From the IMG/VR virus record IMGVR_UViG_3300025030_000071, positions 1 through 64,000 of that record: 64,000 nucleotides of DNA, one strand, 5' to 3'. This document shows positions 1 to 64,000 of this stretch, one piece after another. A program made the translations under genes and the position numbers. This DNA comes from a virus. Positions within the stretch are counted from its first letter, which is position 1. The number at the start of each line of letters is the position of its first letter. The notes under the pieces are model-generated. The model was not told the DNA's origin and ran no database searches. It saw only the letters and a list, made by a program, of their open reading frames with translations.

Positions 1-10
1 TTTAATTTTC

Positions 11-58
11 TTTAAGGGCACTTTCTGAGGGCTTAAAATAGCCCCTGGTGCCCTTAAA
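11..58 (+). other. Nested hairpin
   Basis: TTTAAGGGCA (11-20) pairs perfectly with TGCCCTTAAA (49-58). An inner stem GGGCT/AGCCC closes around TAAAAT. No T-run follows it on the plus strand, so it is not a classic terminator. It could be an RNA structure, a processing site or the end of an upstream transcript. Confidence 0.55.
22..39 (+). repeat. 18-base direct repeat, copy 1
   Basis: TTTCTGAGGGCTTAAAAT is repeated exactly at 361-378. In both copies five non-matching bases and then CTGGT follow. Copy 2 lies about 80 bases upstream of the first gene, so the element may be regulatory. Confidence 0.7.
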
Positions 59-59
59 G

Positions 60-93
60 AGAAGAACGCTTGCCATGTGGTCCGCGTTCTTCT
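60..93 (+). other. Perfect 10-bp hairpin
   Basis: AGAAGAACGC (60-69) and GCGTTCTTCT (84-93) are exact inverted repeats around a 14-base loop. The hairpin abuts the nested hairpin at 11-58. No T-tract follows, so termination is unlikely without a factor. Confidence 0.6.
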
Positions 94-180
94 AAGACCC
101 AGTTCTAGTCCTGCTCAAAGCCATGAACAAGCCCAGTTCGCCCCAAACAAAAACCAAACCCTACTCGCTATCGCTCGTAC

Positions 181-209
181 CTTATTCGTTCCCAGGGGTC
201 ACGAATAAG
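181..209 (+). other. Perfect 9-bp hairpin
   Basis: CTTATTCGT (181-189) pairs with ACGAATAAG (201-209) across an 11-base loop. It lies between the two copies of AAAACCAAACCCT (150-162 and 222-234). The function is unknown; operator and RNA structure are both possible. Confidence 0.5.
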
Positions 210-243
210 CTCTTGTCTAACAAAACCAAACCCTCTTGGTCAA

Positions 244-261
244 AGTGAACGAAGTGAACGA
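244..261 (+). repeat. Tandem 9-mer AGTGAACGA x2
   Basis: Two exact head-to-tail copies of AGTGAACGA. The core GTGAAC recurs at 477-482 and, inverted as GTTCAC, inside the two TGTTCACGAACA sites at 1012-1040. These could be half-sites for one DNA-binding protein. Confidence 0.45.
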
Positions 262-360
262 ACACTCCCTGGGGGACATCGATACATGGCCCCTTAAACT
301 CCTCAGCTGCGTTTTAAGGCAAGCAAATGCCTTCACCTAGGCCAGGGTAGAGGCCCCTTT

Positions 361-378
361 TTTCTGAGGGCTTAAAAT
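361..378 (+). repeat. 18-base direct repeat, copy 2
   Basis: Exact copy of 22-39 (TTTCTGAGGGCTTAAAAT), 78 bases upstream of the start codon at 456. Confidence 0.7.
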
Positions 379-455
379 GGATCCTGGTCATTTCACAGCA
401 GATGGCTGACTCCAGTCTGGGTAGCTTGTTGCCGACTGCAAGGAGGTGACAAGGT

Positions 456-992
456 ATGAGTACAGCGAATAGCGAAGTGAACGGGTTATTGATAGTTGAA
501 TTGGTTCTGACCACTATGGAACATATATGTATGGGCGAACACCTGGCAAAACTTCGAGAGTTAACCCCTCACCTAGTTAACAAGAATGAGCTACTGTTAA
601 AAGAGCTTAGCTTGTTACAGAACTTCTTTGATATGTCTTCTGAGATATGCGCTATTATAGATGCAGAGAGAGGTAGGTTCTTAAGGGTTAACAAGCAATT
701 TGAGTTCTCTACTGGCATTTGTGTTAATGGTGAAATTCCCTTTATTGATGTTTTTCATACTGATGATGTTTTAGATCTAGGAATTGCTCTTAGAAATCTT
801 GAAGAGAATGAAGTCTGTAGACTTTCTTCCAGGATGAAATTAGCTAATACAATGTTCAGTAGGGTTGAATGGAGGTTTTGGCGCAATGGTAGTACTGGGC
901 TTTCTTGTGTTATCGGGACGTGTTGTCCTTCAGGGACCTTTGCTTGCGTTGTAGACCGTGATTTCTTATGTCCATTTCAAATCAAAAACTAA
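456..992 (+). CDS. PAS-domain-like protein
   Basis: 178 residues. The ATG at 456 is chosen because AAGGAGGTGAC lies 5 bases upstream. Residues 20-55 look helical. Residues 53-157 read like a PAS sensor fold: FFDMSSEICAIID, then GRFLRVNKQFE, then FIDVFHTDDV, then a VEWRFWRNG segment. This is the usual order of PAS/PAC strands in sensor kinases. No kinase, cyclase or output domain follows, so it is a stand-alone PAS module, and its ligand cannot be read from the sequence. Its leader and first residues resemble those of the next gene. The PAS call comes from motif recognition; profile alignment would settle it. PAS proteins in a phage late block are unusual. Confidence 0.7.
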   Translation: MSTANSEVNGLLIVELVLTTMEHICMGEHLAKLRELTPHLVNKNELLLKELSLLQNFFDMSSEICAIIDAERGRFLRVNKQFEFSTGICVNGEIPFIDVFHTDDVLDLGIALRNLEENEVCRLSSRMKLANTMFSRVEWRFWRNGSTGLSCVIGTCCPSGTFACVVDRDFLCPFQIKN

Positions 993-1011
993 TTTGTTCA
1001 TGTGCGCAGCT

Positions 1012-1040
1012 TGTTCACGAACAGAATTTGTTCACGAACA
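1012..1040. promoter_or_regulatory. Two tandem inverted repeats TGTTCACGAACA
   Basis: TGTTCACGAACA occurs at 1012-1023 and 1029-1040 with a 17-base period. Each copy is a TGTTC/GAACA inverted repeat around AC. A partial third copy (AATTTGTTCA) is at 991-1000. They fill the gap between the PAS gene and the start at 1058, where an operator would be expected. The half-site spacing does not match a standard LexA box (GAAC-N4-GTTC). Confidence 0.55.
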
Positions 1041-1057
1041 TGGGGAGGGAACAAGGT

Positions 1058-1513
1058 ATGAGTGGAGCGAATGGGTTAAGTGAAAATGGATGGAATGAAT
1101 GGTCCCGACATGTTCTTAAAGAACTTGAAAGGCTTAACGATAATTATGAAAAGATACAGTCTGATGTATCTGATCTCAAAGGAAGACTACAAAGTTACTC
1201 CCAAGAAGATGCAGTTGGTGCTAAAATTAGGTTAATAGCTATTGAGAAAAGTATTGAAGATAAAGAAGACAGGCTTAGGCTACTTGAGAATAGCACTAAT
1301 AAGTTTTCTGGTAAATGGACTATAATATCTTCTGTTGGTGCTGCTGTTCTTGCCGTTGTGGTATCCTTTCTGTTCAACATGTTGGCCCCTAAAGCCGAGA
1401 CTTATAATGAAAACAAAATTGAAACTGTTATTCAAAGAGAATATCCAGGATATTTCCTTAATCCAATTGTTGAATTTGTTACCCAAGTTGAGGGCTTTAC
1501 AGAAACTCCTTGA
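1058..1513 (+). CDS. Coiled-coil protein with one membrane segment
   Basis: 151 residues when started at the ATG at 1058, which follows GGGGAGGGAACAAGG. An upstream in-frame ATG at 968 would read through the operator-like repeats and lacks a ribosome site. Residues 15-80 form charged heptad-like helix. Residues 87-109 are a single hydrophobic span (WTIISSVGAAVLAVVVSFLF). About 40 residues follow it. The coiled coil plus C-terminal membrane span recalls small phage membrane proteins of the XhlA or holin-accessory type, but the tail after the span is longer and I would not assign that function. The leader GAGG-N2-ACAAGGTATGAGT is shared with the PAS gene. Confidence 0.7.
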   Translation: MSGANGLSENGWNEWSRHVLKELERLNDNYEKIQSDVSDLKGRLQSYSQEDAVGAKIRLIAIEKSIEDKEDRLRLLENSTNKFSGKWTIISSVGAAVLAVVVSFLFNMLAPKAETYNENKIETVIQREYPGYFLNPIVEFVTQVEGFTETP

Positions 1514-1550
1514 GAGAGATGGCTTTGATGTTCAGAGATTCACTTCTCTG

Positions 1551-1694
1551 ATGAATGCTTCAAGTAAAGATGACCCATTGGATTGTAAATATGTTCAGCT
1601 TTGTTTGAAAGATTTTATGCAGAAACATGAATTGGGTAAGTTTACAGAATTAAAAGATTTGTTAAGAGAAATTAGTAGTGAATTAAATGATTAA
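1551..1694 (+). CDS. Small hypothetical protein, start uncertain
   Basis: The frame is open from 1335 to 1694. The credible part is the C-terminal half, a charged helical segment ending in LREISSELND. ATG 1551 gives 47 residues and TTG 1488 gives 68. Neither has a clear ribosome site. The frame lies +1 relative to the preceding gene, whose last codons are CCT TGA, so a +1 slip could join the two. The stop overlaps the next ATG (ATGATTAA), which fits a coupled operon. The function is unknown. Confidence 0.4.
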   Translation: MNASSKDDPLDCKYVQLCLKDFMQKHELGKFTELKDLLREISSELND

Positions 1695-2514
1695 AGATGA
1701 CGGGGTTTCAGATAAACCATTAGAGAATATGCCCCGTGGGGATAAGATGGCTTTAGTCAGGTTTGATGGTACTGCTATTACCGAGAAGGGCAATCTAGTT
1801 AAGCATAATTGGTTTAAAGCTCTAGAGTTTAACCCAGCTAAGTATGCTGACATTGTGATGACCCCAGCAGAGGCTCAAGCCTTACAAGCTGCTCAGTATC
1901 GGATGAGTACTGGGGCTTCAATCGGAAGTATTATGATTTGTAGAGGGGCTCAAGCTTGTCCCCGCGCGGCCACGTGCCCCCTAGTCGCCATTCAGGAGGA
2001 GATAGACAGAAAAGGCGAAGCTCGTAACGTCCTACCCATCAACAGAAATTGTCCAATCGAAGAAACTATCTTTAGAGATACCCTGATTAAACTGGCTCAA
2101 GAGTTTGACCTTACTGATGAAGATGGAAACTTTACTGATCAAAGATTGGCTCTTGAACTAGCTGAGATCGAAGTGCTTGAAAGCAGGATGAATACCATCT
2201 TGTCAGTTAGATATCAAGACCTTACAGAAGAGAAGATTGTTTCAGTTATGGAAGACGAAACTGGAACAAGGACTCAATATGTTAAAGATATTGCAGATGC
2301 TTTTAAGGTAAAAGAAAAGTTAGATTTTAGAAAAGACAAGATCAGAAAGGATCTAGTAGCTACTCGTTACGACCAAAGGAAACTCTCGGCTCAAGAGACC
2401 AGCAAGTTCACTGATGCTTCTAGTATACAAACCAATCTGCTTAAAGAACTTAGAAGATTACAAACCCTTACTTTGCAGCAACGTGAAGAACAAAATCGGC
2501 CCACAGATGATTAA
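1687..2514 (+). CDS. Conserved-type phage protein with a four-cysteine cluster
   Basis: 275 residues. Cys85, Cys91, Cys97 and Cys122 (C-x5-C-x5-C-x24-C, three of them followed by Pro) form a likely zinc or iron-sulphur site after a helical MTPAEAQALQAAQYR segment. Residues 130-270 are mostly charged helix with coiled-coil character. It starts the dense block leading to the terminase, and the ATG overlaps the previous stop. A DNA-binding, small-terminase-like role would fit the position and the helical build, but no helix-turn-helix is evident, so I leave the function open. Confidence 0.8.
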   Translation: MIKDDGVSDKPLENMPRGDKMALVRFDGTAITEKGNLVKHNWFKALEFNPAKYADIVMTPAEAQALQAAQYRMSTGASIGSIMICRGAQACPRAATCPLVAIQEEIDRKGEARNVLPINRNCPIEETIFRDTLIKLAQEFDLTDEDGNFTDQRLALELAEIEVLESRMNTILSVRYQDLTEEKIVSVMEDETGTRTQYVKDIADAFKVKEKLDFRKDKIRKDLVATRYDQRKLSAQETSKFTDASSIQTNLLKELRRLQTLTLQQREEQNRPTDD

Positions 2515-2519
2515 TCACT

Positions 2520-5500
2520 ATGCCAATCAATCCACACTTTGAGGAGCTAGAAGCCGCTAAGTATTATTCTGGGCTAGCCCTTCAACGTCCACAACTACCC
2601 ACCTCTTTAGAAAGTCATCTACAATCAGCATTTAAACATGCTTCAATGTTTGACATTGAAACTGGTGACTTACATTCCTCAACTCCAATATATGAATCTG
2701 GGGTTCAACATGGAGTTGACAATCCCCAATTCTTTCATGCATTTGCAAGACCAACAAATATAGCAGGAACCTCAAGGGGTTATGTTGGAGGGTTTACTGA
2801 ACGTAGTCTCCAGAACCGCTTTGGCATGCCTGCTCAGGACGTTCTAGATATATTTGGAAAGTCTCCTTTAGGACAGAGAGACATTGTTGCTCAGACTCTG
2901 GATCAGCTTTCTGGTAGGGATATCTGGGTCCAGAACTTAAGACATGAGAGAGAATTTATCAATGCTAGGCTAGGCAGCGAAAAGGTCCAGGGTCCTGACG
3001 CTTTCTTAGAATGGGCAAAGAAGAACAATCTACAAACTCATAGTACAGGTCTTTATACTACTGATATAGGGATTAAAAGAGCTACTGTCCTTGCTAACCA
3101 AGGACAGTATTCTAAAACTCCAGTTGAACAGTATCTTAGCAGATGGGAAGGGGTATTTGGAGAATATAAGAGAGCTTTAGGAGGACCACGCCCACAAGGA
3201 ACTACTAGAGTCTTTGAAATGATGGATTTAACAAAGTCTGTCTTTGCGATGGCTCAGAGTAGAGGCTTTATGCCTCAGACTGGTGAACTATTTGCTGGCA
3301 CTGGGATTGAAGCTCTTTCAAGAGGTATGTTTGGTATCGGCGAAAGGCACACAAGCCTAGGAGACGCAGCTTTACAAGGAGAACTAACTAGACACCTTTA
3401 TGCTGCTGGTAACTTGATGTCTGAGAACCAGACATTACCTGAACAGTACCAGAAATTCTTCAAGAATATGGGGGATATTGTTCCCTATGCTAAACAGCGT
3501 GGTTTAGTTAAGAACATTGTTAGTACTTTTAGAGATATTGAGAAGTTTAAGCTAAGTGAGGAATTAGGCAGACCTGATTGGGATTTGTTGAGGGGCGCCA
3601 GAACAAAACCAGATCCAATACCTGGTAAGATGACCTTAAATACTCAGAATCCTGAAACTGGTGCTTATAGTGAAGAAGTCTACCATTACGTCACCAGAAA
3701 AGCAGTCCATCCATCGAACAAAGAATACTATACTACAGACATTAATGAATTAGTTAGTTCTTGGGAAGAGCAAGCCAAAGGTCGTCATGGCGTAATCCCG
3801 GACTACAAAGCCGCTTTAGAAGAAGCACGTAGAGAGTATATTGCTCCTTATCAAGCTCGGAAAACTCAATTAGGAGGTTCCACTTCTGGTGCCCTTCTTG
3901 AGACTGAGTCTTTATTTGAAGAACTCTCCCAAAAAATTGATAAGCAGATTACCTCCAGGATAGGCATCCCGCTAGAAGTAAAACCTTCTGGTTTTAAAAC
4001 AAAACTTTCCTCTTTTGCCAAAGAAAACTGGCCTACAGCTCTTCTGGTTGGTGGGGCCATGCTCGCTGGTGGTTGGCTCTTCTCTGGTAGAGACGATGAA
4101 TACAACACTATTGAAGGCTTAAGGCACCAAGGTTTCGCAGGAGAAACTAGAAGCAAAGTTACTGACTTCGGTTCAGGATTTGATCCATTAAAGCAATTGG
4201 CTAAGCAAGCCAATATGAGTTTTGGGGACATACTGAATCACCCTAATCTAAAAAGATTGTTAGAAGAAGGTAAAATTCTAAAAGAACTTGGGACTGGCAA
4301 GTTTGGCAAAGCAGACTTGATGGAGACTGCGCTAGGGACTGTTCCATTCAAGTATGTTAGAAAGACCCCTCACAGCATAGACTACCTCCTTACTAACGAA
4401 GATACCATTGGTAAAAGCCCAGAATTCATAAATAACTGGGCGATGTTAGCCCAAAGGGATATTAAACAAGAGGCCCTTGCATTAAGAAGACTTAGCGATT
4501 CAGACCTTACACCAACCCCATATCTTTTTGCAAAAAACAGACTCTATATGGAGTTAATGCCAGGGACCAGGGTGGCTGACATCTATGATGCCCCAGGATT
4601 AAAGCAAAAGCTCAAACCAAAACTAGAAGAAATGTTAAACATTTCTAGAAAATACGGCGTTTATAACGAAGATATTCATGGTGGAAATATCTTGTTTGAC
4701 AAATCTAGTGGCAGAATGTCTTGGATTGATTTCGGAGCCTCTTATTTCTTTCCTAGAGGTGTAAGGCAGCCCGAACCAGAACAAGAAATGGTTCGATCTT
4801 TTAATAAAATCCTGGATTACTTTACACCAACCCCAGTCCAATCAAACCAGTTCTCTGGTTTTGACGATGCTTATAATACCATTGAAGGGCTCAGGCATGG
4901 TGGTGTTGCCGGTGCCAATAGAAATAGGATTACTGATTTCGGTTCAGGTTGGGATCCATTAAGAAGTCTTCTTAGAGCGGAAGAAACATTAGCTTCTATC
5001 TTCAGAGACAAAGCAGTGCAACAGGCTTTTATTAATGCTAAAGAACTAAAAATTCTTGGTAAAGGTGAATTCGGCACATCTTATCTCATGGAGACTACAG
5101 TCCGAGGCAAACCCTTCCAGTTTGTACGTAAAAGAGGAAAGATAGGAGAACACGAAGCCGAATTTGCAACACGTGCAGAAGATTCAGTTGCCCCAACTGT
5201 TTATGGGCATTCACGCAGACATATAGATATGGAGTATTTTCCTGGTGAACTGTTAGGAGACGTACCGGCTGACGAACTTGCTGCTATGGGCGTTGGAAAG
5301 ATTGAAGATGCCGTAAGAGCAATACACAAAGTTGGTATTTTTCATAACGATCTGCATTTTAGTAATATGATGCGTGTTAAAACGCCACAGGGCAAACATG
5401 AAATTGGTATTATTGATTTTGGTTATCCTTATGCTGCTGCTTCAGGCACCCCAACTAAGCCATTAAGAGTTCGTCGAACCCCTTCTGAAAATCATCTAAC

Positions 5501-6737
5501 ATTTCAAGATATAACCCTGGGACAAGGCTTTACTGAAGATATGGCTCGGGTTAGAGAAAGTTTTGACTATTATTCTGACCCAGTTTGGCGTGCCGCCGAA
5601 GCTCAAAAACTTCAAGCTTTAGCTCCTACCAAAAAAGTTCCAACCAGGAATATGCAACTCCAAGCTCAGTTGCACATGCAACACGGCCAAGCCCCTGACC
5701 GCATCCAAGCTAACATCCAAGGCAATACTATTCCTGGTTTCCAAGAAGAAGCTCCTATAACTGGCAAAAAAGGTATAATGGCTAGGCTCAGACACTTCTT
5801 CGGTTTCGGTTCTCCTTGGCAAGGCATGTCTGACGAAGATAAATATAACCTCTCTGTCTATGGTGTAGAAGGCTTAAACCGTAAATATGGTCATCCAAGT
5901 TCAGCTAGTATAAAAATTAAAGATTACTTCGTTGAAGATGCTGATACTATCAGATTACTAATGGAAGGCGGCAAAGAAAGAACAATTCGTCTAGCTGGTA
6001 TTGATGCTCCTGAAATTTCACACGATGAAGATTACTCAACTAATAGAGTAAATCAAGATCAGCCTTATGGCTCTCAAGCTGCTACTAGATTAAAAGATAT
6101 TCTAGCTCAACAAGATTCATTAAGAGCCATTATTGATCCAACTGGTGGTTCTACTTATGGTCGTGACGTTGGGGTTTTGGTTGGCGCTGATGGCCAAAAC
6201 ATCAACTTAGAACTAGTCAGACAGGGCGCAGCAGCTTCTTTGCCCTTCGGTGATATCTCAAGTCGATTAGTAGATACTAATGAATTTAGAAAAGCAGAAG
6301 AAGAAGCTTCTGCTCAAGAAGAAGGCATGTGGGGTTTCCAAGGCTGGCAAAATGTCAGAGACCTACAAGAGGGCATGAAGCGTCGAATAACCAACACAAC
6401 CTTTACAGACCCTAAAGACTTATTTAACAACTTTAAAGCTGCTTCAATGGCCGCCAGATTAAACAACCCAGATGATGATCTTTCAGATATGCAAGCTGCT
6501 GGTGGAAGAGACGATTTTAATATTCTAGAAGGTTTAAGACACGGTTGGGCTTCTTCAAATAGAAAACTAAATACTGACTTTGGCTCTGGTTACAAAACCT
6601 CAGATGTAATTGAAACAATGAAACTCTCAACTAAGACCCATCGTATTCTACAAAAGGGCCAAAGAAGAGCAAACAGTTATATGAGAAACGCTGTCAGAAA
6701 CAACAAACAAATGATGATAGGTCATCATATAGGATAA
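2520..6737 (+). CDS. Multi-domain protein: DEDDh exonuclease, two kinase-like domains, SNase domain
   Basis: 1405 residues. Domains in order: (1) a DnaQ-like 3'-5' exonuclease, with Exo I FDIETGD (Asp45, Glu47), an Exo II-like stretch near 137-152 and Exo III His277-x4-Asp282; (2) a membrane-type segment, 505-522; (3) kinase-like domain 1, with GTGKFG (591-596), Lys615, Asp718 and Asn723 in DIHGGN, and DFG at 737; (4) kinase-like domain 2, with GKGEFG (847-852), Lys871, HND with Asp944, Asn949, and DFG at 966; (5) a staphylococcal-nuclease (thermonuclease) fold, about 1127-1280, with Arg1157, Glu1165 and Arg1215 matching its three catalytic residues. An EGLRHGG/TDFGSG motif stands before each kinase (525, 782), in degenerate form before the nuclease (1105), and near the C-terminus (1331). 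All catalytic residues I checked are present, except that HxD of kinase 1 reads NED. I infer a virion-delivered or membrane-attached enzyme. Confidence 0.88.
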   Translation: MPINPHFEELEAAKYYSGLALQRPQLPTSLESHLQSAFKHASMFDIETGDLHSSTPIYESGVQHGVDNPQFFHAFARPTNIAGTSRGYVGGFTERSLQNRFGMPAQDVLDIFGKSPLGQRDIVAQTLDQLSGRDIWVQNLRHEREFINARLGSEKVQGPDAFLEWAKKNNLQTHSTGLYTTDIGIKRATVLANQGQYSKTPVEQYLSRWEGVFGEYKRALGGPRPQGTTRVFEMMDLTKSVFAMAQSRGFMPQTGELFAGTGIEALSRGMFGIGERHTSLGDAALQGELTRHLYAAGNLMSENQTLPEQYQKFFKNMGDIVPYAKQRGLVKNIVSTFRDIEKFKLSEELGRPDWDLLRGARTKPDPIPGKMTLNTQNPETGAYSEEVYHYVTRKAVHPSNKEYYTTDINELVSSWEEQAKGRHGVIPDYKAALEEARREYIAPYQARKTQLGGSTSGALLETESLFEELSQKIDKQITSRIGIPLEVKPSGFKTKLSSFAKENWPTALLVGGAMLAGGWLFSGRDDEYNTIEGLRHQGFAGETRSKVTDFGSGFDPLKQLAKQANMSFGDILNHPNLKRLLEEGKILKELGTGKFGKADLMETALGTVPFKYVRKTPHSIDYLLTNEDTIGKSPEFINNWAMLAQRDIKQEALALRRLSDSDLTPTPYLFAKNRLYMELMPGTRVADIYDAPGLKQKLKPKLEEMLNISRKYGVYNEDIHGGNILFDKSSGRMSWIDFGASYFFPRGVRQPEPEQEMVRSFNKILDYFTPTPVQSNQFSGFDDAYNTIEGLRHGGVAGANRNRITDFGSGWDPLRSLLRAEETLASIFRDKAVQQAFINAKELKILGKGEFGTSYLMETTVRGKPFQFVRKRGKIGEHEAEFATRAEDSVAPTVYGHSRRHIDMEYFPGELLGDVPADELAAMGVGKIEDAVRAIHKVGIFHNDLHFSNMMRVKTPQGKHEIGIIDFGYPYAAASGTPTKPLRVRRTPSENHLTFQDITLGQGFTEDMARVRESFDYYSDPVWRAAEAQKLQALAPTKKVPTRNMQLQAQLHMQHGQAPDRIQANIQGNTIPGFQEEAPITGKKGIMARLRHFFGFGSPWQGMSDEDKYNLSVYGVEGLNRKYGHPSSASIKIKDYFVEDADTIRLLMEGGKERTIRLAGIDAPEISHDEDYSTNRVNQDQPYGSQAATRLKDILAQQDSLRAIIDPTGGSTYGRDVGVLVGADGQNINLELVRQGAAASLPFGDISSRLVDTNEFRKAEEEASAQEEGMWGFQGWQNVRDLQEGMKRRITNTTFTDPKDLFNNFKAASMAARLNNPDDDLSDMQAAGGRDDFNILEGLRHGWASSNRKLNTDFGSGYKTSDVIETMKLSTKTHRILQKGQRRANSYMRNAVRNNKQMMIGHHIG
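4092..4190 (+). repeat. EGLRH/TDFGSG motif, copy 1 (coding)
   Basis: Encodes residues 525-557 of the multi-domain protein. It carries DDEYNTIEGLRH and TDFGSGFDPL and comes directly after the membrane-type segment and before kinase-like domain 1. Copy 2 is at 4863-4961, a degenerate copy is at 5832-5894 and the last is at 6510-6593. Confidence 0.75.
4863..4961 (+). repeat. EGLRHGG/TDFGSG motif, copy 2 (coding)
   Basis: Encodes residues 782-814 (DDAYNTIEGLRHGG and TDFGSGWDPL), immediately before kinase-like domain 2. Copies 1 and 2 with their kinases look like one tandemly duplicated module. Confidence 0.75.
6510..6593 (+). repeat. EGLRHG/TDFGSG motif, last copy (coding)
   Basis: Encodes residues 1331-1358 (DDFNILEGLRHG and TDFGSGY), about 50 residues after the nuclease domain and close to the C-terminus. 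Confidence 0.7.
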
Positions 6738-6741
6738 TATT

Positions 6742-7140
6742 ATGTCAGTAACAACAAAAATCGGCCAATTTGCCCGATGGGCTTACGAAAAAGGCGTGGC
6801 AGGCTGGGCGTCAGGGCTTAACAATGCCAAAGGTGGATGGGCCAGAGGTGGCCTCAAGGGCTTTATGGGAGCAGCTAAAGGTAGAAGGATGGCGGCACTA
6901 GGACGTGGCGCCTTGGACACTTATAGGCTTGGGAGAACGGGCCTTGGCCGTTGGGACTCTGCGGCGGCAGCAGCATCTACTTATGCTGGTCCTACTGCTC
7001 AAATGGCTGGTAGTTGGTTAACGGCTGGCAATTTAAGAGGCAGAGGCGCTTATCGTTTTGCTTCTTCTGCTGCCAGGATCGGAGCCACTGGAGCCGCTCT
7101 TGATTTCTTAAATCCATTCTCATTAGGTTTTAACGACTAA
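6742..7140 (+). CDS. Small Gly/Ala/Arg-rich protein
   Basis: 132 residues, strongly basic, rich in Gly, Ala, Arg and Trp, with no charged-acid patches. Amphipathic helices with GRGA/GGWARGG patterns suggest membrane or DNA contact. It follows the multi-domain enzyme after 4 bases. Composition links it to the proteins at 7143 and 9294. The function is unknown. A minor virion protein carried with the DNA would fit. Confidence 0.75.
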   Translation: MSVTTKIGQFARWAYEKGVAGWASGLNNAKGGWARGGLKGFMGAAKGRRMAALGRGALDTYRLGRTGLGRWDSAAAAASTYAGPTAQMAGSWLTAGNLRGRGAYRFASSAARIGATGAALDFLNPFSLGFND

Positions 7141-7142
7141 AC

Positions 7143-7976
7143 ATGGGACTTAGGAATTTTGGAGCCAAAGATAGGGCTATATTTGGTAAAGTAGCTGGTG
7201 GAGTTGGCTTCTTTGGCGGGTCAGCTATAGGCTTGCTTGGAGCTGCTGGCAAGCTAGGAATGTCTGGCATGGCTGGCTTCAATAAAGACTTAGGTAATAT
7301 CTTTACTGATTATAGAGGCTGGCGCCGGAACACATTAAAAAAATTAGGTCAAAACAGAAGAGGTGCCGATATAATCCAAGCGCGAGAGACCTATGGCCCC
7401 CGCAGATCACCAAAAGCTTATGAACATGCAGACAAATACGGCCGCCAATATAACCGTAAAACTGGTGTATATGGTGACCGTAAGTTCATGGCTAGAACGG
7501 CAGGCGAGCATCTAAACAAAGGTGCTAGAAATATTGGCAGGACTTTAACCTCTAAGGCATTCTGGGGATTAAATATTGGCATTGCTGCTGTAATGTCTGA
7601 AGGTGATCCTTTAGACCCAAATACCGGGATGGTCAAACATGTTGCCAGCTCCGCTGGCGGATGGCTTGGTTGGGAGGCAGGAGGCTCCCTAGGGGCCGCA
7701 GCAGGCCTTCTTGTAGGTGGACCCATAGGCGCAGCCATTGGATACGTTGCAGGTGCCTTCTTGGGCGCTGAGGGAGGGATGGCCTTAGCTGAAGCCCCAT
7801 GGAAGATGTCTGAGCTAGGCCACAAATACGGAAGAAATTCTAAAGTAAGAAGGTCTACTTTCATTGACTCAGAAGGTGCAATGACAATGCGCCAGAGAGG
7901 GATCCAAGCCATAGCAAGATCGCAAATGTCGGCGAAAGGTGCTATGGGCCAAGAGGCACTTATGATGCACGGATAA
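7143..7976 (+). CDS. Gly-rich membrane-type protein with glycine zipper
   Basis: 277 residues. The N-terminal 45 residues are Gly/Ala-rich and hydrophobic (GGVGFFGGSAIGLLGAAGKLG). The middle is very basic. Residues 170-218 hold a long glycine-zipper hydrophobic stretch with the GxxxG spacing of pore-forming or tightly packed membrane helices. It starts 2 bases after the previous gene. I cannot name a family. Membrane insertion during ejection is a reasonable guess, given its neighbours. Confidence 0.8.
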   Translation: MGLRNFGAKDRAIFGKVAGGVGFFGGSAIGLLGAAGKLGMSGMAGFNKDLGNIFTDYRGWRRNTLKKLGQNRRGADIIQARETYGPRRSPKAYEHADKYGRQYNRKTGVYGDRKFMARTAGEHLNKGARNIGRTLTSKAFWGLNIGIAAVMSEGDPLDPNTGMVKHVASSAGGWLGWEAGGSLGAAAGLLVGGPIGAAIGYVAGAFLGAEGGMALAEAPWKMSELGHKYGRNSKVRRSTFIDSEGAMTMRQRGIQAIARSQMSAKGAMGQEALMMHG

Positions 7977-7985
7977 ATCGATGTT

Positions 7986-8438
7986 ATGGCCGACAACACC
8001 AAATTAATAGAAGGAACCAAACAACTCATCTACAGAATATTTACTAGTATAAATCCAGCAATTTATCTAGATATGCGTTGTAAAGATGCTTCAATGGCTT
8101 TAGGTGTTATAACTGGTTTAAGAAAGTGTAGAAATTTTAGATTCTATACTAATAAACATATTGCAAAGCTAAATGAACATCAGTATCAGGACTTAGTTGA
8201 AACTACTGATCTTTTATTAGCTTTTAGAGTTCCAGCTAACGAGGAGAAGCAAAGCTATTTTCCTCTAGACGTTAAAAACAGTGGCGGTTATATAGTAGCT
8301 ATTACTGATAATGAGAAAGATGATAAATATTTCGGTAACTTTGACTTATATTTTGTTGGCGATATGCCAGGGATGTTTCCAAGTGTAATCCAGATACTTG
8401 AAAAAGGTAACGAATATGCTAAAGGCAATAAAAACTAA
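7986..8438 (+). CDS. Hypothetical protein
   Basis: 150 residues, mixed alpha/beta, no membrane span, no recognised motif. The sequence includes a RCKDASMALGVITGL helix and a PLDVKNSGGYIVAIT strand region. The next gene starts inside its 3' end. Its function is unknown. Confidence 0.8.
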   Translation: MADNTKLIEGTKQLIYRIFTSINPAIYLDMRCKDASMALGVITGLRKCRNFRFYTNKHIAKLNEHQYQDLVETTDLLLAFRVPANEEKQSYFPLDVKNSGGYIVAITDNEKDDKYFGNFDLYFVGDMPGMFPSVIQILEKGNEYAKGNKN

Positions 8439-8928
8439 ATTCCTATGTACTAGATTAAGTTTTTGGCTAGTGTTTCTATATGTTAAGCTCTTACAAAAAG
8501 CTCGAAAATTAGTTCACTGGCGCCCAAATAACGATATTCATATACCTTCTTATTCTAGCTTAAGAGATTACACCCCAAATACTTTAAAACCCTCAGTAGA
8601 TAAAAACACTCTGAGAGGTGCTAGCTTCATTACCGATCTTTTTGCTGCTACTTTTAATGTATTTAATCCTAACATCTTGCATTTACGTTGGTTAGACAAA
8701 TACAACAACGTTCAAAAGGCATCAGTAGCTATTTATACTTATCTGAATGGAACTGGCCCTAAATTCGGCTGTTTCATGCATGGTATGCATTTTCGTAGCC
8801 AAGCTACAATGTCAAAGTTATTAGGTATTGTTATGCGTTCATATGACGGCTATAAGCTTTTATCTTATGGTTTAAGCAATTCAGATGGAAAATTACTAGA
8901 TGTTGTCATTTGCGGAAAGGATAGCTAA
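8416..8928 (+). CDS. Hypothetical protein with N-terminal membrane segment
   Basis: 170 residues from ATG 8416, chosen over the in-frame TTG at 8398 because AAAGGT (8403-8408) lies at the right distance. Residues 9-26 are hydrophobic after a basic N-terminus (a signal-anchor shape). The rest is soluble alpha/beta with no known motif. It overlaps the preceding gene by 23 bases and the next by 29. Confidence 0.75.
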   Translation: MLKAIKTKFLCTRLSFWLVFLYVKLLQKARKLVHWRPNNDIHIPSYSSLRDYTPNTLKPSVDKNTLRGASFITDLFAATFNVFNPNILHLRWLDKYNNVQKASVAIYTYLNGTGPKFGCFMHGMHFRSQATMSKLLGIVMRSYDGYKLLSYGLSNSDGKLLDVVICGKDS

Positions 8929-9292
8929 GGTAAACACCAAAGCTTCTATCAAGTTCCAAAAGAGGAAGAAGAAAACAACCCCTCCGCCCAAAACAACCAA
9001 AAAATCAACCTCTTATGAAGAAGCCAAGAATCTATACAATACTCCAGAATATAAAAACTGGAGAATGTTTATATTAAAGAGAGACAGCTTCTCTTGTCAG
9101 TTATGCGGTCAAGAAGGCGGAGCTTTAGAAGCTCATCATATTCTAAGAAAATTTGACAGACCAGACCTAACTTTAGATACTAAGAATGGCATTACGCTAT
9201 GTAAGTATTGTCATCGGGTGATTGTTACAGGAAAAGAAAAATTCTTTGTATACATATTTACTCGACTACTAGAACTCAGGGAGATGAAATAA
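8900..9292 (+). CDS. HNH endonuclease
   Basis: 130 residues. A Lys/Pro-rich N-terminus (residues 15-38) precedes an HNH fold: WRMFILKRDSFSCQLCG with a first CxxC, EAHHILRK with the catalytic His pair, then a long loop, NGITLCKYCHR with a second CxxC and the final His. This is the phage HNH pattern with a structural zinc held by two CxxC knuckles. The gene lies one gene upstream of the large terminase. HNH proteins next to terminases are known to assist DNA packaging in several phages, so a packaging role is more likely than a homing role. It is free-standing. Confidence 0.85.
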   Translation: MLSFAERIAKVNTKASIKFQKRKKKTTPPPKTTKKSTSYEEAKNLYNTPEYKNWRMFILKRDSFSCQLCGQEGGALEAHHILRKFDRPDLTLDTKNGITLCKYCHRVIVTGKEKFFVYIFTRLLELREMK

Positions 9293-9293
9293 G

Positions 9294-10151
9294 ATGCCAT
9301 ATACATCAGTTCAAAGCAACCAAGGATACAACGTGGAACCTGGAGTAGATTGGGCTAAGATGGGCCTTTATGCTGCTGGGGCAGTTGTTGGTTATGGGGC
9401 TCTAAGAGGCGCTGGTAAAGCCTTAGGTAGAGGCTGGGCTTCTGGGGCTGGTCAAGCCAGACGAGTTGGGGGGAGGGTTGCCGGAGCAGGAAGATATTTG
9501 GGGAGAAAGGCATCTGAAGGTAGGGCTAATTTTATGGCTGGGTTTAGGGGACCTTCTGCGCAAAGTGCCATACGAGGCACCCTTGAAATTGCTGGCCCTG
9601 GAAATAGAGCTGGCATTGGGGCAGGCGCTCGTAGGGCGCGGATTCAGGAATTACGTCCGAGAGTTGAAGCAAGGGCGGCAAGAGCGGCAAGAGCGGGCGA
9701 GGCTGTAAGAACAAATAGGAATAGAATATCTAATTTACGTTCAATGAGAGACATAAAAAATGCTATGGCAGAAACCAATTTCTTTGCAGGGCCAGAGATG
9801 GCACAGCCACGAACAGTAAATAGAGCGGATCCATTAATAGGCAGACTTTCATCTGGTGGGGCTAGGTCAAGACTGGAAAGAGGAGATAGAGTAAGGGGGA
9901 TAGTCCAAAGACTTCAGGGGGCTGCTAAATCAATTGATAGGAATGACCCACTAATAGGTAGATTATCGCTTGGTGGTTCTGCAAGGATGCCCGCTATGGA
10001 CTCTGCTCATGATATAAGTGAATTGGTAGATCTTAATCGTCGCACTATCTCTTCTAGGATACGAAATCTGCCATCTAGACAACAAATTTTAAATCGACAA
10101 GCAAGAAGAAGTCCTAGCAATATGGCTTCAGTTAACAGAAATTGGTTTTAA
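9294..10151 (+). CDS. Gly/Ala/Arg-rich basic protein with internal repeat
   Basis: 285 residues, very basic. A short hydrophobic span (residues 24-40, MGLYAAGAVVGYGALRG) is followed by RARAA-type low-complexity helices. DPLIGRLS(S/L)GG occurs twice in the second half, about 40 residues apart. Composition matches the proteins at 6742 and 7143. It sits between the HNH nuclease and the terminase. The function is unknown. DNA binding or an internal virion role is inferred from charge alone. Confidence 0.8.
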   Translation: MPYTSVQSNQGYNVEPGVDWAKMGLYAAGAVVGYGALRGAGKALGRGWASGAGQARRVGGRVAGAGRYLGRKASEGRANFMAGFRGPSAQSAIRGTLEIAGPGNRAGIGAGARRARIQELRPRVEARAARAARAGEAVRTNRNRISNLRSMRDIKNAMAETNFFAGPEMAQPRTVNRADPLIGRLSSGGARSRLERGDRVRGIVQRLQGAAKSIDRNDPLIGRLSLGGSARMPAMDSAHDISELVDLNRRTISSRIRNLPSRQQILNRQARRSPSNMASVNRNWF

Positions 10152-10157
10152 ATTTTA

Positions 10158-12539
10158 ATGCTAATTCCCTATGATCAACTTCATCCTGGATGCAAGTTGT
10201 GCTTAAAACAAAATGTAGCTAAGCATGACATTATTGATCCAGAAACAAAGAGAGTCCTTTATAAGAAAGGCTCTTTTCCTATCAAATGCGATGGCATACC
10301 CGCCGATCCAGAATCTAATCTAGTTCAGATTACAGACCCAAGTATTGTAAGAGCGATGGGTGGAGAAGGTGCCATCAGAGAAATGGCCCGCATTCAAGAC
10401 CCAATCTTATGGGCTCAAGACAACATCACTATTGTCAATCAAGAAACAGGAGACAGAGGCCCCTGGCTCCCTCAAGGCGCCACAAGAGACAACATAGAAA
10501 GATATCACCTAGATTCTACTTCAGCTTACTACCAAGAGTTAATGGTTAGGTGTACAGCTAGAAGAAGTGTTTATCGTATTGGCAGGCGTTGTATCCCACT
10601 TACTGAACCAATTGTAATGTCAGATGGTTCGATTAAGGCTATTGGCGATATTGAAGTTGGTGATTTAGTTCTTTCTTACAACTTTATAACTAAGAAAATA
10701 GAAATAAAACAAGTACTTGAAGTATTTGAGAATGGTAAACAAAAAATCTTCCAAGTAAATGTTGAAGGCAGGAGAAGAGTAACTTGTACTTCTAACCACC
10801 CAATTTACACTGTTGAACGTGGATGGCTAACAATCGATGATGGTTTAGAAGTTGGCTTTCATGTTCTAACCCTTACTGGGAACAAGAAAGATGTCGAACA
10901 AACCCTAATCACCTCAATAAAAGAAGATGGTGAAGAAGACACTCGTGATATCTCAATTGAAGATAACTACAACTTCTTTGTAGACAAGATTTTAGTCCAT
11001 AACAGTGGCAAGTCACATAGCTTAGCAACAAAAGCTCTTCATAAAATGTGTACTAATGAAAGTTATAAAGTAATTGTTATTGCCCCAGGCCTTTCCCATA
11101 TTGACAATATTTTTGACATCATCAATGAGTACGTTGAAGGCTCTCCCAGTCTTAAAAGTTCAAAGAGACGTTTTGTTAGGACTCCTTACAGGGCTCTTGA
11201 ACTGCAAAATGGTTCAAGGATAAGAGGCTTTGTTTCTGGCGGAGAGACAGTTCGGGGTCAAGGCTCCGACATGATTATCATTGACGAAGCTGCTTACGTA
11301 GGCAGAACCGATCTTGAAGCCATCTTGTTCATCTTAACCGAACATAAAAATACCATTCTTCTTGCATCTTCGACTCCCACAGGCGCCCGCGAACAGTTCT
11401 ACAAATGGGACATGGACGAAACATTCAAGTCCTTCCATTATCCATCCATGTGCCGTCCAATCTGGGACGTTGACATGGAAACAGAAATGAGAAAGGAAAA
11501 CCCTGGTATTAAATACCGCCATGAAGCCCTAGCTGAACATGGTGAAATGGGTCAAGGTGTTTTCCAACACGAATTTATTGATAGAGCTCTAAACGCAGGG
11601 GATTACGAATACAAAAATAGTAGGTATGACCCTTCATGGATATACACGATAGGCGTTGATTGGAACCCAGTTCATGGAACTGAGATTGTTGTTGTTGGCG
11701 CCGATTCCCAACTAAACCCTCCTAAATACACTGTTGTTGACATGGGGCAAGTCTTCCGAGAAGGCCACACCCAAATGCAGGCCATGAGAGAGATCATTGA
11801 CCTTACCAGGAAGTGGAAGCCTGCTGCTATTTATGTGGATAGAGGAGCTGGAAGCGTCCAGGTAGAATTTTTAGAAGAAATAGGTTCGATGAAAGGGCAA
11901 GACGAAGAGCTGAAAAGTCTTGCTAGCATCATAACCCCAATCGACTTTGGTAGCAAGATCACCATCTCTCACCCGCTTACCGGTGAACAGCGAATAGACT
12001 TTGCTAAACCTTTAGTAGTTGAAAATGCAGTTCGAATGTTGGAAGGCGATTTGATCCAACTTTCAAGATATGACTCGATACTTGAACAACAACTTCGTGG
12101 TTTTATCATTGCGAAAATAGGTTCTGGCGGAAGGCCCGTCTATACAACCATCAGTGAGGATGTTGAGGACCATAGGCTAGATGCTTTCATGCTGGCCTTA
12201 TTTGCATTCATGAAGGAATTTTCAAGACTTGGAAAGCCAGTTTTCAATTCAGATGTTCAGATAGTTGAAACCTTACGGAGTCTAGCAACTGACCTCAACA
12301 TTTCCGAAATGCCAAGTCCTTACCAAAAGCATCGGCCTACAAGCCGTACAATAGATAAGCAAAAAGGTCTTGACAAGATGGTAGAATCAGATCGAGAATT
12401 TGGCTTGCTTGCTCCCAGCGAGATTAAGACTGGACAATACAGCCCTTCTTACCGTCCATTCAGCGACCAAAGACAAAAAAATACATCACTTTCGCCAGGC
12501 TCAAACAGAAGCGCGATTAGACGTTCTAACATCAGGTAG
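10158..12539 (+). CDS. terL: Terminase large subunit, interrupted by a mini-intein
   Basis: 793 residues as encoded, about 655 after intein removal. The ATPase packaging motor: the Walker A is rebuilt by splicing (GRR then SGKS), and Walker B IIIDEA has Asp376 and Glu377. The C-terminal RNase H-like nuclease has Asp501 (GVDWN), Asp561 (VDRGAG) and Asp675 (LDAFM). The intein occupies residues 145-282, so the unspliced protein cannot hold ATP normally. The N-terminus has a CKLC pair of unknown role. A tail of about 100 Pro/Ser/Arg-rich residues follows the nuclease. It lies just after the HNH gene and before the head genes, as usual for packaging modules. Confidence 0.95.
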   Translation: MLIPYDQLHPGCKLCLKQNVAKHDIIDPETKRVLYKKGSFPIKCDGIPADPESNLVQITDPSIVRAMGGEGAIREMARIQDPILWAQDNITIVNQETGDRGPWLPQGATRDNIERYHLDSTSAYYQELMVRCTARRSVYRIGRRCIPLTEPIVMSDGSIKAIGDIEVGDLVLSYNFITKKIEIKQVLEVFENGKQKIFQVNVEGRRRVTCTSNHPIYTVERGWLTIDDGLEVGFHVLTLTGNKKDVEQTLITSIKEDGEEDTRDISIEDNYNFFVDKILVHNSGKSHSLATKALHKMCTNESYKVIVIAPGLSHIDNIFDIINEYVEGSPSLKSSKRRFVRTPYRALELQNGSRIRGFVSGGETVRGQGSDMIIIDEAAYVGRTDLEAILFILTEHKNTILLASSTPTGAREQFYKWDMDETFKSFHYPSMCRPIWDVDMETEMRKENPGIKYRHEALAEHGEMGQGVFQHEFIDRALNAGDYEYKNSRYDPSWIYTIGVDWNPVHGTEIVVVGADSQLNPPKYTVVDMGQVFREGHTQMQAMREIIDLTRKWKPAAIYVDRGAGSVQVEFLEEIGSMKGQDEELKSLASIITPIDFGSKITISHPLTGEQRIDFAKPLVVENAVRMLEGDLIQLSRYDSILEQQLRGFIIAKIGSGGRPVYTTISEDVEDHRLDAFMLALFAFMKEFSRLGKPVFNSDVQIVETLRSLATDLNISEMPSPYQKHRPTSRTIDKQKGLDKMVESDREFGLLAPSEIKTGQYSPSYRPFSDQRQKNTSLSPGSNRSAIRRSNIR
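10590..11003 (+). other. Mini-intein inside the terminase P-loop
   Basis: 138 residues, Cys145 to Asn282. Block A starts CIPLTEPIVMSDGSIK. Block B is the TSNHP segment, with its His. Blocks F and G run through NYNFFVDKILVHN. The C-terminal His-Asn is followed by extein Ser283. There is no room for a LAGLIDADG or HNH endonuclease, so this is a splicing-only element that cannot home by itself. It cuts the Walker A motif between Arg144 and Ser283. Confidence 0.93.
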
Positions 12540-12544
12540 GTAAT

Positions 12545-13024
12545 ATGGCATTAAAAATCTTTAAACTTAATGGATCAGATATGACCTTTGAAGAAATTTC
12601 ACAAGGAGATTTTGTTTTACCAGTTTCATTGAGGACTTCTCCCGGCGGGACTGCTGCGACAACTAAACTCTATTTAAAGAATTCTATAGAAGATGATGAT
12701 AAATACTACACTGATATTGTGCTTAAGCCTATTGCTACTAACGGTTCTGATGTTGTTGATGGAACCATTTCTATAAAGCTTATTTCAGGCGACGCACAGC
12801 CTTCTGAAACAAGATGGGATGCAGCCCCTATCAACTCGGCAGCTTCTATCGAATCTCCAGTCGTGGGCCAAATCGATACTAAGTTCCCTGAAATTGGTTC
12901 TGCTGCTGGTTCAGACCTAAACTACTATCCATTCTGGCTTAGAGTATCGGCGACCAAGGGAACCCCAATTGGCTCTCTACAGTTCTATCTAAAGTTGGAT
13001 TATACGGAGAATTTAGTTGCCTAG
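12545..13024 (+). CDS. Beta-rich structural protein
   Basis: 159 residues, predicted mostly beta strands, no Cys. The last third (PFWLRVSATKGTPIG, then SLQFYLKLDY) resembles the end of the protein at 30755, suggesting a shared Ig-like or decoration fold. It follows the terminase by 5 bases. Its role is unknown; a minor capsid component is plausible. Confidence 0.8.
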   Translation: MALKIFKLNGSDMTFEEISQGDFVLPVSLRTSPGGTAATTKLYLKNSIEDDDKYYTDIVLKPIATNGSDVVDGTISIKLISGDAQPSETRWDAAPINSAASIESPVVGQIDTKFPEIGSAAGSDLNYYPFWLRVSATKGTPIGSLQFYLKLDYTENLVA

Positions 13025-13457
13025 TACAACCTTTGGAGTAGAAGTAGATATTCGTAGCCGCTCTCGGGTCAAAGGTTTTGATAATCACGAGAAAGAAGTC
13101 TTATTTGAAAAGCCCACTTCTGCCAACACAAAAGAAAAGAAAGCAGGCTTCGTAGCAACTACTAGTTTTAAAGAGCAAATTGAGAACATATTTGAACCAT
13201 TAGAACTTGGTGAAATAGCTGAAGGCTATGGCGAAGTTATTGATGCCGCCAGAAAACACTTAGATACCATCAAGGGCCGTTCAAAGAATTTAATTCTAGT
13301 TTATGACCCCAATGTAGAAAGAGAGTTAGCTGAAGCTACTAACCGGGTATTTCAAGGCGCCAACACACAGATTACTTACGATATGTACTTAAAAGCCCTA
13401 GAACTAGATAAAGATGTTTCTATTGAATTAGCGGAGTCAGCCAGTGGCATTGTCTAG
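13017..13457 (+). CDS. Hypothetical head-region protein, TTG start
   Basis: 146 residues. It has no early ATG. TTG 13017 is supported by GGAGA (13006-13010) six bases upstream, and it overlaps the preceding stop. The sequence is alpha/beta and acidic in the C-terminal half, with helices such as IDAARKHLDTIKGRS. No known family is recognised. Confidence 0.75.
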   Translation: MPSTTFGVEVDIRSRSRVKGFDNHEKEVLFEKPTSANTKEKKAGFVATTSFKEQIENIFEPLELGEIAEGYGEVIDAARKHLDTIKGRSKNLILVYDPNVERELAEATNRVFQGANTQITYDMYLKALELDKDVSIELAESASGIV

Positions 13458-13872
13458 TAATGTAAGTGAACTTTTAAATAGAAGTCCTGCTTCTGTTGCT
13501 GAAGAGCAGCTTTTCCAGCTATATAATCGCATCTATCCTTTGATGATGATTGACTTCATACATAAAGCAGATATCATAGCTGCATTCCAACAGGTTGCAG
13601 CTACCTTGCAGGCTATTTTATCTGCCATTACTGGTCATACCCATTTGCTGATTGCGGTTACCCCTGCTTCTCCAACTTCTCCTGGGATCGTTCCTGCACC
13701 CCCCATTATCCCCCCAACTATCGTCCCAAGTGGAGCGGTAGGTATGAGTCTGGTGATCCCTGGCGGTACACCCCAACCAACGGGTGAAGGGGTTGCCCTT
13801 TTGCCCTCCAGACAACCAATTGACGGAAAACCAATAGCCATCCCACCATTAAATCCAGTTGACATACTATGA
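13444..13872 (+). CDS. Hypothetical protein with Pro-rich tail, GTG start
   Basis: 142 residues. GTG 13444 follows CGGAG (13432-13436) at good spacing and lies in the end of the previous gene. Residues 1-65 are helical. Residues 70-142 are rich in Pro, Ile and Val with PAPPIIPPTIVP-type stretches and are likely extended. Its stop overlaps the next ATG (ATGA). The function is unknown; its position among head genes suggests a minor structural protein. Confidence 0.75.
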   Translation: MALSSNVSELLNRSPASVAEEQLFQLYNRIYPLMMIDFIHKADIIAAFQQVAATLQAILSAITGHTHLLIAVTPASPTSPGIVPAPPIIPPTIVPSGAVGMSLVIPGGTPQPTGEGVALLPSRQPIDGKPIAIPPLNPVDIL

Positions 13873-15278
13873 ATGAGGTCGTTGCCCTATCCCTAAAGAG
13901 AGACCTTCAGGCAGTCATAGAAGCTTATGAAGGGTTCCTTTATGGCGAGATTGAAACTGGCTCCAAGGCTCCTGTGGCCGCCTCGGAGGCTCTTGTAAGC
14001 CGAGACCTAATGAGAACCATTAGCGTAAGTGAAACTTCCCGCAAAAGAGCCCTCAGGGCTTCTGGCGCCCAGTCTCGGGTTATGTCTCCCAAAGATCAGG
14101 GCTCGATTGGCAGTAGAGAGAATTCGTTAACTGAAGAAGCAGGCAGAATAGGTTCGGTTCTTTCACCAGCAGTCTCCGACCCAAAAGACAACAATACTGA
14201 TAGGATCTTTAAAGATCTAGAAGATTGTATCCCTTGTAAGGGGATTTGGGATTGGCCTGATATTGACTGGGAAAGGCTCAAAAAACTACTCACTTTTGAC
14301 CTGATGGCTAGATTCCAATGGTTAACTAACATAGATGATTTCTTCAAAGGAAATCCTATGCTTGACCAGCTATGCAACCTATTAAGATCATTCAGGAATC
14401 TCTGTCCTCAAGACCTCATGGTCCTTATCGCCATAATCACCGCTTTTATTACCAAGACTATAGATTCCATTAAGTTCAATCTAGGATCTGCCTTTAAAGA
14501 CATCTTAGGTTCTTTATTAAGGCCCTACATCAGTGGTTTAGAGGACTTCTTAAACTTCTATATTCAGTATTTAGTTGATCAAGTAGAATGCGTCCTTAAT
14601 GCAATTCAGACTTCTGCTGAATCAATTCGAGATTTAAACATCTCAAACTCGTTAGGACCAGACTCTATCCACTTCAGAAAGGAACTAACCGGCGAAAAGA
14701 CAGACAACTTCATGCAAAATACTGTAGACCTTACCAAAGGAACTAGAGAATTCTTGCGTCAAGGCACTAAAGATATGGTCCATGACCTCACTGACGATAT
14801 CCCAACATATCTAAAAGCAATGGTTCAGGATGTTCTTGATTGGACTCAGTTACAGGTTTCTCTACTAGAAGATGCAGTAATAGACATTCTTGGCGGCGAG
14901 TGGCTCTTTACTAATCAAAACATCAGCTGGTATGACCAATTAAGGAATGCAGCTACCCTTCGCAACATAATACAGGTCATTGTTAGTCTTGGGAATCTAG
15001 ATGAACTTTGTTCTGAAGACAATATCAGAAAAGTTGTTAATGATATTAATACTACCGTAGAAGGTGATAGAGTAAGTATTTTAGAAGATGGAAGAGCCAA
15101 TAGGGTTCCAATTTCTTCAGGTGGCCAAGTAGCACCGCGCCAAACAAACACTTCCTCTTTGTCCAGTTCTAACCAAACAAATGTAAGAACTACTCCCTTC
15201 TCACTTAACGATTGTTTAAGTAAAGTAAATCCTTCAGAAGAAGACCTTATTAGACGTTATGTAGAGGAGTTAAGCTAA
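13869..15278 (+). CDS. Hypothetical protein upstream of the portal
   Basis: 469 residues. Residues 1-115 are charged and low in structure. A CIPCKG pair follows. Residues 150-260 carry several hydrophobic amphipathic helices (LMVLIAIITAFITK, then a DILGSLLRPYI region). The C-terminus is Ser/Thr/Asn-rich and likely flexible. It is coupled to the previous gene by ATGA and to the portal by TAA-ATG. It is likely a head or portal-vertex component from position only. Confidence 0.8.
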   Translation: MNEVVALSLKRDLQAVIEAYEGFLYGEIETGSKAPVAASEALVSRDLMRTISVSETSRKRALRASGAQSRVMSPKDQGSIGSRENSLTEEAGRIGSVLSPAVSDPKDNNTDRIFKDLEDCIPCKGIWDWPDIDWERLKKLLTFDLMARFQWLTNIDDFFKGNPMLDQLCNLLRSFRNLCPQDLMVLIAIITAFITKTIDSIKFNLGSAFKDILGSLLRPYISGLEDFLNFYIQYLVDQVECVLNAIQTSAESIRDLNISNSLGPDSIHFRKELTGEKTDNFMQNTVDLTKGTREFLRQGTKDMVHDLTDDIPTYLKAMVQDVLDWTQLQVSLLEDAVIDILGGEWLFTNQNISWYDQLRNAATLRNIIQVIVSLGNLDELCSEDNIRKVVNDINTTVEGDRVSILEDGRANRVPISSGGQVAPRQTNTSSLSSSNQTNVRTTPFSLNDCLSKVNPSEEDLIRRYVEELS

Positions 15279-18200
15279 ATGTCTGAATCAACAATCATTG
15301 ATTTCACAACCAGTAAAAGAACTCCTGGTGACTGGATTGCTAGTCTTGCCGATGTAGCTAAACCTTCAGATAATCCTGCTAGCCATATTTCTCTCGTTAG
15401 ACTTAGCTCTCCAGCAGTAAAAAGACCAACCCTAACTTATTTCGAACCTAACGTTTCTTCTAGACGATCAGATACTGCCGACTTCCACGAACCAGAATAT
15501 AATATGATTGATCCTGGCACTATAGAGGATATTGAATCCTACATATATCAGGGTAATCTAAAGAAATTAGCTTTAGCAGTCAAAGAAGGCTGGGCCTTAG
15601 TCGGCAAAAACAAACAAACAACTGAATATATCAAGAAACGTTTCTCCCAACTAGAGATAGCACAAGGCCAGACTATGTTTGGCCTTTTCTCAGAAATCAT
15701 ATCTACTCTTTTAAGATGGCACAACTGTTATATCCTAAAAGTTAGAGACCCAGAAGCTTCTGGTGGCAAAGTTAGAAGTGTTAATGGAAAGATTATTAAA
15801 CCAGTTGCCGGTTATTTCGTCGCTAGCCCAAACACCATTAAAACAAGAATAGGTAAAGATTACAAAGTCTCAGCTTATAAGCATGTAATGCCTGATGGAA
15901 GATTCAAAATTTTCCCAGCTGATGACGTAATTCACTTACATATCTTCAAGAAACCCCACTTCATAACAGCAGCTCCACCTATCACCCCAATGGCAGATGA
16001 CGTTGCTGCTTTACGTCGTATCGAAGAACATGTTGAGAACTTAGTCTACCAACACATATATCCTCTCTACCAATACAAGATTGGAACTAAAGATTATCCA
16101 GACGTTCGCAGAACAGAGAATGGCTTAACTGAAATTGAATCAGTTGAGAACAAATTAAGAAATGCCCCTACTGACTCAATGCTTGTTACCTCATTCAGAC
16201 ATGAGATTACAGGTATTGGTGCAGAAAGTAGAGCCTTAAGAGCAGAACCATTTTTAGAATACTTCAAGAAAAGAGTAATCACTGGAACTTCTTTATCTGA
16301 GATAGACTTCGGCGATGGGAACACTGCGAACAGGGCCTGCTATTCAGAGGACACTCAAACATTAACAGAAAATGGTTGGAAATATTATTGGGAGATAGAG
16401 GAGGAAGAAAAAATAGCAACTTTTAATCCTAAGACTAATGGTTTAGAGTATCATAAACCGGAAGGTGGCATTTATCTATATGATTATGAAGGGCCAATGC
16501 ACCATTTTAAGAACAAAAACGTAGACGTATTGGTAACTCCTGAACATGACATGTGGGCATTAATGAATCAATTTCAAAATCCGAGATGGGAAAAGATACA
16601 AGCAAAATCGCTTACTGGACATAGATTCAGTTTTAGGACTGGTGGAATTAATTGGGAGGGGATAGAACCAGAAAACTTTCTGCTACCATTTGTCCCATGT
16701 AAAAGCAATATAAAATTTGAAAATAGTATAAGATTTGATAGGATTAACATTTATGACTGGCTAGAGTTCTTAGGATATTACGTAAGTGAAGGTCATCTAG
16801 TTAAAGGCGCTTGGAGAGTCGAACTTAGCCAGTCTGAAACTATTAATCCAGCAAAAACTGAAAAAATAAGAGCATGTTTAAGACGTTTGCCTTTCAAATT
16901 CTGTGAAAATCATGACTCAGATGGAATGGTAAGATTTAGAATAAATTGTAAGTCACTATACTTATATTTAGAAGAAGTTTGTGGAGATTATTCATATCTC
17001 AAACATTTCCCAAGTGAGATTCTTAGTTACTCTAAAGAATATTTAAGAGTGGCATTTGAAGCAGCAATGCTGGGAGATGGGACAACGGATATTAGAGAAG
17101 GTAGGACAAACCGAGCATATAGTTCTACATCAGAGATGCTTTTAGACCAAATGCAAGAAATTGCTATAAAATTAGGGTATAAGGCTCATATTATAAGATC
17201 CGGGGTACCAAGGGTAAGTATTTCAGAATCTGAAACTTCTATGGTAAAACAAGATCAAGTAGAAATTACTAATTATAGTGGGAAAGTTTACTGTTACCGT
17301 GTTCCCAATCACCTCTTCATCACCAGAAGGAATGGACGAATAGGCATACATGGCAACACAGCCACAGTTTTATCAAATCTAGCTATTGGTATAGTTAAAT
17401 TTTACCAGCTATGTTTGTCTAATGATTTAAATTTCCATATCATCAGAGAACTTTTATTAGAAAGTACATTTACTTTTGATGTTCTCTCAGAAGAAAATAT
17501 GGTTGAGCTTCAGTTCAAGGAAATTGATCTTGAAGCTCAGGTCAAAAAACAAAACCACTTTGCTCTACTTTACCAAAACAATTTGATAAGTCATACCGAA
17601 GCAAGAATGCTTGCTGGGTTTGATGTTTTAGCTCCTGACCAAGAATCCGACATGTTCCAAGAACGAGTCAAGATCCCAGAAATTGAACAAGCAGCTAAAG
17701 CGCAGGCTCAAAACCGCCAGCAACCAACTAACCAATTCGGTACTGCTTCAGGCCCTTCAGCAAGCAAGTCTTCTTTAGAACCAAGTTTTACATTTAGAGA
17801 TGATCTGGGGAATGACCTTTATAGCGATTTGACCGATGACCTACACAATTTGAACAAGAAGCAAGTAGATCTAAACTTTGTTCGACAACTCTTTCTTTCA
17901 ACCAAAGACCAAATACTCATCAAATTAGCTCCTAAACTAGAACAAGAAGTCTTTCATGGCGCCAGAGGACTAAGAATAGATAACAATTTATTGATTCGTC
18001 TCTCAGCAATTAACAGAGCCATGTTTAGGGATCTTGAACAAGATGTAGAACGGCTAATCAGAGAAACTTTAGTCAAGACAAGTGCCGAACTAGCGATTGG
18101 CAAGAGAGATAACCTTTCAATTGATACTTTGCAGTTTAGAATGCGGTTCATAGAACGTTCTAGAAAACACCAAGCATATATACTTGGAAAAATGGCTGCC

Positions 18201-18377
18201 CTTGACGCAAATGGTATAAATGAAGTGAGTATAGCCTGTGAACCAGATGGAGAACACTATAATATCTGGCATAACACGGTTATTGGAGTTAAGAATCCTG
18301 ATTTAGATCTACTACCTTTTAGTAGAGCAAATTGCCGTTGTGATATAGTGCCAATCCGGAGAGACGCCAATGTCTGA
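15279..18377 (+). CDS. Portal protein with LAGLIDADG intein and MuF-like C-terminus
   Basis: 1032 residues as encoded, about 692 after splicing. The portal ring forms the DNA channel at the capsid vertex. Residues 80-350 and 694-790 have portal character: an FSEIISTLLRWHNCYILKV helix region, then FASPNT-like and DDVIHLHIFK segments. Residues 354-693 are an intein. The last 90 residues, with an RKHQAYILGK helix and the PFSRANCRCDIVPI motif, resemble the Mu gpF/SPP1 gp7 minor head domain, so this is a portal-MuF fusion. The start follows the previous stop directly. Portal identity rests on motifs plus position between the terminase and the protease. Confidence 0.9.
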   Translation: MSESTIIDFTTSKRTPGDWIASLADVAKPSDNPASHISLVRLSSPAVKRPTLTYFEPNVSSRRSDTADFHEPEYNMIDPGTIEDIESYIYQGNLKKLALAVKEGWALVGKNKQTTEYIKKRFSQLEIAQGQTMFGLFSEIISTLLRWHNCYILKVRDPEASGGKVRSVNGKIIKPVAGYFVASPNTIKTRIGKDYKVSAYKHVMPDGRFKIFPADDVIHLHIFKKPHFITAAPPITPMADDVAALRRIEEHVENLVYQHIYPLYQYKIGTKDYPDVRRTENGLTEIESVENKLRNAPTDSMLVTSFRHEITGIGAESRALRAEPFLEYFKKRVITGTSLSEIDFGDGNTANRACYSEDTQTLTENGWKYYWEIEEEEKIATFNPKTNGLEYHKPEGGIYLYDYEGPMHHFKNKNVDVLVTPEHDMWALMNQFQNPRWEKIQAKSLTGHRFSFRTGGINWEGIEPENFLLPFVPCKSNIKFENSIRFDRINIYDWLEFLGYYVSEGHLVKGAWRVELSQSETINPAKTEKIRACLRRLPFKFCENHDSDGMVRFRINCKSLYLYLEEVCGDYSYLKHFPSEILSYSKEYLRVAFEAAMLGDGTTDIREGRTNRAYSSTSEMLLDQMQEIAIKLGYKAHIIRSGVPRVSISESETSMVKQDQVEITNYSGKVYCYRVPNHLFITRRNGRIGIHGNTATVLSNLAIGIVKFYQLCLSNDLNFHIIRELLLESTFTFDVLSEENMVELQFKEIDLEAQVKKQNHFALLYQNNLISHTEARMLAGFDVLAPDQESDMFQERVKIPEIEQAAKAQAQNRQQPTNQFGTASGPSASKSSLEPSFTFRDDLGNDLYSDLTDDLHNLNKKQVDLNFVRQLFLSTKDQILIKLAPKLEQEVFHGARGLRIDNNLLIRLSAINRAMFRDLEQDVERLIRETLVKTSAELAIGKRDNLSIDTLQFRMRFIERSRKHQAYILGKMAALDANGINEVSIACEPDGEHYNIWHNTVIGVKNPDLDLLPFSRANCRCDIVPIRRDANV
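16338..17357 (+). other. Intein with LAGLIDADG homing endonuclease, in the portal gene
   Basis: 340 residues, Cys354 to Asn693. Block A is CYSEDTQTLTENGWK. Block B is VLVTPEHDMWAL, with its His. Two endonuclease motifs follow: FLGYYVSEGHL near 496-508 and AAMLGDGTT near 592-603. The end reads NHLFITRRNGRIGIHGN, followed by extein Thr694. The penultimate residue is Gly rather than the usual His, a variant compatible with splicing in some inteins. The acidic residues of both LAGLIDADG helices (Glu, Asp) are kept, so an active homing enzyme is possible. Confidence 0.92.
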
Positions 18378-20268
18378 AACATCAGCTTGGAAGAGACCAA
18401 TGGAGTTTAATGATTTCGCAACAACAATTGCGAAACCTATAAGTTTTGTTGACTCTTCGGGTTCAAAGATTTCTTTCAAAGACTCTGCAAAGGATGGCAA
18501 ACCTCGGCTAAGAGCAAAAGTCAAGATGACCTTTGCAGGTCGTGAAACCCTCAACCATTCCATCTATCTCCCTGATCAGATGTATACCGGCGCCAACACA
18601 TTCTTAAAACCTTTTAATAAGCCAGTACTTAGACATCATGAAACAGAGAAAGACGCCATTGGCCGAGTGATCGATATTCGATATATTGATACCTTCAACG
18701 AAGCAATGGGTTTTAGTGACAGGCTTATTTCTGTAGCTTCTGTTTTCAAAGATAAAAACTCGAATTTAAGACGCAGACTAGATACCGTAGCTGCTTTCTT
18801 AGATGCATCCGAAAATCCTTCCTATATGGGTGCTGGTCACCTCTTAGGCATTTGGGATATTACTGATGCAGAAGCAATTGAGAAAATACTTGATGGTAGA
18901 TACTCAACTGTTTCAACTGATTTCAAACCCAAGGGAGCTTATTGCTCTACTTGTGTTTTGGAAGGTGAACTAACTGATTGGCGTACTGACGATTGTGACC
19001 ATTCTCGTGGTCAGATGGTTGATGGCCGAGTAGCTGTTGCTATTCCTTATGGCTTTATGTACAAAGAAGCTTCATTTGTGAATGTGCCAGCAGCCCCGGC
19101 CTTTGTTTTAGAAACTGGAGAAGATTTATCTTTCTCAGATGCAGTTTCAAAAACGAATTACTCTATACCACATGAAATAATCTCAGACGTTATTTTAGAT
19201 ACAGGAAAGGCCTGCTTTAACGCAAAGGGCTCTGCCGTATCGAAATTACCAGAAAATTTCTCTGATTATCTGCAAGTTATAAATCCCACACAAACAAGTA
19301 AGAGTAAAGTAATTGGAGATAATGAACAAGGCGGAGCTGTAGGCCCGCAAGGAAGCACCATGTTTGAACTTTCAGAATTAACAAAGGATACTGAGAGCAA
19401 CTACGCCGAGATCATCAAGCATCTAGGCCAGGACGCAGCTCAGTTAACTGGTGATCTTCTAAAAGATCTAGAAGATTCTGCCTTTATTGGTCCTAACCGA
19501 ACCTTCCCAGTAAAGGACCTTTGTCATGCTAATGCGATCAAAGCCCTTTTAGGTGAAGTCAAGGATTCAGAAAGCAAGTCTGCTCTTCTAGAAATCCTTG
19601 AATCCAAGATGTCAGCTTTTGAGGTTTCTCCAGAAACAGATGCAGCCGCGGCAGAAGAACCCGTTGTTGCTGCTACCGAACAGGATGCAGAGACTTTTGC
19701 TTCAGCAGAACCAAAAGACCTTGATACTCAACTTACCGAATTAGGTCTTGCAAAGATCACAACCGATGCTCTTGTCAAACTAAACGCTGAAGTAGACGAT
19801 CTAAAGACCTCTAAGGCCATTTGGCAGCAACGTATCCAGAGTCTCGAAACTGAAGTTCGGCGCTATGCTGATTCCCAGACTGAACTCGTTAAGTCCTATA
19901 AAGATTTACTAGCTTCTCAGCTACTAGACAATCAGATTGCTCGTGGTATGAGGATTAAAGATAAAGAAGAGACCCTAAAGAAATACAAATCTAAGACTTT
20001 AGAATCTCTAAAAGACAGTCTCGCTGATCTTTCCGATTTTGAAGAGGATGGGTTAGCAAGAGAAGCATCAGGTGAGCAGGTAACGGTTGGCGATTTCGCT
20101 GACTCAGCAAGCTCTGCTGATCAGAAAAAACTCAATGAACAGTATCACGATATCCTTTCGACATATTGGGAAAAATTCTATAGTGGTCCTCGTGGTGCCG
20201 CCCATGCTGAGAATTATTTGAATGAACAAAAGCGTCAGGGACTGATTCCAGTTAACCTTGTCCCTTAA
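18370..20268 (+). CDS. Prohead protease with scaffold-like C-terminus
   Basis: 632 residues. The N-terminal 270 residues look like a prohead maturation protease: a NKPVLRHHETEKDAIGRV segment carrying the expected catalytic His region, STVSTDFKP, and later ASFVNVPAAPAF near the end of the domain. An inserted CSTC followed about 14 residues later by CDH forms a likely zinc knuckle. Residues 330-632 are acidic and helical, with coiled coil around 470-560, as in internal scaffold or core proteins. The fusion would place the protease inside the procapsid. It overlaps the portal gene by 8 bases. The Ser nucleophile is not certain by eye. Confidence 0.78.
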   Translation: MSETSAWKRPMEFNDFATTIAKPISFVDSSGSKISFKDSAKDGKPRLRAKVKMTFAGRETLNHSIYLPDQMYTGANTFLKPFNKPVLRHHETEKDAIGRVIDIRYIDTFNEAMGFSDRLISVASVFKDKNSNLRRRLDTVAAFLDASENPSYMGAGHLLGIWDITDAEAIEKILDGRYSTVSTDFKPKGAYCSTCVLEGELTDWRTDDCDHSRGQMVDGRVAVAIPYGFMYKEASFVNVPAAPAFVLETGEDLSFSDAVSKTNYSIPHEIISDVILDTGKACFNAKGSAVSKLPENFSDYLQVINPTQTSKSKVIGDNEQGGAVGPQGSTMFELSELTKDTESNYAEIIKHLGQDAAQLTGDLLKDLEDSAFIGPNRTFPVKDLCHANAIKALLGEVKDSESKSALLEILESKMSAFEVSPETDAAAAEEPVVAATEQDAETFASAEPKDLDTQLTELGLAKITTDALVKLNAEVDDLKTSKAIWQQRIQSLETEVRRYADSQTELVKSYKDLLASQLLDNQIARGMRIKDKEETLKKYKSKTLESLKDSLADLSDFEEDGLAREASGEQVTVGDFADSASSADQKKLNEQYHDILSTYWEKFYSGPRGAAHAENYLNEQKRQGLIPVNLVP

Positions 20269-20286
20269 TCAATAGGAGTTTAGGAA

Positions 20287-21423
20287 ATGGCCAACAACCT
20301 ACCTGCAAAGAGATATGCAAAGGATCTTGGAGTTCCGGTCCCAAATGTTGAATTCTGTCCAACAGAATACCCACGTTTACTCACTTGGCCGGCTCCTTAC
20401 CTACCATTGCAGCTAGAAAATGAACGGCATGATGAATTCTATGTCGTTCTTTCCGGAAAAGTAGTTGCGCTTGACAGTATGGGCTTTTTAGTTCCTGCCG
20501 GTCTTGCACTTGATATCGAGGTTCTTAAGGCTGCCCTTGAGGCAGTCGCAGTAGGTGGCGGCACTCTAGATTGTACCGACGCAAACCTCACCACACTTGT
20601 ACGCTACGATGCAACTGACGTTGCCAATGGCGTTATCAACTCTCGTGGCGTAGCTGCTGCTCTTGGTGAGCCAGTCGCTTATTCAATGCTTAAGGACGAT
20701 GCTGCTTTCTTGATTAGTTACAATGAAGCTGTAGCGGCTTCCTCAACGGCAGTCGTAGTTGGCATCGGCAGTGTGTTCACCCAGGCAGTCACCGTTGGCG
20801 ATCACCTAGGCGTTGCACCTTACAGTTACCTTCGCACTGCTTCAGACGCAATGAGCCGTTCAGGCAACCCACTACATGCTGACGTAACTTCCAATAAAGA
20901 AGCCCGTCTACCTTACGATGCTTCTCAGCTACGTCATCTAGGTTGGGAACTTCAGGGGAACGTTACTGTCCGTACCAACTACTGTTTAGTTTACCCAGTA
21001 GTCGCCAACAGAGCTGCGATCCTAGTAGAAGGTCAGGCAGTAGCAATTGCAGCCTCAATGGCCTCTTTCGCTCTTGGCGATAGAGTTACCTTTAACTGCA
21101 ACTCAGACATCGTGCCTCACGTTGCCGCACTTACTACCTCTGATTACGATTCAGATGCAGATGCAACCATCACAGCTCGTATCAATGCTGCAATCGAGAA
21201 GTTCCACAAGCGGACTGTAGGCCAGGTAATTCGTAAGAATACTCGCTTCCCAAGTTCATATCTTGATAAGGTCCAGACCCGTTGGGATTCTTCTGTACCA
21301 GGCTTTAATGCGATTGACGCAACTGCTGGTTCAGCAACTGCTGGTTACCCAGGTTACATGTATACTGCTGGTGGAAGTGGCGTGGCACTAGGCGACATCA
21401 CAGTTTCACTATTCATGCGCTAA
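20287..21423 (+). CDS. Head structural protein upstream of the major capsid gene
   Basis: 378 residues, Ala/Val-rich beta pattern. The N-terminus includes FCPTEYPRLLTWPAPYLPLQ. TAGGAGTTTAGGAA precedes the ATG. It lies between the protease and the major capsid gene and has few charged clusters, like decoration or minor capsid proteins. I do not recognise the family. Confidence 0.8.
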   Translation: MANNLPAKRYAKDLGVPVPNVEFCPTEYPRLLTWPAPYLPLQLENERHDEFYVVLSGKVVALDSMGFLVPAGLALDIEVLKAALEAVAVGGGTLDCTDANLTTLVRYDATDVANGVINSRGVAAALGEPVAYSMLKDDAAFLISYNEAVAASSTAVVVGIGSVFTQAVTVGDHLGVAPYSYLRTASDAMSRSGNPLHADVTSNKEARLPYDASQLRHLGWELQGNVTVRTNYCLVYPVVANRAAILVEGQAVAIAASMASFALGDRVTFNCNSDIVPHVAALTTSDYDSDADATITARINAAIEKFHKRTVGQVIRKNTRFPSSYLDKVQTRWDSSVPGFNAIDATAGSATAGYPGYMYTAGGSGVALGDITVSLFMR

Positions 21424-21438
21424 GGAGAAAGAAGTACA

Positions 21439-22740
21439 ATGAAGACTAAAGATTTAAAAGGTCTCAAGTACCACGAATTTAAGGATGTCTTTCGGGAAGT
21501 AGACGAAGAGTCTAAGAAAGATGGCCGTGGCTTCAAGGACTTTGAGTATGCTTGGCACCACAACGGCAAACGCCCTGATGGGTCAGTCCTCTCAATGAAG
21601 GACGTTCTCACTATGTGGGAGTCACCTCTCTTCATCCCCAAAGTTATCAACAACGCAATGCAGGAAGCCATTGAGCCTTACTTAATTGTGACCTCTTTGC
21701 TAACTAAACTCCCTTACAGCCCAGGCACATTCATTGACCTTCCTGTAATGGGTGCAATTGATGGTGACTTCAGGGTTGGTGAGTTAGAAACCTTCCCAGA
21801 GTTCCGGATTGATTACGGCCCAGGGGCAGAAATCGGTCGGATCGGGAGGACAGGTCTCGCTCTCAAGTTCTCAGAAGAGATCTTACGATACTCCCAGTTC
21901 GACGTGATCACCATGTACACCAGCCAGGCTGCTAAGGCTCTTGCTCGGTTCAAAGAGGAAGAAGGCTTCAACATGATTTATAACGCTGCAAGCGTTACTC
22001 ATGACAACGCCACCCCAGCAGACTCAATTTTTGGTTGCACCACTGGTCGCGACCTTGATGGGGCTCTTAACGGTTCACTAACTGTAGATGATATCATCGA
22101 GATGTACATGCAGGTACAGCACAACGGATTTATCCCCAATGCTCTTATCGTACATCCACTCACCTACTTAATGTTCCTTGGTGATGCTCAGATGCGGATG
22201 TTTGCTCAGATGAATGGGCAACCATATTTCAATCAGCCTTGGTCCGGTAGCCCAGCCCGTAACGACTTTGCTTCCTACCGTGGCGGTGAAGGTGTAACTG
22301 GCGCTGCACAGAGAGTCCACTCAGCTCATGCCGCAGATCCAGCAGATGTCACAGCAGTTGGTGGGTGGAGCCCACAGCTCGACGTGGCTCCGACGCTTCC
22401 ATCTTACCTAGGCATCAACTTCAGAGTAATCGTAAGCCCATTCGTTCCTTTCGATACAGTCAACAACAGAACCACAGTCATCATGTGTGACCTTGCTCAG
22501 CTTGGTTTCTACATTGAAGATTACCCTGTCCAGACCAGCGAATGGAAAGACCCAGAAACCGATGTTCTCAAGATCAAGCTCAAGGAGGCTTACACCTTCC
22601 GTGATCGTGATCGTGGTCTTGGCATCGTATGCGCAAAGAACGTTGTTGTTACATCTAACAAGATCGTTCTACCTGCTCACGCAACCATTGGCGTCAATGG
22701 CAGCATAGGCACAATCAACCGCGCAGTCGCAGTAGTATAA
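21439..22740 (+). CDS. Major capsid protein (HK97-fold type)
   Basis: 433 residues. An N-terminal charged helical arm (1-60) precedes a capsid-like body: WESPLFIPKVINNAMQEAIEP, SPGTFIDLPVMGAIDG, then NALIVHPLTYLMFLGD and a C-terminal YAFRDRDRG-like strand (YTFRDRDRGLGIVCAKNV). This layout of arm, E-loop, spine helix and P-domain strands fits HK97-type capsid proteins. A strong ribosome site (AAGGAGA) precedes it and a terminator follows directly, as expected for the most abundant virion protein. The identification is by position and pattern. Confidence 0.9.
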   Translation: MKTKDLKGLKYHEFKDVFREVDEESKKDGRGFKDFEYAWHHNGKRPDGSVLSMKDVLTMWESPLFIPKVINNAMQEAIEPYLIVTSLLTKLPYSPGTFIDLPVMGAIDGDFRVGELETFPEFRIDYGPGAEIGRIGRTGLALKFSEEILRYSQFDVITMYTSQAAKALARFKEEEGFNMIYNAASVTHDNATPADSIFGCTTGRDLDGALNGSLTVDDIIEMYMQVQHNGFIPNALIVHPLTYLMFLGDAQMRMFAQMNGQPYFNQPWSGSPARNDFASYRGGEGVTGAAQRVHSAHAADPADVTAVGGWSPQLDVAPTLPSYLGINFRVIVSPFVPFDTVNNRTTVIMCDLAQLGFYIEDYPVQTSEWKDPETDVLKIKLKEAYTFRDRDRGLGIVCAKNVVVTSNKIVLPAHATIGVNGSIGTINRAVAVV

Positions 22741-22748
22741 CCCTAAGT

Positions 22749-22781
22749 GGGTGAGGGGCCTCGACCCCTCACCCTAATTTT
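22749..22781 (+). terminator. Rho-independent terminator after the capsid gene
   Basis: Stem GGGTGAGGGG (22749-22758) with CCCCTCACCC (22765-22774), loop CCTCGA, then TAATTTT. This perfect 10-bp GC-rich stem begins 9 bases after the capsid stop. Confidence 0.88.
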
Positions 22782-22793
22782 AAGGAGAACAAT

Positions 22794-23882
22794 ATGTCAC
22801 AAAGAGATCTCTCTCCTAAGGGGATTGCTGATGCCGCTGATGCCGCCCAGGCTGCTGTTGATACAGCAGAGCTTGTAGTTGATGCCCTTGTAGCAGAAAC
22901 TGCTGCCGTTGGTGGCAAAGTTATCCTTAAAGAAGCAACTAACAACGGGGTAAATACGGCGACCTTCCAGTGTGCTGCTTCTCTAACTGGTAACCGAACA
23001 ATCTCAGTCCCGAACGAGGACGTTGTATTAGCCAATATCGCAGTTAACACGATTCACACAACTGGTGACGGCTCAGACCATGCCGACGTAGCAACCAATT
23101 CGGTTCACGTAGCCGGTGATGGTTCGGACCACGCCGATGTAGCGACCAATACGGCTACACTGGCAGAAATTGAACCAGGAGCAGTAGCAACAGCGGTTCT
23201 AATTTTTGGTGATGCAGTCAATGCTGAAAATACAGTAACCATTGGCGCTGATGTCTACGAATTCGTAGCTCCAGCAGGTGTGGTGGCCCTAGACACCAAT
23301 ATCGCAGTGGCAACCACAGGAGTAGCCGCAACCGAACTTGATAATCTTATTGCTGCTATTAACGCAGATGACGTTGACAACGAACATCCAACCATTTTCT
23401 TGCAGGATGGCATTACTCCTGCACTAGCTAATGGTACAGAATCCGTAGTAGCAGATGAAGTTGCTACTGGGATCAGAGTTAGAAGTGCAACCGTAGTTGG
23501 CGGCCAAGCCGTAGGCGCCAACCCAAATATTGTTTTGGCAGAAGCCCTTACTCCGCCTGCGTCGATCTGGGACGTTGGCAATGTTAATCTAAATACCCTT
23601 GGCGGGAAAGCCGCAAGTGCTCAGCCCTGTGCTGCCCAGTCAAAGGCTGTAACAGCCCCGATGATCGCTAGCGGTGCAAGATTCTCATTCCCATTTGTTG
23701 TAACTAGATTCATGGTCCAGGTTCTAAGTGCTACAGGATTTATCAGAACTCCTGCTGGCGCAGAAGCGCTTTCGGCTGATACTTTCGAAATTGATGAAGG
23801 CGATGTCCTATATACTAGTGGCGGAGCGGCAACTCCAAACGCAATTGCTGGGGACGTTATCACAGTAATAGCTTGGCCATAA
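22794..23882 (+). CDS. Head fibre or decoration protein with GDGSDHADVATN repeats
   Basis: 362 residues. Residues 5-45 form an Ala-rich helix. Two perfect GDGSDHADVATN repeats sit at about 92-119. A beta module follows (VTIGADVYEFVAP, then NLIAAINAD), a pattern common in phage virion fibres and sheath insertions. The C-terminus is a beta barrel-like domain. TAAGGAGAACAAT precedes the ATG, which lies just past the capsid terminator. It is probably attached to the capsid surface. Confidence 0.82.
   Translation: MSQRDLSPKGIADAADAAQAAVDTAELVVDALVAETAAVGGKVILKEATNNGVNTATFQCAASLTGNRTISVPNEDVVLANIAVNTIHTTGDGSDHADVATNSVHVAGDGSDHADVATNTATLAEIEPGAVATAVLIFGDAVNAENTVTIGADVYEFVAPAGVVALDTNIAVATTGVAATELDNLIAAINADDVDNEHPTIFLQDGITPALANGTESVVADEVATGIRVRSATVVGGQAVGANPNIVLAEALTPPASIWDVGNVNLNTLGGKAASAQPCAAQSKAVTAPMIASGARFSFPFVVTRFMVQVLSATGFIRTPAGAEALSADTFEIDEGDVLYTSGGAATPNAIAGDVITVIAWP
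23049..23150 (+). repeat. Two 51-base coding repeats (GDGSDHADVATN)
   Basis: Units at 23049-23099 and 23100-23150 encode 17 residues each. The protein core GDGSDHADVATN is identical while several third positions differ, which points to selection on the protein and not to a recent duplication. Confidence 0.8.
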
Positions 23883-23909
23883 ACTAGATAATCATCATTA
23901 GCCTTAATG

Positions 23910-23926
23910 GCCACTTAAGATGTGGC
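23910..23926 (+). other. Short hairpin before the terminator
   Basis: GCCAC (23910-23914) pairs with GTGGC (23922-23926) across a 7-base loop, seven bases upstream of the terminator at 23933. Confidence 0.4.
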
Positions 23927-23932
23927 TCCATC

Positions 23933-23968
23933 AATGGAGGTGGCTGACCGCTGCCTCCATTTTTTTTT
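23933..23968 (+). terminator. Rho-independent terminator
   Basis: AATGGAGG pairs with CCTCCATT around a loop that can form further weak pairs. A run of nine T residues ends the signal at 23968. It lies between two structural genes. Confidence 0.85.
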
Positions 23969-23992
23969 GGAAGTTGAAGAGGAGAATTCTTA

Positions 23993-24580
23993 ATGGAATT
24001 TGTACAGTTTATCCAAATGTATGGTCGGATGCATGAACTTATGCTTGAGCCAGCGTGGGTCTTTAGCAACGAAGTCGTAGTTAGAACTGAAACAGAAACT
24101 GCAACATTTCTTTGGGATTCAGCAGACGAAGATAGCGACGTGGTTCTAACAAGAACCACTACATATGATGCTGCGAACCTAAAGGTCAGTTCAACAGTTT
24201 GGTCTTTGTCGAATGCCCCAACTGTGTCAGATGTAGAAACCGACCAAACCCCTGACAGTGAAATTTCATTATCAGGGACCACAGTGTTAACCATAACAGG
24301 AACCAACTTCGGGGAAGAAGATACAGACATAAAAGTTTTTGTTTATGTTCAACCAGCCAAGAACCACAATGGTCCTGGCCCGACCCCAGGAAATTCTAGA
24401 TTTGTCATAGAAGCAACCATCACAAATATTGACGTTGCCGACCAGGTCATCACTGCTTCTCTAGACCTGCCAAGAGTCCATGGTGCCAAGAACGCAGCTA
24501 AGGGCCAATGCGAACTGGCAGTCCAGAATGTAAAGCGCCATTTAGCTAGTACTCCCTTCACCGCTCTGACCGTAGTGTAA
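23993..24580 (+). CDS. Structural protein with IPT/TIG-like Ig domain
   Basis: 195 residues. Residues 1-60 are mixed. From about residue 75 an Ig-like strand series appears, with TVLTITGTNFGEEDTDIKVFV, the typical start of an IPT/TIG domain. GAGGAGAATTCTTA precedes the ATG. It is probably a surface-exposed adhesion or decoration module. Confidence 0.78.
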   Translation: MEFVQFIQMYGRMHELMLEPAWVFSNEVVVRTETETATFLWDSADEDSDVVLTRTTTYDAANLKVSSTVWSLSNAPTVSDVETDQTPDSEISLSGTTVLTITGTNFGEEDTDIKVFVYVQPAKNHNGPGPTPGNSRFVIEATITNIDVADQVITASLDLPRVHGAKNAAKGQCELAVQNVKRHLASTPFTALTVV

Positions 24581-24657
24581 TCCAAAGATAATTTAGTAGA
24601 TAAATTCTCAGTTATTTAATATACTTAAGAGTACTGTTAACTAGCTGAGGAGCTACT

Positions 24658-25119
24658 ATGTTTATTTATCTAAACCCACCGAGAACTTTCTGGGCCTTAC
24701 CAGATACAGATATCATCTTATCTAGATCAAATCCTTATGCTGAACTTACTTCAGAAATCTTAGAAGGATTTTCTACAGAACAACTTACCATTTTGGATTC
24801 AGCCAAACTGTCAGGCACTGTCACCGAGATAAGCCGAGACTTTGTTCCACAAATCGGCACTACTTCTGAGGACATGGTTCTAAGTACCCCCATCCGCGAA
24901 ATGCAAAGATACTATTTATCAAAGATGGTACTTAGCGGCGATCTCAAAATGCTTGAGACCTTATTGGCCAAAGAAGAAACCAATAGATCTCGTCCTGCCG
25001 TTCTGAAGATTCTTAGAAACTCTATTGACAGAGTGCTAGATTCTAAGCCTGAAATGAAATTTTATAATTCAATTAAAGAAGAAATCTTAGACCTTGACGA
25101 TCTAGATCGAGACGCATAA
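24658..25119 (+). CDS. Hypothetical protein
   Basis: 153 residues, helical and acidic, ending in DLDDLDRDA. GAGGAG precedes the ATG. The 77 bases before it are AT-rich without a clear signal. No known motif. It lies in the fibre and decoration cluster. Confidence 0.75.
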   Translation: MFIYLNPPRTFWALPDTDIILSRSNPYAELTSEILEGFSTEQLTILDSAKLSGTVTEISRDFVPQIGTTSEDMVLSTPIREMQRYYLSKMVLSGDLKMLETLLAKEETNRSRPAVLKILRNSIDRVLDSKPEMKFYNSIKEEILDLDDLDRDA

Positions 25120-25581
25120 ATGGCCCGCAGACCATACTCTCTAATTAGAGGTGACACTTATCAGCCTCTAAGCAGTTCCATAATAATAAACGTTGCTGGT
25201 GGAGATGGCTCTGCTGCGGATTCTGCTTGGAATGCAACTACCGATGTTGAGGTTGGAGATTTTATTTTTATCTCTGGCCCAGAAGAAATAGACAGGGCAA
25301 ATTCGACCTCAAGAGCCACGCTTCCAGCAATTGCAATAGTTGTTACTAAACCAACCGATACAACTGCAACTATTCGTTATGCAAATGAATATACTTTTGT
25401 AGGTAGAGACCCATTAATTCCTGGTGCCCTTTATTACGTTAGCGACACTGAACCAGGAAAGATATTCACTCCTTCCGAAATCGAAACCATGCCTCCATTC
25501 CTACAACAAGTAGGCCGTGCGAAATCTGAAGAAATTCTAGTACTTATGATTGGCGCACCATTTTCATTTCAAAGTCAATAA
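25120..25581 (+). CDS. Beta-rich structural protein
   Basis: 153 residues directly abutting the preceding gene. It contains GRDPLIPGALYYVSDTEPG, a beta-turn pattern of decoration and fibre modules. The function is inferred from neighbours only. Confidence 0.75.
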   Translation: MARRPYSLIRGDTYQPLSSSIIINVAGGDGSAADSAWNATTDVEVGDFIFISGPEEIDRANSTSRATLPAIAIVVTKPTDTTATIRYANEYTFVGRDPLIPGALYYVSDTEPGKIFTPSEIETMPPFLQQVGRAKSEEILVLMIGAPFSFQSQ

Positions 25582-25677
25582 TTAAATCCTCCTCACATTT
25601 CTTTTCTCCTGTTATTTAACAAGTGAACAGTCGGACATGTTGTTTGATTGTAAACTTCGCTAATTGGGAGGAAACAA

Positions 25678-27225
25678 ATGGCATCTAATGCAATTAGGTT
25701 TAATGCTTCTGGCGGCTTTGATTTAGTCACTGCCCTACAAGCGACAACCCTCGGTCTCGGCGGTGCCCTTTCAGGTGCTACAACTGGTGCTTTTAGTACA
25801 TCCATCGCATCTCCAATTCTAACTGCACCCGCAGCAACCGATCTAAACATCGACGCCATCGCCGCACAAGACGTCATCGTTAAGTTGGGTGATGCAATTG
25901 GCGCAAAGAAAATCCTTTTTAAGGACTCTGCTGCTGCTGAAGTCGGCTCTATCGACAGTGATGGCTTAGCTTCATTCAGCGCATTCACTACTTCAGGTGC
26001 AGTAACCGCTGGCTCTGTCGCTCTGAGCGGGACTTCAATCACCAACGATGGTGGTACACTAAAGTGGGGTACTGCTGCATTAGCCACTCAGGCATACGTA
26101 AGCGCAGCCATTGAAGGGCTTGACGTAAAGGGTAGCGTTCTAACTTCTTCAGCTATCAACGTAAGCCTTACAGACTACCTCCTAACCGATGCGATGGACG
26201 CAGTTACTATCGCAGAAGGCGATAGAGTACTTCTACTTGCCCAGACTGATAGCTCAGAAGAAGGCATTTACGTTGTAGGCGCTGACGGCACTGGTACTTC
26301 CGGCGCTGGTTATGCAGCCCTGACTCGTGCTGCTGATATGAGCACTTCTGCTGAATCTATCATGGCATTCACCTTCATCGAAGAGGGGACTGCTCGCGGT
26401 GGCAGGGGCTATACCAACAGCGTAGCAAGCAACTTCGTCCTTGATACTACTGACTGCAACTTTGTACTTTTCTCTTCTGCTGGTGCTTACTCTGCTGGCA
26501 TTGGTATCGCCCTTACAGGCAGCTCTATCTCACTGCACCTCACCAACTTAGATGCAGCTGTTGTAGACGTTGCAACTGACTCGATCGCTTTCCTAGACGC
26601 TTCTGATGGTGGCACTCTCACCAAACTAGAAAGCATTGCTGATCTGGCAACTGCAATGGCTGGTGACGGTATCCTCGCCTCAGCTGGTGTCTTTGGGGTT
26701 GACGTAAGTGATTTTGCTGGTGACGGGCTTGAGGACGACGGTTCAGAGAACCTTCGGATCAAAGCTGGCGGCGTTGCGGCCTCCATGCTAACAGGTTCCT
26801 TCACTGCTGGCGCCAACTTACTAAAAGGTGCCCCAGTTTACTTCAAGGGTGCTGACAGCAAGATGTGGCCTTCAGTCGACACTGCCCTAGCATCTGCTCA
26901 GATCCAGGGTCTAGCTGCTGCTGCGATCAATGCTGATGCCGCTGGGGCCTTCTACACTGTAGACGGCAGTGTTCTCACGGGTCTTGACCCAACCGTTATC
27001 GCTGATGACACAGTGTTCACAGCTACCGGCATCGATGCAGTTGAAGGTTCTCTAACTGTTGGCGCCCAGGTATATGCTCTCCACACTGGCCGTCTAGTTA
27101 GTGCTGGCATGACCTTAGCCAACTGGCTAACAGCTGGCGATTTCTTCACCCCAGTTGGCGTTGCGACCGCAGTTGACGCTCTAATCCTACGAATTGGTCA
27201 GCCACAGGCTTACCAGGCAGCATAA
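25678..27225 (+). CDS. Fibre-type structural protein
   Basis: 515 residues, Ala/Gly/Ser/Thr-rich with almost no Cys. N-terminal repeats of TLGLGGALSGATTGAF type resemble fibre shafts. A middle segment, AEGDRVLLLAQTDSSEEGIYVV, is a common fibre module, and GVFGVDVSDFAGDGLEDDG looks like a shaft repeat. GGGAGGAAAC precedes the ATG. A terminator follows. It is probably a head or tail fibre. Confidence 0.82.
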   Translation: MASNAIRFNASGGFDLVTALQATTLGLGGALSGATTGAFSTSIASPILTAPAATDLNIDAIAAQDVIVKLGDAIGAKKILFKDSAAAEVGSIDSDGLASFSAFTTSGAVTAGSVALSGTSITNDGGTLKWGTAALATQAYVSAAIEGLDVKGSVLTSSAINVSLTDYLLTDAMDAVTIAEGDRVLLLAQTDSSEEGIYVVGADGTGTSGAGYAALTRAADMSTSAESIMAFTFIEEGTARGGRGYTNSVASNFVLDTTDCNFVLFSSAGAYSAGIGIALTGSSISLHLTNLDAAVVDVATDSIAFLDASDGGTLTKLESIADLATAMAGDGILASAGVFGVDVSDFAGDGLEDDGSENLRIKAGGVAASMLTGSFTAGANLLKGAPVYFKGADSKMWPSVDTALASAQIQGLAAAAINADAAGAFYTVDGSVLTGLDPTVIADDTVFTATGIDAVEGSLTVGAQVYALHTGRLVSAGMTLANWLTAGDFFTPVGVATAVDALILRIGQPQAYQAA

Positions 27226-27255
27226 TCTAATCCTACCTAATTAATCCTTCCCCTT

Positions 27256-27290
27256 AAAGCCCCAGAGGATCTCTCTGGGGCTTTTCTTTT
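27256..27290 (+). terminator. Rho-independent terminator
   Basis: AAAGCCCCAGAG pairs with CTCTGGGGCTTT around a GATCT loop and continues into TTTTCTTTT. It is the strongest terminator in the window. Confidence 0.92.
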
Positions 27291-27338
27291 ATCTAAGTGT
27301 GTTATTGTTAATAAGTGAATAATTCTAGGGAGTCTGCA

Positions 27339-28802
27339 ATGGCACACACTAAAGCTATATACTATGATCCGGCTGGTGGTTACCGACAGATAGGGGTGAC
27401 CAAAGACCTTGGCGTAGATACTGGTTATGGCTTTGTTATAGATGACGGCGGAGCTGCGCCAGTAAAATTAGACAACATAACTGGCTTAGATCTTTCTGGT
27501 GCAGCTGGTGTTGATGTTAAACTGTCAAGTACAGGCGTAATCCAAATTGGTTCATTGTCCTTATCTGCAACAACTAGCGGGATCCTTAAATGGGATGGCG
27601 CCAAAATACAAACTGCCAAAGTTAATGATTTCCAAGAAGATGTACTCGATGTGCAAACCGATGCAACGCTGGACCCAGGTGCCACCCCAACAGCAGGTGA
27701 TAGGTATATCCTCACAAATGTCGCAGCTCTACACGCTAACTTCGGTTCTATAACTGGAGTTGGTAACAACGATGTTGTTGAATATGTTAGTGCTGCATTT
27801 GTTGTTGCTTATGACGTTTCAGCCCAAGGCGAAGGCGCTTTCCTCTGGGACAGGACTGCCAACGTATTCAAAAAATATGATGGTTCGACTTGGGGGGAGT
27901 TCACGGCTGGAGCTGGCGTTTCTGGCGATGGAACAGGTGTCACTGATGCAGTTGCCTTCAGGGCCGCTATCGGCGCCGGGACTGGGGATGGAACCGTTAC
28001 GGGTGACGGAACTGGCGTTACAGACTCGTCAGCATTTCGGACTGCACTTGGGCTTGGAATCGCGTATGTGCCGTCAAGTACTGGGATCCTTACTGACTGG
28101 GACCCACATCTTGGCGCATCAATCAGTAGCATCCCATGTGTAGATGGCGATAATATCGATCTTGTAACTGACCAATCTGCTGGTGCTCATAACGCAACGC
28201 AGACAACAGCCGCAAACCGCCCACAATTCCGTTCAAACACTCTTAATGGATATTCCGTAGCTGAATTCGTAGCAGGCGGAGCAGATTTTATGACTTTTGG
28301 GACAGGGATGGGCCGCCCTGCTGATTATACTGAATATGCCATTATGTGGACTCGTTCAACTAGCTCCCAGTACGTTTTGGGGAGCATCGACTCTCTTGGC
28401 ACATCTGCTAAATCTTGGGGATGGTTAAATCTAAATGTTTCCAGTGGCAAGGCATTTACAGTATTTGGCGATGACTCGGTGCAAAGTCGGACAGATACTT
28501 CCAATACTGAAATCGAACAACGTAAATGGTTTGCTATTGCGATCCAGCACACTAACGGCGAAGATCACTCACATATCTACATTAATGGCAAAGCGCCCGC
28601 TTATACAAAAACATCATCAAATACAACATTGTCAACAGGCATCGCTCAGAATTTTTCTATAGGACGAGTGGGTGATGTTACAGGCACTTATTTTGACGGA
28701 ATGATTGCTCGTTTCATCGCCTACTCAGCAGCTCATGACGCGACAACAATCCGTACAATCCTTACTGGATTGGCATTGCAATACGGGTTAACAACCCAGT
28801 AA
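27339..28802 (+). CDS. Fibre protein with C-terminal LamG-like domain
   Basis: 487 residues from ATG 27339. TAGGGAG sits just upstream, so the in-frame GTG at 27315 is not used. The middle (TAGDRYILTN, then GAFLWDRTANVFKKYDGSTW) is a phage fibre module of the DUF2793 type. GDGTGVTD repeats follow. The last 210 residues resemble a laminin-G/concanavalin-like jelly roll (YTEYAIMWTRS, HIYINGKAP, NFSIGRVGD, then ARFIAYSAAHD). Such folds bind carbohydrates, which suggests binding to surface glycans. Confidence 0.82.
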   Translation: MAHTKAIYYDPAGGYRQIGVTKDLGVDTGYGFVIDDGGAAPVKLDNITGLDLSGAAGVDVKLSSTGVIQIGSLSLSATTSGILKWDGAKIQTAKVNDFQEDVLDVQTDATLDPGATPTAGDRYILTNVAALHANFGSITGVGNNDVVEYVSAAFVVAYDVSAQGEGAFLWDRTANVFKKYDGSTWGEFTAGAGVSGDGTGVTDAVAFRAAIGAGTGDGTVTGDGTGVTDSSAFRTALGLGIAYVPSSTGILTDWDPHLGASISSIPCVDGDNIDLVTDQSAGAHNATQTTAANRPQFRSNTLNGYSVAEFVAGGADFMTFGTGMGRPADYTEYAIMWTRSTSSQYVLGSIDSLGTSAKSWGWLNLNVSSGKAFTVFGDDSVQSRTDTSNTEIEQRKWFAIAIQHTNGEDHSHIYINGKAPAYTKTSSNTTLSTGIAQNFSIGRVGDVTGTYFDGMIARFIAYSAAHDATTIRTILTGLALQYGLTTQ

Positions 28803-28816
28803 TTTAGGGGTTTTCT

Positions 28817-29062
28817 ATGCCAAAGATAAATATTGGGGATGAACTAGTAACAGTAACAGCAGCAATCAGTGCTGCTACAGAATTGATTGTTATTAATGAT
28901 GGACGAGTGTTGATGCGGCGGATTGTAAATGGCATAACTGAAGATATTGAACTGGATTTAAAGCCCCTTGAAGCAACCGGGAAGGTAGTGGCTAGGGGTC
29001 CTGCCATTGAAGGCATCCCACTTAGCCAACAAAAAACAAAACCAGAACAGGCAAAAGTATGA
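28817..29062 (+). CDS. Small hypothetical protein
   Basis: 81 residues, short beta-rich N-terminus and Lys-rich end. AGGGGT lies before the ATG. Its stop overlaps the next start (ATGA). It is translationally coupled to the coiled-coil genes that follow. Confidence 0.7.
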   Translation: MPKINIGDELVTVTAAISAATELIVINDGRVLMRRIVNGITEDIELDLKPLEATGKVVARGPAIEGIPLSQQKTKPEQAKV

Positions 29063-29319
29063 AAGTAATTCGGTCGTTAGAAGGCCAAGACAAAGAGCTT
29101 CTTCTTAATCTTATAGAACAAAAAGAGCATTTAGCCCTTTCATATGTTGACATATTACTTGAACTTCAGGAAAGACAAAAAGTTCTTGCTGGACAAATGC
29201 AGCAACTTAGTAATAAAATTTTATCTCTAGTTAAATCTCTAGAAGCCAAAACAAATGTTAGTTTGTCAGATGGCTGGACCCTTAATACAGAAGAGGGTTA
29301 TTTCTGGAGAGAAGAGTAA
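29059..29319 (+). CDS. Small coiled-coil protein
   Basis: 86 residues. Residues 8-65 are an almost continuous amphipathic helix (DKELLLNLIEQKEHLALSYV and following). The end is aromatic (GWTLNTEEGYFWREE). Length pattern and helix layout match the next protein, suggesting paralogues. Confidence 0.7.
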   Translation: MKVIRSLEGQDKELLLNLIEQKEHLALSYVDILLELQERQKVLAGQMQQLSNKILSLVKSLEAKTNVSLSDGWTLNTEEGYFWREE

Positions 29320-29342
29320 AACAACAATCTGAGAGGAACAAC

Positions 29343-29744
29343 ATGTCCAAAGAACTAAAGATTCCAGATGAAGAACTAAAATTAATTGTTAGTATGAATG
29401 ACCAGTACTTGCATCTTTTAAAGCATCATTCCCAGACTCGCCGTTCATTCTTGCAGACTGAACATGCAATTCTTGAGAAACTTGGTGAACTCGAAGTCAA
29501 TTTTAAGAAGTTTGCCAATGTGGTTGCTTCTGAACTAGGGATCCTTGAAGATGATCTAGCCAATTGGAGTATGGATATTGGAGCAGGTTGCTACCAATTT
29601 CTAGGTGAAGAAGAAGCTCTAGAGGAAATTGCAGAAGAGACTCCAGCCGTTGAGACTGTCAAAACGCCAGAACCGACCTCTACTCCTTCCGAAGTTGCCA
29701 CTAAGCGCATCAAAGAGCTTCTAAAGAAAGCCAACAAGAAATAA
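29343..29744 (+). CDS. Coiled-coil protein, paralogue of the preceding gene
   Basis: 133 residues. An amphipathic helix of the same length as in the 86-residue neighbour is followed by a Glu/Pro/Thr-rich linker and a Lys-rich tail (KRIKELLKKANKK). AGAGGAAC precedes the ATG. The function is unknown. Confidence 0.75.
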   Translation: MSKELKIPDEELKLIVSMNDQYLHLLKHHSQTRRSFLQTEHAILEKLGELEVNFKKFANVVASELGILEDDLANWSMDIGAGCYQFLGEEEALEEIAEETPAVETVKTPEPTSTPSEVATKRIKELLKKANKK

Positions 29745-30749
29745 ATGGATATCCTCTCAACCACTCCCGTTAATGGCGCCGAAGGCATAGCTCTTGGAGC
29801 AACTATAGAGATTGAATTTGATGAAGAGATTGACCCTTCAACCATAATCGATCAAGGCAATCTTGTAATTTCAAGTAGCGCTTCTAAACTTTTTGCTCAG
29901 GGTCCTAGCCTAGAAAACCTCACTAATTCAGGTGAAGATTATTTAAGTTCTAAGTCCTATACCGGAGTGGTTGGGGGAACTTTCACAACTGAAGATAACA
30001 TAACTTTTGTTTTTACACCAAACTCGCCATTGGAACCTAATAAGACTTATTCCGTTTTAGTTGGCACAGGTGTTCTCAGTAAGACCATTGATGCCCCAGT
30101 AGCTGAAGTAGACAATACCTCTACTGGCTCTTTTACTCTTTCTGGCCCATTCACTGGCGACGAAGATGACTCAATCGATATTGAGATAGTAACAGCAGGG
30201 ACATTAGGAACAGCCATCTTTAAATATAGATATGGTTCAGTTGGCTCCTGGTCTGCTAATACCGTTACAGATAGAAACATAGTTCTTCTTGAGGGGGTAT
30301 CAATCCATTTCTTAAGTGGTAACTTCGTTGAGGCTGATACTTGGACCGTAGCATTAACCGAAGGGATTCCTTTAGATAGTATCTACAAATTTTCTTTTGT
30401 AACTGGCCCCGAAACATATACTGAGGTTTCAGTAGAACCACAATCCTTTGATATTAAGGAAAGTGAAGTCGGTGGCCTAAAAAGAATAGACGGAGTTGCT
30501 TCGGTCGATAGCGCCGATTTTGCTGTTGTGTCTATGACCCCAGAAAACAGAGACTCAAATTTGCCGTTATCTTTATCTGGCGTGGTTATTACCTTTAACA
30601 AGAACATAGACACAGATTCTTTAACTGAAGCAACCATAAAAGCTATTATGGAAAATCTCCCAATGGATGAGTCCTTACAGCAGTCAGTGAATCTGCCAAT
30701 CACGGTCACAGTTAGTAATAATATTCTGACAATAAAATTTACAGGATAA
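29745..30749 (+). CDS. Protein with two SbsA-type bacterial Ig-like domains
   Basis: 334 residues. Residues 1-110: STTPVNGAEGIALGATIEIEF, DEEIDPSTI, then a FTPNSPLEPNKTYSVLV strand, the layout of Big_5/SbsA Ig-like domains. Residues 265-334 repeat the pattern (MTPENRDSNLPLSLSGVVIT, FNKNIDTDSL). The middle is another beta domain. No signal peptide, so this is a virion protein, not a host-surface protein. The ATG follows the previous stop directly. Confidence 0.82.
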   Translation: MDILSTTPVNGAEGIALGATIEIEFDEEIDPSTIIDQGNLVISSSASKLFAQGPSLENLTNSGEDYLSSKSYTGVVGGTFTTEDNITFVFTPNSPLEPNKTYSVLVGTGVLSKTIDAPVAEVDNTSTGSFTLSGPFTGDEDDSIDIEIVTAGTLGTAIFKYRYGSVGSWSANTVTDRNIVLLEGVSIHFLSGNFVEADTWTVALTEGIPLDSIYKFSFVTGPETYTEVSVEPQSFDIKESEVGGLKRIDGVASVDSADFAVVSMTPENRDSNLPLSLSGVVITFNKNIDTDSLTEATIKAIMENLPMDESLQQSVNLPITVTVSNNILTIKFTG

Positions 30750-30754
30750 CAATC

Positions 30755-31285
30755 ATGGCATTAGCAACAGTTTACTTCCAAGAATTCAACGGTGAAGCAG
30801 GAGTTGAAGTCCCCACATCCAAACAAGCCAGCCCATTACAATTCACAGCAATTGACAGCCCAGATGTAGAAGAAGTTGAAACAGCAGCCCATGCTCTTGT
30901 TTCCCCAAATGCTGGAGTATTTCGTTCATATGAGAAATGGTTGAGAGTTTGCGTAGAGAGTTTAGGCGACTCCACAAGCATTTCAAATCTAGAAGTTTTT
31001 GTTAATGGCGATACGCCTAATGACGGCATCTCGGTTTGGGTTAAAACCGCTGAGGTATACGCAACACCGAAGGTGGGAGGCTATGCTTCGGCTGGAGCCA
31101 TGACGGCGCCCAAAACAAACCTCTTTGCAACGAGTTCAGATGACCCAATCTCTTTAGGTGCTGGACCTTTTGAAGCAGCAGAAGATGTCGGTCTTTACTT
31201 AGTTGTTCAGATGGAAGTATTACCTTCAGCAGGAATTGGACTTACTTCAAGTTATAGCCTAGTGCTTCGTTATGATGAAGAATGA
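30755..31285 (+). CDS. Beta-rich structural protein
   Basis: 176 residues. The C-terminal strands (YLVVQMEVLPSAGIG, then YSLVLRYDE) resemble the end of the protein at 12545. It closes the decoration cluster before the neck genes, and its stop overlaps the next start (ATGA). Confidence 0.78.
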   Translation: MALATVYFQEFNGEAGVEVPTSKQASPLQFTAIDSPDVEEVETAAHALVSPNAGVFRSYEKWLRVCVESLGDSTSISNLEVFVNGDTPNDGISVWVKTAEVYATPKVGGYASAGAMTAPKTNLFATSSDDPISLGAGPFEAAEDVGLYLVVQMEVLPSAGIGLTSSYSLVLRYDEE

Positions 31286-31662
31286 GGCTAGAGTGGCATT
31301 TAACCTTTGGTGAATCAGAAATCTTTTCAGTAACAATCGGTGAGAACTATCCTGATTTCCACTATGTTTCTTCAAGACTCCCCTTACAGGCTGCCACATT
31401 AATCGATCTAGATATCTTTCATCTTTCGGCAGAAACTGATGATGGTATTCTTTATACCACTTTATTCCCAGAACTAACTGCTCTCCATAAAGTAATTAGA
31501 AGAATAGAACAAGATTTTTCTTCAGGCATCACCCACATAATACCTATAGTAGTTTATAGATTAGGCAAGAAAAAGAAACTCAATTATTGTTTTGGGTATC
31601 CAGACGAACCAACAAAAACACTAGATCGTAGATTCTTTAGGAGCGAATATGGCGACGATTAG
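31282..31662 (+). CDS. Hypothetical neck-region protein
   Basis: 126 residues, beta-rich with Lys-rich RLGKKKKLNYCFGYP. It is coupled to the previous gene by ATGA and overlaps the next by 14 bases. Its position at the head-tail border suggests a connector component. I do not recognise the family. Confidence 0.75.
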   Translation: MRLEWHLTFGESEIFSVTIGENYPDFHYVSSRLPLQAATLIDLDIFHLSAETDDGILYTTLFPELTALHKVIRRIEQDFSSGITHIIPIVVYRLGKKKKLNYCFGYPDEPTKTLDRRFFRSEYGDD

Positions 31663-32341
31663 TCTTTCACTGGGGGCAATATTAACCCCTTCTCGGCCTG
31701 TTGCTAATCGTATTATTCATATATCCGTCGAAGGTCTTCTTGCCACAGACGGGAGCTCTTTAACTGGCTCAATTGAATTCTACTATACCACCAGATTTAC
31801 TCCATTATATTCAAGCGCAATGCGTGTTAGGCTCCTAGCCGGTGAATTCCTATCTGAAGTACCTGACGATACCATTAACCAAATCATCCATTACTTCTCT
31901 GAACAAGCTGGTTTGATGAACTATGTACCAGAGAACTCGGCTTTAAATCCCACTACTTATGCTAATTACAGAGCTAGATGGGCTACCGCTGCGACAATAA
32001 TAACCCTCCTCTCTGGCACTTCTATAAATGCTTCTATGGCCAAACGCCTAGGAGACTTTTCAGTAAGAAGAGACAAAGCAGCAGAAGAGCTTTTTAGAAT
32101 GGTGACCAAAGAGTTAATGGAATTAACTCAGATACTTGAAGATGGTGGTAACTATGGCCGTGACATGCTGACAGTAACAAGGGGCTCAGATTCTCCTGAC
32201 TTCCCTACCTTTGGCCGTGGTCTATCCCCTCAAGACACCTACGATGTCCCCTCCGTCCCTGGAGCAAATAGCAGAGGTCAATTCTCAAGAACTTCAGATG
32301 GCGTAATGCAAAGACGTGTTCGAAGAGTTTGGAGTAGGTAA
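31649..32341 (+). CDS. Hypothetical neck or connector protein
   Basis: 230 residues. The middle is helical (DTINQIIHYFSEQAGLMNYV, then a AKRLGDFSVRRDKAAEELF region), the helix bundle style of head-tail adaptors. The C-terminal 40 residues are flexible and basic (MQRRVRRVWSR). TAGGAG precedes the ATG. Confidence 0.75.
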   Translation: MATISLSLGAILTPSRPVANRIIHISVEGLLATDGSSLTGSIEFYYTTRFTPLYSSAMRVRLLAGEFLSEVPDDTINQIIHYFSEQAGLMNYVPENSALNPTTYANYRARWATAATIITLLSGTSINASMAKRLGDFSVRRDKAAEELFRMVTKELMELTQILEDGGNYGRDMLTVTRGSDSPDFPTFGRGLSPQDTYDVPSVPGANSRGQFSRTSDGVMQRRVRRVWSR

Positions 32342-32890
32342 ATGAAGTCTTTCAAAACATCTACTTCTCCTCGTGCCAAAGAAATAGATCTTCGTAGTGA
32401 ATTAAACAAATTCTTCTTTGGAGCTTCAGATGAAGTTGCTAAAGGTTGTTTCTTTATCCTAAGAAGAATGAGAAGACAAGAAGGCGTTATTTACCCAACA
32501 ACTAGCAGTGAACTACAAACCTGTATTTGTAAAAGTTCTAATCATTCAGGCGAAGTTGATAAGGATTATCCCTGCCAAAGCTGTGAAGGTGAAGGCTACC
32601 TCTTTGATGACGAAATAGTTGTAGGCTATAAGACTTCAAGATTCGAATACCAAGCAGTTGAGAAATATACTACTTGGGGAAAAAATATAGTTGAACTTTC
32701 GTTCTTCTATATTGAACATCATGAAGCAATTTCAAGATATGATAAACTTATAGAACCACTTACCAACAGTGAAGGAGAAATAATTTCTCCAGTTAAGATA
32801 CTACATAAGCATAATATCCATATGGCTGAAAGGTTCCGTGATGATTGCGGTCGCCTTTCATACTTTAGAATTTCATGCTTCACTGATTGA
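32342..32890 (+). CDS. Neck protein with zinc-ribbon-like motif
   Basis: 182 residues. Cys-x-Cys, then Cys-x2-Cys in PCQSCEGEGYLFDDE, make a small zinc-ribbon. Proteins with this layout (helix, Cys ribbon with a GEGYL turn, then beta strands) are found among head-closure proteins of tailed phages. It abuts the preceding gene. Confidence 0.75.
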   Translation: MKSFKTSTSPRAKEIDLRSELNKFFFGASDEVAKGCFFILRRMRRQEGVIYPTTSSELQTCICKSSNHSGEVDKDYPCQSCEGEGYLFDDEIVVGYKTSRFEYQAVEKYTTWGKNIVELSFFYIEHHEAISRYDKLIEPLTNSEGEIISPVKILHKHNIHMAERFRDDCGRLSYFRISCFTD

Positions 32891-32937
32891 ACCAACACAT
32901 AAACAGGCATAACCCCTATGGTTATTGGTAGGTAGAG

Positions 32938-33624
32938 ATGGCTGATACTGAACTAATTGAAATTTGGGTCAATGATTACTTAGAAGAACTTGCAAATCAT
33001 GCAATTGTAGAAGCAGGTAACCCCAAATCAAGATCCCCAAGACCAGCCATTGATATAAATCAGTTCTATGAAATTGTTGGACAGGCTATTACGACTCAGC
33101 AAAGGCTAGAAGGAGTAGAAAAGAATTTAATCTATTCCTCAGCTACTCCAGAGAATGATGATAACATCGCTGAAGAAAGAATAGTTTATAGTTTGGTAGA
33201 AAGAAAGCCTGGTTTGTTTGAACAAAAATCTACAGGTTCAGTTGGAGATGACTCTGGTCGTCGCCAAAGAATGAAGATGTTCAGAGAAGGGATCAGAGAC
33301 CCCGACAACCCAGGAATGGCCATTTACACATATGGCCAGTGGTTTGACAACATAGTAGAATTTAAGATTTTTGCGAGAACCAATGATGTTGCTGATAGCA
33401 GGGCTCTTTGGTTCGAAGATATGATGGATTTGTGGCACTGGTATTTTAGAGCCAGTGGAATAAGTCAGTTTAAATACTTAGGTAGGCTATCTGACGAATT
33501 CTTGTCTCCAGACAATCGTAAAGTAGTTTGTAGACCTTTAAGATATTACGTGCGTACCGAAAAGGTAACAGTAGTTAGAGAAAATATGTTACGGAGCCTT
33601 GTCGTACAAAGCTCGGTGCAGTAA
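32938..33624 (+). CDS. Tail completion or neck protein
   Basis: 228 residues, alpha/beta, with TYGQWFDNIVEFKIFARTND and a helix LWFEDMMDLWHWYFR. The spot just before the sheath gene and this fold pattern fit a tail terminator or completion protein. The 47 bases before it contain a short TA-rich spacer and GGTAGG. Confidence 0.75.
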   Translation: MADTELIEIWVNDYLEELANHAIVEAGNPKSRSPRPAIDINQFYEIVGQAITTQQRLEGVEKNLIYSSATPENDDNIAEERIVYSLVERKPGLFEQKSTGSVGDDSGRRQRMKMFREGIRDPDNPGMAIYTYGQWFDNIVEFKIFARTNDVADSRALWFEDMMDLWHWYFRASGISQFKYLGRLSDEFLSPDNRKVVCRPLRYYVRTEKVTVVRENMLRSLVVQSSVQ

Positions 33625-33636
33625 GGAGCACAACTA

Positions 33637-36474
33637 ATGGCAGATAAGTACCCAAACGTACCAGGAATAGTTGTCGAGCAAGTCGAAAGTCGACTTGCTA
33701 GAGAACAAGCTGCCCTTGGACCTACCCCTGTAGTACTAGGCACTGCCGGTAAGGGGCCTGCTGGAGAAGAGATTCGCGTCTTCTCAGGGCCAGCCGCAGT
33801 TAGTAAGTACGGCGTAAGTGGTTCACTAGGTCGAGGACTTGCAGAAGCATTCCAAGGTGGAGCCGATAACGCTTTCGGTTTCCGTATTCTTGCAACCAAA
33901 GGCCACCTCTCCCACGTCGGAGATGTCCTAGGCGCTGATGGCATGACCATCGAACCAGTAGTCGCTGGTTCAGACGCCCTAGAAAAATATGAAATTCTAT
34001 ACGGCCAGGACAACGATGAGCTCAAGGTTTACGAAGTTTCCACTGGTGATCTTGTTTATCACAAGACTGGTGCTACAGTAAGTGTAGATCAGGGCCACTT
34101 AAATGTAAGCGGCTCAATGGCTTCAGGCAACGATGCCGATTTTAAAGCCGGTTCCATTGGCCTCCAGGTTGCTGTCGCTACTGACGAAACCCTACAGACC
34201 TTCAATGAAGTTGCAGATGCAACTCCAGCAGTTATAACCATTGTTGCGGCTGCGGGTCTCAACCTAAACATCCTTCAGTTTAGTTCAACTACTAATCCAT
34301 ATGTAGCCCAACTTCTTGATAGCGCAGATGCAGTTGTCCAGGAAGTAGAAATCGCCAGCGTTAGTGCCGCTGGCCCAACCGTGACCTTAACCGCAGCAAG
34401 TGCCGATCTTAATGCAGCTTTCACTGCCAACGGTAGTACTGGCCATAAAATTCGTTTTGTTTCTACTCTAAACCCAATTCGTATGGACAGAGTAGTAACT
34501 AACCGAGTTGGTGTTGGCGGCAGCACAGAGCTCCGAATGCTTCCAGGCTCAGACTTCAATGGTCTAGCTAAGCTAGTCAACGACGAAGGTGCCGAATTCG
34601 ATTCTGCGGAGGCGGAAGTTGAACCAGCCAAGATGAACCTTTATGAGGCCCTTTGTGACGCAGGTCTAGCCCTAGAAGCTACAGACTTTGATCATCTAGT
34701 CCTCATGGATGCTTATGCTGACGATCCTGCTCTTGATGGCCAGGACCTTCCTGGTGGCGAAACCATTCTGCCAGGTGCCCTGTTTGGACAGACAAGTACC
34801 GCGACAATTGCAAAGAAAAAGGACCAGTTAAACCTTCTATTTACTAATAACTCCGACCAGGCAGCGGCCAGAGTTAAATTGGATCTTGCTGGTCGCGGCG
34901 GTTGCTGGTTAACAGTAACCGAACCCAAGAATGATGACTTTGGTGCAGAAATCACAGCAGATGAATTAGTTCGTTCTGCTCGTATCTTGAACTGGGAAGA
35001 AGCAGGAGAAGTTTCAACAGTTGAATGTGTGGCAGACGTGGCCGGTTCATTAAATAATAAATACTGGACTTTTGATGATGGCGATGGTTTATACTATGTC
35101 TGGTATAACATTAACGCAGAGGGCATAGACCCTGTAGGTGCTGGAACTGGAATCGAAGTTGCTGGAGCCACTGGCGCGACTGCTGTCACTTTAGCGGCAG
35201 CGACTGCCGACGCCATCACCGCAAGTGCTGCACTTGTTACTGCTTCAGATCTGTTGGCTGTAGTGACGTTAACAAATACGAATACTGGACTTGCAGTTGA
35301 TGCTGCTGACTCAGCAGCTGCTACAGACTTCACAATCGAAGTTGGGGTACAAGGCACGAACCTGCTCATGCATCTTGATCGAGACCTTAGTTTCTCACTG
35401 GATGTCAATGACCTCGTCGAAGCTGGGTTGGACCCCACAGTCGTAGTCCGTGAAACAGACCTTCTCTTCTTCCATCGTGAAAAGGAAGTGTCTGGCGAAC
35501 TACTTCACATGTGGTACACTGCCAAAATCGACCCAGATGGATACAGCTACAATGAAGTTAACTTTGCTTGGAAACTAGCTAAGACCTGCAAAGATATTAG
35601 CGAAAATGAAAAGTCAGTTATTGGTAGCATTGGGGTTCGTCCTCCATCAAACCACTTCAACCCTGCTTCTTTGTCAACTTGGATCGGTAAGTCACCTTCT
35701 TATGATTCAGATGGCGAAGTATCTGTTAACGGCTCTGGCCTCTTAGGCTGGAAGTTTGTTTCCGGCCGGGCGCTTGACGATGTGGTCGCCGATCAATTCT
35801 CAGCTGGTTTCTTACTAACTGACAATGAAGAACTTGATGGCACAGAGTCCGTACTAGATTCTAATGGTTACGAAGTTGATCTTGGTAAGTTCATTAGCAT
35901 CGTAGCAGCCTGGCCAATCATGAGCAATGTTTGGGATTCAGCTGGTGCTGGATACATCGCTTCAGGTGCTGCCCTCTATGCAGGTCTGCTCTGCGGTCTT
36001 GCTCCTTGGTCCGGTTCGACAGCAAAGCGCATCGGTGGTTCTAACATTAGACTACCAAGAAGCTTAGCTAAGCGCCACCAGGACTCATTAACCGGTGCTC
36101 GATTCGTAGTGATGAGTGAGAAAGATGGCGTGGTTACTGTAGTCGATGGTCCTTCCGCTGCTCTACCAGTTTCTGATTACACTCGCAACATGACGATGCG
36201 ACTTGTAGCAGAAGCAGTTGACCGTTCAAGAACAGTCGCTCGGCCCTTCCTAGGCGATCCACTGGATGCGCTAAAGAAGATTGGTCTAGAGACTCAGATT
36301 AAGAGAGCATTGTCGGAACTCCAGTCTCAGTCAGGTGGGGCACTTGAGTCCTTCTCAATGGGGCTTACCCAGACAAATCTTGATAAGGCCCGTGGTACTG
36401 CAAAACTTAGCTTAGCTCTCAAAGTGATCAATGAGCTACGTAAGATTTCAGTCTCTGTAGCCCTCACCCTCTAA
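33637..36474 (+). CDS. Tail sheath protein
   Basis: 945 residues, the contractile outer tube. The N-terminal 110 residues match sheath proteins: YPNVPGIVVEQVES, then VVLGTAGKGPAGE and GGADNAFGFRIL. The C-terminal 200 residues match the conserved sheath core, with RHQDSLTGARFVV, a LVAEAVDRSRTVARPFLG helix and the final VALTL strand. Around residues 470-580 an inserted beta domain has NKYWTFDDGDGLYYVWYN, a module found in many phage virion proteins. It is longer than typical sheaths (400-700 residues) because of such insertions. Strong ribosome site TAAGGAGC. It directly precedes the tail tube, as usual. Confidence 0.93.
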   Translation: MADKYPNVPGIVVEQVESRLAREQAALGPTPVVLGTAGKGPAGEEIRVFSGPAAVSKYGVSGSLGRGLAEAFQGGADNAFGFRILATKGHLSHVGDVLGADGMTIEPVVAGSDALEKYEILYGQDNDELKVYEVSTGDLVYHKTGATVSVDQGHLNVSGSMASGNDADFKAGSIGLQVAVATDETLQTFNEVADATPAVITIVAAAGLNLNILQFSSTTNPYVAQLLDSADAVVQEVEIASVSAAGPTVTLTAASADLNAAFTANGSTGHKIRFVSTLNPIRMDRVVTNRVGVGGSTELRMLPGSDFNGLAKLVNDEGAEFDSAEAEVEPAKMNLYEALCDAGLALEATDFDHLVLMDAYADDPALDGQDLPGGETILPGALFGQTSTATIAKKKDQLNLLFTNNSDQAAARVKLDLAGRGGCWLTVTEPKNDDFGAEITADELVRSARILNWEEAGEVSTVECVADVAGSLNNKYWTFDDGDGLYYVWYNINAEGIDPVGAGTGIEVAGATGATAVTLAAATADAITASAALVTASDLLAVVTLTNTNTGLAVDAADSAAATDFTIEVGVQGTNLLMHLDRDLSFSLDVNDLVEAGLDPTVVVRETDLLFFHREKEVSGELLHMWYTAKIDPDGYSYNEVNFAWKLAKTCKDISENEKSVIGSIGVRPPSNHFNPASLSTWIGKSPSYDSDGEVSVNGSGLLGWKFVSGRALDDVVADQFSAGFLLTDNEELDGTESVLDSNGYEVDLGKFISIVAAWPIMSNVWDSAGAGYIASGAALYAGLLCGLAPWSGSTAKRIGGSNIRLPRSLAKRHQDSLTGARFVVMSEKDGVVTVVDGPSAALPVSDYTRNMTMRLVAEAVDRSRTVARPFLGDPLDALKKIGLETQIKRALSELQSQSGGALESFSMGLTQTNLDKARGTAKLSLALKVINELRKISVSVALTL

Positions 36475-36484
36475 GGAGTAGACA

Positions 36485-37123
36485 ATGGCAAATCTTAGTA
36501 GCGAATTCACACGATCATACAACAGCTTTTCTGGCTGTGACATTCGCGCAGTCTTCGGCAACCGTGTTATTGCTACGCTCCAGGGCATTTCTTGGAGCGC
36601 AACCAGAGAAAAAGGCCCCATTTATACAATGGGCAGCCCCGACCCTCGCGCATTTGCTAGAGGCAAGCGTGGCATCGCTGGTTCGCTGGTCTTTATCCAG
36701 TTCGACCGACATGCAATTCTAGAAGAGCTTCAGGGCATGCGTTTCTGGGCCGACAAGGACAGCCTCAAGCCAGACGGCATTGAGATTTCTGCACTTGATC
36801 AAGGCTCAGGCAACTCCCCAAGTGCAAACGTCTTTGAACAGGAGACATCGTTTGGCAACGTTACGGATCCTCGTGACGATCAGATAGCTGCTCTCCCCTG
36901 GTTCGCAGACCAGATCCCTCCATTCGATATTACTCTAGTTGCAGCCAACGAGTATGGTTCAGCCGCAGTAATGAGAATCTACGGTGTTGAAATTCTGAAT
37001 GAAGGTTCAGGCTCTTCAATCGACGACCTTGTAATGGAACATCAGATGACCTATGTGGCACGGACCATCGCTCCTTGGAAGAGTATGGGCTTCCGTGATC
37101 CAGGCAATGGTGGGTTCCTATAA
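36485..37123 (+). CDS. Tail tube protein
   Basis: 212 residues. It has the pattern FSGCDIRAVFGNRVIATLQG near the N-terminus, an RGKRGIAGSLVFIQFDRHAIL strand-helix, and PPFDITLVAANEYGS with YGVEILNEG toward the C-terminus, all typical of the contractile-tail inner tube. AAGGAG precedes the ATG. A hairpin terminator follows. The abundant product fits that arrangement. Two paralogues follow. Confidence 0.9.
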   Translation: MANLSSEFTRSYNSFSGCDIRAVFGNRVIATLQGISWSATREKGPIYTMGSPDPRAFARGKRGIAGSLVFIQFDRHAILEELQGMRFWADKDSLKPDGIEISALDQGSGNSPSANVFEQETSFGNVTDPRDDQIAALPWFADQIPPFDITLVAANEYGSAAVMRIYGVEILNEGSGSSIDDLVMEHQMTYVARTIAPWKSMGFRDPGNGGFL

Positions 37124-37159
37124 ACCGGAACTAACTAAATAATTAATCCTGTAATTGTA

Positions 37160-37192
37160 ATAAGGCCAGTATCGACAAGGTACTGGCCTTAT
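37160..37192 (+). terminator. Hairpin, probable attenuator between tube genes
   Basis: ATAAGGCCAGTA (37160-37171) pairs perfectly with TACTGGCCTTAT (37181-37192) around TCGACAAGG. The following GTCGTTTAAAA is a poor T-tract, so partial termination or transcript stabilisation is likely. Confidence 0.65.
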
Positions 37193-37212
37193 GTCGTTTA
37201 AAAGGATGCCCA

Positions 37213-37977
37213 ATGCCAAACCCATTCACTCAACTAGCTGAAAGTTATAAATTCGGCATCAAGGACCGCTCACGTGGTCCAAGAAAAGCTGATGCCCCTT
37301 ATGACGCCCCAGATTATGCTGGAGCTTTTAGTTCTTTCTCTGGTGCTGATATCAGGATTCTTTTAGCTATGCCTGCCGCCAGTGGTAACGAACCTATATT
37401 TGTCGAACTTGCCACAGTCCAGACATTGACTTATAGCATATTTAGAGAGAAAGTTGCTGTACGTTCGGTAGGAACAGTAGGGGAGCGCGGAAGAACTAGG
37501 GGCACTAGGACTTGCGCAGGTAGCATGGTCAATACAGTTTTCGACAGACATGTACTTTACAATGTGATGAGAAGATACCCAGGTGATCCCGCCAAAAACG
37601 CAATAAGCCCAGATAGTGGCTACATTGACTTAGAACATACCCTCCCCGACCAACTGCCCCCATTTGATATTGTAGTAAGCTTTGCTAACGAACATGGCCA
37701 TGCTTCTGAGATGGTTATCTTCGGAATAGATATAGTTTCAGAAGGTCAGGTAATGTCAATTGAAGATATGATTACAGAAAATACAATGCAATATACTGCA
37801 CAACATGTAGCTATTATGCGTCCTGGCGGTTACCGAAAAGCAGTATCAGCAGTCACTGACCAATATGGTAATGAAATCCCCAGCATACAGCCAACTACAT
37901 TTAAGAGTATTATTGGTGGCGCTCAGTCAGAACAATTGAAAGACTTAATCAATAAGTCTTTCAATCCCTTTAGGTAA
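37213..37977 (+). CDS. Tail tube paralogue 2
   Basis: 254 residues. It shares with the gene at 36485 the order FSGADIRILLA, TRTCAGSMVNTVFDRHVL, LPPFDIVVSFANEHGHASEM and IDIVSEGQ. It has an extra N-terminal arm of 35 residues and a C-terminal arm of 55 residues. It may cap the tube or join it to the baseplate or neck, as T4 gp54 and gp48 do. That role is inference. Confidence 0.85.
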   Translation: MPNPFTQLAESYKFGIKDRSRGPRKADAPYDAPDYAGAFSSFSGADIRILLAMPAASGNEPIFVELATVQTLTYSIFREKVAVRSVGTVGERGRTRGTRTCAGSMVNTVFDRHVLYNVMRRYPGDPAKNAISPDSGYIDLEHTLPDQLPPFDIVVSFANEHGHASEMVIFGIDIVSEGQVMSIEDMITENTMQYTAQHVAIMRPGGYRKAVSAVTDQYGNEIPSIQPTTFKSIIGGAQSEQLKDLINKSFNPFR

Positions 37978-37982
37978 TCAGT

Positions 37983-38642
37983 ATGGCATGGGGAAACGGG
38001 TACGTACAGGCGGCAGCTTTGGCAAGCGAACAAAAGAGAACCATCTCTACCTACAAGACTTACTACTATTGCGGTGGACAAGCAGAAATCTATCTAAATG
38101 ATGTTCTTATTGATGAGCTTAATAGCCTAATGTTTAATACCATAACCAATAGATCACCTATCTATGGTTATGCTTCTCAACTCTTTGACACAGTAGTTAA
38201 AGGTAATCTTATTATTCATGGAACCCTAACTGTTAACTTTATTGAAGCAGGTTATCTAAACATTATAGCTCAGCATCTATGGGATAGAAGCGCTCCGCCT
38301 AATGACTTAGGCATCTCTCTGCGGGACTCCGATTTAGACACAAGCACAGAGTTCAGAGCAAGACAAACAATCAATCAGATCCATCAATTAGGCAATAAGG
38401 AATTCAAAAAATTAGCTACTGATTTGAATAAAAAACAAAATGGTTCGCATCAAGTAACAAGATTTGATAAAATACCTCCATTCGACATCTATGCTGTTTT
38501 TGGTAACCACCGAGATCCAGATGCTAACCACACAGTAAAACACATTAAGGGTGTTTACCTAACTGGTGAATCAATGGTGGTAGAAGCAAGTGGCCAACCA
38601 ATCATGGAACAGTATAGTTTTATTGCCCATGACATCGTTTAA
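37983..38642 (+). CDS. Tail tube paralogue 3
   Basis: 219 residues. The tube pattern is still visible: GGQAEIYLNDVLIDELNSL, a VKGNLIIHGTLTVNF strand, then IPPFDIYAVFGNHRD and GVYLTGESM. It is the most divergent of the three. It starts 5 bases after paralogue 2. It is probably a tube-cap or tube-baseplate adaptor. Confidence 0.82.
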   Translation: MAWGNGYVQAAALASEQKRTISTYKTYYYCGGQAEIYLNDVLIDELNSLMFNTITNRSPIYGYASQLFDTVVKGNLIIHGTLTVNFIEAGYLNIIAQHLWDRSAPPNDLGISLRDSDLDTSTEFRARQTINQIHQLGNKEFKKLATDLNKKQNGSHQVTRFDKIPPFDIYAVFGNHRDPDANHTVKHIKGVYLTGESMVVEASGQPIMEQYSFIAHDIV

Positions 38643-38669
38643 TTAATTCCTTGGAGAAATAGTTTATAT

Positions 38670-39182
38670 ATGGCACCTCTTAACCCCAACGCAAAAACCT
38701 CACCAGGATCCCCAGGATCCGTTTTAAGCCCCGAAGCAGACGTTGCCTATGGGTCACCCTCTCTCCCAGAAGACGAAGGCTTAGAATCGATCCTTGATCC
38801 CCTTGAGGAGATTTCTAGAACTTTCCCTGGTGCACCATCCCGTGATGTGCTCAATAGTTGGAAGATTGAATTCGGAGCTCTTTATGCATTCGTCCCTGAT
38901 GACGAGAAGGTCTTCTTGGTCCGTCCCCTCCGGCGCCTAGAATACCGAAATATCCTGAGGGACACTCGCGGTCTTGGCCAGTCAGGCGTTACTCCAGCAG
39001 AAGATATTGAAGACCTTTTCCAGGAGAAGGTCGTTCAGTGCTGCTTACTCCATCCAGTGGTAGATCACAAGATGCTAACCATGTCTGAAGCCGGCCTAAT
39101 CCCAACCCTCTTTGCCCTTATCATGGAGAACTCTAAGTTCGTAAGCCCTGAAAGAGCAATGAGCGCCTGTTACAAGCTATAA
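38670..39182 (+). CDS. Tail assembly chaperone-like protein
   Basis: 170 residues. A Ser/Pro-rich start precedes a LNSWKIEFGALYAFVPDDE, VFLVRPLRRLEYRNIL core and an EDLFQEKVVQCCLLHP helix. This W-x-E-x-G...FR-x-L-x-R-x-E-Y pattern and the position between the tube and the giant tail genes fit tail assembly chaperones. TTGGAGAAAT lies upstream. Confidence 0.75.
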   Translation: MAPLNPNAKTSPGSPGSVLSPEADVAYGSPSLPEDEGLESILDPLEEISRTFPGAPSRDVLNSWKIEFGALYAFVPDDEKVFLVRPLRRLEYRNILRDTRGLGQSGVTPAEDIEDLFQEKVVQCCLLHPVVDHKMLTMSEAGLIPTLFALIMENSKFVSPERAMSACYKL

Positions 39183-39199
39183 TAGAAGGAAGTATTTTT

Positions 39200-39565
39200 A
39201 TGTTTAAAGATAAGATCATTGTCCTAGTAGAACGCAGAGGATTCTCAATTGGCAAGATTGCACAGCCAAACCAACTTGGTCATGGCGACGTTATCGAACT
39301 TTATGACGCAAAGACTGAAGAGCCAATCCGTCACAAGACTGGAGCTTCTTACATTTGCACTTCAAATCCCAAGAAGGCCCCTAGTGGCGAATGGCATATT
39401 GATTATGTCCCCGTCCTAGAAGCAAATGACGTCTTCAATGAGCTTGGTGATGGTGGAACCTTCACTGTCGCCCAGGATACAAGAGGCAATTTCCAGCCAG
39501 GTGATAAGTTGAGCCAGGGCAATGTCTGGGACCAGGTCCCAATGTACAATCGCAAGAATGCCTAA
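39200..39565 (+). CDS. Hypothetical protein
   Basis: 121 residues, soluble beta-rich (FTVAQDTRGNFQPGDKLS). AGAAGGAAG precedes the ATG. No family recognised. It lies between the two chaperone-like genes. Confidence 0.75.
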   Translation: MFKDKIIVLVERRGFSIGKIAQPNQLGHGDVIELYDAKTEEPIRHKTGASYICTSNPKKAPSGEWHIDYVPVLEANDVFNELGDGGTFTVAQDTRGNFQPGDKLSQGNVWDQVPMYNRKNA

Positions 39566-39632
39566 GCCAGTAATCAATACCAACGGTCAGGTAACTAAGC
39601 CTGACCGAACAAAGCCAATCGTAAAGAAATAA
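39558..39632 (+). CDS. Tiny basic ORF (24 aa)
   Basis: ATG 39558 overlaps the preceding stop and reads 24 codons, rich in Lys, Pro and Thr, to TAA at 39630-39632. Ribosome site is weak. It may be translated by coupling or be a leader for the next ORF. Confidence 0.35.
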   Translation: MPKPVINTNGQVTKPDRTKPIVKK

Positions 39633-39641
39633 GGAGTCAAT

Positions 39642-39743
39642 ATGCTTTCATTTTTATTTGGGGCTACCTGTGGTGTGGTCGGAACAATTTTCTTCCCCTT
39701 GTGGAGTAGACCTTTTAAAAAATGGCTTGGCTTGAGTGCGTGA
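39642..39743 (+). CDS. Tiny membrane ORF (33 aa)
   Basis: ATG 39642 follows AAGGAGTCAAT. The peptide has one hydrophobic span (SFLFGATCGVVGTIFF) and a basic end (PFKKWLGLSA), typical of small phage membrane peptides. Its TGA overlaps the next ATG (TGATG). A run of six A bases at 39717-39722 lies in the Lys-Lys codons. Confidence 0.6.
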   Translation: MLSFLFGATCGVVGTIFFPLWSRPFKKWLGLSA

Positions 39744-40009
39744 TGGATCCAGGTCACGGCAATCAGTGTTTTGCAATTCGCTGTACCCACATACCCACCG
39801 GCATCACGGCTAGTGGGTGCAGCTGCTCTTTAGGGACTCATAGTCATTTTTTAACAAAGAAGAAAGTTCTTTGCTATCTTAGATCAAAACTAGCTGTTCA
39901 TTTAAACCCTTCCATCCTCCCCCCAGAAACAACCAAGGATTATATCTTATACGATGGCGAAAACGTACCTAGACTACAAGATAGAATCGACCAGCATATA
40001 CCGGACTGA
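39743..40009 (+). CDS. Small Cys/His-rich protein
   Basis: 88 residues from ATG 39743, coupled to the preceding stop. An alternative ATG at 39722 adds 7 residues. Cys and His are clustered (CFAIRCTHIP, SGCSCSLGTHSHF), suggesting metal binding. It overlaps the next gene by 56 bases. No family recognised. Confidence 0.6.
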   Translation: MDPGHGNQCFAIRCTHIPTGITASGCSCSLGTHSHFLTKKKVLCYLRSKLAVHLNPSILPPETTKDYILYDGENVPRLQDRIDQHIPD

Positions 40010-40670
40010 CTTTGAAGAAGGTCATGTAGTCTGGACCCCCCTTCCTTGGTCTGAATATCGCAAATACAGAGAAGCAAGAGACTTCATGGGTGCCACCATC
40101 GACATCCAATTAGAAGAATCTATCTTTAACAAATGCGTTCTTTACTCTAGCTTTGACGAAGACCCACCAGAAGAACTCTCAGAAGAAGAGAAATGGCGTT
40201 GGACAGAAGACTCCCGCGCTCATCAAGATGCTGGCATCATATCTTCAGTAGTAAAGAATGTCCTTTCTGTATCTGGCACTTTAAATCCTAATTCCATAAT
40301 AGAAGTTATTTCTTATAATAGACAAGCTGTTGCTAATATCGAAGACCAGCTAATTGTTTTTATATGTAATGCATTCCCTGCTTATACTCCAGAAATGGTA
40401 GAAGCGATGGAATGGGCTACTATACTTAAAAGAGCAGCTCAGGCAGAAATGATATTACAAACTGAAATCCAGATAACTGATCCAGAAGAAGAAAGGGTCA
40501 AAGCAGCTAGGGCTCAGAAGATCAATATCGAAAAGGAAATAGCTGAAGTAGGTGCTGCCATGGGCGGCAGATCAAAACAAGACAAAGCAATGGAGCAGCA
40601 AGCTGCTGCCGATCACAGAAAGCAGATGGGCGAGCTGAGAGGACAATACCTTAGATCAAGAGGCATGTAA
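39954..40670 (+). CDS. Tail assembly chaperone-like protein 2
   Basis: 238 residues. The middle shares the helical style of the gene at 38670 (PLPWSEYRKYREARD, then a YTPEMVEAMEWATILKRAAQ helix). The C-terminal 50 residues are Gln/Lys/Arg-rich coiled coil. It ends directly before the giant tail genes, the usual place for the tape-measure chaperones. The function is inferred. Confidence 0.75.
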   Translation: MAKTYLDYKIESTSIYRTDFEEGHVVWTPLPWSEYRKYREARDFMGATIDIQLEESIFNKCVLYSSFDEDPPEELSEEEKWRWTEDSRAHQDAGIISSVVKNVLSVSGTLNPNSIIEVISYNRQAVANIEDQLIVFICNAFPAYTPEMVEAMEWATILKRAAQAEMILQTEIQITDPEEERVKAARAQKINIEKEIAEVGAAMGGRSKQDKAMEQQAAADHRKQMGELRGQYLRSRGM

Positions 40671-43600
40671 ATGGAAGAAAAGCCTCTTATCAGTGGTGTT
40701 GATAAAAAGCCTTTTATCGAAGTCACCAACCATGAATACGATGAATCTAGAAGATGGACCCAGGGGCTAACTTATCTTGCTCTATCAAGTGTGGCTTTAG
40801 TTGGTGTTAGGTTCGCCAGCAATATTACTTTAAATATAGATCCAAGTAGATTATCTTATCTTACTCAGGGTCTTGGCAACTGGTGGGAAGTAGCTGGTTA
40901 TCAATTAGATGCAACTGGCAAAACCCCAGTTAGATTAAGAGACTTCGCCTTAGAAGGCATCAAGCGTGTCGAAGAAACCATGGGGGGCATTCCGAGAACC
41001 TTCGGTCTCTTTGGATATGCTTCCGCCGGCACGCTGACAACTCCTGCCTCTCGTTTAACAATTCCCCCAGAAGCTCTTGTTGGAGCTAGATCCCATTACG
41101 AAACCCTCTTAGGTGAAGCTGGTCATACTCTAACCCCAGAGGACATGATCAGAGGCTTCAAGGTCCAGCCGCACGAAGGCAGACCAGCTTTGTTCCGCCT
41201 TGCCCCTGACAGTAGTATCTCTGGCGACCCACTTATCTCCGATGTAGATATCAGAGCACGTCGTTGGCAGGTCGAAAAGGACTCCCTTCGAGATGCTGAA
41301 GGTCGCCTCAAATACCAACACGTAATCAAAGAAACAGAAGTCTACAGTGATATCGCCGGCGCCAAACCAATCAGCAGAAACAATGAATTCAGATATGTAG
41401 TAACTAAAGCTACTGGTAAACCAAAAATCTCTGGAGTCTTGAGAGAAGCGTTAGAACCATTCCTTAATGTTGATAAGTTAGAATCAAAGATAAACATTCC
41501 TCCAGAAGCCCACAAAGTACTTCAAGGTGCTCAGGTATTTGGAAAGCGCATGACGGAACGTTATATGCGTGTTCTAGATAGCCCGTTGGAATTCATAGAA
41601 GAAGTTGTTTATGGTGGACCTTCTTCTGAAAGAGGACTTCTTAAAAAGAGTATTGAAAGCAAACCATATTCATTCTTTAAGAATGTCTTGGGTGCAGGAG
41701 GGGATTATTCAGGCACTGCTTTAGACTTGTGGGGTCGTCATATAAGCAGGCTCCTGCCAATTGTTGTTGGTGGTGCAGCTGCTTATGAAGTCGGCTCTGC
41801 TGTAACAAATCTTTTCTTTGGCAGAAATCTAGAACAGATGGGAGGAGAAGCTGTTGCAGCAGGTGAAAGAACTTATGCTGGCATCTCTGACCTTACAGGC
41901 CTAACTGCTCTAAACAAATATCAAAAAGACAAAGCAGAAGGCTCTCACCGGCTCTTAGGCGTTATGGCTTTTCCACTTTCGGGTGCTCTAACTGGATGGG
42001 TAGCCGCCGGCCTAACAAACAAATTAGCAACCCCTGAAGGCGTTTTCCCTTGGGCACATGCCAGAGAAGCGGTCCATGATGCCCCAGCTATTCTCCAGAA
42101 AGCGGAAAAGGTTCCACTCCTAGGTAAACTCTTTGGTGCTGGGATGACTAGAGGAGCTAAATTCGCTGGGATAGGTGGAGCTATTGGCGGGCTTCTTTCA
42201 TTACCATTCTTAATTGGTTCTTTAGGTTCCGGCTCCTCCTATAGGGAAGTGGCTGCTGAGCAGTCTGGAGAAGCTGAAGTATCTATAAAGAAAGGAAGAT
42301 TTTGGGAATCCGGAAAGTCGGACATCGAGGGCGAAGGAGAACAGATCTATACTGAAGGCTGGTATAGAAGATTAATGAACGAAGGCATAGACGACCTTAA
42401 TTATGGAGACTATGCTGACAGACCTTTCTCAAGAATGATTAAAGGAGTTACAGATCCCTACTACATTGAAAAAGAAATGTATCATGAAAGACCTTACCCA
42501 ATTGCAACAGCAGATGATTCTTTTGCGGGTCCGTTAGGTCCAATCTGGGCGGCCACAATAGGTAGAGTTCTAAAGCCAACCAAATATATGCATGCTGATG
42601 AAACATCCGCAGGCGGCCTCGAAGGCATCCAGCAAGGCGAAGCAATCCAGTATGGGAAGGACGTCTCTCAAGCCCCAGGAGGCGATTTAAGGAGTTCTGG
42701 ACCTGCGCCTGCACTCACCCCCTTAAGCCCATCCTTCACAGCCGGAGAAACGATCTACAGAGCTTCTGACGCTGCTGGTTTACCTGGTTATATATTAAGC
42801 GAAGCCCTCGGCTCAGACTCTTGGTGGGCTGACAAACCAGTACTTGCTTCTTCAAGTGATATTGGCAATATGCGTAATTCATTCTGGGATTGGGAAATTG
42901 GTGGTGGCGCCATGACCAGTGAGGGAATCCGCAGATTTCTTCCCAAAGACAGAACTGATATCCAAACCGTTAACCCAATTGCAAACGATATGCCTGCATG
43001 GCTCCCAGGGGCTGATTACTTCCAAGGCTCATTCTTGGAAGGGGACCCTTACTCTGGCAGAAGGATGAAGGAAAGACTGCCAGGCCCTGGTTTCGCTTCT
43101 CGCTTCCCAGAATTGGAAGATGTTCCATATGAAGAATATCCTGATATCTTCAAGTACAAGATATTAGCCGATGTTGCTAGGTCAAGTGATGAGTTTAAAG
43201 AAGTAGCTGGCAGAGTTAAAAACCAAGCAGACTCTGGAGAACTCCCCTATAGAGATCAGGCTATTTATGCTGGGACCCAAGCACAACTCTTAGAAAGAGA
43301 AAAGAAACTTTCATTTAGAGGAGAGCCAGAAGGCATCTTAGGCAACTACTGGGCGGGTCTAACCTCAGCCGGCCACCTAAACCCAGTTGAACATTTACTG
43401 CCCACCTCTCCTGTACATAAATCCTCAGGACCAGTTTCACCAATCCAGACTTATGAAGAACGAGAAGTATACAGCAAGACTTCTCCTCAATGGAATAAAC
43501 CAATAAGTGATTTCATTTTACCAGCAGCTAGAACAGCCGTTGCCGCAACTGGTGTCGATTTCATCCCAGCTCCAGTCCAAGAAGAGCGAGATCTAAAACA

Positions 43601-44474
43601 ATACTTTGATATCTTAGATTATACTAAAGCTAAAAAACTAGAAGGTGCTGCTAGAGAACAAGGTGAAGGCAGAGCTGCTTTTGCTTTTGCTAGAAAAGCT
43701 GAATTCACTATGTACGGTGCTGATCCATATGCCGACGTAGAGACAGTTGAGAAGGTAATCCCCCGAGAAGAGAAACCATACTTCAGGGAATTTGTTGCTG
43801 AAGATGACCCAGAAGTTAGAAAGAGAGTGCTTGAAGCCTCTCCAGCATATATGAAGAAATTCTATATGGCTCAATGGCAAAAGAAACTCTATGGGTTCTT
43901 AGCCTCCAAAGATGAAATCTCTGACCAAGAATCAGAAGCCATGCAGGCTATTGAAGCTTCTAGAGCCTTAGAAGGCCAGTCAGCTTCAATGGATATGTTC
44001 GGGGACTACTACTCAGGTGTTCAATCAGGTGATATAAGACCTAACACCTTTCCTGATTTTATTAGGGCAAAAAGATTAGAGGGTTATTTTGAAGAAGAAT
44101 CTCCTTTTAATGCACCAGCTTCGGATTGGATCGGCTACAATCCTGGTGCTAATATGGACAGTATCAAGCTAAAAGTAGTACAAGCAGAAGGACTCGACCA
44201 CCACGATTTCGATTTGTGGGAAGATGATTCAGCCCAGGCTGAACGAGATTTGTACGCTGCCGAAGGTGCTAGGGATCTAATGAATGGCCCTGGAGAAGAC
44301 CCTAACGAATTATCTAAATCTTTAATGGCTCTTAGATTAAGAGATTTGGATGTTCAGTTCACCAGTTCACCAGGAGACAAAACTAGAATAGTTTTAGATC
44401 TTGCGATGGATAAACGTGGTGAGATTAAGCGCCAACTTGAGCTTCAAGGGATCAGGTATGGAGTCGACACGTAA
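40671..44474 (+). CDS. Giant tail/ejection protein with several membrane segments
   Basis: 1267 residues. Membrane-type segments lie near 33-54, 361-384, 433-452 and 498-521, the last three Gly/Ala-rich. After residue 540 it is soluble and acidic, with a KKGRFWESGKSDIEGEG and EGWYRR patch. It lies in the tape-measure position after the chaperones. Either it is the tape measure or it is an ejected membrane-channel protein. I know no characterised function. Its stop overlaps the next ATG (TAATG), so the two giants are coupled. Confidence 0.82.
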   Translation: MEEKPLISGVDKKPFIEVTNHEYDESRRWTQGLTYLALSSVALVGVRFASNITLNIDPSRLSYLTQGLGNWWEVAGYQLDATGKTPVRLRDFALEGIKRVEETMGGIPRTFGLFGYASAGTLTTPASRLTIPPEALVGARSHYETLLGEAGHTLTPEDMIRGFKVQPHEGRPALFRLAPDSSISGDPLISDVDIRARRWQVEKDSLRDAEGRLKYQHVIKETEVYSDIAGAKPISRNNEFRYVVTKATGKPKISGVLREALEPFLNVDKLESKINIPPEAHKVLQGAQVFGKRMTERYMRVLDSPLEFIEEVVYGGPSSERGLLKKSIESKPYSFFKNVLGAGGDYSGTALDLWGRHISRLLPIVVGGAAAYEVGSAVTNLFFGRNLEQMGGEAVAAGERTYAGISDLTGLTALNKYQKDKAEGSHRLLGVMAFPLSGALTGWVAAGLTNKLATPEGVFPWAHAREAVHDAPAILQKAEKVPLLGKLFGAGMTRGAKFAGIGGAIGGLLSLPFLIGSLGSGSSYREVAAEQSGEAEVSIKKGRFWESGKSDIEGEGEQIYTEGWYRRLMNEGIDDLNYGDYADRPFSRMIKGVTDPYYIEKEMYHERPYPIATADDSFAGPLGPIWAATIGRVLKPTKYMHADETSAGGLEGIQQGEAIQYGKDVSQAPGGDLRSSGPAPALTPLSPSFTAGETIYRASDAAGLPGYILSEALGSDSWWADKPVLASSSDIGNMRNSFWDWEIGGGAMTSEGIRRFLPKDRTDIQTVNPIANDMPAWLPGADYFQGSFLEGDPYSGRRMKERLPGPGFASRFPELEDVPYEEYPDIFKYKILADVARSSDEFKEVAGRVKNQADSGELPYRDQAIYAGTQAQLLEREKKLSFRGEPEGILGNYWAGLTSAGHLNPVEHLLPTSPVHKSSGPVSPIQTYEEREVYSKTSPQWNKPISDFILPAARTAVAATGVDFIPAPVQEERDLKQYFDILDYTKAKKLEGAAREQGEGRAAFAFARKAEFTMYGADPYADVETVEKVIPREEKPYFREFVAEDDPEVRKRVLEASPAYMKKFYMAQWQKKLYGFLASKDEISDQESEAMQAIEASRALEGQSASMDMFGDYYSGVQSGDIRPNTFPDFIRAKRLEGYFEEESPFNAPASDWIGYNPGANMDSIKLKVVQAEGLDHHDFDLWEDDSAQAERDLYAAEGARDLMNGPGEDPNELSKSLMALRLRDLDVQFTSSPGDKTRIVLDLAMDKRGEIKRQLELQGIRYGVDT

Positions 44475-47400
44475 TGGGTAACAGTAGCGATTCATTCTGG
44501 GGGGAGTATGTAGCTCCAGCTGCCTTATTAACGGGAGCCGGGATCACTGGCTATCGCACATTCCAACAAGTAAGTGCAGGTCGTATATCTGCACCTTGGC
44601 GCCAGCAAAAAGAACAAAAAGACCTTCTCCAAAAACTAAAGAGTGCAAGAGCTAACCGCTATGAAATCTCTGCAACTGATTTAGCAGATGCTTTAGACTT
44701 TGATACTAGCCGATATAAAGGCTTTAACATCTTTACAAAGAACAGAAGCAAAATTGAACCAGCATTTAAAACAGCCAAAGAACTAACCGTCAAGAGCCTA
44801 TTACGTTCTTTTAACTTAAGCTCCTATGCTCAAACAGAACTAAAGGTTAACTTAGAGAATTTAGGCGATATATCAGCAGCTAACCTAAGGCATTTAATAG
44901 GGCTTTCGCCAAGCCACAAACAGCATGTTGAAAGAGTTGCTCGCTCAACGGGTTTATTACATTTAGTGGATATCCCTGGCGCTGATACGGCAACAGGTCA
45001 ATCGCTAGAAAAAAGAGCTAAGTTAGCTTACAAACAACTCATCACAGGGCATGAAGGACTTATAGACAGAACAGCTCCTGATCTTGGTGCTTTTATGGAA
45101 GAGCATAATATCTCAAGCGAGATACAAAAGCACAGAAGAATAAAACAGATACAGATGGATTCTCCCGAAGTTATCGCTGCATATTTTGAAGAATATGGCT
45201 TTGGCAAAAGAGAAGACTTAATAGCTAAAACCCATCGTCTTTTCCAAGCCGCTAAAGGCAAGGGGTTAAAGACTCAATTAATCCTCTTAAAAGAAGGCGC
45301 CAGAACAGAACTCTCCCAAGTAAGAATCTCAAGTGGTAAAGCATTCCAGGATATCCCAATCCAGCAAGCTAACGGAAGAATAAGACTTGGTGCATTAAGC
45401 CCAACTGAATATGTAGCTAGACAGGCTTTAAATCCAGGAGAAATGAGATCATATTTAGCTGGCAATAAAGGCACAAAGATCAGTATGGGTGCTGACGAAT
45501 TCCTGATGGATTACTTTACTGAGAATATGGATGATCTTGTTGAAGGCGATAAGTACAAGAGGTTTGTACGTTCTCATATCCAAGTAGGCAGAGAAGATAT
45601 GGGTAGATTACTCATCCCTACTGTTGCTAATGAAGGACTCAATGTAAAGCGTGTCTATGAAATGGCTGCTAAAGGATTTGGCGCTTCTGCCGACGAACTC
45701 TCTTCTTTGAGAAAGATGTTAGCTGAACGCAATAACTACGACCCAGTCGCTGGCCTCGGTCCAAACCAGGTTACAAATGATGTTTTTACCCTTCCTCATC
45801 CTAGCGGGAGAATAGCAGGTTCACTTCCGGTAGGATACTCTGCTGATTCCAGAACTACAGCCCAGAGATCACGTCCTTTTAAAATCTTAAATGAAGGTAG
45901 GGGCGCAAGTACTAAATTTGTGGGGATGTTAGAAGAGCAATCAGGGGACCAGATGCTGCGCATGCGCACAGCGGCAATTCCAGAAGAACATTTAAATGCT
46001 TTGCTTGCTGGCTCCAGTAGACCTGAGCTAAGAGCTAATGATGATATCCTATTTTTATTGGATCGTAATATTAGATATGGTGAAAGCCGCACCATAAGAT
46101 TAGGTAAAAGCAATCTTCAATCTGCCAAACTTGAAGAACTTCTACAAAACGAGACATTAAGGAGGCACGCTTTTGGAGAAGGCATCCAAGCTAGAATCTC
46201 TTTCCTTGAAGGTTTAGGTGGAGATACCATAACCGCAGAACAAAAAGCGGAAAGAGATCTGTTAGAACAAGCTAGAAGGATTTCTCCATCTGAAATTCTT
46301 GGGGAATCCTCAAAGGGGGGCTTTCAGAAAGGCCCAAAGTCTGGGAATTTTCTTCTAGACAAAATCTTAGAAGATCCAAAGACTGGTGAACTTGCTTTAG
46401 CAGGGATGGACGAAAGAACCTTGGGGGATACTGAAAAACTCTTCGGCAATAAAAAAGTTATTCAGATGGTGCCTGCAAGGACAGAATTCCGGGGTCTGGC
46501 TACTATATATGAAATGGCCAAAGGGTCGTCAGACATATTGCCAATTATGGCGCTACCTGAAGGGCCAGAACGTGCCGCTGCATTAAAAGATTTCTATGGT
46601 AAATATATGGATGCTTTCCGCAGAAGCTACGGTAAGGCAATAAAATCCAACAACGGATTTACTTATAGGATTGACCCCAACACAGGTTCTACACACCACA
46701 TCACTGTAGAAGAAATCATTCGAGGTACCCCAGAATTTAGGGATTTTGAATTAGGTCCACCAACGGAACCAGAAGTCTTGAGAAGAGCCCCAATTGAAGA
46801 GGCTTTAAGAAGAACCCGGGGGGTACAAGCAGTTGAGTCTCAGGGTATAAAGAAAATAGGTGAAAAATCCCTAGATACAATCACGACTGCTATGCTTGCA
46901 GAACTTTCTGAAAGACACCAGGGAATAGTTAGGGAAGCCGATACAGCAGCTGCTCATCTCGCAGGTTCTAGTGGCCTAGGTGGCGATTATTCTGATTGGC
47001 AAAGAGCCTATTCAGAAGGAGGCGCAGAAAAAGCAAGATTCGGCCATGCCTTAAGAAGTGGGATAAAAGGTGAAGAATTGGCAGCGGCCAGAGCTGGGAT
47101 GAAGCGAGCGAAATGGCTTTCTTCTGAAACTGCAAGACTAGACCCCTCAGTTCAAGGATCCCAATTTACAATTGGCCAATACCAAAAAGAAAGAAGAGAC
47201 ATAGAAGGTTTCTTCGCAGAAGTCGGCATCACCCCAGGAAAAGATAACATCTATAGATATCAAGATGCCCTTACCACATTAAGAGACCCTAGATCAACAC
47301 AAAATGTAACCAACTTGTTTGATAAGGCCTTGGGGCTTACAAGAGACATCGGGATGAGAAATAAGCTTTCTCTTTGGAGCACATCTCAACTCTTTGCAGA

Positions 47401-50197
47401 TATTGCCTCACAACTAGAAGGGTTCAAGGAGAAAGGAGATCTAAGTACTAAAGGCTTAGCAATTAGAGAATTGCTCTGGAAGGACCAGCAAGTAACTGCT
47501 GAGATGCTGGACCAGGCCATCCAACAATTCCAAACCCTTGGTAGCCGGAGTCGCAAAAATGCGGATATCGCTTTTGACCAAATGGTAAAAGGCGAAATGA
47601 AGGTTGGCCCTATGGCCAATCTGGACCCCAAACAAATTAGAGAACTTATCATCAGAGGAGTTGAACCGCAATTACAGCATCAAGTTTACAACCTGCCGGT
47701 AGCAATAGGCGGCAGGTCTACCCTTACAAGTGCTTCTGGCGGCATGGGTTCTATGAGCTTAGCGAATGTTGGCCACATGAGAGAACAAGGCGGGGTAATG
47801 GCCGAATTAGCTGATGAACTTTTAGGCAGACAAACTGGTACCAAATTAGAACAAGCACAAGAAATTGCGAAAAGATTTACTGCTTTCCAGGGAACAATCC
47901 CAGAAGGAATCCAAGCAATTCCATTAGCAGAATTTGCTAACAACTCTGGGGTAGGCAATGACTATATAGAAGGGCTTTTCAGCCCGACCCAGCCAGAACG
48001 AAATGCAGCCTTTGACAAGATTGGTGCTCAGTATGGATTAGACAAACCACAGTCTTTGTACTTTGATATTGGTGGCGGAAAATACATCTATCACCCGAGG
48101 GCCACTAGCCCACAAACTGGCTCTTTTATTACCTCGGAAGGCCAAGCAATCCGGAGTGATCTAGATAAATCATTTGCTGATATTATTAAGGGCCACCAGG
48201 TAAATAGCCCTAGTTTAATAGAAAGTGGAAAAAAGGCTTATGGGGAAGCGATAGTAGAAAGTACTATCGGTCGTGACAAACCACTCATAAAAGCTTACTC
48301 TGGAAAAGTTCTAGGATCTATGCGTGGTCAGGCTCGCCCACAATTATCAGAAGAATTCTTTACTTACTTAAAAGATAAAGGTCTTACTCATAGAGTTGGG
48401 ATTAGAGAAGCAACCTTCCAGTCCATGTCAGCCCAGGCTGGGATGGTCGACCAATACAAAGAAGGTTTGGGGTCATTGCGCAGAGGCGAATATGGCATGG
48501 TCCTAAGTCGAGACCCACAAACAGAACTTTATAGAACAATGGCGGCTCAGGGCTATAGTCTTGACGAAGCAGTGGGAGAGTTCACTGATAAAAGACTAAG
48601 CGGCATGAGCTTAGAAGAAAAACAATTAGAACTGGTTGGGGTAACAGGCGAAGAAAAATATAATAAATTTAGAGAAAATTATTTAGAAAAGAGTAGGAAA
48701 GCACAGGAAGCAGTGGCTCTGGCACGTAAAAAGCTTGCAGATTCGCATCCGAATGCAGACCAAAGACCTTTTGAGAGAAGGGTCGAGAAAGCTGAAAGAA
48801 GATTGGAAAAGTTAGGCAGCTGGGAAGGAGCTATTAGCGAGAAAATAAAGAAGAGCAGATTGGCCGCCTTTGGGAAAGAAGGTGTTTATCTTCCAGAACA
48901 TGTGTTAAAAGGTCTGGGCGCCGACTTCGACGATGACCAAGTAAACCTTTTCTTAGCCAAAGACAAAAATGCACGTCAGCGTTTGTCAGAAAGAGCAGGC
49001 CACCAAAACGATCTTGTTGCAAGTTGGATGGACCAAACAAATAAAGGCATGGCAGATACAGACATTGTGGCGCAGGTAAGAGCAGGCAGAACTGACGAGA
49101 TGATGAGACCTGAACAACTTCTAGCAGAAGAGGATTTCCTTTACAAGGCCAAACACAAAGCCTTATACAGCCAGCTCTATGACCGTCCTGGCGGTATTAT
49201 ATCAGCAGAAGCACTTATGCCTGGAACCCCAGAATGGAAACAAAGAGTAATAGGCGAAATGACAATGGCCCAACTAGAAAAAGGTGAGATCGGTTCCATG
49301 TCCAATGCTGTTGACTTTGTTAGAACATCTTTAAGAGCTAAGACTTCTTCAGATAAAGCTTCAGGAAAATTGTTTACTGAAATGCTATTAGGCATCATGC
49401 CAGAGTTACCCCTAAAGGGCAAACAGTACGGCGCCCAGGGCATCGAAGAAGCAAAAATCCATATCCTTAACTTAAGAAATATCTTGTCTGGCAGAGCGCC
49501 AATTTCTACTAGCCCTCAGGCACTTTCAGAAAGCTTTCAGGCTTCATTCAAGAGCATCATGGGGAGCCATCCAGTTGTTGAAGATATGATGAAATTTGTT
49601 CCCGATGTGATAGCTGAGGTTAAAGCTGGCAGCCGTGGAGAAAACGTTTTTACAAGAATGCTTAAATCTAGACAAGCGGCAGAAGTAAACTTAGACCATT
49701 TAATGAAACTGGCCATGGACCCAACCGTGCCATCTCCACAAGGAGAACTGATAAGGGAAGCAGCTGGCCAAGCTCCAAGCAAAACAGGTGAAGCTGGAAG
49801 ACATATTAAGAATGCAAGAGAATCTTTTAGTGATGTTTATAACATAATGAAGAAAAATAAAGGTCCTTTGCTTATTGGTGCCGCTGCCGCAGTCGGTGTC
49901 TCAATGTTATTGGGAAGTCCAGGGCATATCTCAGAAGAGGAAGCTAACGCTGCCGGCGCCAGGCACCAGCCATCTGGAGACCCATCAATCCCACCAATTG
50001 AATCAGGGAACTTTGCAAGAGTATCTCCTAGCTCTGGTGGTTCAATCAGAATTCGTGGAACAGCAGATAGTTCAGTAAGTCAGCAAAGTGTATTATCAAT
50101 GCTTCAGTCAAAGTATCCTGGAGCTGATGTTTCATATAATATTAATGATTATAGTTCATCAATCAACGAAGAGTACTTACGTAGAAGGGTAGGATAA
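44474..50197 (+). CDS. Giant virion protein with RNA-polymerase beta-prime-like catalytic signature
   Basis: 1907 residues. An N-terminal hydrophobic segment (12-30) and a C-terminal one (about 1797-1814) bracket a long soluble body. At residues 1481-1492 the sequence GADFDDDQVNLF matches the catalytic loop of multisubunit RNA polymerase beta-prime (NADFDGDQ), keeping the three metal-binding Asp (1484, 1486, 1488). VYLPEHVLKG just before it matches the strand that precedes the loop. LSRDPQTELYR (Arg1346) matches the NRAPTLHR strand upstream. A roughly 100-residue coiled-coil insertion (about 1370-1465) separates the two. A SGKVLGSMRGQARP segment may be the first barrel strand. This recalls the single-chain virion RNA polymerases of crAss-like phages. 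Whether it polymerises RNA, and whether it also measures the tail, is inference. Confidence 0.8.
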   Translation: MGNSSDSFWGEYVAPAALLTGAGITGYRTFQQVSAGRISAPWRQQKEQKDLLQKLKSARANRYEISATDLADALDFDTSRYKGFNIFTKNRSKIEPAFKTAKELTVKSLLRSFNLSSYAQTELKVNLENLGDISAANLRHLIGLSPSHKQHVERVARSTGLLHLVDIPGADTATGQSLEKRAKLAYKQLITGHEGLIDRTAPDLGAFMEEHNISSEIQKHRRIKQIQMDSPEVIAAYFEEYGFGKREDLIAKTHRLFQAAKGKGLKTQLILLKEGARTELSQVRISSGKAFQDIPIQQANGRIRLGALSPTEYVARQALNPGEMRSYLAGNKGTKISMGADEFLMDYFTENMDDLVEGDKYKRFVRSHIQVGREDMGRLLIPTVANEGLNVKRVYEMAAKGFGASADELSSLRKMLAERNNYDPVAGLGPNQVTNDVFTLPHPSGRIAGSLPVGYSADSRTTAQRSRPFKILNEGRGASTKFVGMLEEQSGDQMLRMRTAAIPEEHLNALLAGSSRPELRANDDILFLLDRNIRYGESRTIRLGKSNLQSAKLEELLQNETLRRHAFGEGIQARISFLEGLGGDTITAEQKAERDLLEQARRISPSEILGESSKGGFQKGPKSGNFLLDKILEDPKTGELALAGMDERTLGDTEKLFGNKKVIQMVPARTEFRGLATIYEMAKGSSDILPIMALPEGPERAAALKDFYGKYMDAFRRSYGKAIKSNNGFTYRIDPNTGSTHHITVEEIIRGTPEFRDFELGPPTEPEVLRRAPIEEALRRTRGVQAVESQGIKKIGEKSLDTITTAMLAELSERHQGIVREADTAAAHLAGSSGLGGDYSDWQRAYSEGGAEKARFGHALRSGIKGEELAAARAGMKRAKWLSSETARLDPSVQGSQFTIGQYQKERRDIEGFFAEVGITPGKDNIYRYQDALTTLRDPRSTQNVTNLFDKALGLTRDIGMRNKLSLWSTSQLFADIASQLEGFKEKGDLSTKGLAIRELLWKDQQVTAEMLDQAIQQFQTLGSRSRKNADIAFDQMVKGEMKVGPMANLDPKQIRELIIRGVEPQLQHQVYNLPVAIGGRSTLTSASGGMGSMSLANVGHMREQGGVMAELADELLGRQTGTKLEQAQEIAKRFTAFQGTIPEGIQAIPLAEFANNSGVGNDYIEGLFSPTQPERNAAFDKIGAQYGLDKPQSLYFDIGGGKYIYHPRATSPQTGSFITSEGQAIRSDLDKSFADIIKGHQVNSPSLIESGKKAYGEAIVESTIGRDKPLIKAYSGKVLGSMRGQARPQLSEEFFTYLKDKGLTHRVGIREATFQSMSAQAGMVDQYKEGLGSLRRGEYGMVLSRDPQTELYRTMAAQGYSLDEAVGEFTDKRLSGMSLEEKQLELVGVTGEEKYNKFRENYLEKSRKAQEAVALARKKLADSHPNADQRPFERRVEKAERRLEKLGSWEGAISEKIKKSRLAAFGKEGVYLPEHVLKGLGADFDDDQVNLFLAKDKNARQRLSERAGHQNDLVASWMDQTNKGMADTDIVAQVRAGRTDEMMRPEQLLAEEDFLYKAKHKALYSQLYDRPGGIISAEALMPGTPEWKQRVIGEMTMAQLEKGEIGSMSNAVDFVRTSLRAKTSSDKASGKLFTEMLLGIMPELPLKGKQYGAQGIEEAKIHILNLRNILSGRAPISTSPQALSESFQASFKSIMGSHPVVEDMMKFVPDVIAEVKAGSRGENVFTRMLKSRQAAEVNLDHLMKLAMDPTVPSPQGELIREAAGQAPSKTGEAGRHIKNARESFSDVYNIMKKNKGPLLIGAAAAVGVSMLLGSPGHISEEEANAAGARHQPSGDPSIPPIESGNFARVSPSSGGSIRIRGTADSSVSQQSVLSMLQSKYPGADVSYNINDYSSSINEEYLRRRVG

Positions 50198-53100
50198 TGG
50201 CAGTAGATCAAGATGGCCTATTCAATGACATTGCAAGAGCAGCCCATTTCTATGATGCAGAGAACATAGAATCAGAAACCGTTAGCGAATTAAAAATTGG
50301 CGATCACCCAATCAACTGGGGCGATACTAATTACAAAGAACTTGTTAGCGGTGAATTCAGAATCAATGGGATAGCATTCCCAGTAGACCCCCAGAACATT
50401 TCCATTTGGGAAGAAAACCAGAACTATAAGTATGAAACCCTAAGAACAAGAGAATCTACCAAAGTACGTTCCGGCCATTCATCAATAAACATGAGTGTGC
50501 AGGCAATCTTTGCAGGGAAAACTGTTCTGTTTGGCGACAAGCACCTTCTTCAGACAACAAAGAATGCTCACTTCGCTCTCAACCATACCCTTATGCCAAT
50601 CCTCTATAGTCTTAAAAAGATGCCTCTTTGTTTCTTGGACAACGAATTGCTAAGAACAACCCTGCCTGTTTCCTCAGATGAGAATATTGCTGCTTTCGTA
50701 AAGTCAGTAAACGTCAGTACGGTACAAGGAATGCCAGAAGTCCTTTCAGCCACCTTCCAATTTGTCTGGTATAACCACAGGCCCTTTGCCCCAAGGATCA
50801 AGTTCAGAGAAAACTGGTTAGATAAAACTGGGACAGTTGAGAGGATTGCTGATACTTACAGGGGCATGGCGGTTGATACAGCTCAGACAGTGGTTGGGGC
50901 GTCAAATGCCGTACGCGAGGGAACGGACGGTTATGCCTCGCACGTAGGCCGTGCCGCTTTCATCAAGCAGTATGGGCATCCCAGTATCGCCTTCAATGCA
51001 ACAACAGGATTAACCGCCACAGAAAACATATACAATGCCGCGCCTCTACGTGAATACCTTTGGCCATATGCTTACGAATCAACAAACCCAGCAATCGTAG
51101 CTTTAGGTAATGACCCAGCGATTGCAGCAATGCCTCCTTTTGTCCTTAGCGGATTTGATAGAACAATCAATTTAGATTTTACTATAGTAAAAGCACCAGA
51201 TACTGTTTTCTACAAAGGTGCTGAAAGAAGTATTTTAGAGTTAGGTGAACAAATTGTTCGAGATGACGTTATAAAAGAATACACCTTTGATGATAATGAA
51301 ACCAACTCTGGGTCTGTCCCAGTTGGATATGTCTGGCCATTAAGTCCAAAGGGACGCCTTTCCAGCCACACAGGAGCCCGTACTCTCGACGGTGCAACAG
51401 GAGACCATCAAGGCATTGACATCCATGCGACAAGGGAATCTAAAGTTTTAGCTGTTGCCGATGGCAAAGTTTACTATACCTCGCCTCCGGGTCAGCTCAA
51501 TGATAAGGCTGGTTACTTCATTGAGATCAGCCACAGAGGAGGAGTGTTTTCAAGATACCTTCATCTAACAAGCGTGAATGTGAAGAAAAACGACATAGTA
51601 AGAGCTGGAGACGTTATAGGTCTTGCAGGCAACACGGGTGTCACCAACGTTGGGAGCAGCGGGGATGAAAGGATACATCTCCACTTTGAACTAAGAACAG
51701 GCGGCCCCAAAGGGCCTTATGTACCAGATCCAGAGAAGCTGTTAAAGGGTTCAGGCGAACCCCACCATACAGTTTCAACTACAAACCGTTTGATAACCCG
51801 CTTTGACCCAGCAGATATCCTATCAGTTATAAATAAAGACCTTGAAGACATGCCAGAAGATACTGTTATGTCAAAAATTAATAAATTCATTAGTTCTAAA
51901 ATGGTACAGGGAAGTACCTTGGCGGCTCAGGCAATGCAGGTAGGGGCAGGACCTGCTTTAACTAATTTGGTTTCTGGCAGGCAGGCGCCTCCCCCGGATA
52001 GCGATGCCCAAACCCTCACCACCGCCATAAACAAACTTATATCTGAGGGCTGGCACTTTGAGCGAGACCTGAATACTGGCAAGCCAGCACAGATCCGTTA
52101 CCTAACTCTCTCTGCCAGATCAGACTCTGCTGATATTATTCCTCAAGAAATAAACTTTGGTTTTGGCACTAACCTAGCTATGACCCCTTTACAAGGCCAT
52201 AGATTCCCAACGGTCCAATACGTAGGTGGCCAACAATCAGCTATTACGATAGCGATGAGAGCAGAAGGCAAATACGGTAGAGAGTACATTAGAAAACTAA
52301 AAGACCTAATAGCCTCTACAGAAGAATCAGCTATTCATTTCAGGGAGTTCACAAAATACAGAGGCATTGGAATAACCAACCAATTAATTAACTCAGTTAA
52401 CATCAATGAAGTTATTCTTGAGGATATGACGGTTGATGCCATCCCAGGCAACCCCGAAAGTCTTCAGATAGTATTAAGATTTGTAGACAACTCTAGAGAC
52501 AAGGCCGCACCACCATTCTTGGTGCCTAGAGACGAAGTAAGTCAAGACGATGCAGTCTTAAATGCCTTTGCTTATATCCTTGATCAAGGATGGATCCAAA
52601 TAGCTATAGAAAAAGAAACGGCAAGAATAAGAACTGGTAAAACGCGAGCAGAATATAATCCCTATGCTGTCGGGGCCGGAGTAACGAGTGTGCCGATCCT
52701 TACAGATGAGATAGATGTTTATAAATTAACTCCAGAAACAAGACCGTTACTCCATCCTAATATTGTCCAAAAACAATTGACAAACATTAAAGAGTATATA
52801 CGAACAAAAGAATATGTTGCAAGAGATGGCGGACTTGCCAATAATGCCCCATACAATCTTTACAGCATTGATGAGTACAAGGAACTGTCAGGTGTTTCCA
52901 TGCCATTGGCCTTTAAGGATTATAAATTCACAGAAATTATTTGGAACGCTGCTGACAACACGATCAGAGATCCTGTCTCCAAGGCGGTGCTTACAAACAA
53001 ACTTTTTGAAATTATTGCCATCTTAGGAACTCCACAAAGCGACGGCATCCCACTTGACCCTTACTTTGCGAAATTATTAACCGAGATAGGAAATACAGTT

Positions 53101-55992
53101 AGCTTTGTAAAGGGCAATGGATGTTACCCAGATCTACTATTGCCTCCAAACCCCATTACTGGACTTACAGTAGATACTCTACCAGATTTCTTCTTATACA
53201 ATGAGTCAGATGTTTCTACTGCTAATAGCAACATCTTGCGAATGGTCCATGGCAGTATCGCGGAGATGCCTAAAACCATAGGGTTAAGAGCTGCAATGTC
53301 AGCTATGGAAAATACCTGGGATAACCTAAAAGATTTGTATGGCGAGGGAGATGGCGAAGGGCTTAACCCAGCCAACGAAGGACGAACCGATGAGGATACA
53401 GGAGTTGGGGTCTATTTAAATTATGGGACAAAAACTGGGGCTTCTGGGAACGGCGTATTTAAACACGGTAACGAATCAAGAAACGTCCCCCCAGACTTGA
53501 ATGCTGGCATCCTTTCAATCCAGATTGAAAATGGAGATAAACCAGCTAGGCTACAGACAGATATCAGCTCTCGCTACGACCGAAACGAAACAAATAGAGA
53601 CAAGGCCCTCGATTTTAACTATGCATCTTCACCATACAAAGATATAATCAAAAGCAACCCATCTATAAATGCCCACCAAATGCAGCATGTCTTTCATAAA
53701 GGCGAATATGAACGTTTGTTCAATAATTTTGCTGATAATTATTCAGGTGAACATTTTGCCATTAGAAGAAGTTTTCCAACATTCAAGATTTATTTTGTAG
53801 ATGAGAACGCTGCAATTGGCCAAAACACAGATGACCAAACAATAAACAATCTTATTTATACAATGGCTTTAGATGATTTCTATGGTGTAAATGCTGTTAA
53901 AGAAATACGCATTGTAGAAAACAAAGACATGGCAGCAAGTACTTGCATCATAAGTATATTAGATTTGGATGGGGTTCTTTACAACAGAAAGTTCATGGAT
54001 CCAAGCTCTGAGTTTGGTTCTAGAGATAGCAAAAAGTCAGAAAACAACAACCCATTTGGTAATACAATGATTACTGAAGGGATGAAAGTCGTAGTTAAAT
54101 TAGGACATATGAATGACCCTTACCAATTAAAGACTTGCTTTGTTGGCCAGATAGTTCAGTTTGAAGGCACGGATCTGGTAGAAATAATTTGTCAAAGTTA
54201 TGGGACTGAACTAGTCCAACAAACCTTTGGCAGTAAACCCGCAGAGAATGCCAACTTCTATAATACATATACTGTGGATTTGATCCATGACGTAATGGAT
54301 AGAGAAGAACTCAGGCACTTTGGCCGGTGGGAATTAAAAAACATTGATGCTCTTGGGTTCTATTTAGGTCACGAGAAATTAAGGCCAGATGGACAGACTA
54401 AAACAGTGTGGACTTGGAAGCCCTCAGTGGTAGATGATAATATTTTTGCCCCTCCTGCTGGTTCAGAGGCTGGATGGTGGGATAAGTTTGCAGGTAATCT
54501 AGAGTACGTCCTTTGGAATACAACCATTTGGGATGTACTCAAGGAAATGGAATTGCGTAATCCAGGCCATATCGCCTACCCAGTTCCTTATGGAAATACC
54601 CCCAGCGCAAGAATGACAATGTTCTTTGGCGTACCTGGTATGGAGTATCTTTTTGCTCCAGCAGAAACCCCAAATGAACAGATTAGTGATTTCTATGGGC
54701 AAAATTACAATGATGCTGTAAAGCAGTCAATCATATCTTTAGGGAATCATTGGATCCCACAAGGGATCCAGGCCAGCACGCTAGAGCGCCTTGCATATAA
54801 AAAAGGCATTGAAGATTTAGCAACATTCTTTGAAAGTCCTGGATATGCACAAAGATGGGATTTATCTGCGATGCAAGGGATGACCCTCTGGAGCGCTAGC
54901 GACATAGCCAACCTAACGACTATTGCCCCACATGCCCGAGCTATCGTAAATAAAATTCATCAATTGAAGCCAGGTGCTTCAAACGAAGAGTTCTGGAAAG
55001 CTACTATGATCTTCAACGAAGGTCGAATGAAATCATTTAGAAATTATGAACTTATAACTAGCGTCCATGATATTATAGCAAATGAAATTAGAACCGATCA
55101 TAGAGACACGTACAACAGCATAGAGCTCAGATATACCGATGGATTAACTGCGGTTGATAACGATGTTGATTTTATTGAATTTCAAAACAATGGGAATGTT
55201 GGGACTTTTACTGCCAATCTCGACGACAACATCAAAGAGCACCACATAAGAAGAAATATAGAAAATTGGCCCAATTGTAGCACGCCAGATTTGGCCAGAA
55301 GATATGCTTCCCAATTATTAGCTAACTCGCTAAAGAGAACCTATAAGGGTTATCTTATGATAATGGGGCGTCCTAACCTGAAACCCTATGATTACATTTA
55401 TCTCAATGATGCTTATAGCGACATGTCAGGCCCATTGGAAATTGAAGAAGTAGTTCATACTTTCTCTCAAGAGACAGGCTTTATAACTGAGATAGTTCCC
55501 AACATGATTGTTACAGTTAAAGACGAAGTAAGCCTCATGACGGCCGACATGATGACGAGTTTCTTTGCAGAGACTTGCAAGCATATGGAAAACGAAATTC
55601 GTGCATCTTCGAAAGTTGGATGGGAAGAAGAAACGGTAGCAGCAAAGGGCCTGGGTGCAGGAGTTGTGATCGGCGCAGGCATACTAGCTGTTCCAACTTT
55701 CGCTTCTATATCAGGAATATTATCTGGCTATCTTGCTTACAAATATGTAAAATATTGTCAGACAAGAGAACCTATTGTAATTATTCCCCTCATCAAAGAA
55801 GGTAAGCCCTACGTAACGGGCATCGAGAGCATGGAGTCTGATGGGCTTGTCCTTTCAGATATTTTCGACCCAACAAAAACAGATAAATTTATTGATAGAA
55901 TGGCAAAGAAGAAATGGCGTTACTGGGTAGATGGGATTAAGGATGCTAATGAACTTATCCAAATCGGGTGGGCTAACTGGTTAACACGATGA
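50197..55992 (+). CDS. Baseplate hub protein with embedded M23 peptidase
   Basis: 1931 residues. Residues 385-515 form an M23 (LytM/lysostaphin-type) metallopeptidase: His404 and Asp408 in HQGIDIHA, His456 in YLHLTS, and His494-x-His496 in IHLHFEL, so the zinc and catalytic residues are complete. The N-terminal 330 residues and the region after 600 are baseplate-like beta modules. Residues 1400-1770 look like hub protein gpD (YDYIYLNDAYSDMSGPLEIE, then an SQETGFITEIVPN segment). A hydrophobic stretch at about 1818-1852 is near the end. It would puncture peptidoglycan during infection. The start overlaps the preceding stop (TAATG). Confidence 0.88.
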   Translation: MAVDQDGLFNDIARAAHFYDAENIESETVSELKIGDHPINWGDTNYKELVSGEFRINGIAFPVDPQNISIWEENQNYKYETLRTRESTKVRSGHSSINMSVQAIFAGKTVLFGDKHLLQTTKNAHFALNHTLMPILYSLKKMPLCFLDNELLRTTLPVSSDENIAAFVKSVNVSTVQGMPEVLSATFQFVWYNHRPFAPRIKFRENWLDKTGTVERIADTYRGMAVDTAQTVVGASNAVREGTDGYASHVGRAAFIKQYGHPSIAFNATTGLTATENIYNAAPLREYLWPYAYESTNPAIVALGNDPAIAAMPPFVLSGFDRTINLDFTIVKAPDTVFYKGAERSILELGEQIVRDDVIKEYTFDDNETNSGSVPVGYVWPLSPKGRLSSHTGARTLDGATGDHQGIDIHATRESKVLAVADGKVYYTSPPGQLNDKAGYFIEISHRGGVFSRYLHLTSVNVKKNDIVRAGDVIGLAGNTGVTNVGSSGDERIHLHFELRTGGPKGPYVPDPEKLLKGSGEPHHTVSTTNRLITRFDPADILSVINKDLEDMPEDTVMSKINKFISSKMVQGSTLAAQAMQVGAGPALTNLVSGRQAPPPDSDAQTLTTAINKLISEGWHFERDLNTGKPAQIRYLTLSARSDSADIIPQEINFGFGTNLAMTPLQGHRFPTVQYVGGQQSAITIAMRAEGKYGREYIRKLKDLIASTEESAIHFREFTKYRGIGITNQLINSVNINEVILEDMTVDAIPGNPESLQIVLRFVDNSRDKAAPPFLVPRDEVSQDDAVLNAFAYILDQGWIQIAIEKETARIRTGKTRAEYNPYAVGAGVTSVPILTDEIDVYKLTPETRPLLHPNIVQKQLTNIKEYIRTKEYVARDGGLANNAPYNLYSIDEYKELSGVSMPLAFKDYKFTEIIWNAADNTIRDPVSKAVLTNKLFEIIAILGTPQSDGIPLDPYFAKLLTEIGNTVSFVKGNGCYPDLLLPPNPITGLTVDTLPDFFLYNESDVSTANSNILRMVHGSIAEMPKTIGLRAAMSAMENTWDNLKDLYGEGDGEGLNPANEGRTDEDTGVGVYLNYGTKTGASGNGVFKHGNESRNVPPDLNAGILSIQIENGDKPARLQTDISSRYDRNETNRDKALDFNYASSPYKDIIKSNPSINAHQMQHVFHKGEYERLFNNFADNYSGEHFAIRRSFPTFKIYFVDENAAIGQNTDDQTINNLIYTMALDDFYGVNAVKEIRIVENKDMAASTCIISILDLDGVLYNRKFMDPSSEFGSRDSKKSENNNPFGNTMITEGMKVVVKLGHMNDPYQLKTCFVGQIVQFEGTDLVEIICQSYGTELVQQTFGSKPAENANFYNTYTVDLIHDVMDREELRHFGRWELKNIDALGFYLGHEKLRPDGQTKTVWTWKPSVVDDNIFAPPAGSEAGWWDKFAGNLEYVLWNTTIWDVLKEMELRNPGHIAYPVPYGNTPSARMTMFFGVPGMEYLFAPAETPNEQISDFYGQNYNDAVKQSIISLGNHWIPQGIQASTLERLAYKKGIEDLATFFESPGYAQRWDLSAMQGMTLWSASDIANLTTIAPHARAIVNKIHQLKPGASNEEFWKATMIFNEGRMKSFRNYELITSVHDIIANEIRTDHRDTYNSIELRYTDGLTAVDNDVDFIEFQNNGNVGTFTANLDDNIKEHHIRRNIENWPNCSTPDLARRYASQLLANSLKRTYKGYLMIMGRPNLKPYDYIYLNDAYSDMSGPLEIEEVVHTFSQETGFITEIVPNMIVTVKDEVSLMTADMMTSFFAETCKHMENEIRASSKVGWEEETVAAKGLGAGVVIGAGILAVPTFASISGILSGYLAYKYVKYCQTREPIVIIPLIKEGKPYVTGIESMESDGLVLSDIFDPTKTDKFIDRMAKKKWRYWVDGIKDANELIQIGWANWLTR

Positions 55993-56360
55993 TTAAAACT
56001 AAGTTTAAAAAGTCAAATGCAGAGTTTAAGAGCCTACAACAAAATGCTACTTACATCCAACGGGTAAGAATTAAAGAATTTTTTCCAGAAAATAATTCAG
56101 TTACAGTAAGGGTTATTGACAATCAGAGCAGTTTGGATGGATCTACTGTGACGGATCAAATGTCAGGAACCGATTACCAGTTTCCATTGGGTTACAGAGG
56201 AGACGTTTCTGAGTCAATGGCCCCACAGCCAGGAGAGGTTTGCTATCTTATCCATTCAGGCTCCCAATATAAAACAGGCTTTGTGATCTTAGCTTATAGC
56301 CCTGGCGGCGATAGGGCCATGAAATACACCCCGTTAAGAGGAGGCTGGGCTTTAGGATGA
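55989..56360 (+). CDS. Baseplate spike-type OB-fold protein
   Basis: 123 residues, all beta. VRIKEFFPENNSVTVRVID and a PQPGEVCYLIHSGSQ strand resemble the OB-fold base of gpV/gp5-type spikes. It lacks a long shaft. It is coupled to the hub gene by ATGA. Confidence 0.72.
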   Translation: MIKTKFKKSNAEFKSLQQNATYIQRVRIKEFFPENNSVTVRVIDNQSSLDGSTVTDQMSGTDYQFPLGYRGDVSESMAPQPGEVCYLIHSGSQYKTGFVILAYSPGGDRAMKYTPLRGGWALG

Positions 56361-56803
56361 GTGTAAGAGACAAACTCCAGACCAGACTAGACAAGATGGA
56401 AGATCCAGAAAAAGATCTTCAAGATGCTGTCAACAAATTCAGAAATCCTCGAACTGAAAAAACAAAGATCATTAAGGCAGCCTCAGGCAACGCTGCCGCA
56501 ATTGCTGTGTCCCCGAGAGTGATTGACTTATCGGCACCAGAAAGTGCTGAGTCAGGCGAGCCGTTAGGGCTTACCATCATAGGCGGGATGGGTACAGTAG
56601 TTAAAGGCCCAGTTGCTTTTACAGCAACTCCAGGAGAAATGAGGATTGGAGGTATGTGGAAGTTTAACAACCTTTTACTATCAGCTGCACCATCCACAAT
56701 GCTGACCCCCATACCTGTACTTCGTTTCTCCCTCCCTCTTGAAGGCGTAGCTAGATTTGCTAAGAACGCCACGATAATAGCAGCACTTGCAGGAGTCCTA
56801 TAA
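56357..56803 (+). CDS. Small baseplate-region protein
   Basis: 148 residues. A charged coiled N-terminus (1-45) precedes a Gly/Ala/Pro-rich, hydrophobic C-terminal half (TIIGGMGTVVKGP, then ATIIAALAGVL). It is coupled on both sides (ATGA, TAATG). Possibly a spike tip or PAAR-like accessory; this is not assured. Confidence 0.7.
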   Translation: MSVRDKLQTRLDKMEDPEKDLQDAVNKFRNPRTEKTKIIKAASGNAAAIAVSPRVIDLSAPESAESGEPLGLTIIGGMGTVVKGPVAFTATPGEMRIGGMWKFNNLLLSAAPSTMLTPIPVLRFSLPLEGVARFAKNATIIAALAGVL

Positions 56804-57216
56804 TGAGTCGTTTCGACGCAGCAGACTTATGGTTTACTGAAGAAGGCGATTTAGTATTAGGCGATAATGGCGACCTAAAAGATACCACTTCTGTTTATGG
56901 CCGCTCCCTCTTACAAGAAATAAGAACAAGATTAAAAGCTGATAAGGGCGATTGGAAGCTCCATACAAGCCTAGGCGCCAACCTAACAAGTTACTTAGGT
57001 GAAGCTGCAACCAAAAGATATGTCTCCTTAATCGGAAGAGCAATTGTAGAATCCCTTACTTATGATCGCTTACTTCTTCCAGGAGATTTCGAAATCATTC
57101 CCTTGACATTAGCCAATGGGATTGTCTTATTCAGGCTTGTTGTTAAGACTGCCGAAGGTGAACTGATTGCTAACTTTGGCTATGATAGTGATCGTAGTCG
57201 CTTCATGGGATATTAA
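56803..57216 (+). CDS. gp25-like baseplate wedge protein
   Basis: 137 residues. It has the gp25/W-type pattern: WFTEEGDLVLGDNGDLKD, a SLLQEIRTRLKADKGDW helix (the lysozyme-like EPR/IxTxxG equivalent), and a closing LFRLVVKTAEGELIANF strand. This protein starts sheath assembly on the baseplate. It lies just before the J-like gene, the standard order. Confidence 0.88.
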   Translation: MSRFDAADLWFTEEGDLVLGDNGDLKDTTSVYGRSLLQEIRTRLKADKGDWKLHTSLGANLTSYLGEAATKRYVSLIGRAIVESLTYDRLLLPGDFEIIPLTLANGIVLFRLVVKTAEGELIANFGYDSDRSRFMGY

Positions 57217-57219
57217 GAC

Positions 57220-58434
57220 ATGGCTAATATTTTAACTGAACGAGCTGATCAAATCTTAGACAGAACTCTAAACCAATTAACAACCAATACTCAGATTAAA
57301 AGAACAACAGCAGGGTCAAAGGCTAGGAGTATACTTGCTATTGTAAGTTCTGAGATTGAGAATCTAGAAGGTATCTTAGCTGCTAACATGGTCTTAGGAC
57401 TTGTTAATGGAGCTTCGGGTATCTATCTAGATTTTATTGGCGACCTACTAGGTATCGACCGTGGTACCCAGAACCCAGCCAGAACTTACAGGGACGAGCA
57501 AAATATAAAGGTCTCTGCGCCTACCGGCTATCTCTTTGGTGCCTTAAACAATGGTGCTCCAATAACAGTTCCTTCTGGGACTTCTATTACCTCCAAGAAT
57601 GGTGATATTCGTTTCATAATGGATGAGGATCTGGTTCTTGGCCCATTAGACAATGAAGCCTTTGCCTCTGCCCATGCGGTCAATCAAGGACGTGACGGCA
57701 ATATCTCTGCTGGTCTTCTCTCAGTCCTCAACTTCGACGGTTATGCCGCCCAAGCAAACACCCCATTAGAAGTAACCAACCTATCTTCAATTGAGAGTGG
57801 TTCTATCCCTGACAAAGATGACTACTATAGAAATAGAATAAAGAATGCCCTCCTATCTGCCGAGTCAGCAAATGAAACAGCAGTTAGATTAGAAATATTA
57901 AAAATTCCTTCTATCACAGATGCGATCTTCTTAAGGCGTTATCGAGGGATCGGAACAGCCGACATTGTAGTAGACTCTGAAACCGGAGAAGTCTCAGGTA
58001 TTACTATGGAGTCAATTAACAGAGCTATTGGCAGAACAGCCGCAGTGGGCATGGACATCAAGAGCAGAGGCCCCAAACGTGTTGGGCTCTCAGCAACTCT
58101 CACCGCAAAGTTCTCTGCACAATCAAGCGTGGCGATTAAAATTCAGGCCAAGACCGCCATCAGGGCTGCGATTGAAGCGCTAATAGCCAGCACCCCGCTT
58201 GGCGGTTCCTTAAGGCTCAACGACATCGCTGAAACAGCAAGAAAGGCTCATCCAGCCATTGTAGATCTAGGGCGCCCAAACAAACCCATTGATGACATCG
58301 TTATATGGAGAGACTCCCAAATCTCAGGTAGAGCCCCTTTCACTTTAAGAGAACAAGATATCTCTCTTGAGATAGATGAAAGATTAACCCTAGAAGGCTC
58401 TTTAATCAACGCTATAACCATTTACGAAAAATAA
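57220..58434 (+). CDS. Baseplate J-like (gp6-type) wedge protein
   Basis: 404 residues. GASGIYLDFIGDLLGIDRG, then ITVPSGTSITSKNGDIRF, VNQGRDGNISAG and YYRNRIKNALLSAESANE are hallmark baseplate-J segments. The C-terminal third (SIDGPKRVGLSATLT-like, then a helix with TAIRAAIEALIAS) completes the fold. It cross-links wedges around the hub. Confidence 0.9.
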   Translation: MANILTERADQILDRTLNQLTTNTQIKRTTAGSKARSILAIVSSEIENLEGILAANMVLGLVNGASGIYLDFIGDLLGIDRGTQNPARTYRDEQNIKVSAPTGYLFGALNNGAPITVPSGTSITSKNGDIRFIMDEDLVLGPLDNEAFASAHAVNQGRDGNISAGLLSVLNFDGYAAQANTPLEVTNLSSIESGSIPDKDDYYRNRIKNALLSAESANETAVRLEILKIPSITDAIFLRRYRGIGTADIVVDSETGEVSGITMESINRAIGRTAAVGMDIKSRGPKRVGLSATLTAKFSAQSSVAIKIQAKTAIRAAIEALIASTPLGGSLRLNDIAETARKAHPAIVDLGRPNKPIDDIVIWRDSQISGRAPFTLREQDISLEIDERLTLEGSLINAITIYEK

Positions 58435-60363
58435 ATGATAACCTATATTTTAACAGCTCCAGCAGTTACTATTGATCCAGGCTCAACTGAGATTGCTGTT
58501 TCATTCACAAGCACTAATCCAGATCAAGATATGAGCGATACTTTTAAGCTGTATCTGAACTATCTTGAAGTAGTTGCTGTAATTACCGAGGATGCCGGAG
58601 TATATACTTTAACCGCAACTGAGTTCCTAGAAGGTGGCAATGAAGTCGTAGTAACAGCAGAAGGCAGTGACAAGGATGGATGGAGTTCTGACCATTGGAA
58701 TATAACAGTTAACCCAGAGGCATTATTCTCAGATGAACAATATTTCGTTTCATCTTATCTAGACAAAATGTTAACCTATTTCCCTTCTTATACAAAAGCC
58801 AGAACAGACAGGTATAGCTTAACGAGGCAATTCTTAAATCCCATTGCGCTTAAACTTGAAGAAAACCTAACTAGGCTTACGACAATGAACAGGGCCATGT
58901 CTCTAACAAATCTGAACAATGATGAACCGACTTGGTTATATGAGCATAGGTTAGAAGATGAAGAAAGTTTTCCAGAATTCGCAACAAGCTCAGGCGAATC
59001 AAGATATATACCACCAAGGGTTTGGGGTTATCGCGGCGTCAACAGAGTAGAACTTACAGCCGCAGAAGGGTTTAGAGAGATGTGGTACGAGGCATTACCA
59101 AGCCTTTATGAAGTAACTGATTTAGACAAGATCCTGGCTTCGCTAACTCCGTCGATAAAGATTACCTCCCTCAGGGAATTGTCAGTCTTCGATGTTCCAC
59201 TACCCGGCAAACTCTGGATTGAAGTCCATTCGGCTACAAACCTTTTTAATCTAGTTGATCAGCAATTCACTATAATAAGACTAGAAGGCCAAGGGCCTAC
59301 AGGCAAGATCCAAGCAGAAAATTTAAGACTCTTCAAAGAAGGGACAACATCAACAGCTTTAGAATGGTCAAGAGTTGAGAAAGTCTTACTAGTCAGATCA
59401 CCCGAAGAAATCACTGGTGAGTTAGTTATATATAATGCCCCGAGAAGAGCTATCGCCAAAGATGACAAACTTAATATTTACTTAGATGAGAATGAAGATA
59501 AAAAGCTAACATGGTCTCTTGGCTCAGACAGCTTAGGGAGCTTCTTAACAACTACAGTTTCTGGCGAAGGCGATATCTTTGATATCGTGAAAGGCATAAA
59601 CACAGCAAAGACTTTAGAATACTATAGATTGGCCGATACAACCGGTGTAGCGATTACTGTTGATGACTTCTGCCTTTCTAGTTTAAGCAATAGAATGTTC
59701 GGCATCGACAAAGACCAGCTTTATATATGGGACCGCCGAGACCCTCACCATTCAAACCTCTCTGCCTTAACGGGTCAAACTACTGACCCAGAAGTAAATT
59801 TCTTCTTATTAAAATACTCTCAACCAACTCCAGTAGAAGGCGACTTAACAACTGAAATAACAATTGAACTAGATACTCCTAAATCAGGTAAGATAGTCAG
59901 ACGTTGGTACTGGGCTATTATCAATAGTGACAACTCAAGACTATACATTGATAGAGACAAAAATCTAACAGCTTTATCCCCAGTATGGATAGAGAATCCA
60001 ACCCCAACTGAATTCTTTGGTATTAACGAAAAGTCTTTTACAATTGATATGGTTGGTACTGGCGACTTTGTTGCTGAGCTTGTTGTTGATTTCAGAGATC
60101 ACGAACAAGAGACCACTCGCATTCCCTTTCAGATCTACAACAAAATAGCTCTAGCTGAGTATTCATTAGATCATAGAGTAACTCTAAATGATGATATATC
60201 TACAATCTATTTAGATAATCATGGAGAACTCTTTATCATCAATAGATCAAAAGCTTATAGGCTTACTCCAGTATACAATGCCTTCATCCCTGATTACTCA
60301 AACAATAGAATACTTATGCGTGAAGAATATGATTCTGTTGAGGTTAGCTTAAATGAGTCTTAA
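58435..60363 (+). CDS. Baseplate-periphery protein with Ig-like N-terminus
   Basis: 642 residues. Residues 1-95 are an Ig/cadherin-like beta domain (ITEDAGVYTLTATEFLEGGNE). Residues 105-165 form a helical region like that of tail protein I (SYLDKMLTYFPSYTKARTDR). The remainder is beta-rich. It starts directly after the J-like gene. Probably links the baseplate rim to fibres. Confidence 0.75.
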   Translation: MITYILTAPAVTIDPGSTEIAVSFTSTNPDQDMSDTFKLYLNYLEVVAVITEDAGVYTLTATEFLEGGNEVVVTAEGSDKDGWSSDHWNITVNPEALFSDEQYFVSSYLDKMLTYFPSYTKARTDRYSLTRQFLNPIALKLEENLTRLTTMNRAMSLTNLNNDEPTWLYEHRLEDEESFPEFATSSGESRYIPPRVWGYRGVNRVELTAAEGFREMWYEALPSLYEVTDLDKILASLTPSIKITSLRELSVFDVPLPGKLWIEVHSATNLFNLVDQQFTIIRLEGQGPTGKIQAENLRLFKEGTTSTALEWSRVEKVLLVRSPEEITGELVIYNAPRRAIAKDDKLNIYLDENEDKKLTWSLGSDSLGSFLTTTVSGEGDIFDIVKGINTAKTLEYYRLADTTGVAITVDDFCLSSLSNRMFGIDKDQLYIWDRRDPHHSNLSALTGQTTDPEVNFFLLKYSQPTPVEGDLTTEITIELDTPKSGKIVRRWYWAIINSDNSRLYIDRDKNLTALSPVWIENPTPTEFFGINEKSFTIDMVGTGDFVAELVVDFRDHEQETTRIPFQIYNKIALAEYSLDHRVTLNDDISTIYLDNHGELFIINRSKAYRLTPVYNAFIPDYSNNRILMREEYDSVEVSLNES

Positions 60364-61666
60364 ATCTTTTGCAGGTACCCTAACAATAGGGGCTCTCCCC
60401 TTTGCTGTAACAGGTAGCTTATCGAAAGTAGGTCTCAGGGTCCAGGGTAGTCTCATCTTTGCAGATGATATTACTAGAATCTTTCCAATTGATTATAGGA
60501 TCAATGGTTTAGCTTTTACTAGTTTAGCCAATATGCTGTTTGTTGATCCCGAAGATAGAGTTGTACTTCTCTCCCCATTAGTTATAGCTGATACTTCTAT
60601 AGATGCAGATTTTACTAATCTAACCATTACTGAAGCCCCCTGCACGATTGATGGCCCAGCTGATGTTCTAACTTTAGATATTGATTCAGTAGAAGTGGTT
60701 GTTGATTATGGCGCCCTTGCCGATGAAGGCCCAGCGGTCGAATTCCCTTCTATCTATTCACCAGAAAGATTACGCATAAACGAAATAGCCAATCCTTATG
60801 ACCATTTCGGCGATCTTCTTTCAGTTAATAGAATACCAGGTGAGTCCAACGAATCATATCTAAACCGCATTAGGCGTGCAGCTAGCCACCCATCCAACAG
60901 CACATACCTTGGCCTCCTCAACGGCGTTTTAAGGGCTTTGAACCTCGAAGCTATACCCACAGCTAGGGTAACCATTAAAGAGGGCTTAGAATCGATCTCA
61001 GGCGCTCTCAGGTTGACATTAGATGGTACTTCAGTAAAAATTTATGAGACCTGGATTTCAGAACAAGATCAACTGTCAGGACTGCGTCCAACGATAGAAC
61101 AAGAGACCACCTTGGAAGGGTTCACAATAGCTGAGCTTGTTGACTGGATTAACCAAAGCGAGTTCTATGAGGCCAAGCTTCTTGCTAATGGAGATGAGCT
61201 AGCTAACTTCATAATCAAATACGATTCAATTCGGTTAGTAACTGATTACCTCCGGCCACAAAACATAACAAAGCTTACTGAAGAAAACCTTATTCCAGGA
61301 AGCCTTAGCTTCTTAGAAACTGAATACATGAATAATGAATTAGCCGAAGCCGCTTCATTAACCCAAATAGGAGATTTCAAAATCCATCATTCAGATGGAA
61401 GAATAGAAATCTTTGATCCTCCAAAAGAGCAAATGGCGTTCACGTATATGATTAGTGACAATTCCTTTGAACTTGAATATTCTCCAGTCAGACTTATTGA
61501 TTATTCAACCGAAGCTGGCCAAGAACTTCTATTCAATCAAGTTGAACTTGATCTTTATGATACAGAAGAAGGCCACTATATCAACGGTTTACCAACCGAA
61601 GAAGGCTATAAGGTAATAAGACAAGTCCTCGATCTAGAGGAGTTTCCTCAGCGGTGGGGTGAGTAA
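60353..61666 (+). CDS. Baseplate or fibre-attachment protein
   Basis: 437 residues. The N-terminal 130 residues are beta. A middle segment, GESNESYLNRIRRAASHPSN then TYLGLLNGVLRALNL, is a common helical motif of baseplate-periphery proteins. The end is acidic. It overlaps its neighbours by 11 bases and 1 base. Confidence 0.75.
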   Translation: MSLKSFAGTLTIGALPFAVTGSLSKVGLRVQGSLIFADDITRIFPIDYRINGLAFTSLANMLFVDPEDRVVLLSPLVIADTSIDADFTNLTITEAPCTIDGPADVLTLDIDSVEVVVDYGALADEGPAVEFPSIYSPERLRINEIANPYDHFGDLLSVNRIPGESNESYLNRIRRAASHPSNSTYLGLLNGVLRALNLEAIPTARVTIKEGLESISGALRLTLDGTSVKIYETWISEQDQLSGLRPTIEQETTLEGFTIAELVDWINQSEFYEAKLLANGDELANFIIKYDSIRLVTDYLRPQNITKLTEENLIPGSLSFLETEYMNNELAEAASLTQIGDFKIHHSDGRIEIFDPPKEQMAFTYMISDNSFELEYSPVRLIDYSTEAGQELLFNQVELDLYDTEEGHYINGLPTEEGYKVIRQVLDLEEFPQRWGE

Positions 61667-64000
61667 TGGCCCAGGCTAGAAATTTATCTTTAATTGACAG
61701 GCCACAAAGTAAAAGACTCTTTAGAGATCTAACAGGATGGAAGTGGGATGCAGGCTCTTGGAGGGATCAAGCCCATTCCAATAGAGAGGTTAAACTCCCT
61801 GATCTAGGCGTTATCGATCTTACAGGTCTCAACAAAAAGTTCTATCGTAGTGGTTGCCTGCTTCCTGGAGGACATCTAGATTTAGAAGAGGTTCGTTTTG
61901 AGAACGAACACTACTTAACTGGTTGGACTCCTGGGGTTAGGAGAGGTACTTACTATATCCACAACCAACCTTCTTATTTGCACGGCTCTGAAAGTCTCCT
62001 GTTACTGGTCCGCGACCAAACAAACAACGATACTGAACTACGTTCAGTTGTAGACCTCCAGCACCAACCAGATCCCTCTCTGCCTATTATAGTAGAATAT
62101 CTATCAAGGAATACTTCTACATTAGGCATTGAACCTTCTTCAATATTTAATCAAGTAAGTACTTTCACTGGTATTCGAGTAAACGGCATTGAACATAATG
62201 GAGATATCTTTGGTCAGATGGACACTTCCAAAGATGAATTCAAGATTGTTCAGAACGATTCAGACCCAGTACTTAATTTATCCATTATAGAAGGCGAGAA
62301 CTACTCAGCCTTCCAACTCAATATCTATCATATAGATTTAGAAACAGATCCTATCCATTGGTGGAAAGTCCAATTCTCCAAACCAAACATCTTCCGAAAT
62401 GAATTAAGCTTTTCAGATTTCGTGGTGGGCCATGCACTTGGGACATTAATTGAAGGTGACTACGCAATTGGTTATGATGGTACTTGGGCAGAAGGTCTGG
62501 GCGTCCGAGTCTTCCTCGAAAGAAGTCACCCCAATTATGGAACTATAAGCTACAAACCCGCTGAATCAGCTACCCTAACATTCAATAAGGATGTCCTAAT
62601 TGACCGAACCACTTCGTTTGACCCAATAGCCGGTGAGAATACTTATTACCTCCCCAATTTTCCTGTCCTAGATCTTTCAATGTACCAGGAAGGGGAATTA
62701 GCTGGAGCCTTATTGCTCGACACAGCAAGCCTAGAACTAACCGTTGACGCTGTAGCCTGGACCAGAGTTCAAGACCTTACTGATGTTGGGGTCGCAGATG
62801 ATGATCTGGTTTTCGAACTAGACCCACTTTGGGGAGAAATCAGATTTGGTAAAGCAGGCATTGATGATATCCACGGGGCACTTCCAGAAGGGCTTATTGA
62901 GATAACTTGGAAACAGGTTCCCCTAATCAGATACGATACTATTTCCAATAATGAAATCTTTTTTGATTCTAGAGAAGACTTAGACCCACAAGTAAATGCC
63001 CTTAAACATGGCTTCTTAGTTCTAGATACAAAGCGTTTAATTCCTCATAAGATTACCTTAACTGCATTAGGCCCAATTAGCAAACACGACAACGGAGATT
63101 GTTTTTGGGGGCCATTGGACATCCCAGCTACTAGCACAGATGATATCTTAACTCTCAGAGCTAGAGTAACGGCCAGAGGCAATCCCCCAATGCCTGTTGC
63201 TAATATTCCTGTTCAGTTTAATTCCATAGATGGGCTGATGCATTTCTCGCAAGAATTTGCAGTTACAGACGGAGATGGTTGCGCTTATACCGAATCATTT
63301 GGTAAGGGACATTTTGACGAGTACGTAGTTGCAGTCTGGATGTACGAACCGATGGACTCTGACCAAATCAACTATCTAAACCCACATCCTCATACCCTTG
63401 TCGCTCATATACCAGAGTGGGGATTCCCAATTGTTGGTGGTGATACACTTATTATTCCTGAGACTTTAGAAGCAGAACTTTCTGAAGTTTATCTTCTTGT
63501 TACAAGTATACCAGCCGAGGGCGCTGATCTTCTAGATTACGCAGCACTGCCTCGTCTAGAAGACGAGTACCTAACTCCATTCAACGGTAAGACAAGACAA
63601 AATGGTTTAACCGTTGTGTGGCATACGACATCTGACGGCGCCGAAAAGATAGTTCACCCAACAGCGATTGTTGAAGGTCCAATGCCCGGAACATCAGCTA
63701 TTACTTTCCCCATTGACCTTCCTACTGGACATTTGATAGTTGCCTATAAGCTTGTTATTGATAGAACAGCATTCGTAAATGCAAATACTGTTGAAGATCC
63801 AATCCTTACAAGCAACCAAATTGAAATTTTACTTTCGTTGGATGACACGATGACAGGACAATGGAAACTCCCAAACTTGCTGCCTCCTGACTGGGATGGT
63901 TTTCATGAAGAAGAACCTTCTGGTCCTAATATGGATTCTTCAAGAATAAGCTCAGCAGTTTATATGTCTCCTAATGATTTTGAAGTTCTTAATATAGTAC
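61666..64000 (+). CDS. Large baseplate/fibre protein, partial (runs off the window)
   Basis: At least 778 codons open from ATG 61666, with no stop before the window ends. The ATG overlaps the previous stop (TAATG). The frame is beta-rich throughout. Around 63150-63330 an Ig-like segment (RGNPPMPVANIPVQFNS, then TDGDGCAYTESFGKG) resembles invasin-type Big_1 domains. No enzyme motif is seen. Probably a baseplate-attached fibre or host-contact protein. Confidence 0.8.
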   Translation, partial: MAQARNLSLIDRPQSKRLFRDLTGWKWDAGSWRDQAHSNREVKLPDLGVIDLTGLNKKFYRSGCLLPGGHLDLEEVRFENEHYLTGWTPGVRRGTYYIHNQPSYLHGSESLLLLVRDQTNNDTELRSVVDLQHQPDPSLPIIVEYLSRNTSTLGIEPSSIFNQVSTFTGIRVNGIEHNGDIFGQMDTSKDEFKIVQNDSDPVLNLSIIEGENYSAFQLNIYHIDLETDPIHWWKVQFSKPNIFRNELSFSDFVVGHALGTLIEGDYAIGYDGTWAEGLGVRVFLERSHPNYGTISYKPAESATLTFNKDVLIDRTTSFDPIAGENTYYLPNFPVLDLSMYQEGELAGALLLDTASLELTVDAVAWTRVQDLTDVGVADDDLVFELDPLWGEIRFGKAGIDDIHGALPEGLIEITWKQVPLIRYDTISNNEIFFDSREDLDPQVNALKHGFLVLDTKRLIPHKITLTALGPISKHDNGDCFWGPLDIPATSTDDILTLRARVTARGNPPMPVANIPVQFNSIDGLMHFSQEFAVTDGDGCAYTESFGKGHFDEYVVAVWMYEPMDSDQINYLNPHPHTLVAHIPEWGFPIVGGDTLIIPETLEAELSEVYLLVTSIPAEGADLLDYAALPRLEDEYLTPFNGKTRQNGLTVVWHTTSDGAEKIVHPTAIVEGPMPGTSAITFPIDLPTGHLIVAYKLVIDRTAFVNANTVEDPILTSNQIEILLSLDDTMTGQWKLPNLLPPDWDGFHEEEPSGPNMDSSRISSAVYMSPNDFEVLNIV

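Follow-up and report, generated by a model that had tools for sequence, protein, structure and literature searches.

We show here that an uncultivated virus encodes a single polypeptide of 1405 residues that carries a DEDDh exonuclease, a membrane-type span, two compact kinase domains and a staphylococcal nuclease, in this order, with a previously unrecognised motif of about 36 residues at the joints. Thirty-seven other proteins of uncultivated viruses carry the motif, and their modules differ from phage to phage. In the preliminary description the protein appeared as a one-off oddity; it turns out to belong to a large family of shuffled proteins that the motif unites. We regard it as a multi-enzyme effector that is probably made late, packaged in the virion and ejected at infection.

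The DNA analysed (the window) comprises bases 1-64000 of an 86,748-base IMG/VR virus record. The open reading frame runs from 2520 to 6737 on the plus strand and contains no internal stop codons. The virus is a myovirus, as a gene for a contractile-tail sheath is found at 33637, and its terminase is nearest to that of the Acinetobacter jumbo phage ME3 (34% over 76% of the query).

Enzyme domains of the 1405-residue protein

The exonuclease domain occupies residues 34-299 (2619-3416, plus strand). A profile of the N-terminal region matches PolC/DnaQ exonucleases (1.3e-8), and DnaQ and RNase T are the top structural matches of its model. D45, E47, H277 and D282 are invariant across nine sequences. 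The second catalytic Asp of the DEDDh set is replaced by Glu in the window protein and its nearest relatives (E143 within QNLRHE), but the canonical HNxxFD is present in members that are less closely related. Thus, the earlier assignment is upheld by a DnaQ-like profile and fold but not for the complete catalytic set, and the exchange to Glu143 may weaken the active site.

The two kinase domains follow at residues 580-755 (4257-4784, plus strand; Gly loop, Lys, D-x-x-x-x-N and DFG) and 836-983 (5025-5468, plus strand; K871, E879, D944, N949 and DFG at 966-968). Pfam recognises an ABC1 kinase, with residues 671-749 as the best stretch (2.6e-8), and a Pkinase, with residues 901-974 as the best stretch (2.4e-7). 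A profile built from 18 kinase regions, both window domains and relatives, matches solved protein kinases (best 1.2e-14). The AF2 model of kinase 2 reaches pLDDT >90 over most of the core, and a Foldseek search with it returned protein and RIO kinases as the nearest folds. Lys, Glu, Asp, Asn and DFG are retained in both copies in the alignment, so that all hallmarks of the protein kinase-like superfamily are found: Gly loop, Lys, Glu, catalytic Asp, Asn, DFG and the kinase fold. The catalytic motifs read YNED and HND, without a His-to-Asp insert, and the core stops shortly after DFG. The two kinases do not stem from a recent duplication, as they share 35% identity with the motif included. A reading as a defence system was likewise dropped, because the PADLOC matches to PD-T4-6 and MkoA are weak and generic to kinases.

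The staphylococcal (thermo)nuclease domain lies at residues 1135-1280 (5922-6359, plus strand). Pfam SNase (PF00565) covers residues 1155-1271 with E=2.6e-16 and 60.4 bits against a cut-off of 21, and the catalytic Asp/Asp/Arg/Glu/Arg residues are intact in an alignment of 16 members. All four enzyme domains are hence backed by profiles and two of them also by structure models. These results bear out what had been read from the letters, namely an exonuclease, a span, two kinase-like domains with intact catalytic residues and a thermonuclease with Arg/Glu/Arg intact in one chain. It had also been stated that no described phage protein has this set; this holds for the isolated-phage collection, in which no match covers most of the protein, and the combination of exonuclease, kinase and SNase in one protein was not found in the open-licence literature. 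Between the named domains, residues 300-500 and 985-1130 have no relatives in the family set, apart from a degenerate motif within the latter, and the C-terminal tail (residues 1360-1405; 6597-6734, plus strand) is common to the relatives L013 and L042.

A repeated motif at the joints of shuffled modules

The motif, which the preliminary description had missed, has the consensus FSGKDDxYNTIEGLxHGGxAxxxRxxxTDFGSG[WY]. Four copies are found in the window protein on the plus strand, at residues 521-556 (4080-4187), 777-813 (4848-4958), 1069-1106 (5724-5837) and 1326-1359 (6495-6596). The third copy, between kinase 2 and the SNase, is degenerate, yet 0 of 2000 shuffles score as high; it ends with FGSPWQGM, like the SNase-proximal motifs of L013 and L045, and the corresponding L042 sequence is FASPWQGA. 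In a six-frame scan of the window a recurring conserved segment was detected in this reading frame only. A scan of viral contigs with the whole protein returned no relative; alignment of the motif did, in dozens of contigs. After removal of near-duplicates and of an 11-residue chance match, the set comprises 38 proteins, the window's included, with 103 clear motif copies (1-6 per protein); the viral-contig scans used degenerate patterns, which miss divergent members. In 21 whole records a whole-motif search found the motif in no other gene. It is absent from 50,697 isolated-phage records and 72,556 plasmids, has no Pfam or PHROG match, and in bacterial and archaeal genomes (~85,000 species) met only the 11-residue chance match. 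A single PDB match (sTIM11_h3) was discarded because its domain scores were insignificant.

Directly before the first motif lies a hydrophobic, Gly-rich membrane-type span, TALLVGGAMLAGGWLF (about residues 504-520; 4029-4079, plus strand). The span proposed earlier is thus real, and its placement is a family trait: 28 of the 38 proteins have a similar span immediately ahead of one or more motifs, in most cases the first, and 32 of the 103 motifs are preceded in this way versus 3.7 expected. The motifs also avoid the enzymes. They never overlap kinase, SNase or exonuclease domains (0 overlaps), whereas rotation gave a mean of 24.1 and a minimum of 11 in 5000; this test used these three domain types only, the boundaries of unnamed modules having been seeded from inter-motif segments.

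Copies within one protein are about as diverged as copies from different proteins (identity 0.538 versus 0.515), which argues against a recent tandem duplication. Despite this divergence about 20 positions are conserved, and synonymous codons vary freely at the invariant residues. Selection on the motif therefore acts at the protein level, and a role as DNA-level recombination site was rejected. On sequence grounds, this conservation speaks in favor of a function at the protein level that involves a common partner. In the kinase 2 model the motif is of low confidence (<50), which fits a flexible segment and, with a shallow alignment, is weak evidence.

The modules between the motifs differ among the proteins in kind and in sequence along the chain. 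Profiles identify kinase modules in 20 proteins (23 copies), the SNase module in 16, the window-type DEDDh exonuclease in nine proteins and in ME3, and a second type of DEDDh exonuclease in 12, some of them clipped. Other recurrent modules without any family match, such as M15, lie at the N terminus of the protein in some phages but at the C terminus in others. Exonuclease, kinase and SNase profiles occur together in six proteins (the window protein, L010, L011, L019, L020 and L037) in differing orders, the exonuclease being clipped in L011, L019 and L020. L037 has the same enzyme classes as the window protein, an exonuclease, an SNase and two kinases, in another order. Alignments show that catalytic residues are retained across divergent relatives. 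In all 10 records tested the capsid protein is conserved (34-63% identity), whereas the module sets differ. The majority of the family contigs are incomplete, with a 5' truncation in L042, L045, L066 and L074. Isolated phages hold no known family member except a motif-less exonuclease core, gp011 of ME3, and the exonuclease is the sole module in common with a cultured phage. Two single observations concern the modular proteins themselves: that of L038 (L038:5685-12917) holds an intein with a LAGLIDADG domain (Pfam), and one module of L012 (L012:3411-7781, residues 477-515) has a weak match to a DnaJ domain (E=9e-4), a hint of further effector types.

A chimera from misassembly, which the preliminary description had considered, is refuted by L037 and by 37 other viral contigs with homologous modules, which almost always lie at this locus. 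Together with the conserved neighbours and the continuous frame, this makes a chance fusion or assembly artefact hardly conceivable.

Gene position and proposed role

The gene lies 5 bases after the upstream reading frame, which ends at 2514, and 4 bases before the downstream one, which starts at 6742, a spacing to same-strand neighbours that is consistent with one operon. The upstream neighbour (1687-2514, plus strand; 275 residues) has no Pfam or PHROG match and contains a Cys-rich patch, CRGAQACPRAATCP; reading frames of about 250-290 residues occupy the same place in most family loci. Farther downstream on the same strand follow the terminase large subunit (10158), the portal (15279), the capsid protein (21439) and the sheath. 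A same-strand terminase is located 3-9 genes downstream in 34 of the 38 loci, and in the same 34 a gene for a Gly-zipper membrane-type protein (7143-7976, plus strand, in the window) sits between the modular gene and the terminase. Two small Gly-rich proteins are encoded directly downstream, at 6742-7140 and 7143-7976, the second with a clear Gly-zipper span, and both are candidate partners of the modular protein. The remaining loci (L029, L034, L038 and L078) have another neighbourhood, with shared clusters 18-23 upstream and a stretch that contains no terminase; M15 takes the N-terminal place in L038 and L078, where the exonuclease lies inside the chain.

Some further features of the region were observed. 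The terminase gene (10158-12539, plus strand), a fixed downstream landmark, and the portal gene (15279-18377) have intein-like inserts (about residues 145-283 and 354-705, respectively), a reading based on the sequence and on partial similarity to enzymes of unrelated families. Long terminase reading frames in several relatives possibly result from such inserts too. A small reading frame between the modular gene and the terminase (8900-9292) reads as an HNH-endonuclease-like Cys/His pattern. In the tail region, two very large reading frames (40671-50197; 1267 and 1907 residues) have no PHROG match, and one of 1931 residues (50197-55992) adjoins them.

It had been suggested that the protein could act early in infection by attacking host DNA and phosphorylating host targets. 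Since the gene belongs to a group of head and packaging genes, early action in the host would require packaging and ejection. The position of the gene thus suggests a protein that would be produced late, as part of the operon for head and packaging proteins, be loaded into the head and leave it with the DNA at infection. Host (or rival) nucleic acid would then be exposed to attack by the exonuclease and the SNase, with host proteins serving as substrates of the two kinases. The motif might serve as a tag by which each module binds to a conserved partner in the virion; alternatively, it might mark cut sites, so that separate enzymes are released, each keeping a tag. Judged by its sequence, a docking tag or a cut mark is the most likely function, but the motif could also be a spacer or a binding site that is used in the infected cell and not in the virion. 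More tentatively, and with less confidence than we place in packaging of the window protein, the motif might act throughout a large lineage of uncultivated phages as a so far unrecognised tag for sorting or docking. Any adjoining module would be loaded into the head and delivered to the host, and the gene would be a general cargo-delivery locus whose enzymes are freely exchanged.

Several other explanations draw on the same observations. The protein might be a polyprotein in which the motif is mainly a cutting site of the prohead protease and the enzymes work separately. A motif at every joint between enzyme modules of the window protein, the degenerate copy included, the avoidance of enzyme domains and the predicted disorder of the motif are in favor of this idea. 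We nevertheless consider it rather improbable as the main function, because about 20 conserved positions over 36 residues far exceed the needs of a protease site, and no other reading frame in the 21 whole records has the whole motif. Known prohead-protease sites comprise only a few residues. The hydrophobic Gly-rich span before at least one motif in the 28 proteins and the Gly-zipper neighbours would, in turn, suit an effector that is made in the infected cell, never packaged, and fixed at the host membrane by span and motif, its modules acting late or excluding rival phages. This is unlikely, as the gene order is that of a structural block and fits packaging at least as well, and ejected proteins can insert in membranes too.

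An enzyme of assembly or packaging was also considered, in which the exonuclease would process DNA ends in the head by trimming or finishing them, while assembly, and not the host, would be what the kinases and the SNase act on as regulators. The gene does lie within the block for head and packaging functions, no module other than the exonuclease is shared with a cultured phage, and the gene of the motif-less ME3 gp011 adjoins an annotated head completion protein gene, two genes before the terminase. Many relatives, however, are without a complete exonuclease, having another N-terminal module or a clipped one, and kinase and SNase content varies by phage while the capsid protein is conserved, unlike what a fixed enzyme would show. 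Hence, we hold this explanation to be quite unlikely. If the preferred reading of a packaged and ejected effector is right, one fixed phage gene would serve as an exchangeable effector cassette with modules marked by a short motif, and multi-enzyme take-over proteins would be assembled through shuffling at the joints. The motif offers a sequence handle for finding effector modules, several recurrent ones of which are without a Pfam match, and it is a candidate for the signal by which proteins enter phage heads.

Comparison with known systems

Internal head and ejection proteins are mostly separate polypeptides. The E proteins of SPN3US and Alt and the IPs of T4 are packaged in the head, presumed to act at infection and in some cases matured by proteolysis (PMC10052503); ejection is assumed for many head proteins of giant phages, some of which are cut by the prohead protease (PMC10052503). 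The window protein differs by having several enzymes in one chain with a repeated tag.

Similar in design are the polyvalent proteins of phages and conjugative elements, long chains with 2 to 15 distinct domains, kinases included, which have been proposed to be delivered with the DNA and whose genes lie near late genes (Iyer et al. 2017, PMC5512222). As in the window protein, several effector-type domains are found per chain, domains are shuffled and the genes are near late virion genes. However, the seed domains of polyvalent proteins (relaxase, MuF, Ard, DarA/DarB, N4 RNAP, T4 Alt) were not found in the window protein: these and the metallopeptidase gave no Pfam match in it or in the scanned relatives, although Pfam may not hold all of them. 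Furthermore, the polyvalent kinase family has an H-to-D insert and has lost the C-terminal subdomain, whereas the window kinases lack the insert; their core does stop shortly after DFG. Nothing on an SNase, a linker, a conserved motif, a transmembrane segment or a repeated motif was found in the text of that study (PMC5512222). Because the seed domains were not found and the kinase insert is absent, we do not file the window protein as a polyvalent protein; by analogy, it is a protein that would work like them, outside that class.

The lineage of long-tailed jumbo phages 0305phi8-36 and ME3 offers a homologue of the exonuclease core, ME3 gp011 (E=1e-4), in a similar gene order, but gp011 has 529 residues and neither motif, kinase nor SNase. 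In 0305phi8-36, the paralogue family 'a' is a short repeat unit in several virion proteins and was proposed to be a virion anchor (PMC2147016). That unit has about 50 residues and occurs in six different reading frames, while the window motif is found in one gene and in no isolated phage. With regard to the kinases, the compact OspG-like, RIO and ABC1 kinases share the core that ends shortly after DFG, and the family gave a Pfam match to OspG_kinase (in L040) and matches to RIO and ABC1 kinases. In contrast to those kinases, the window kinases are fused within a multi-domain phage protein.
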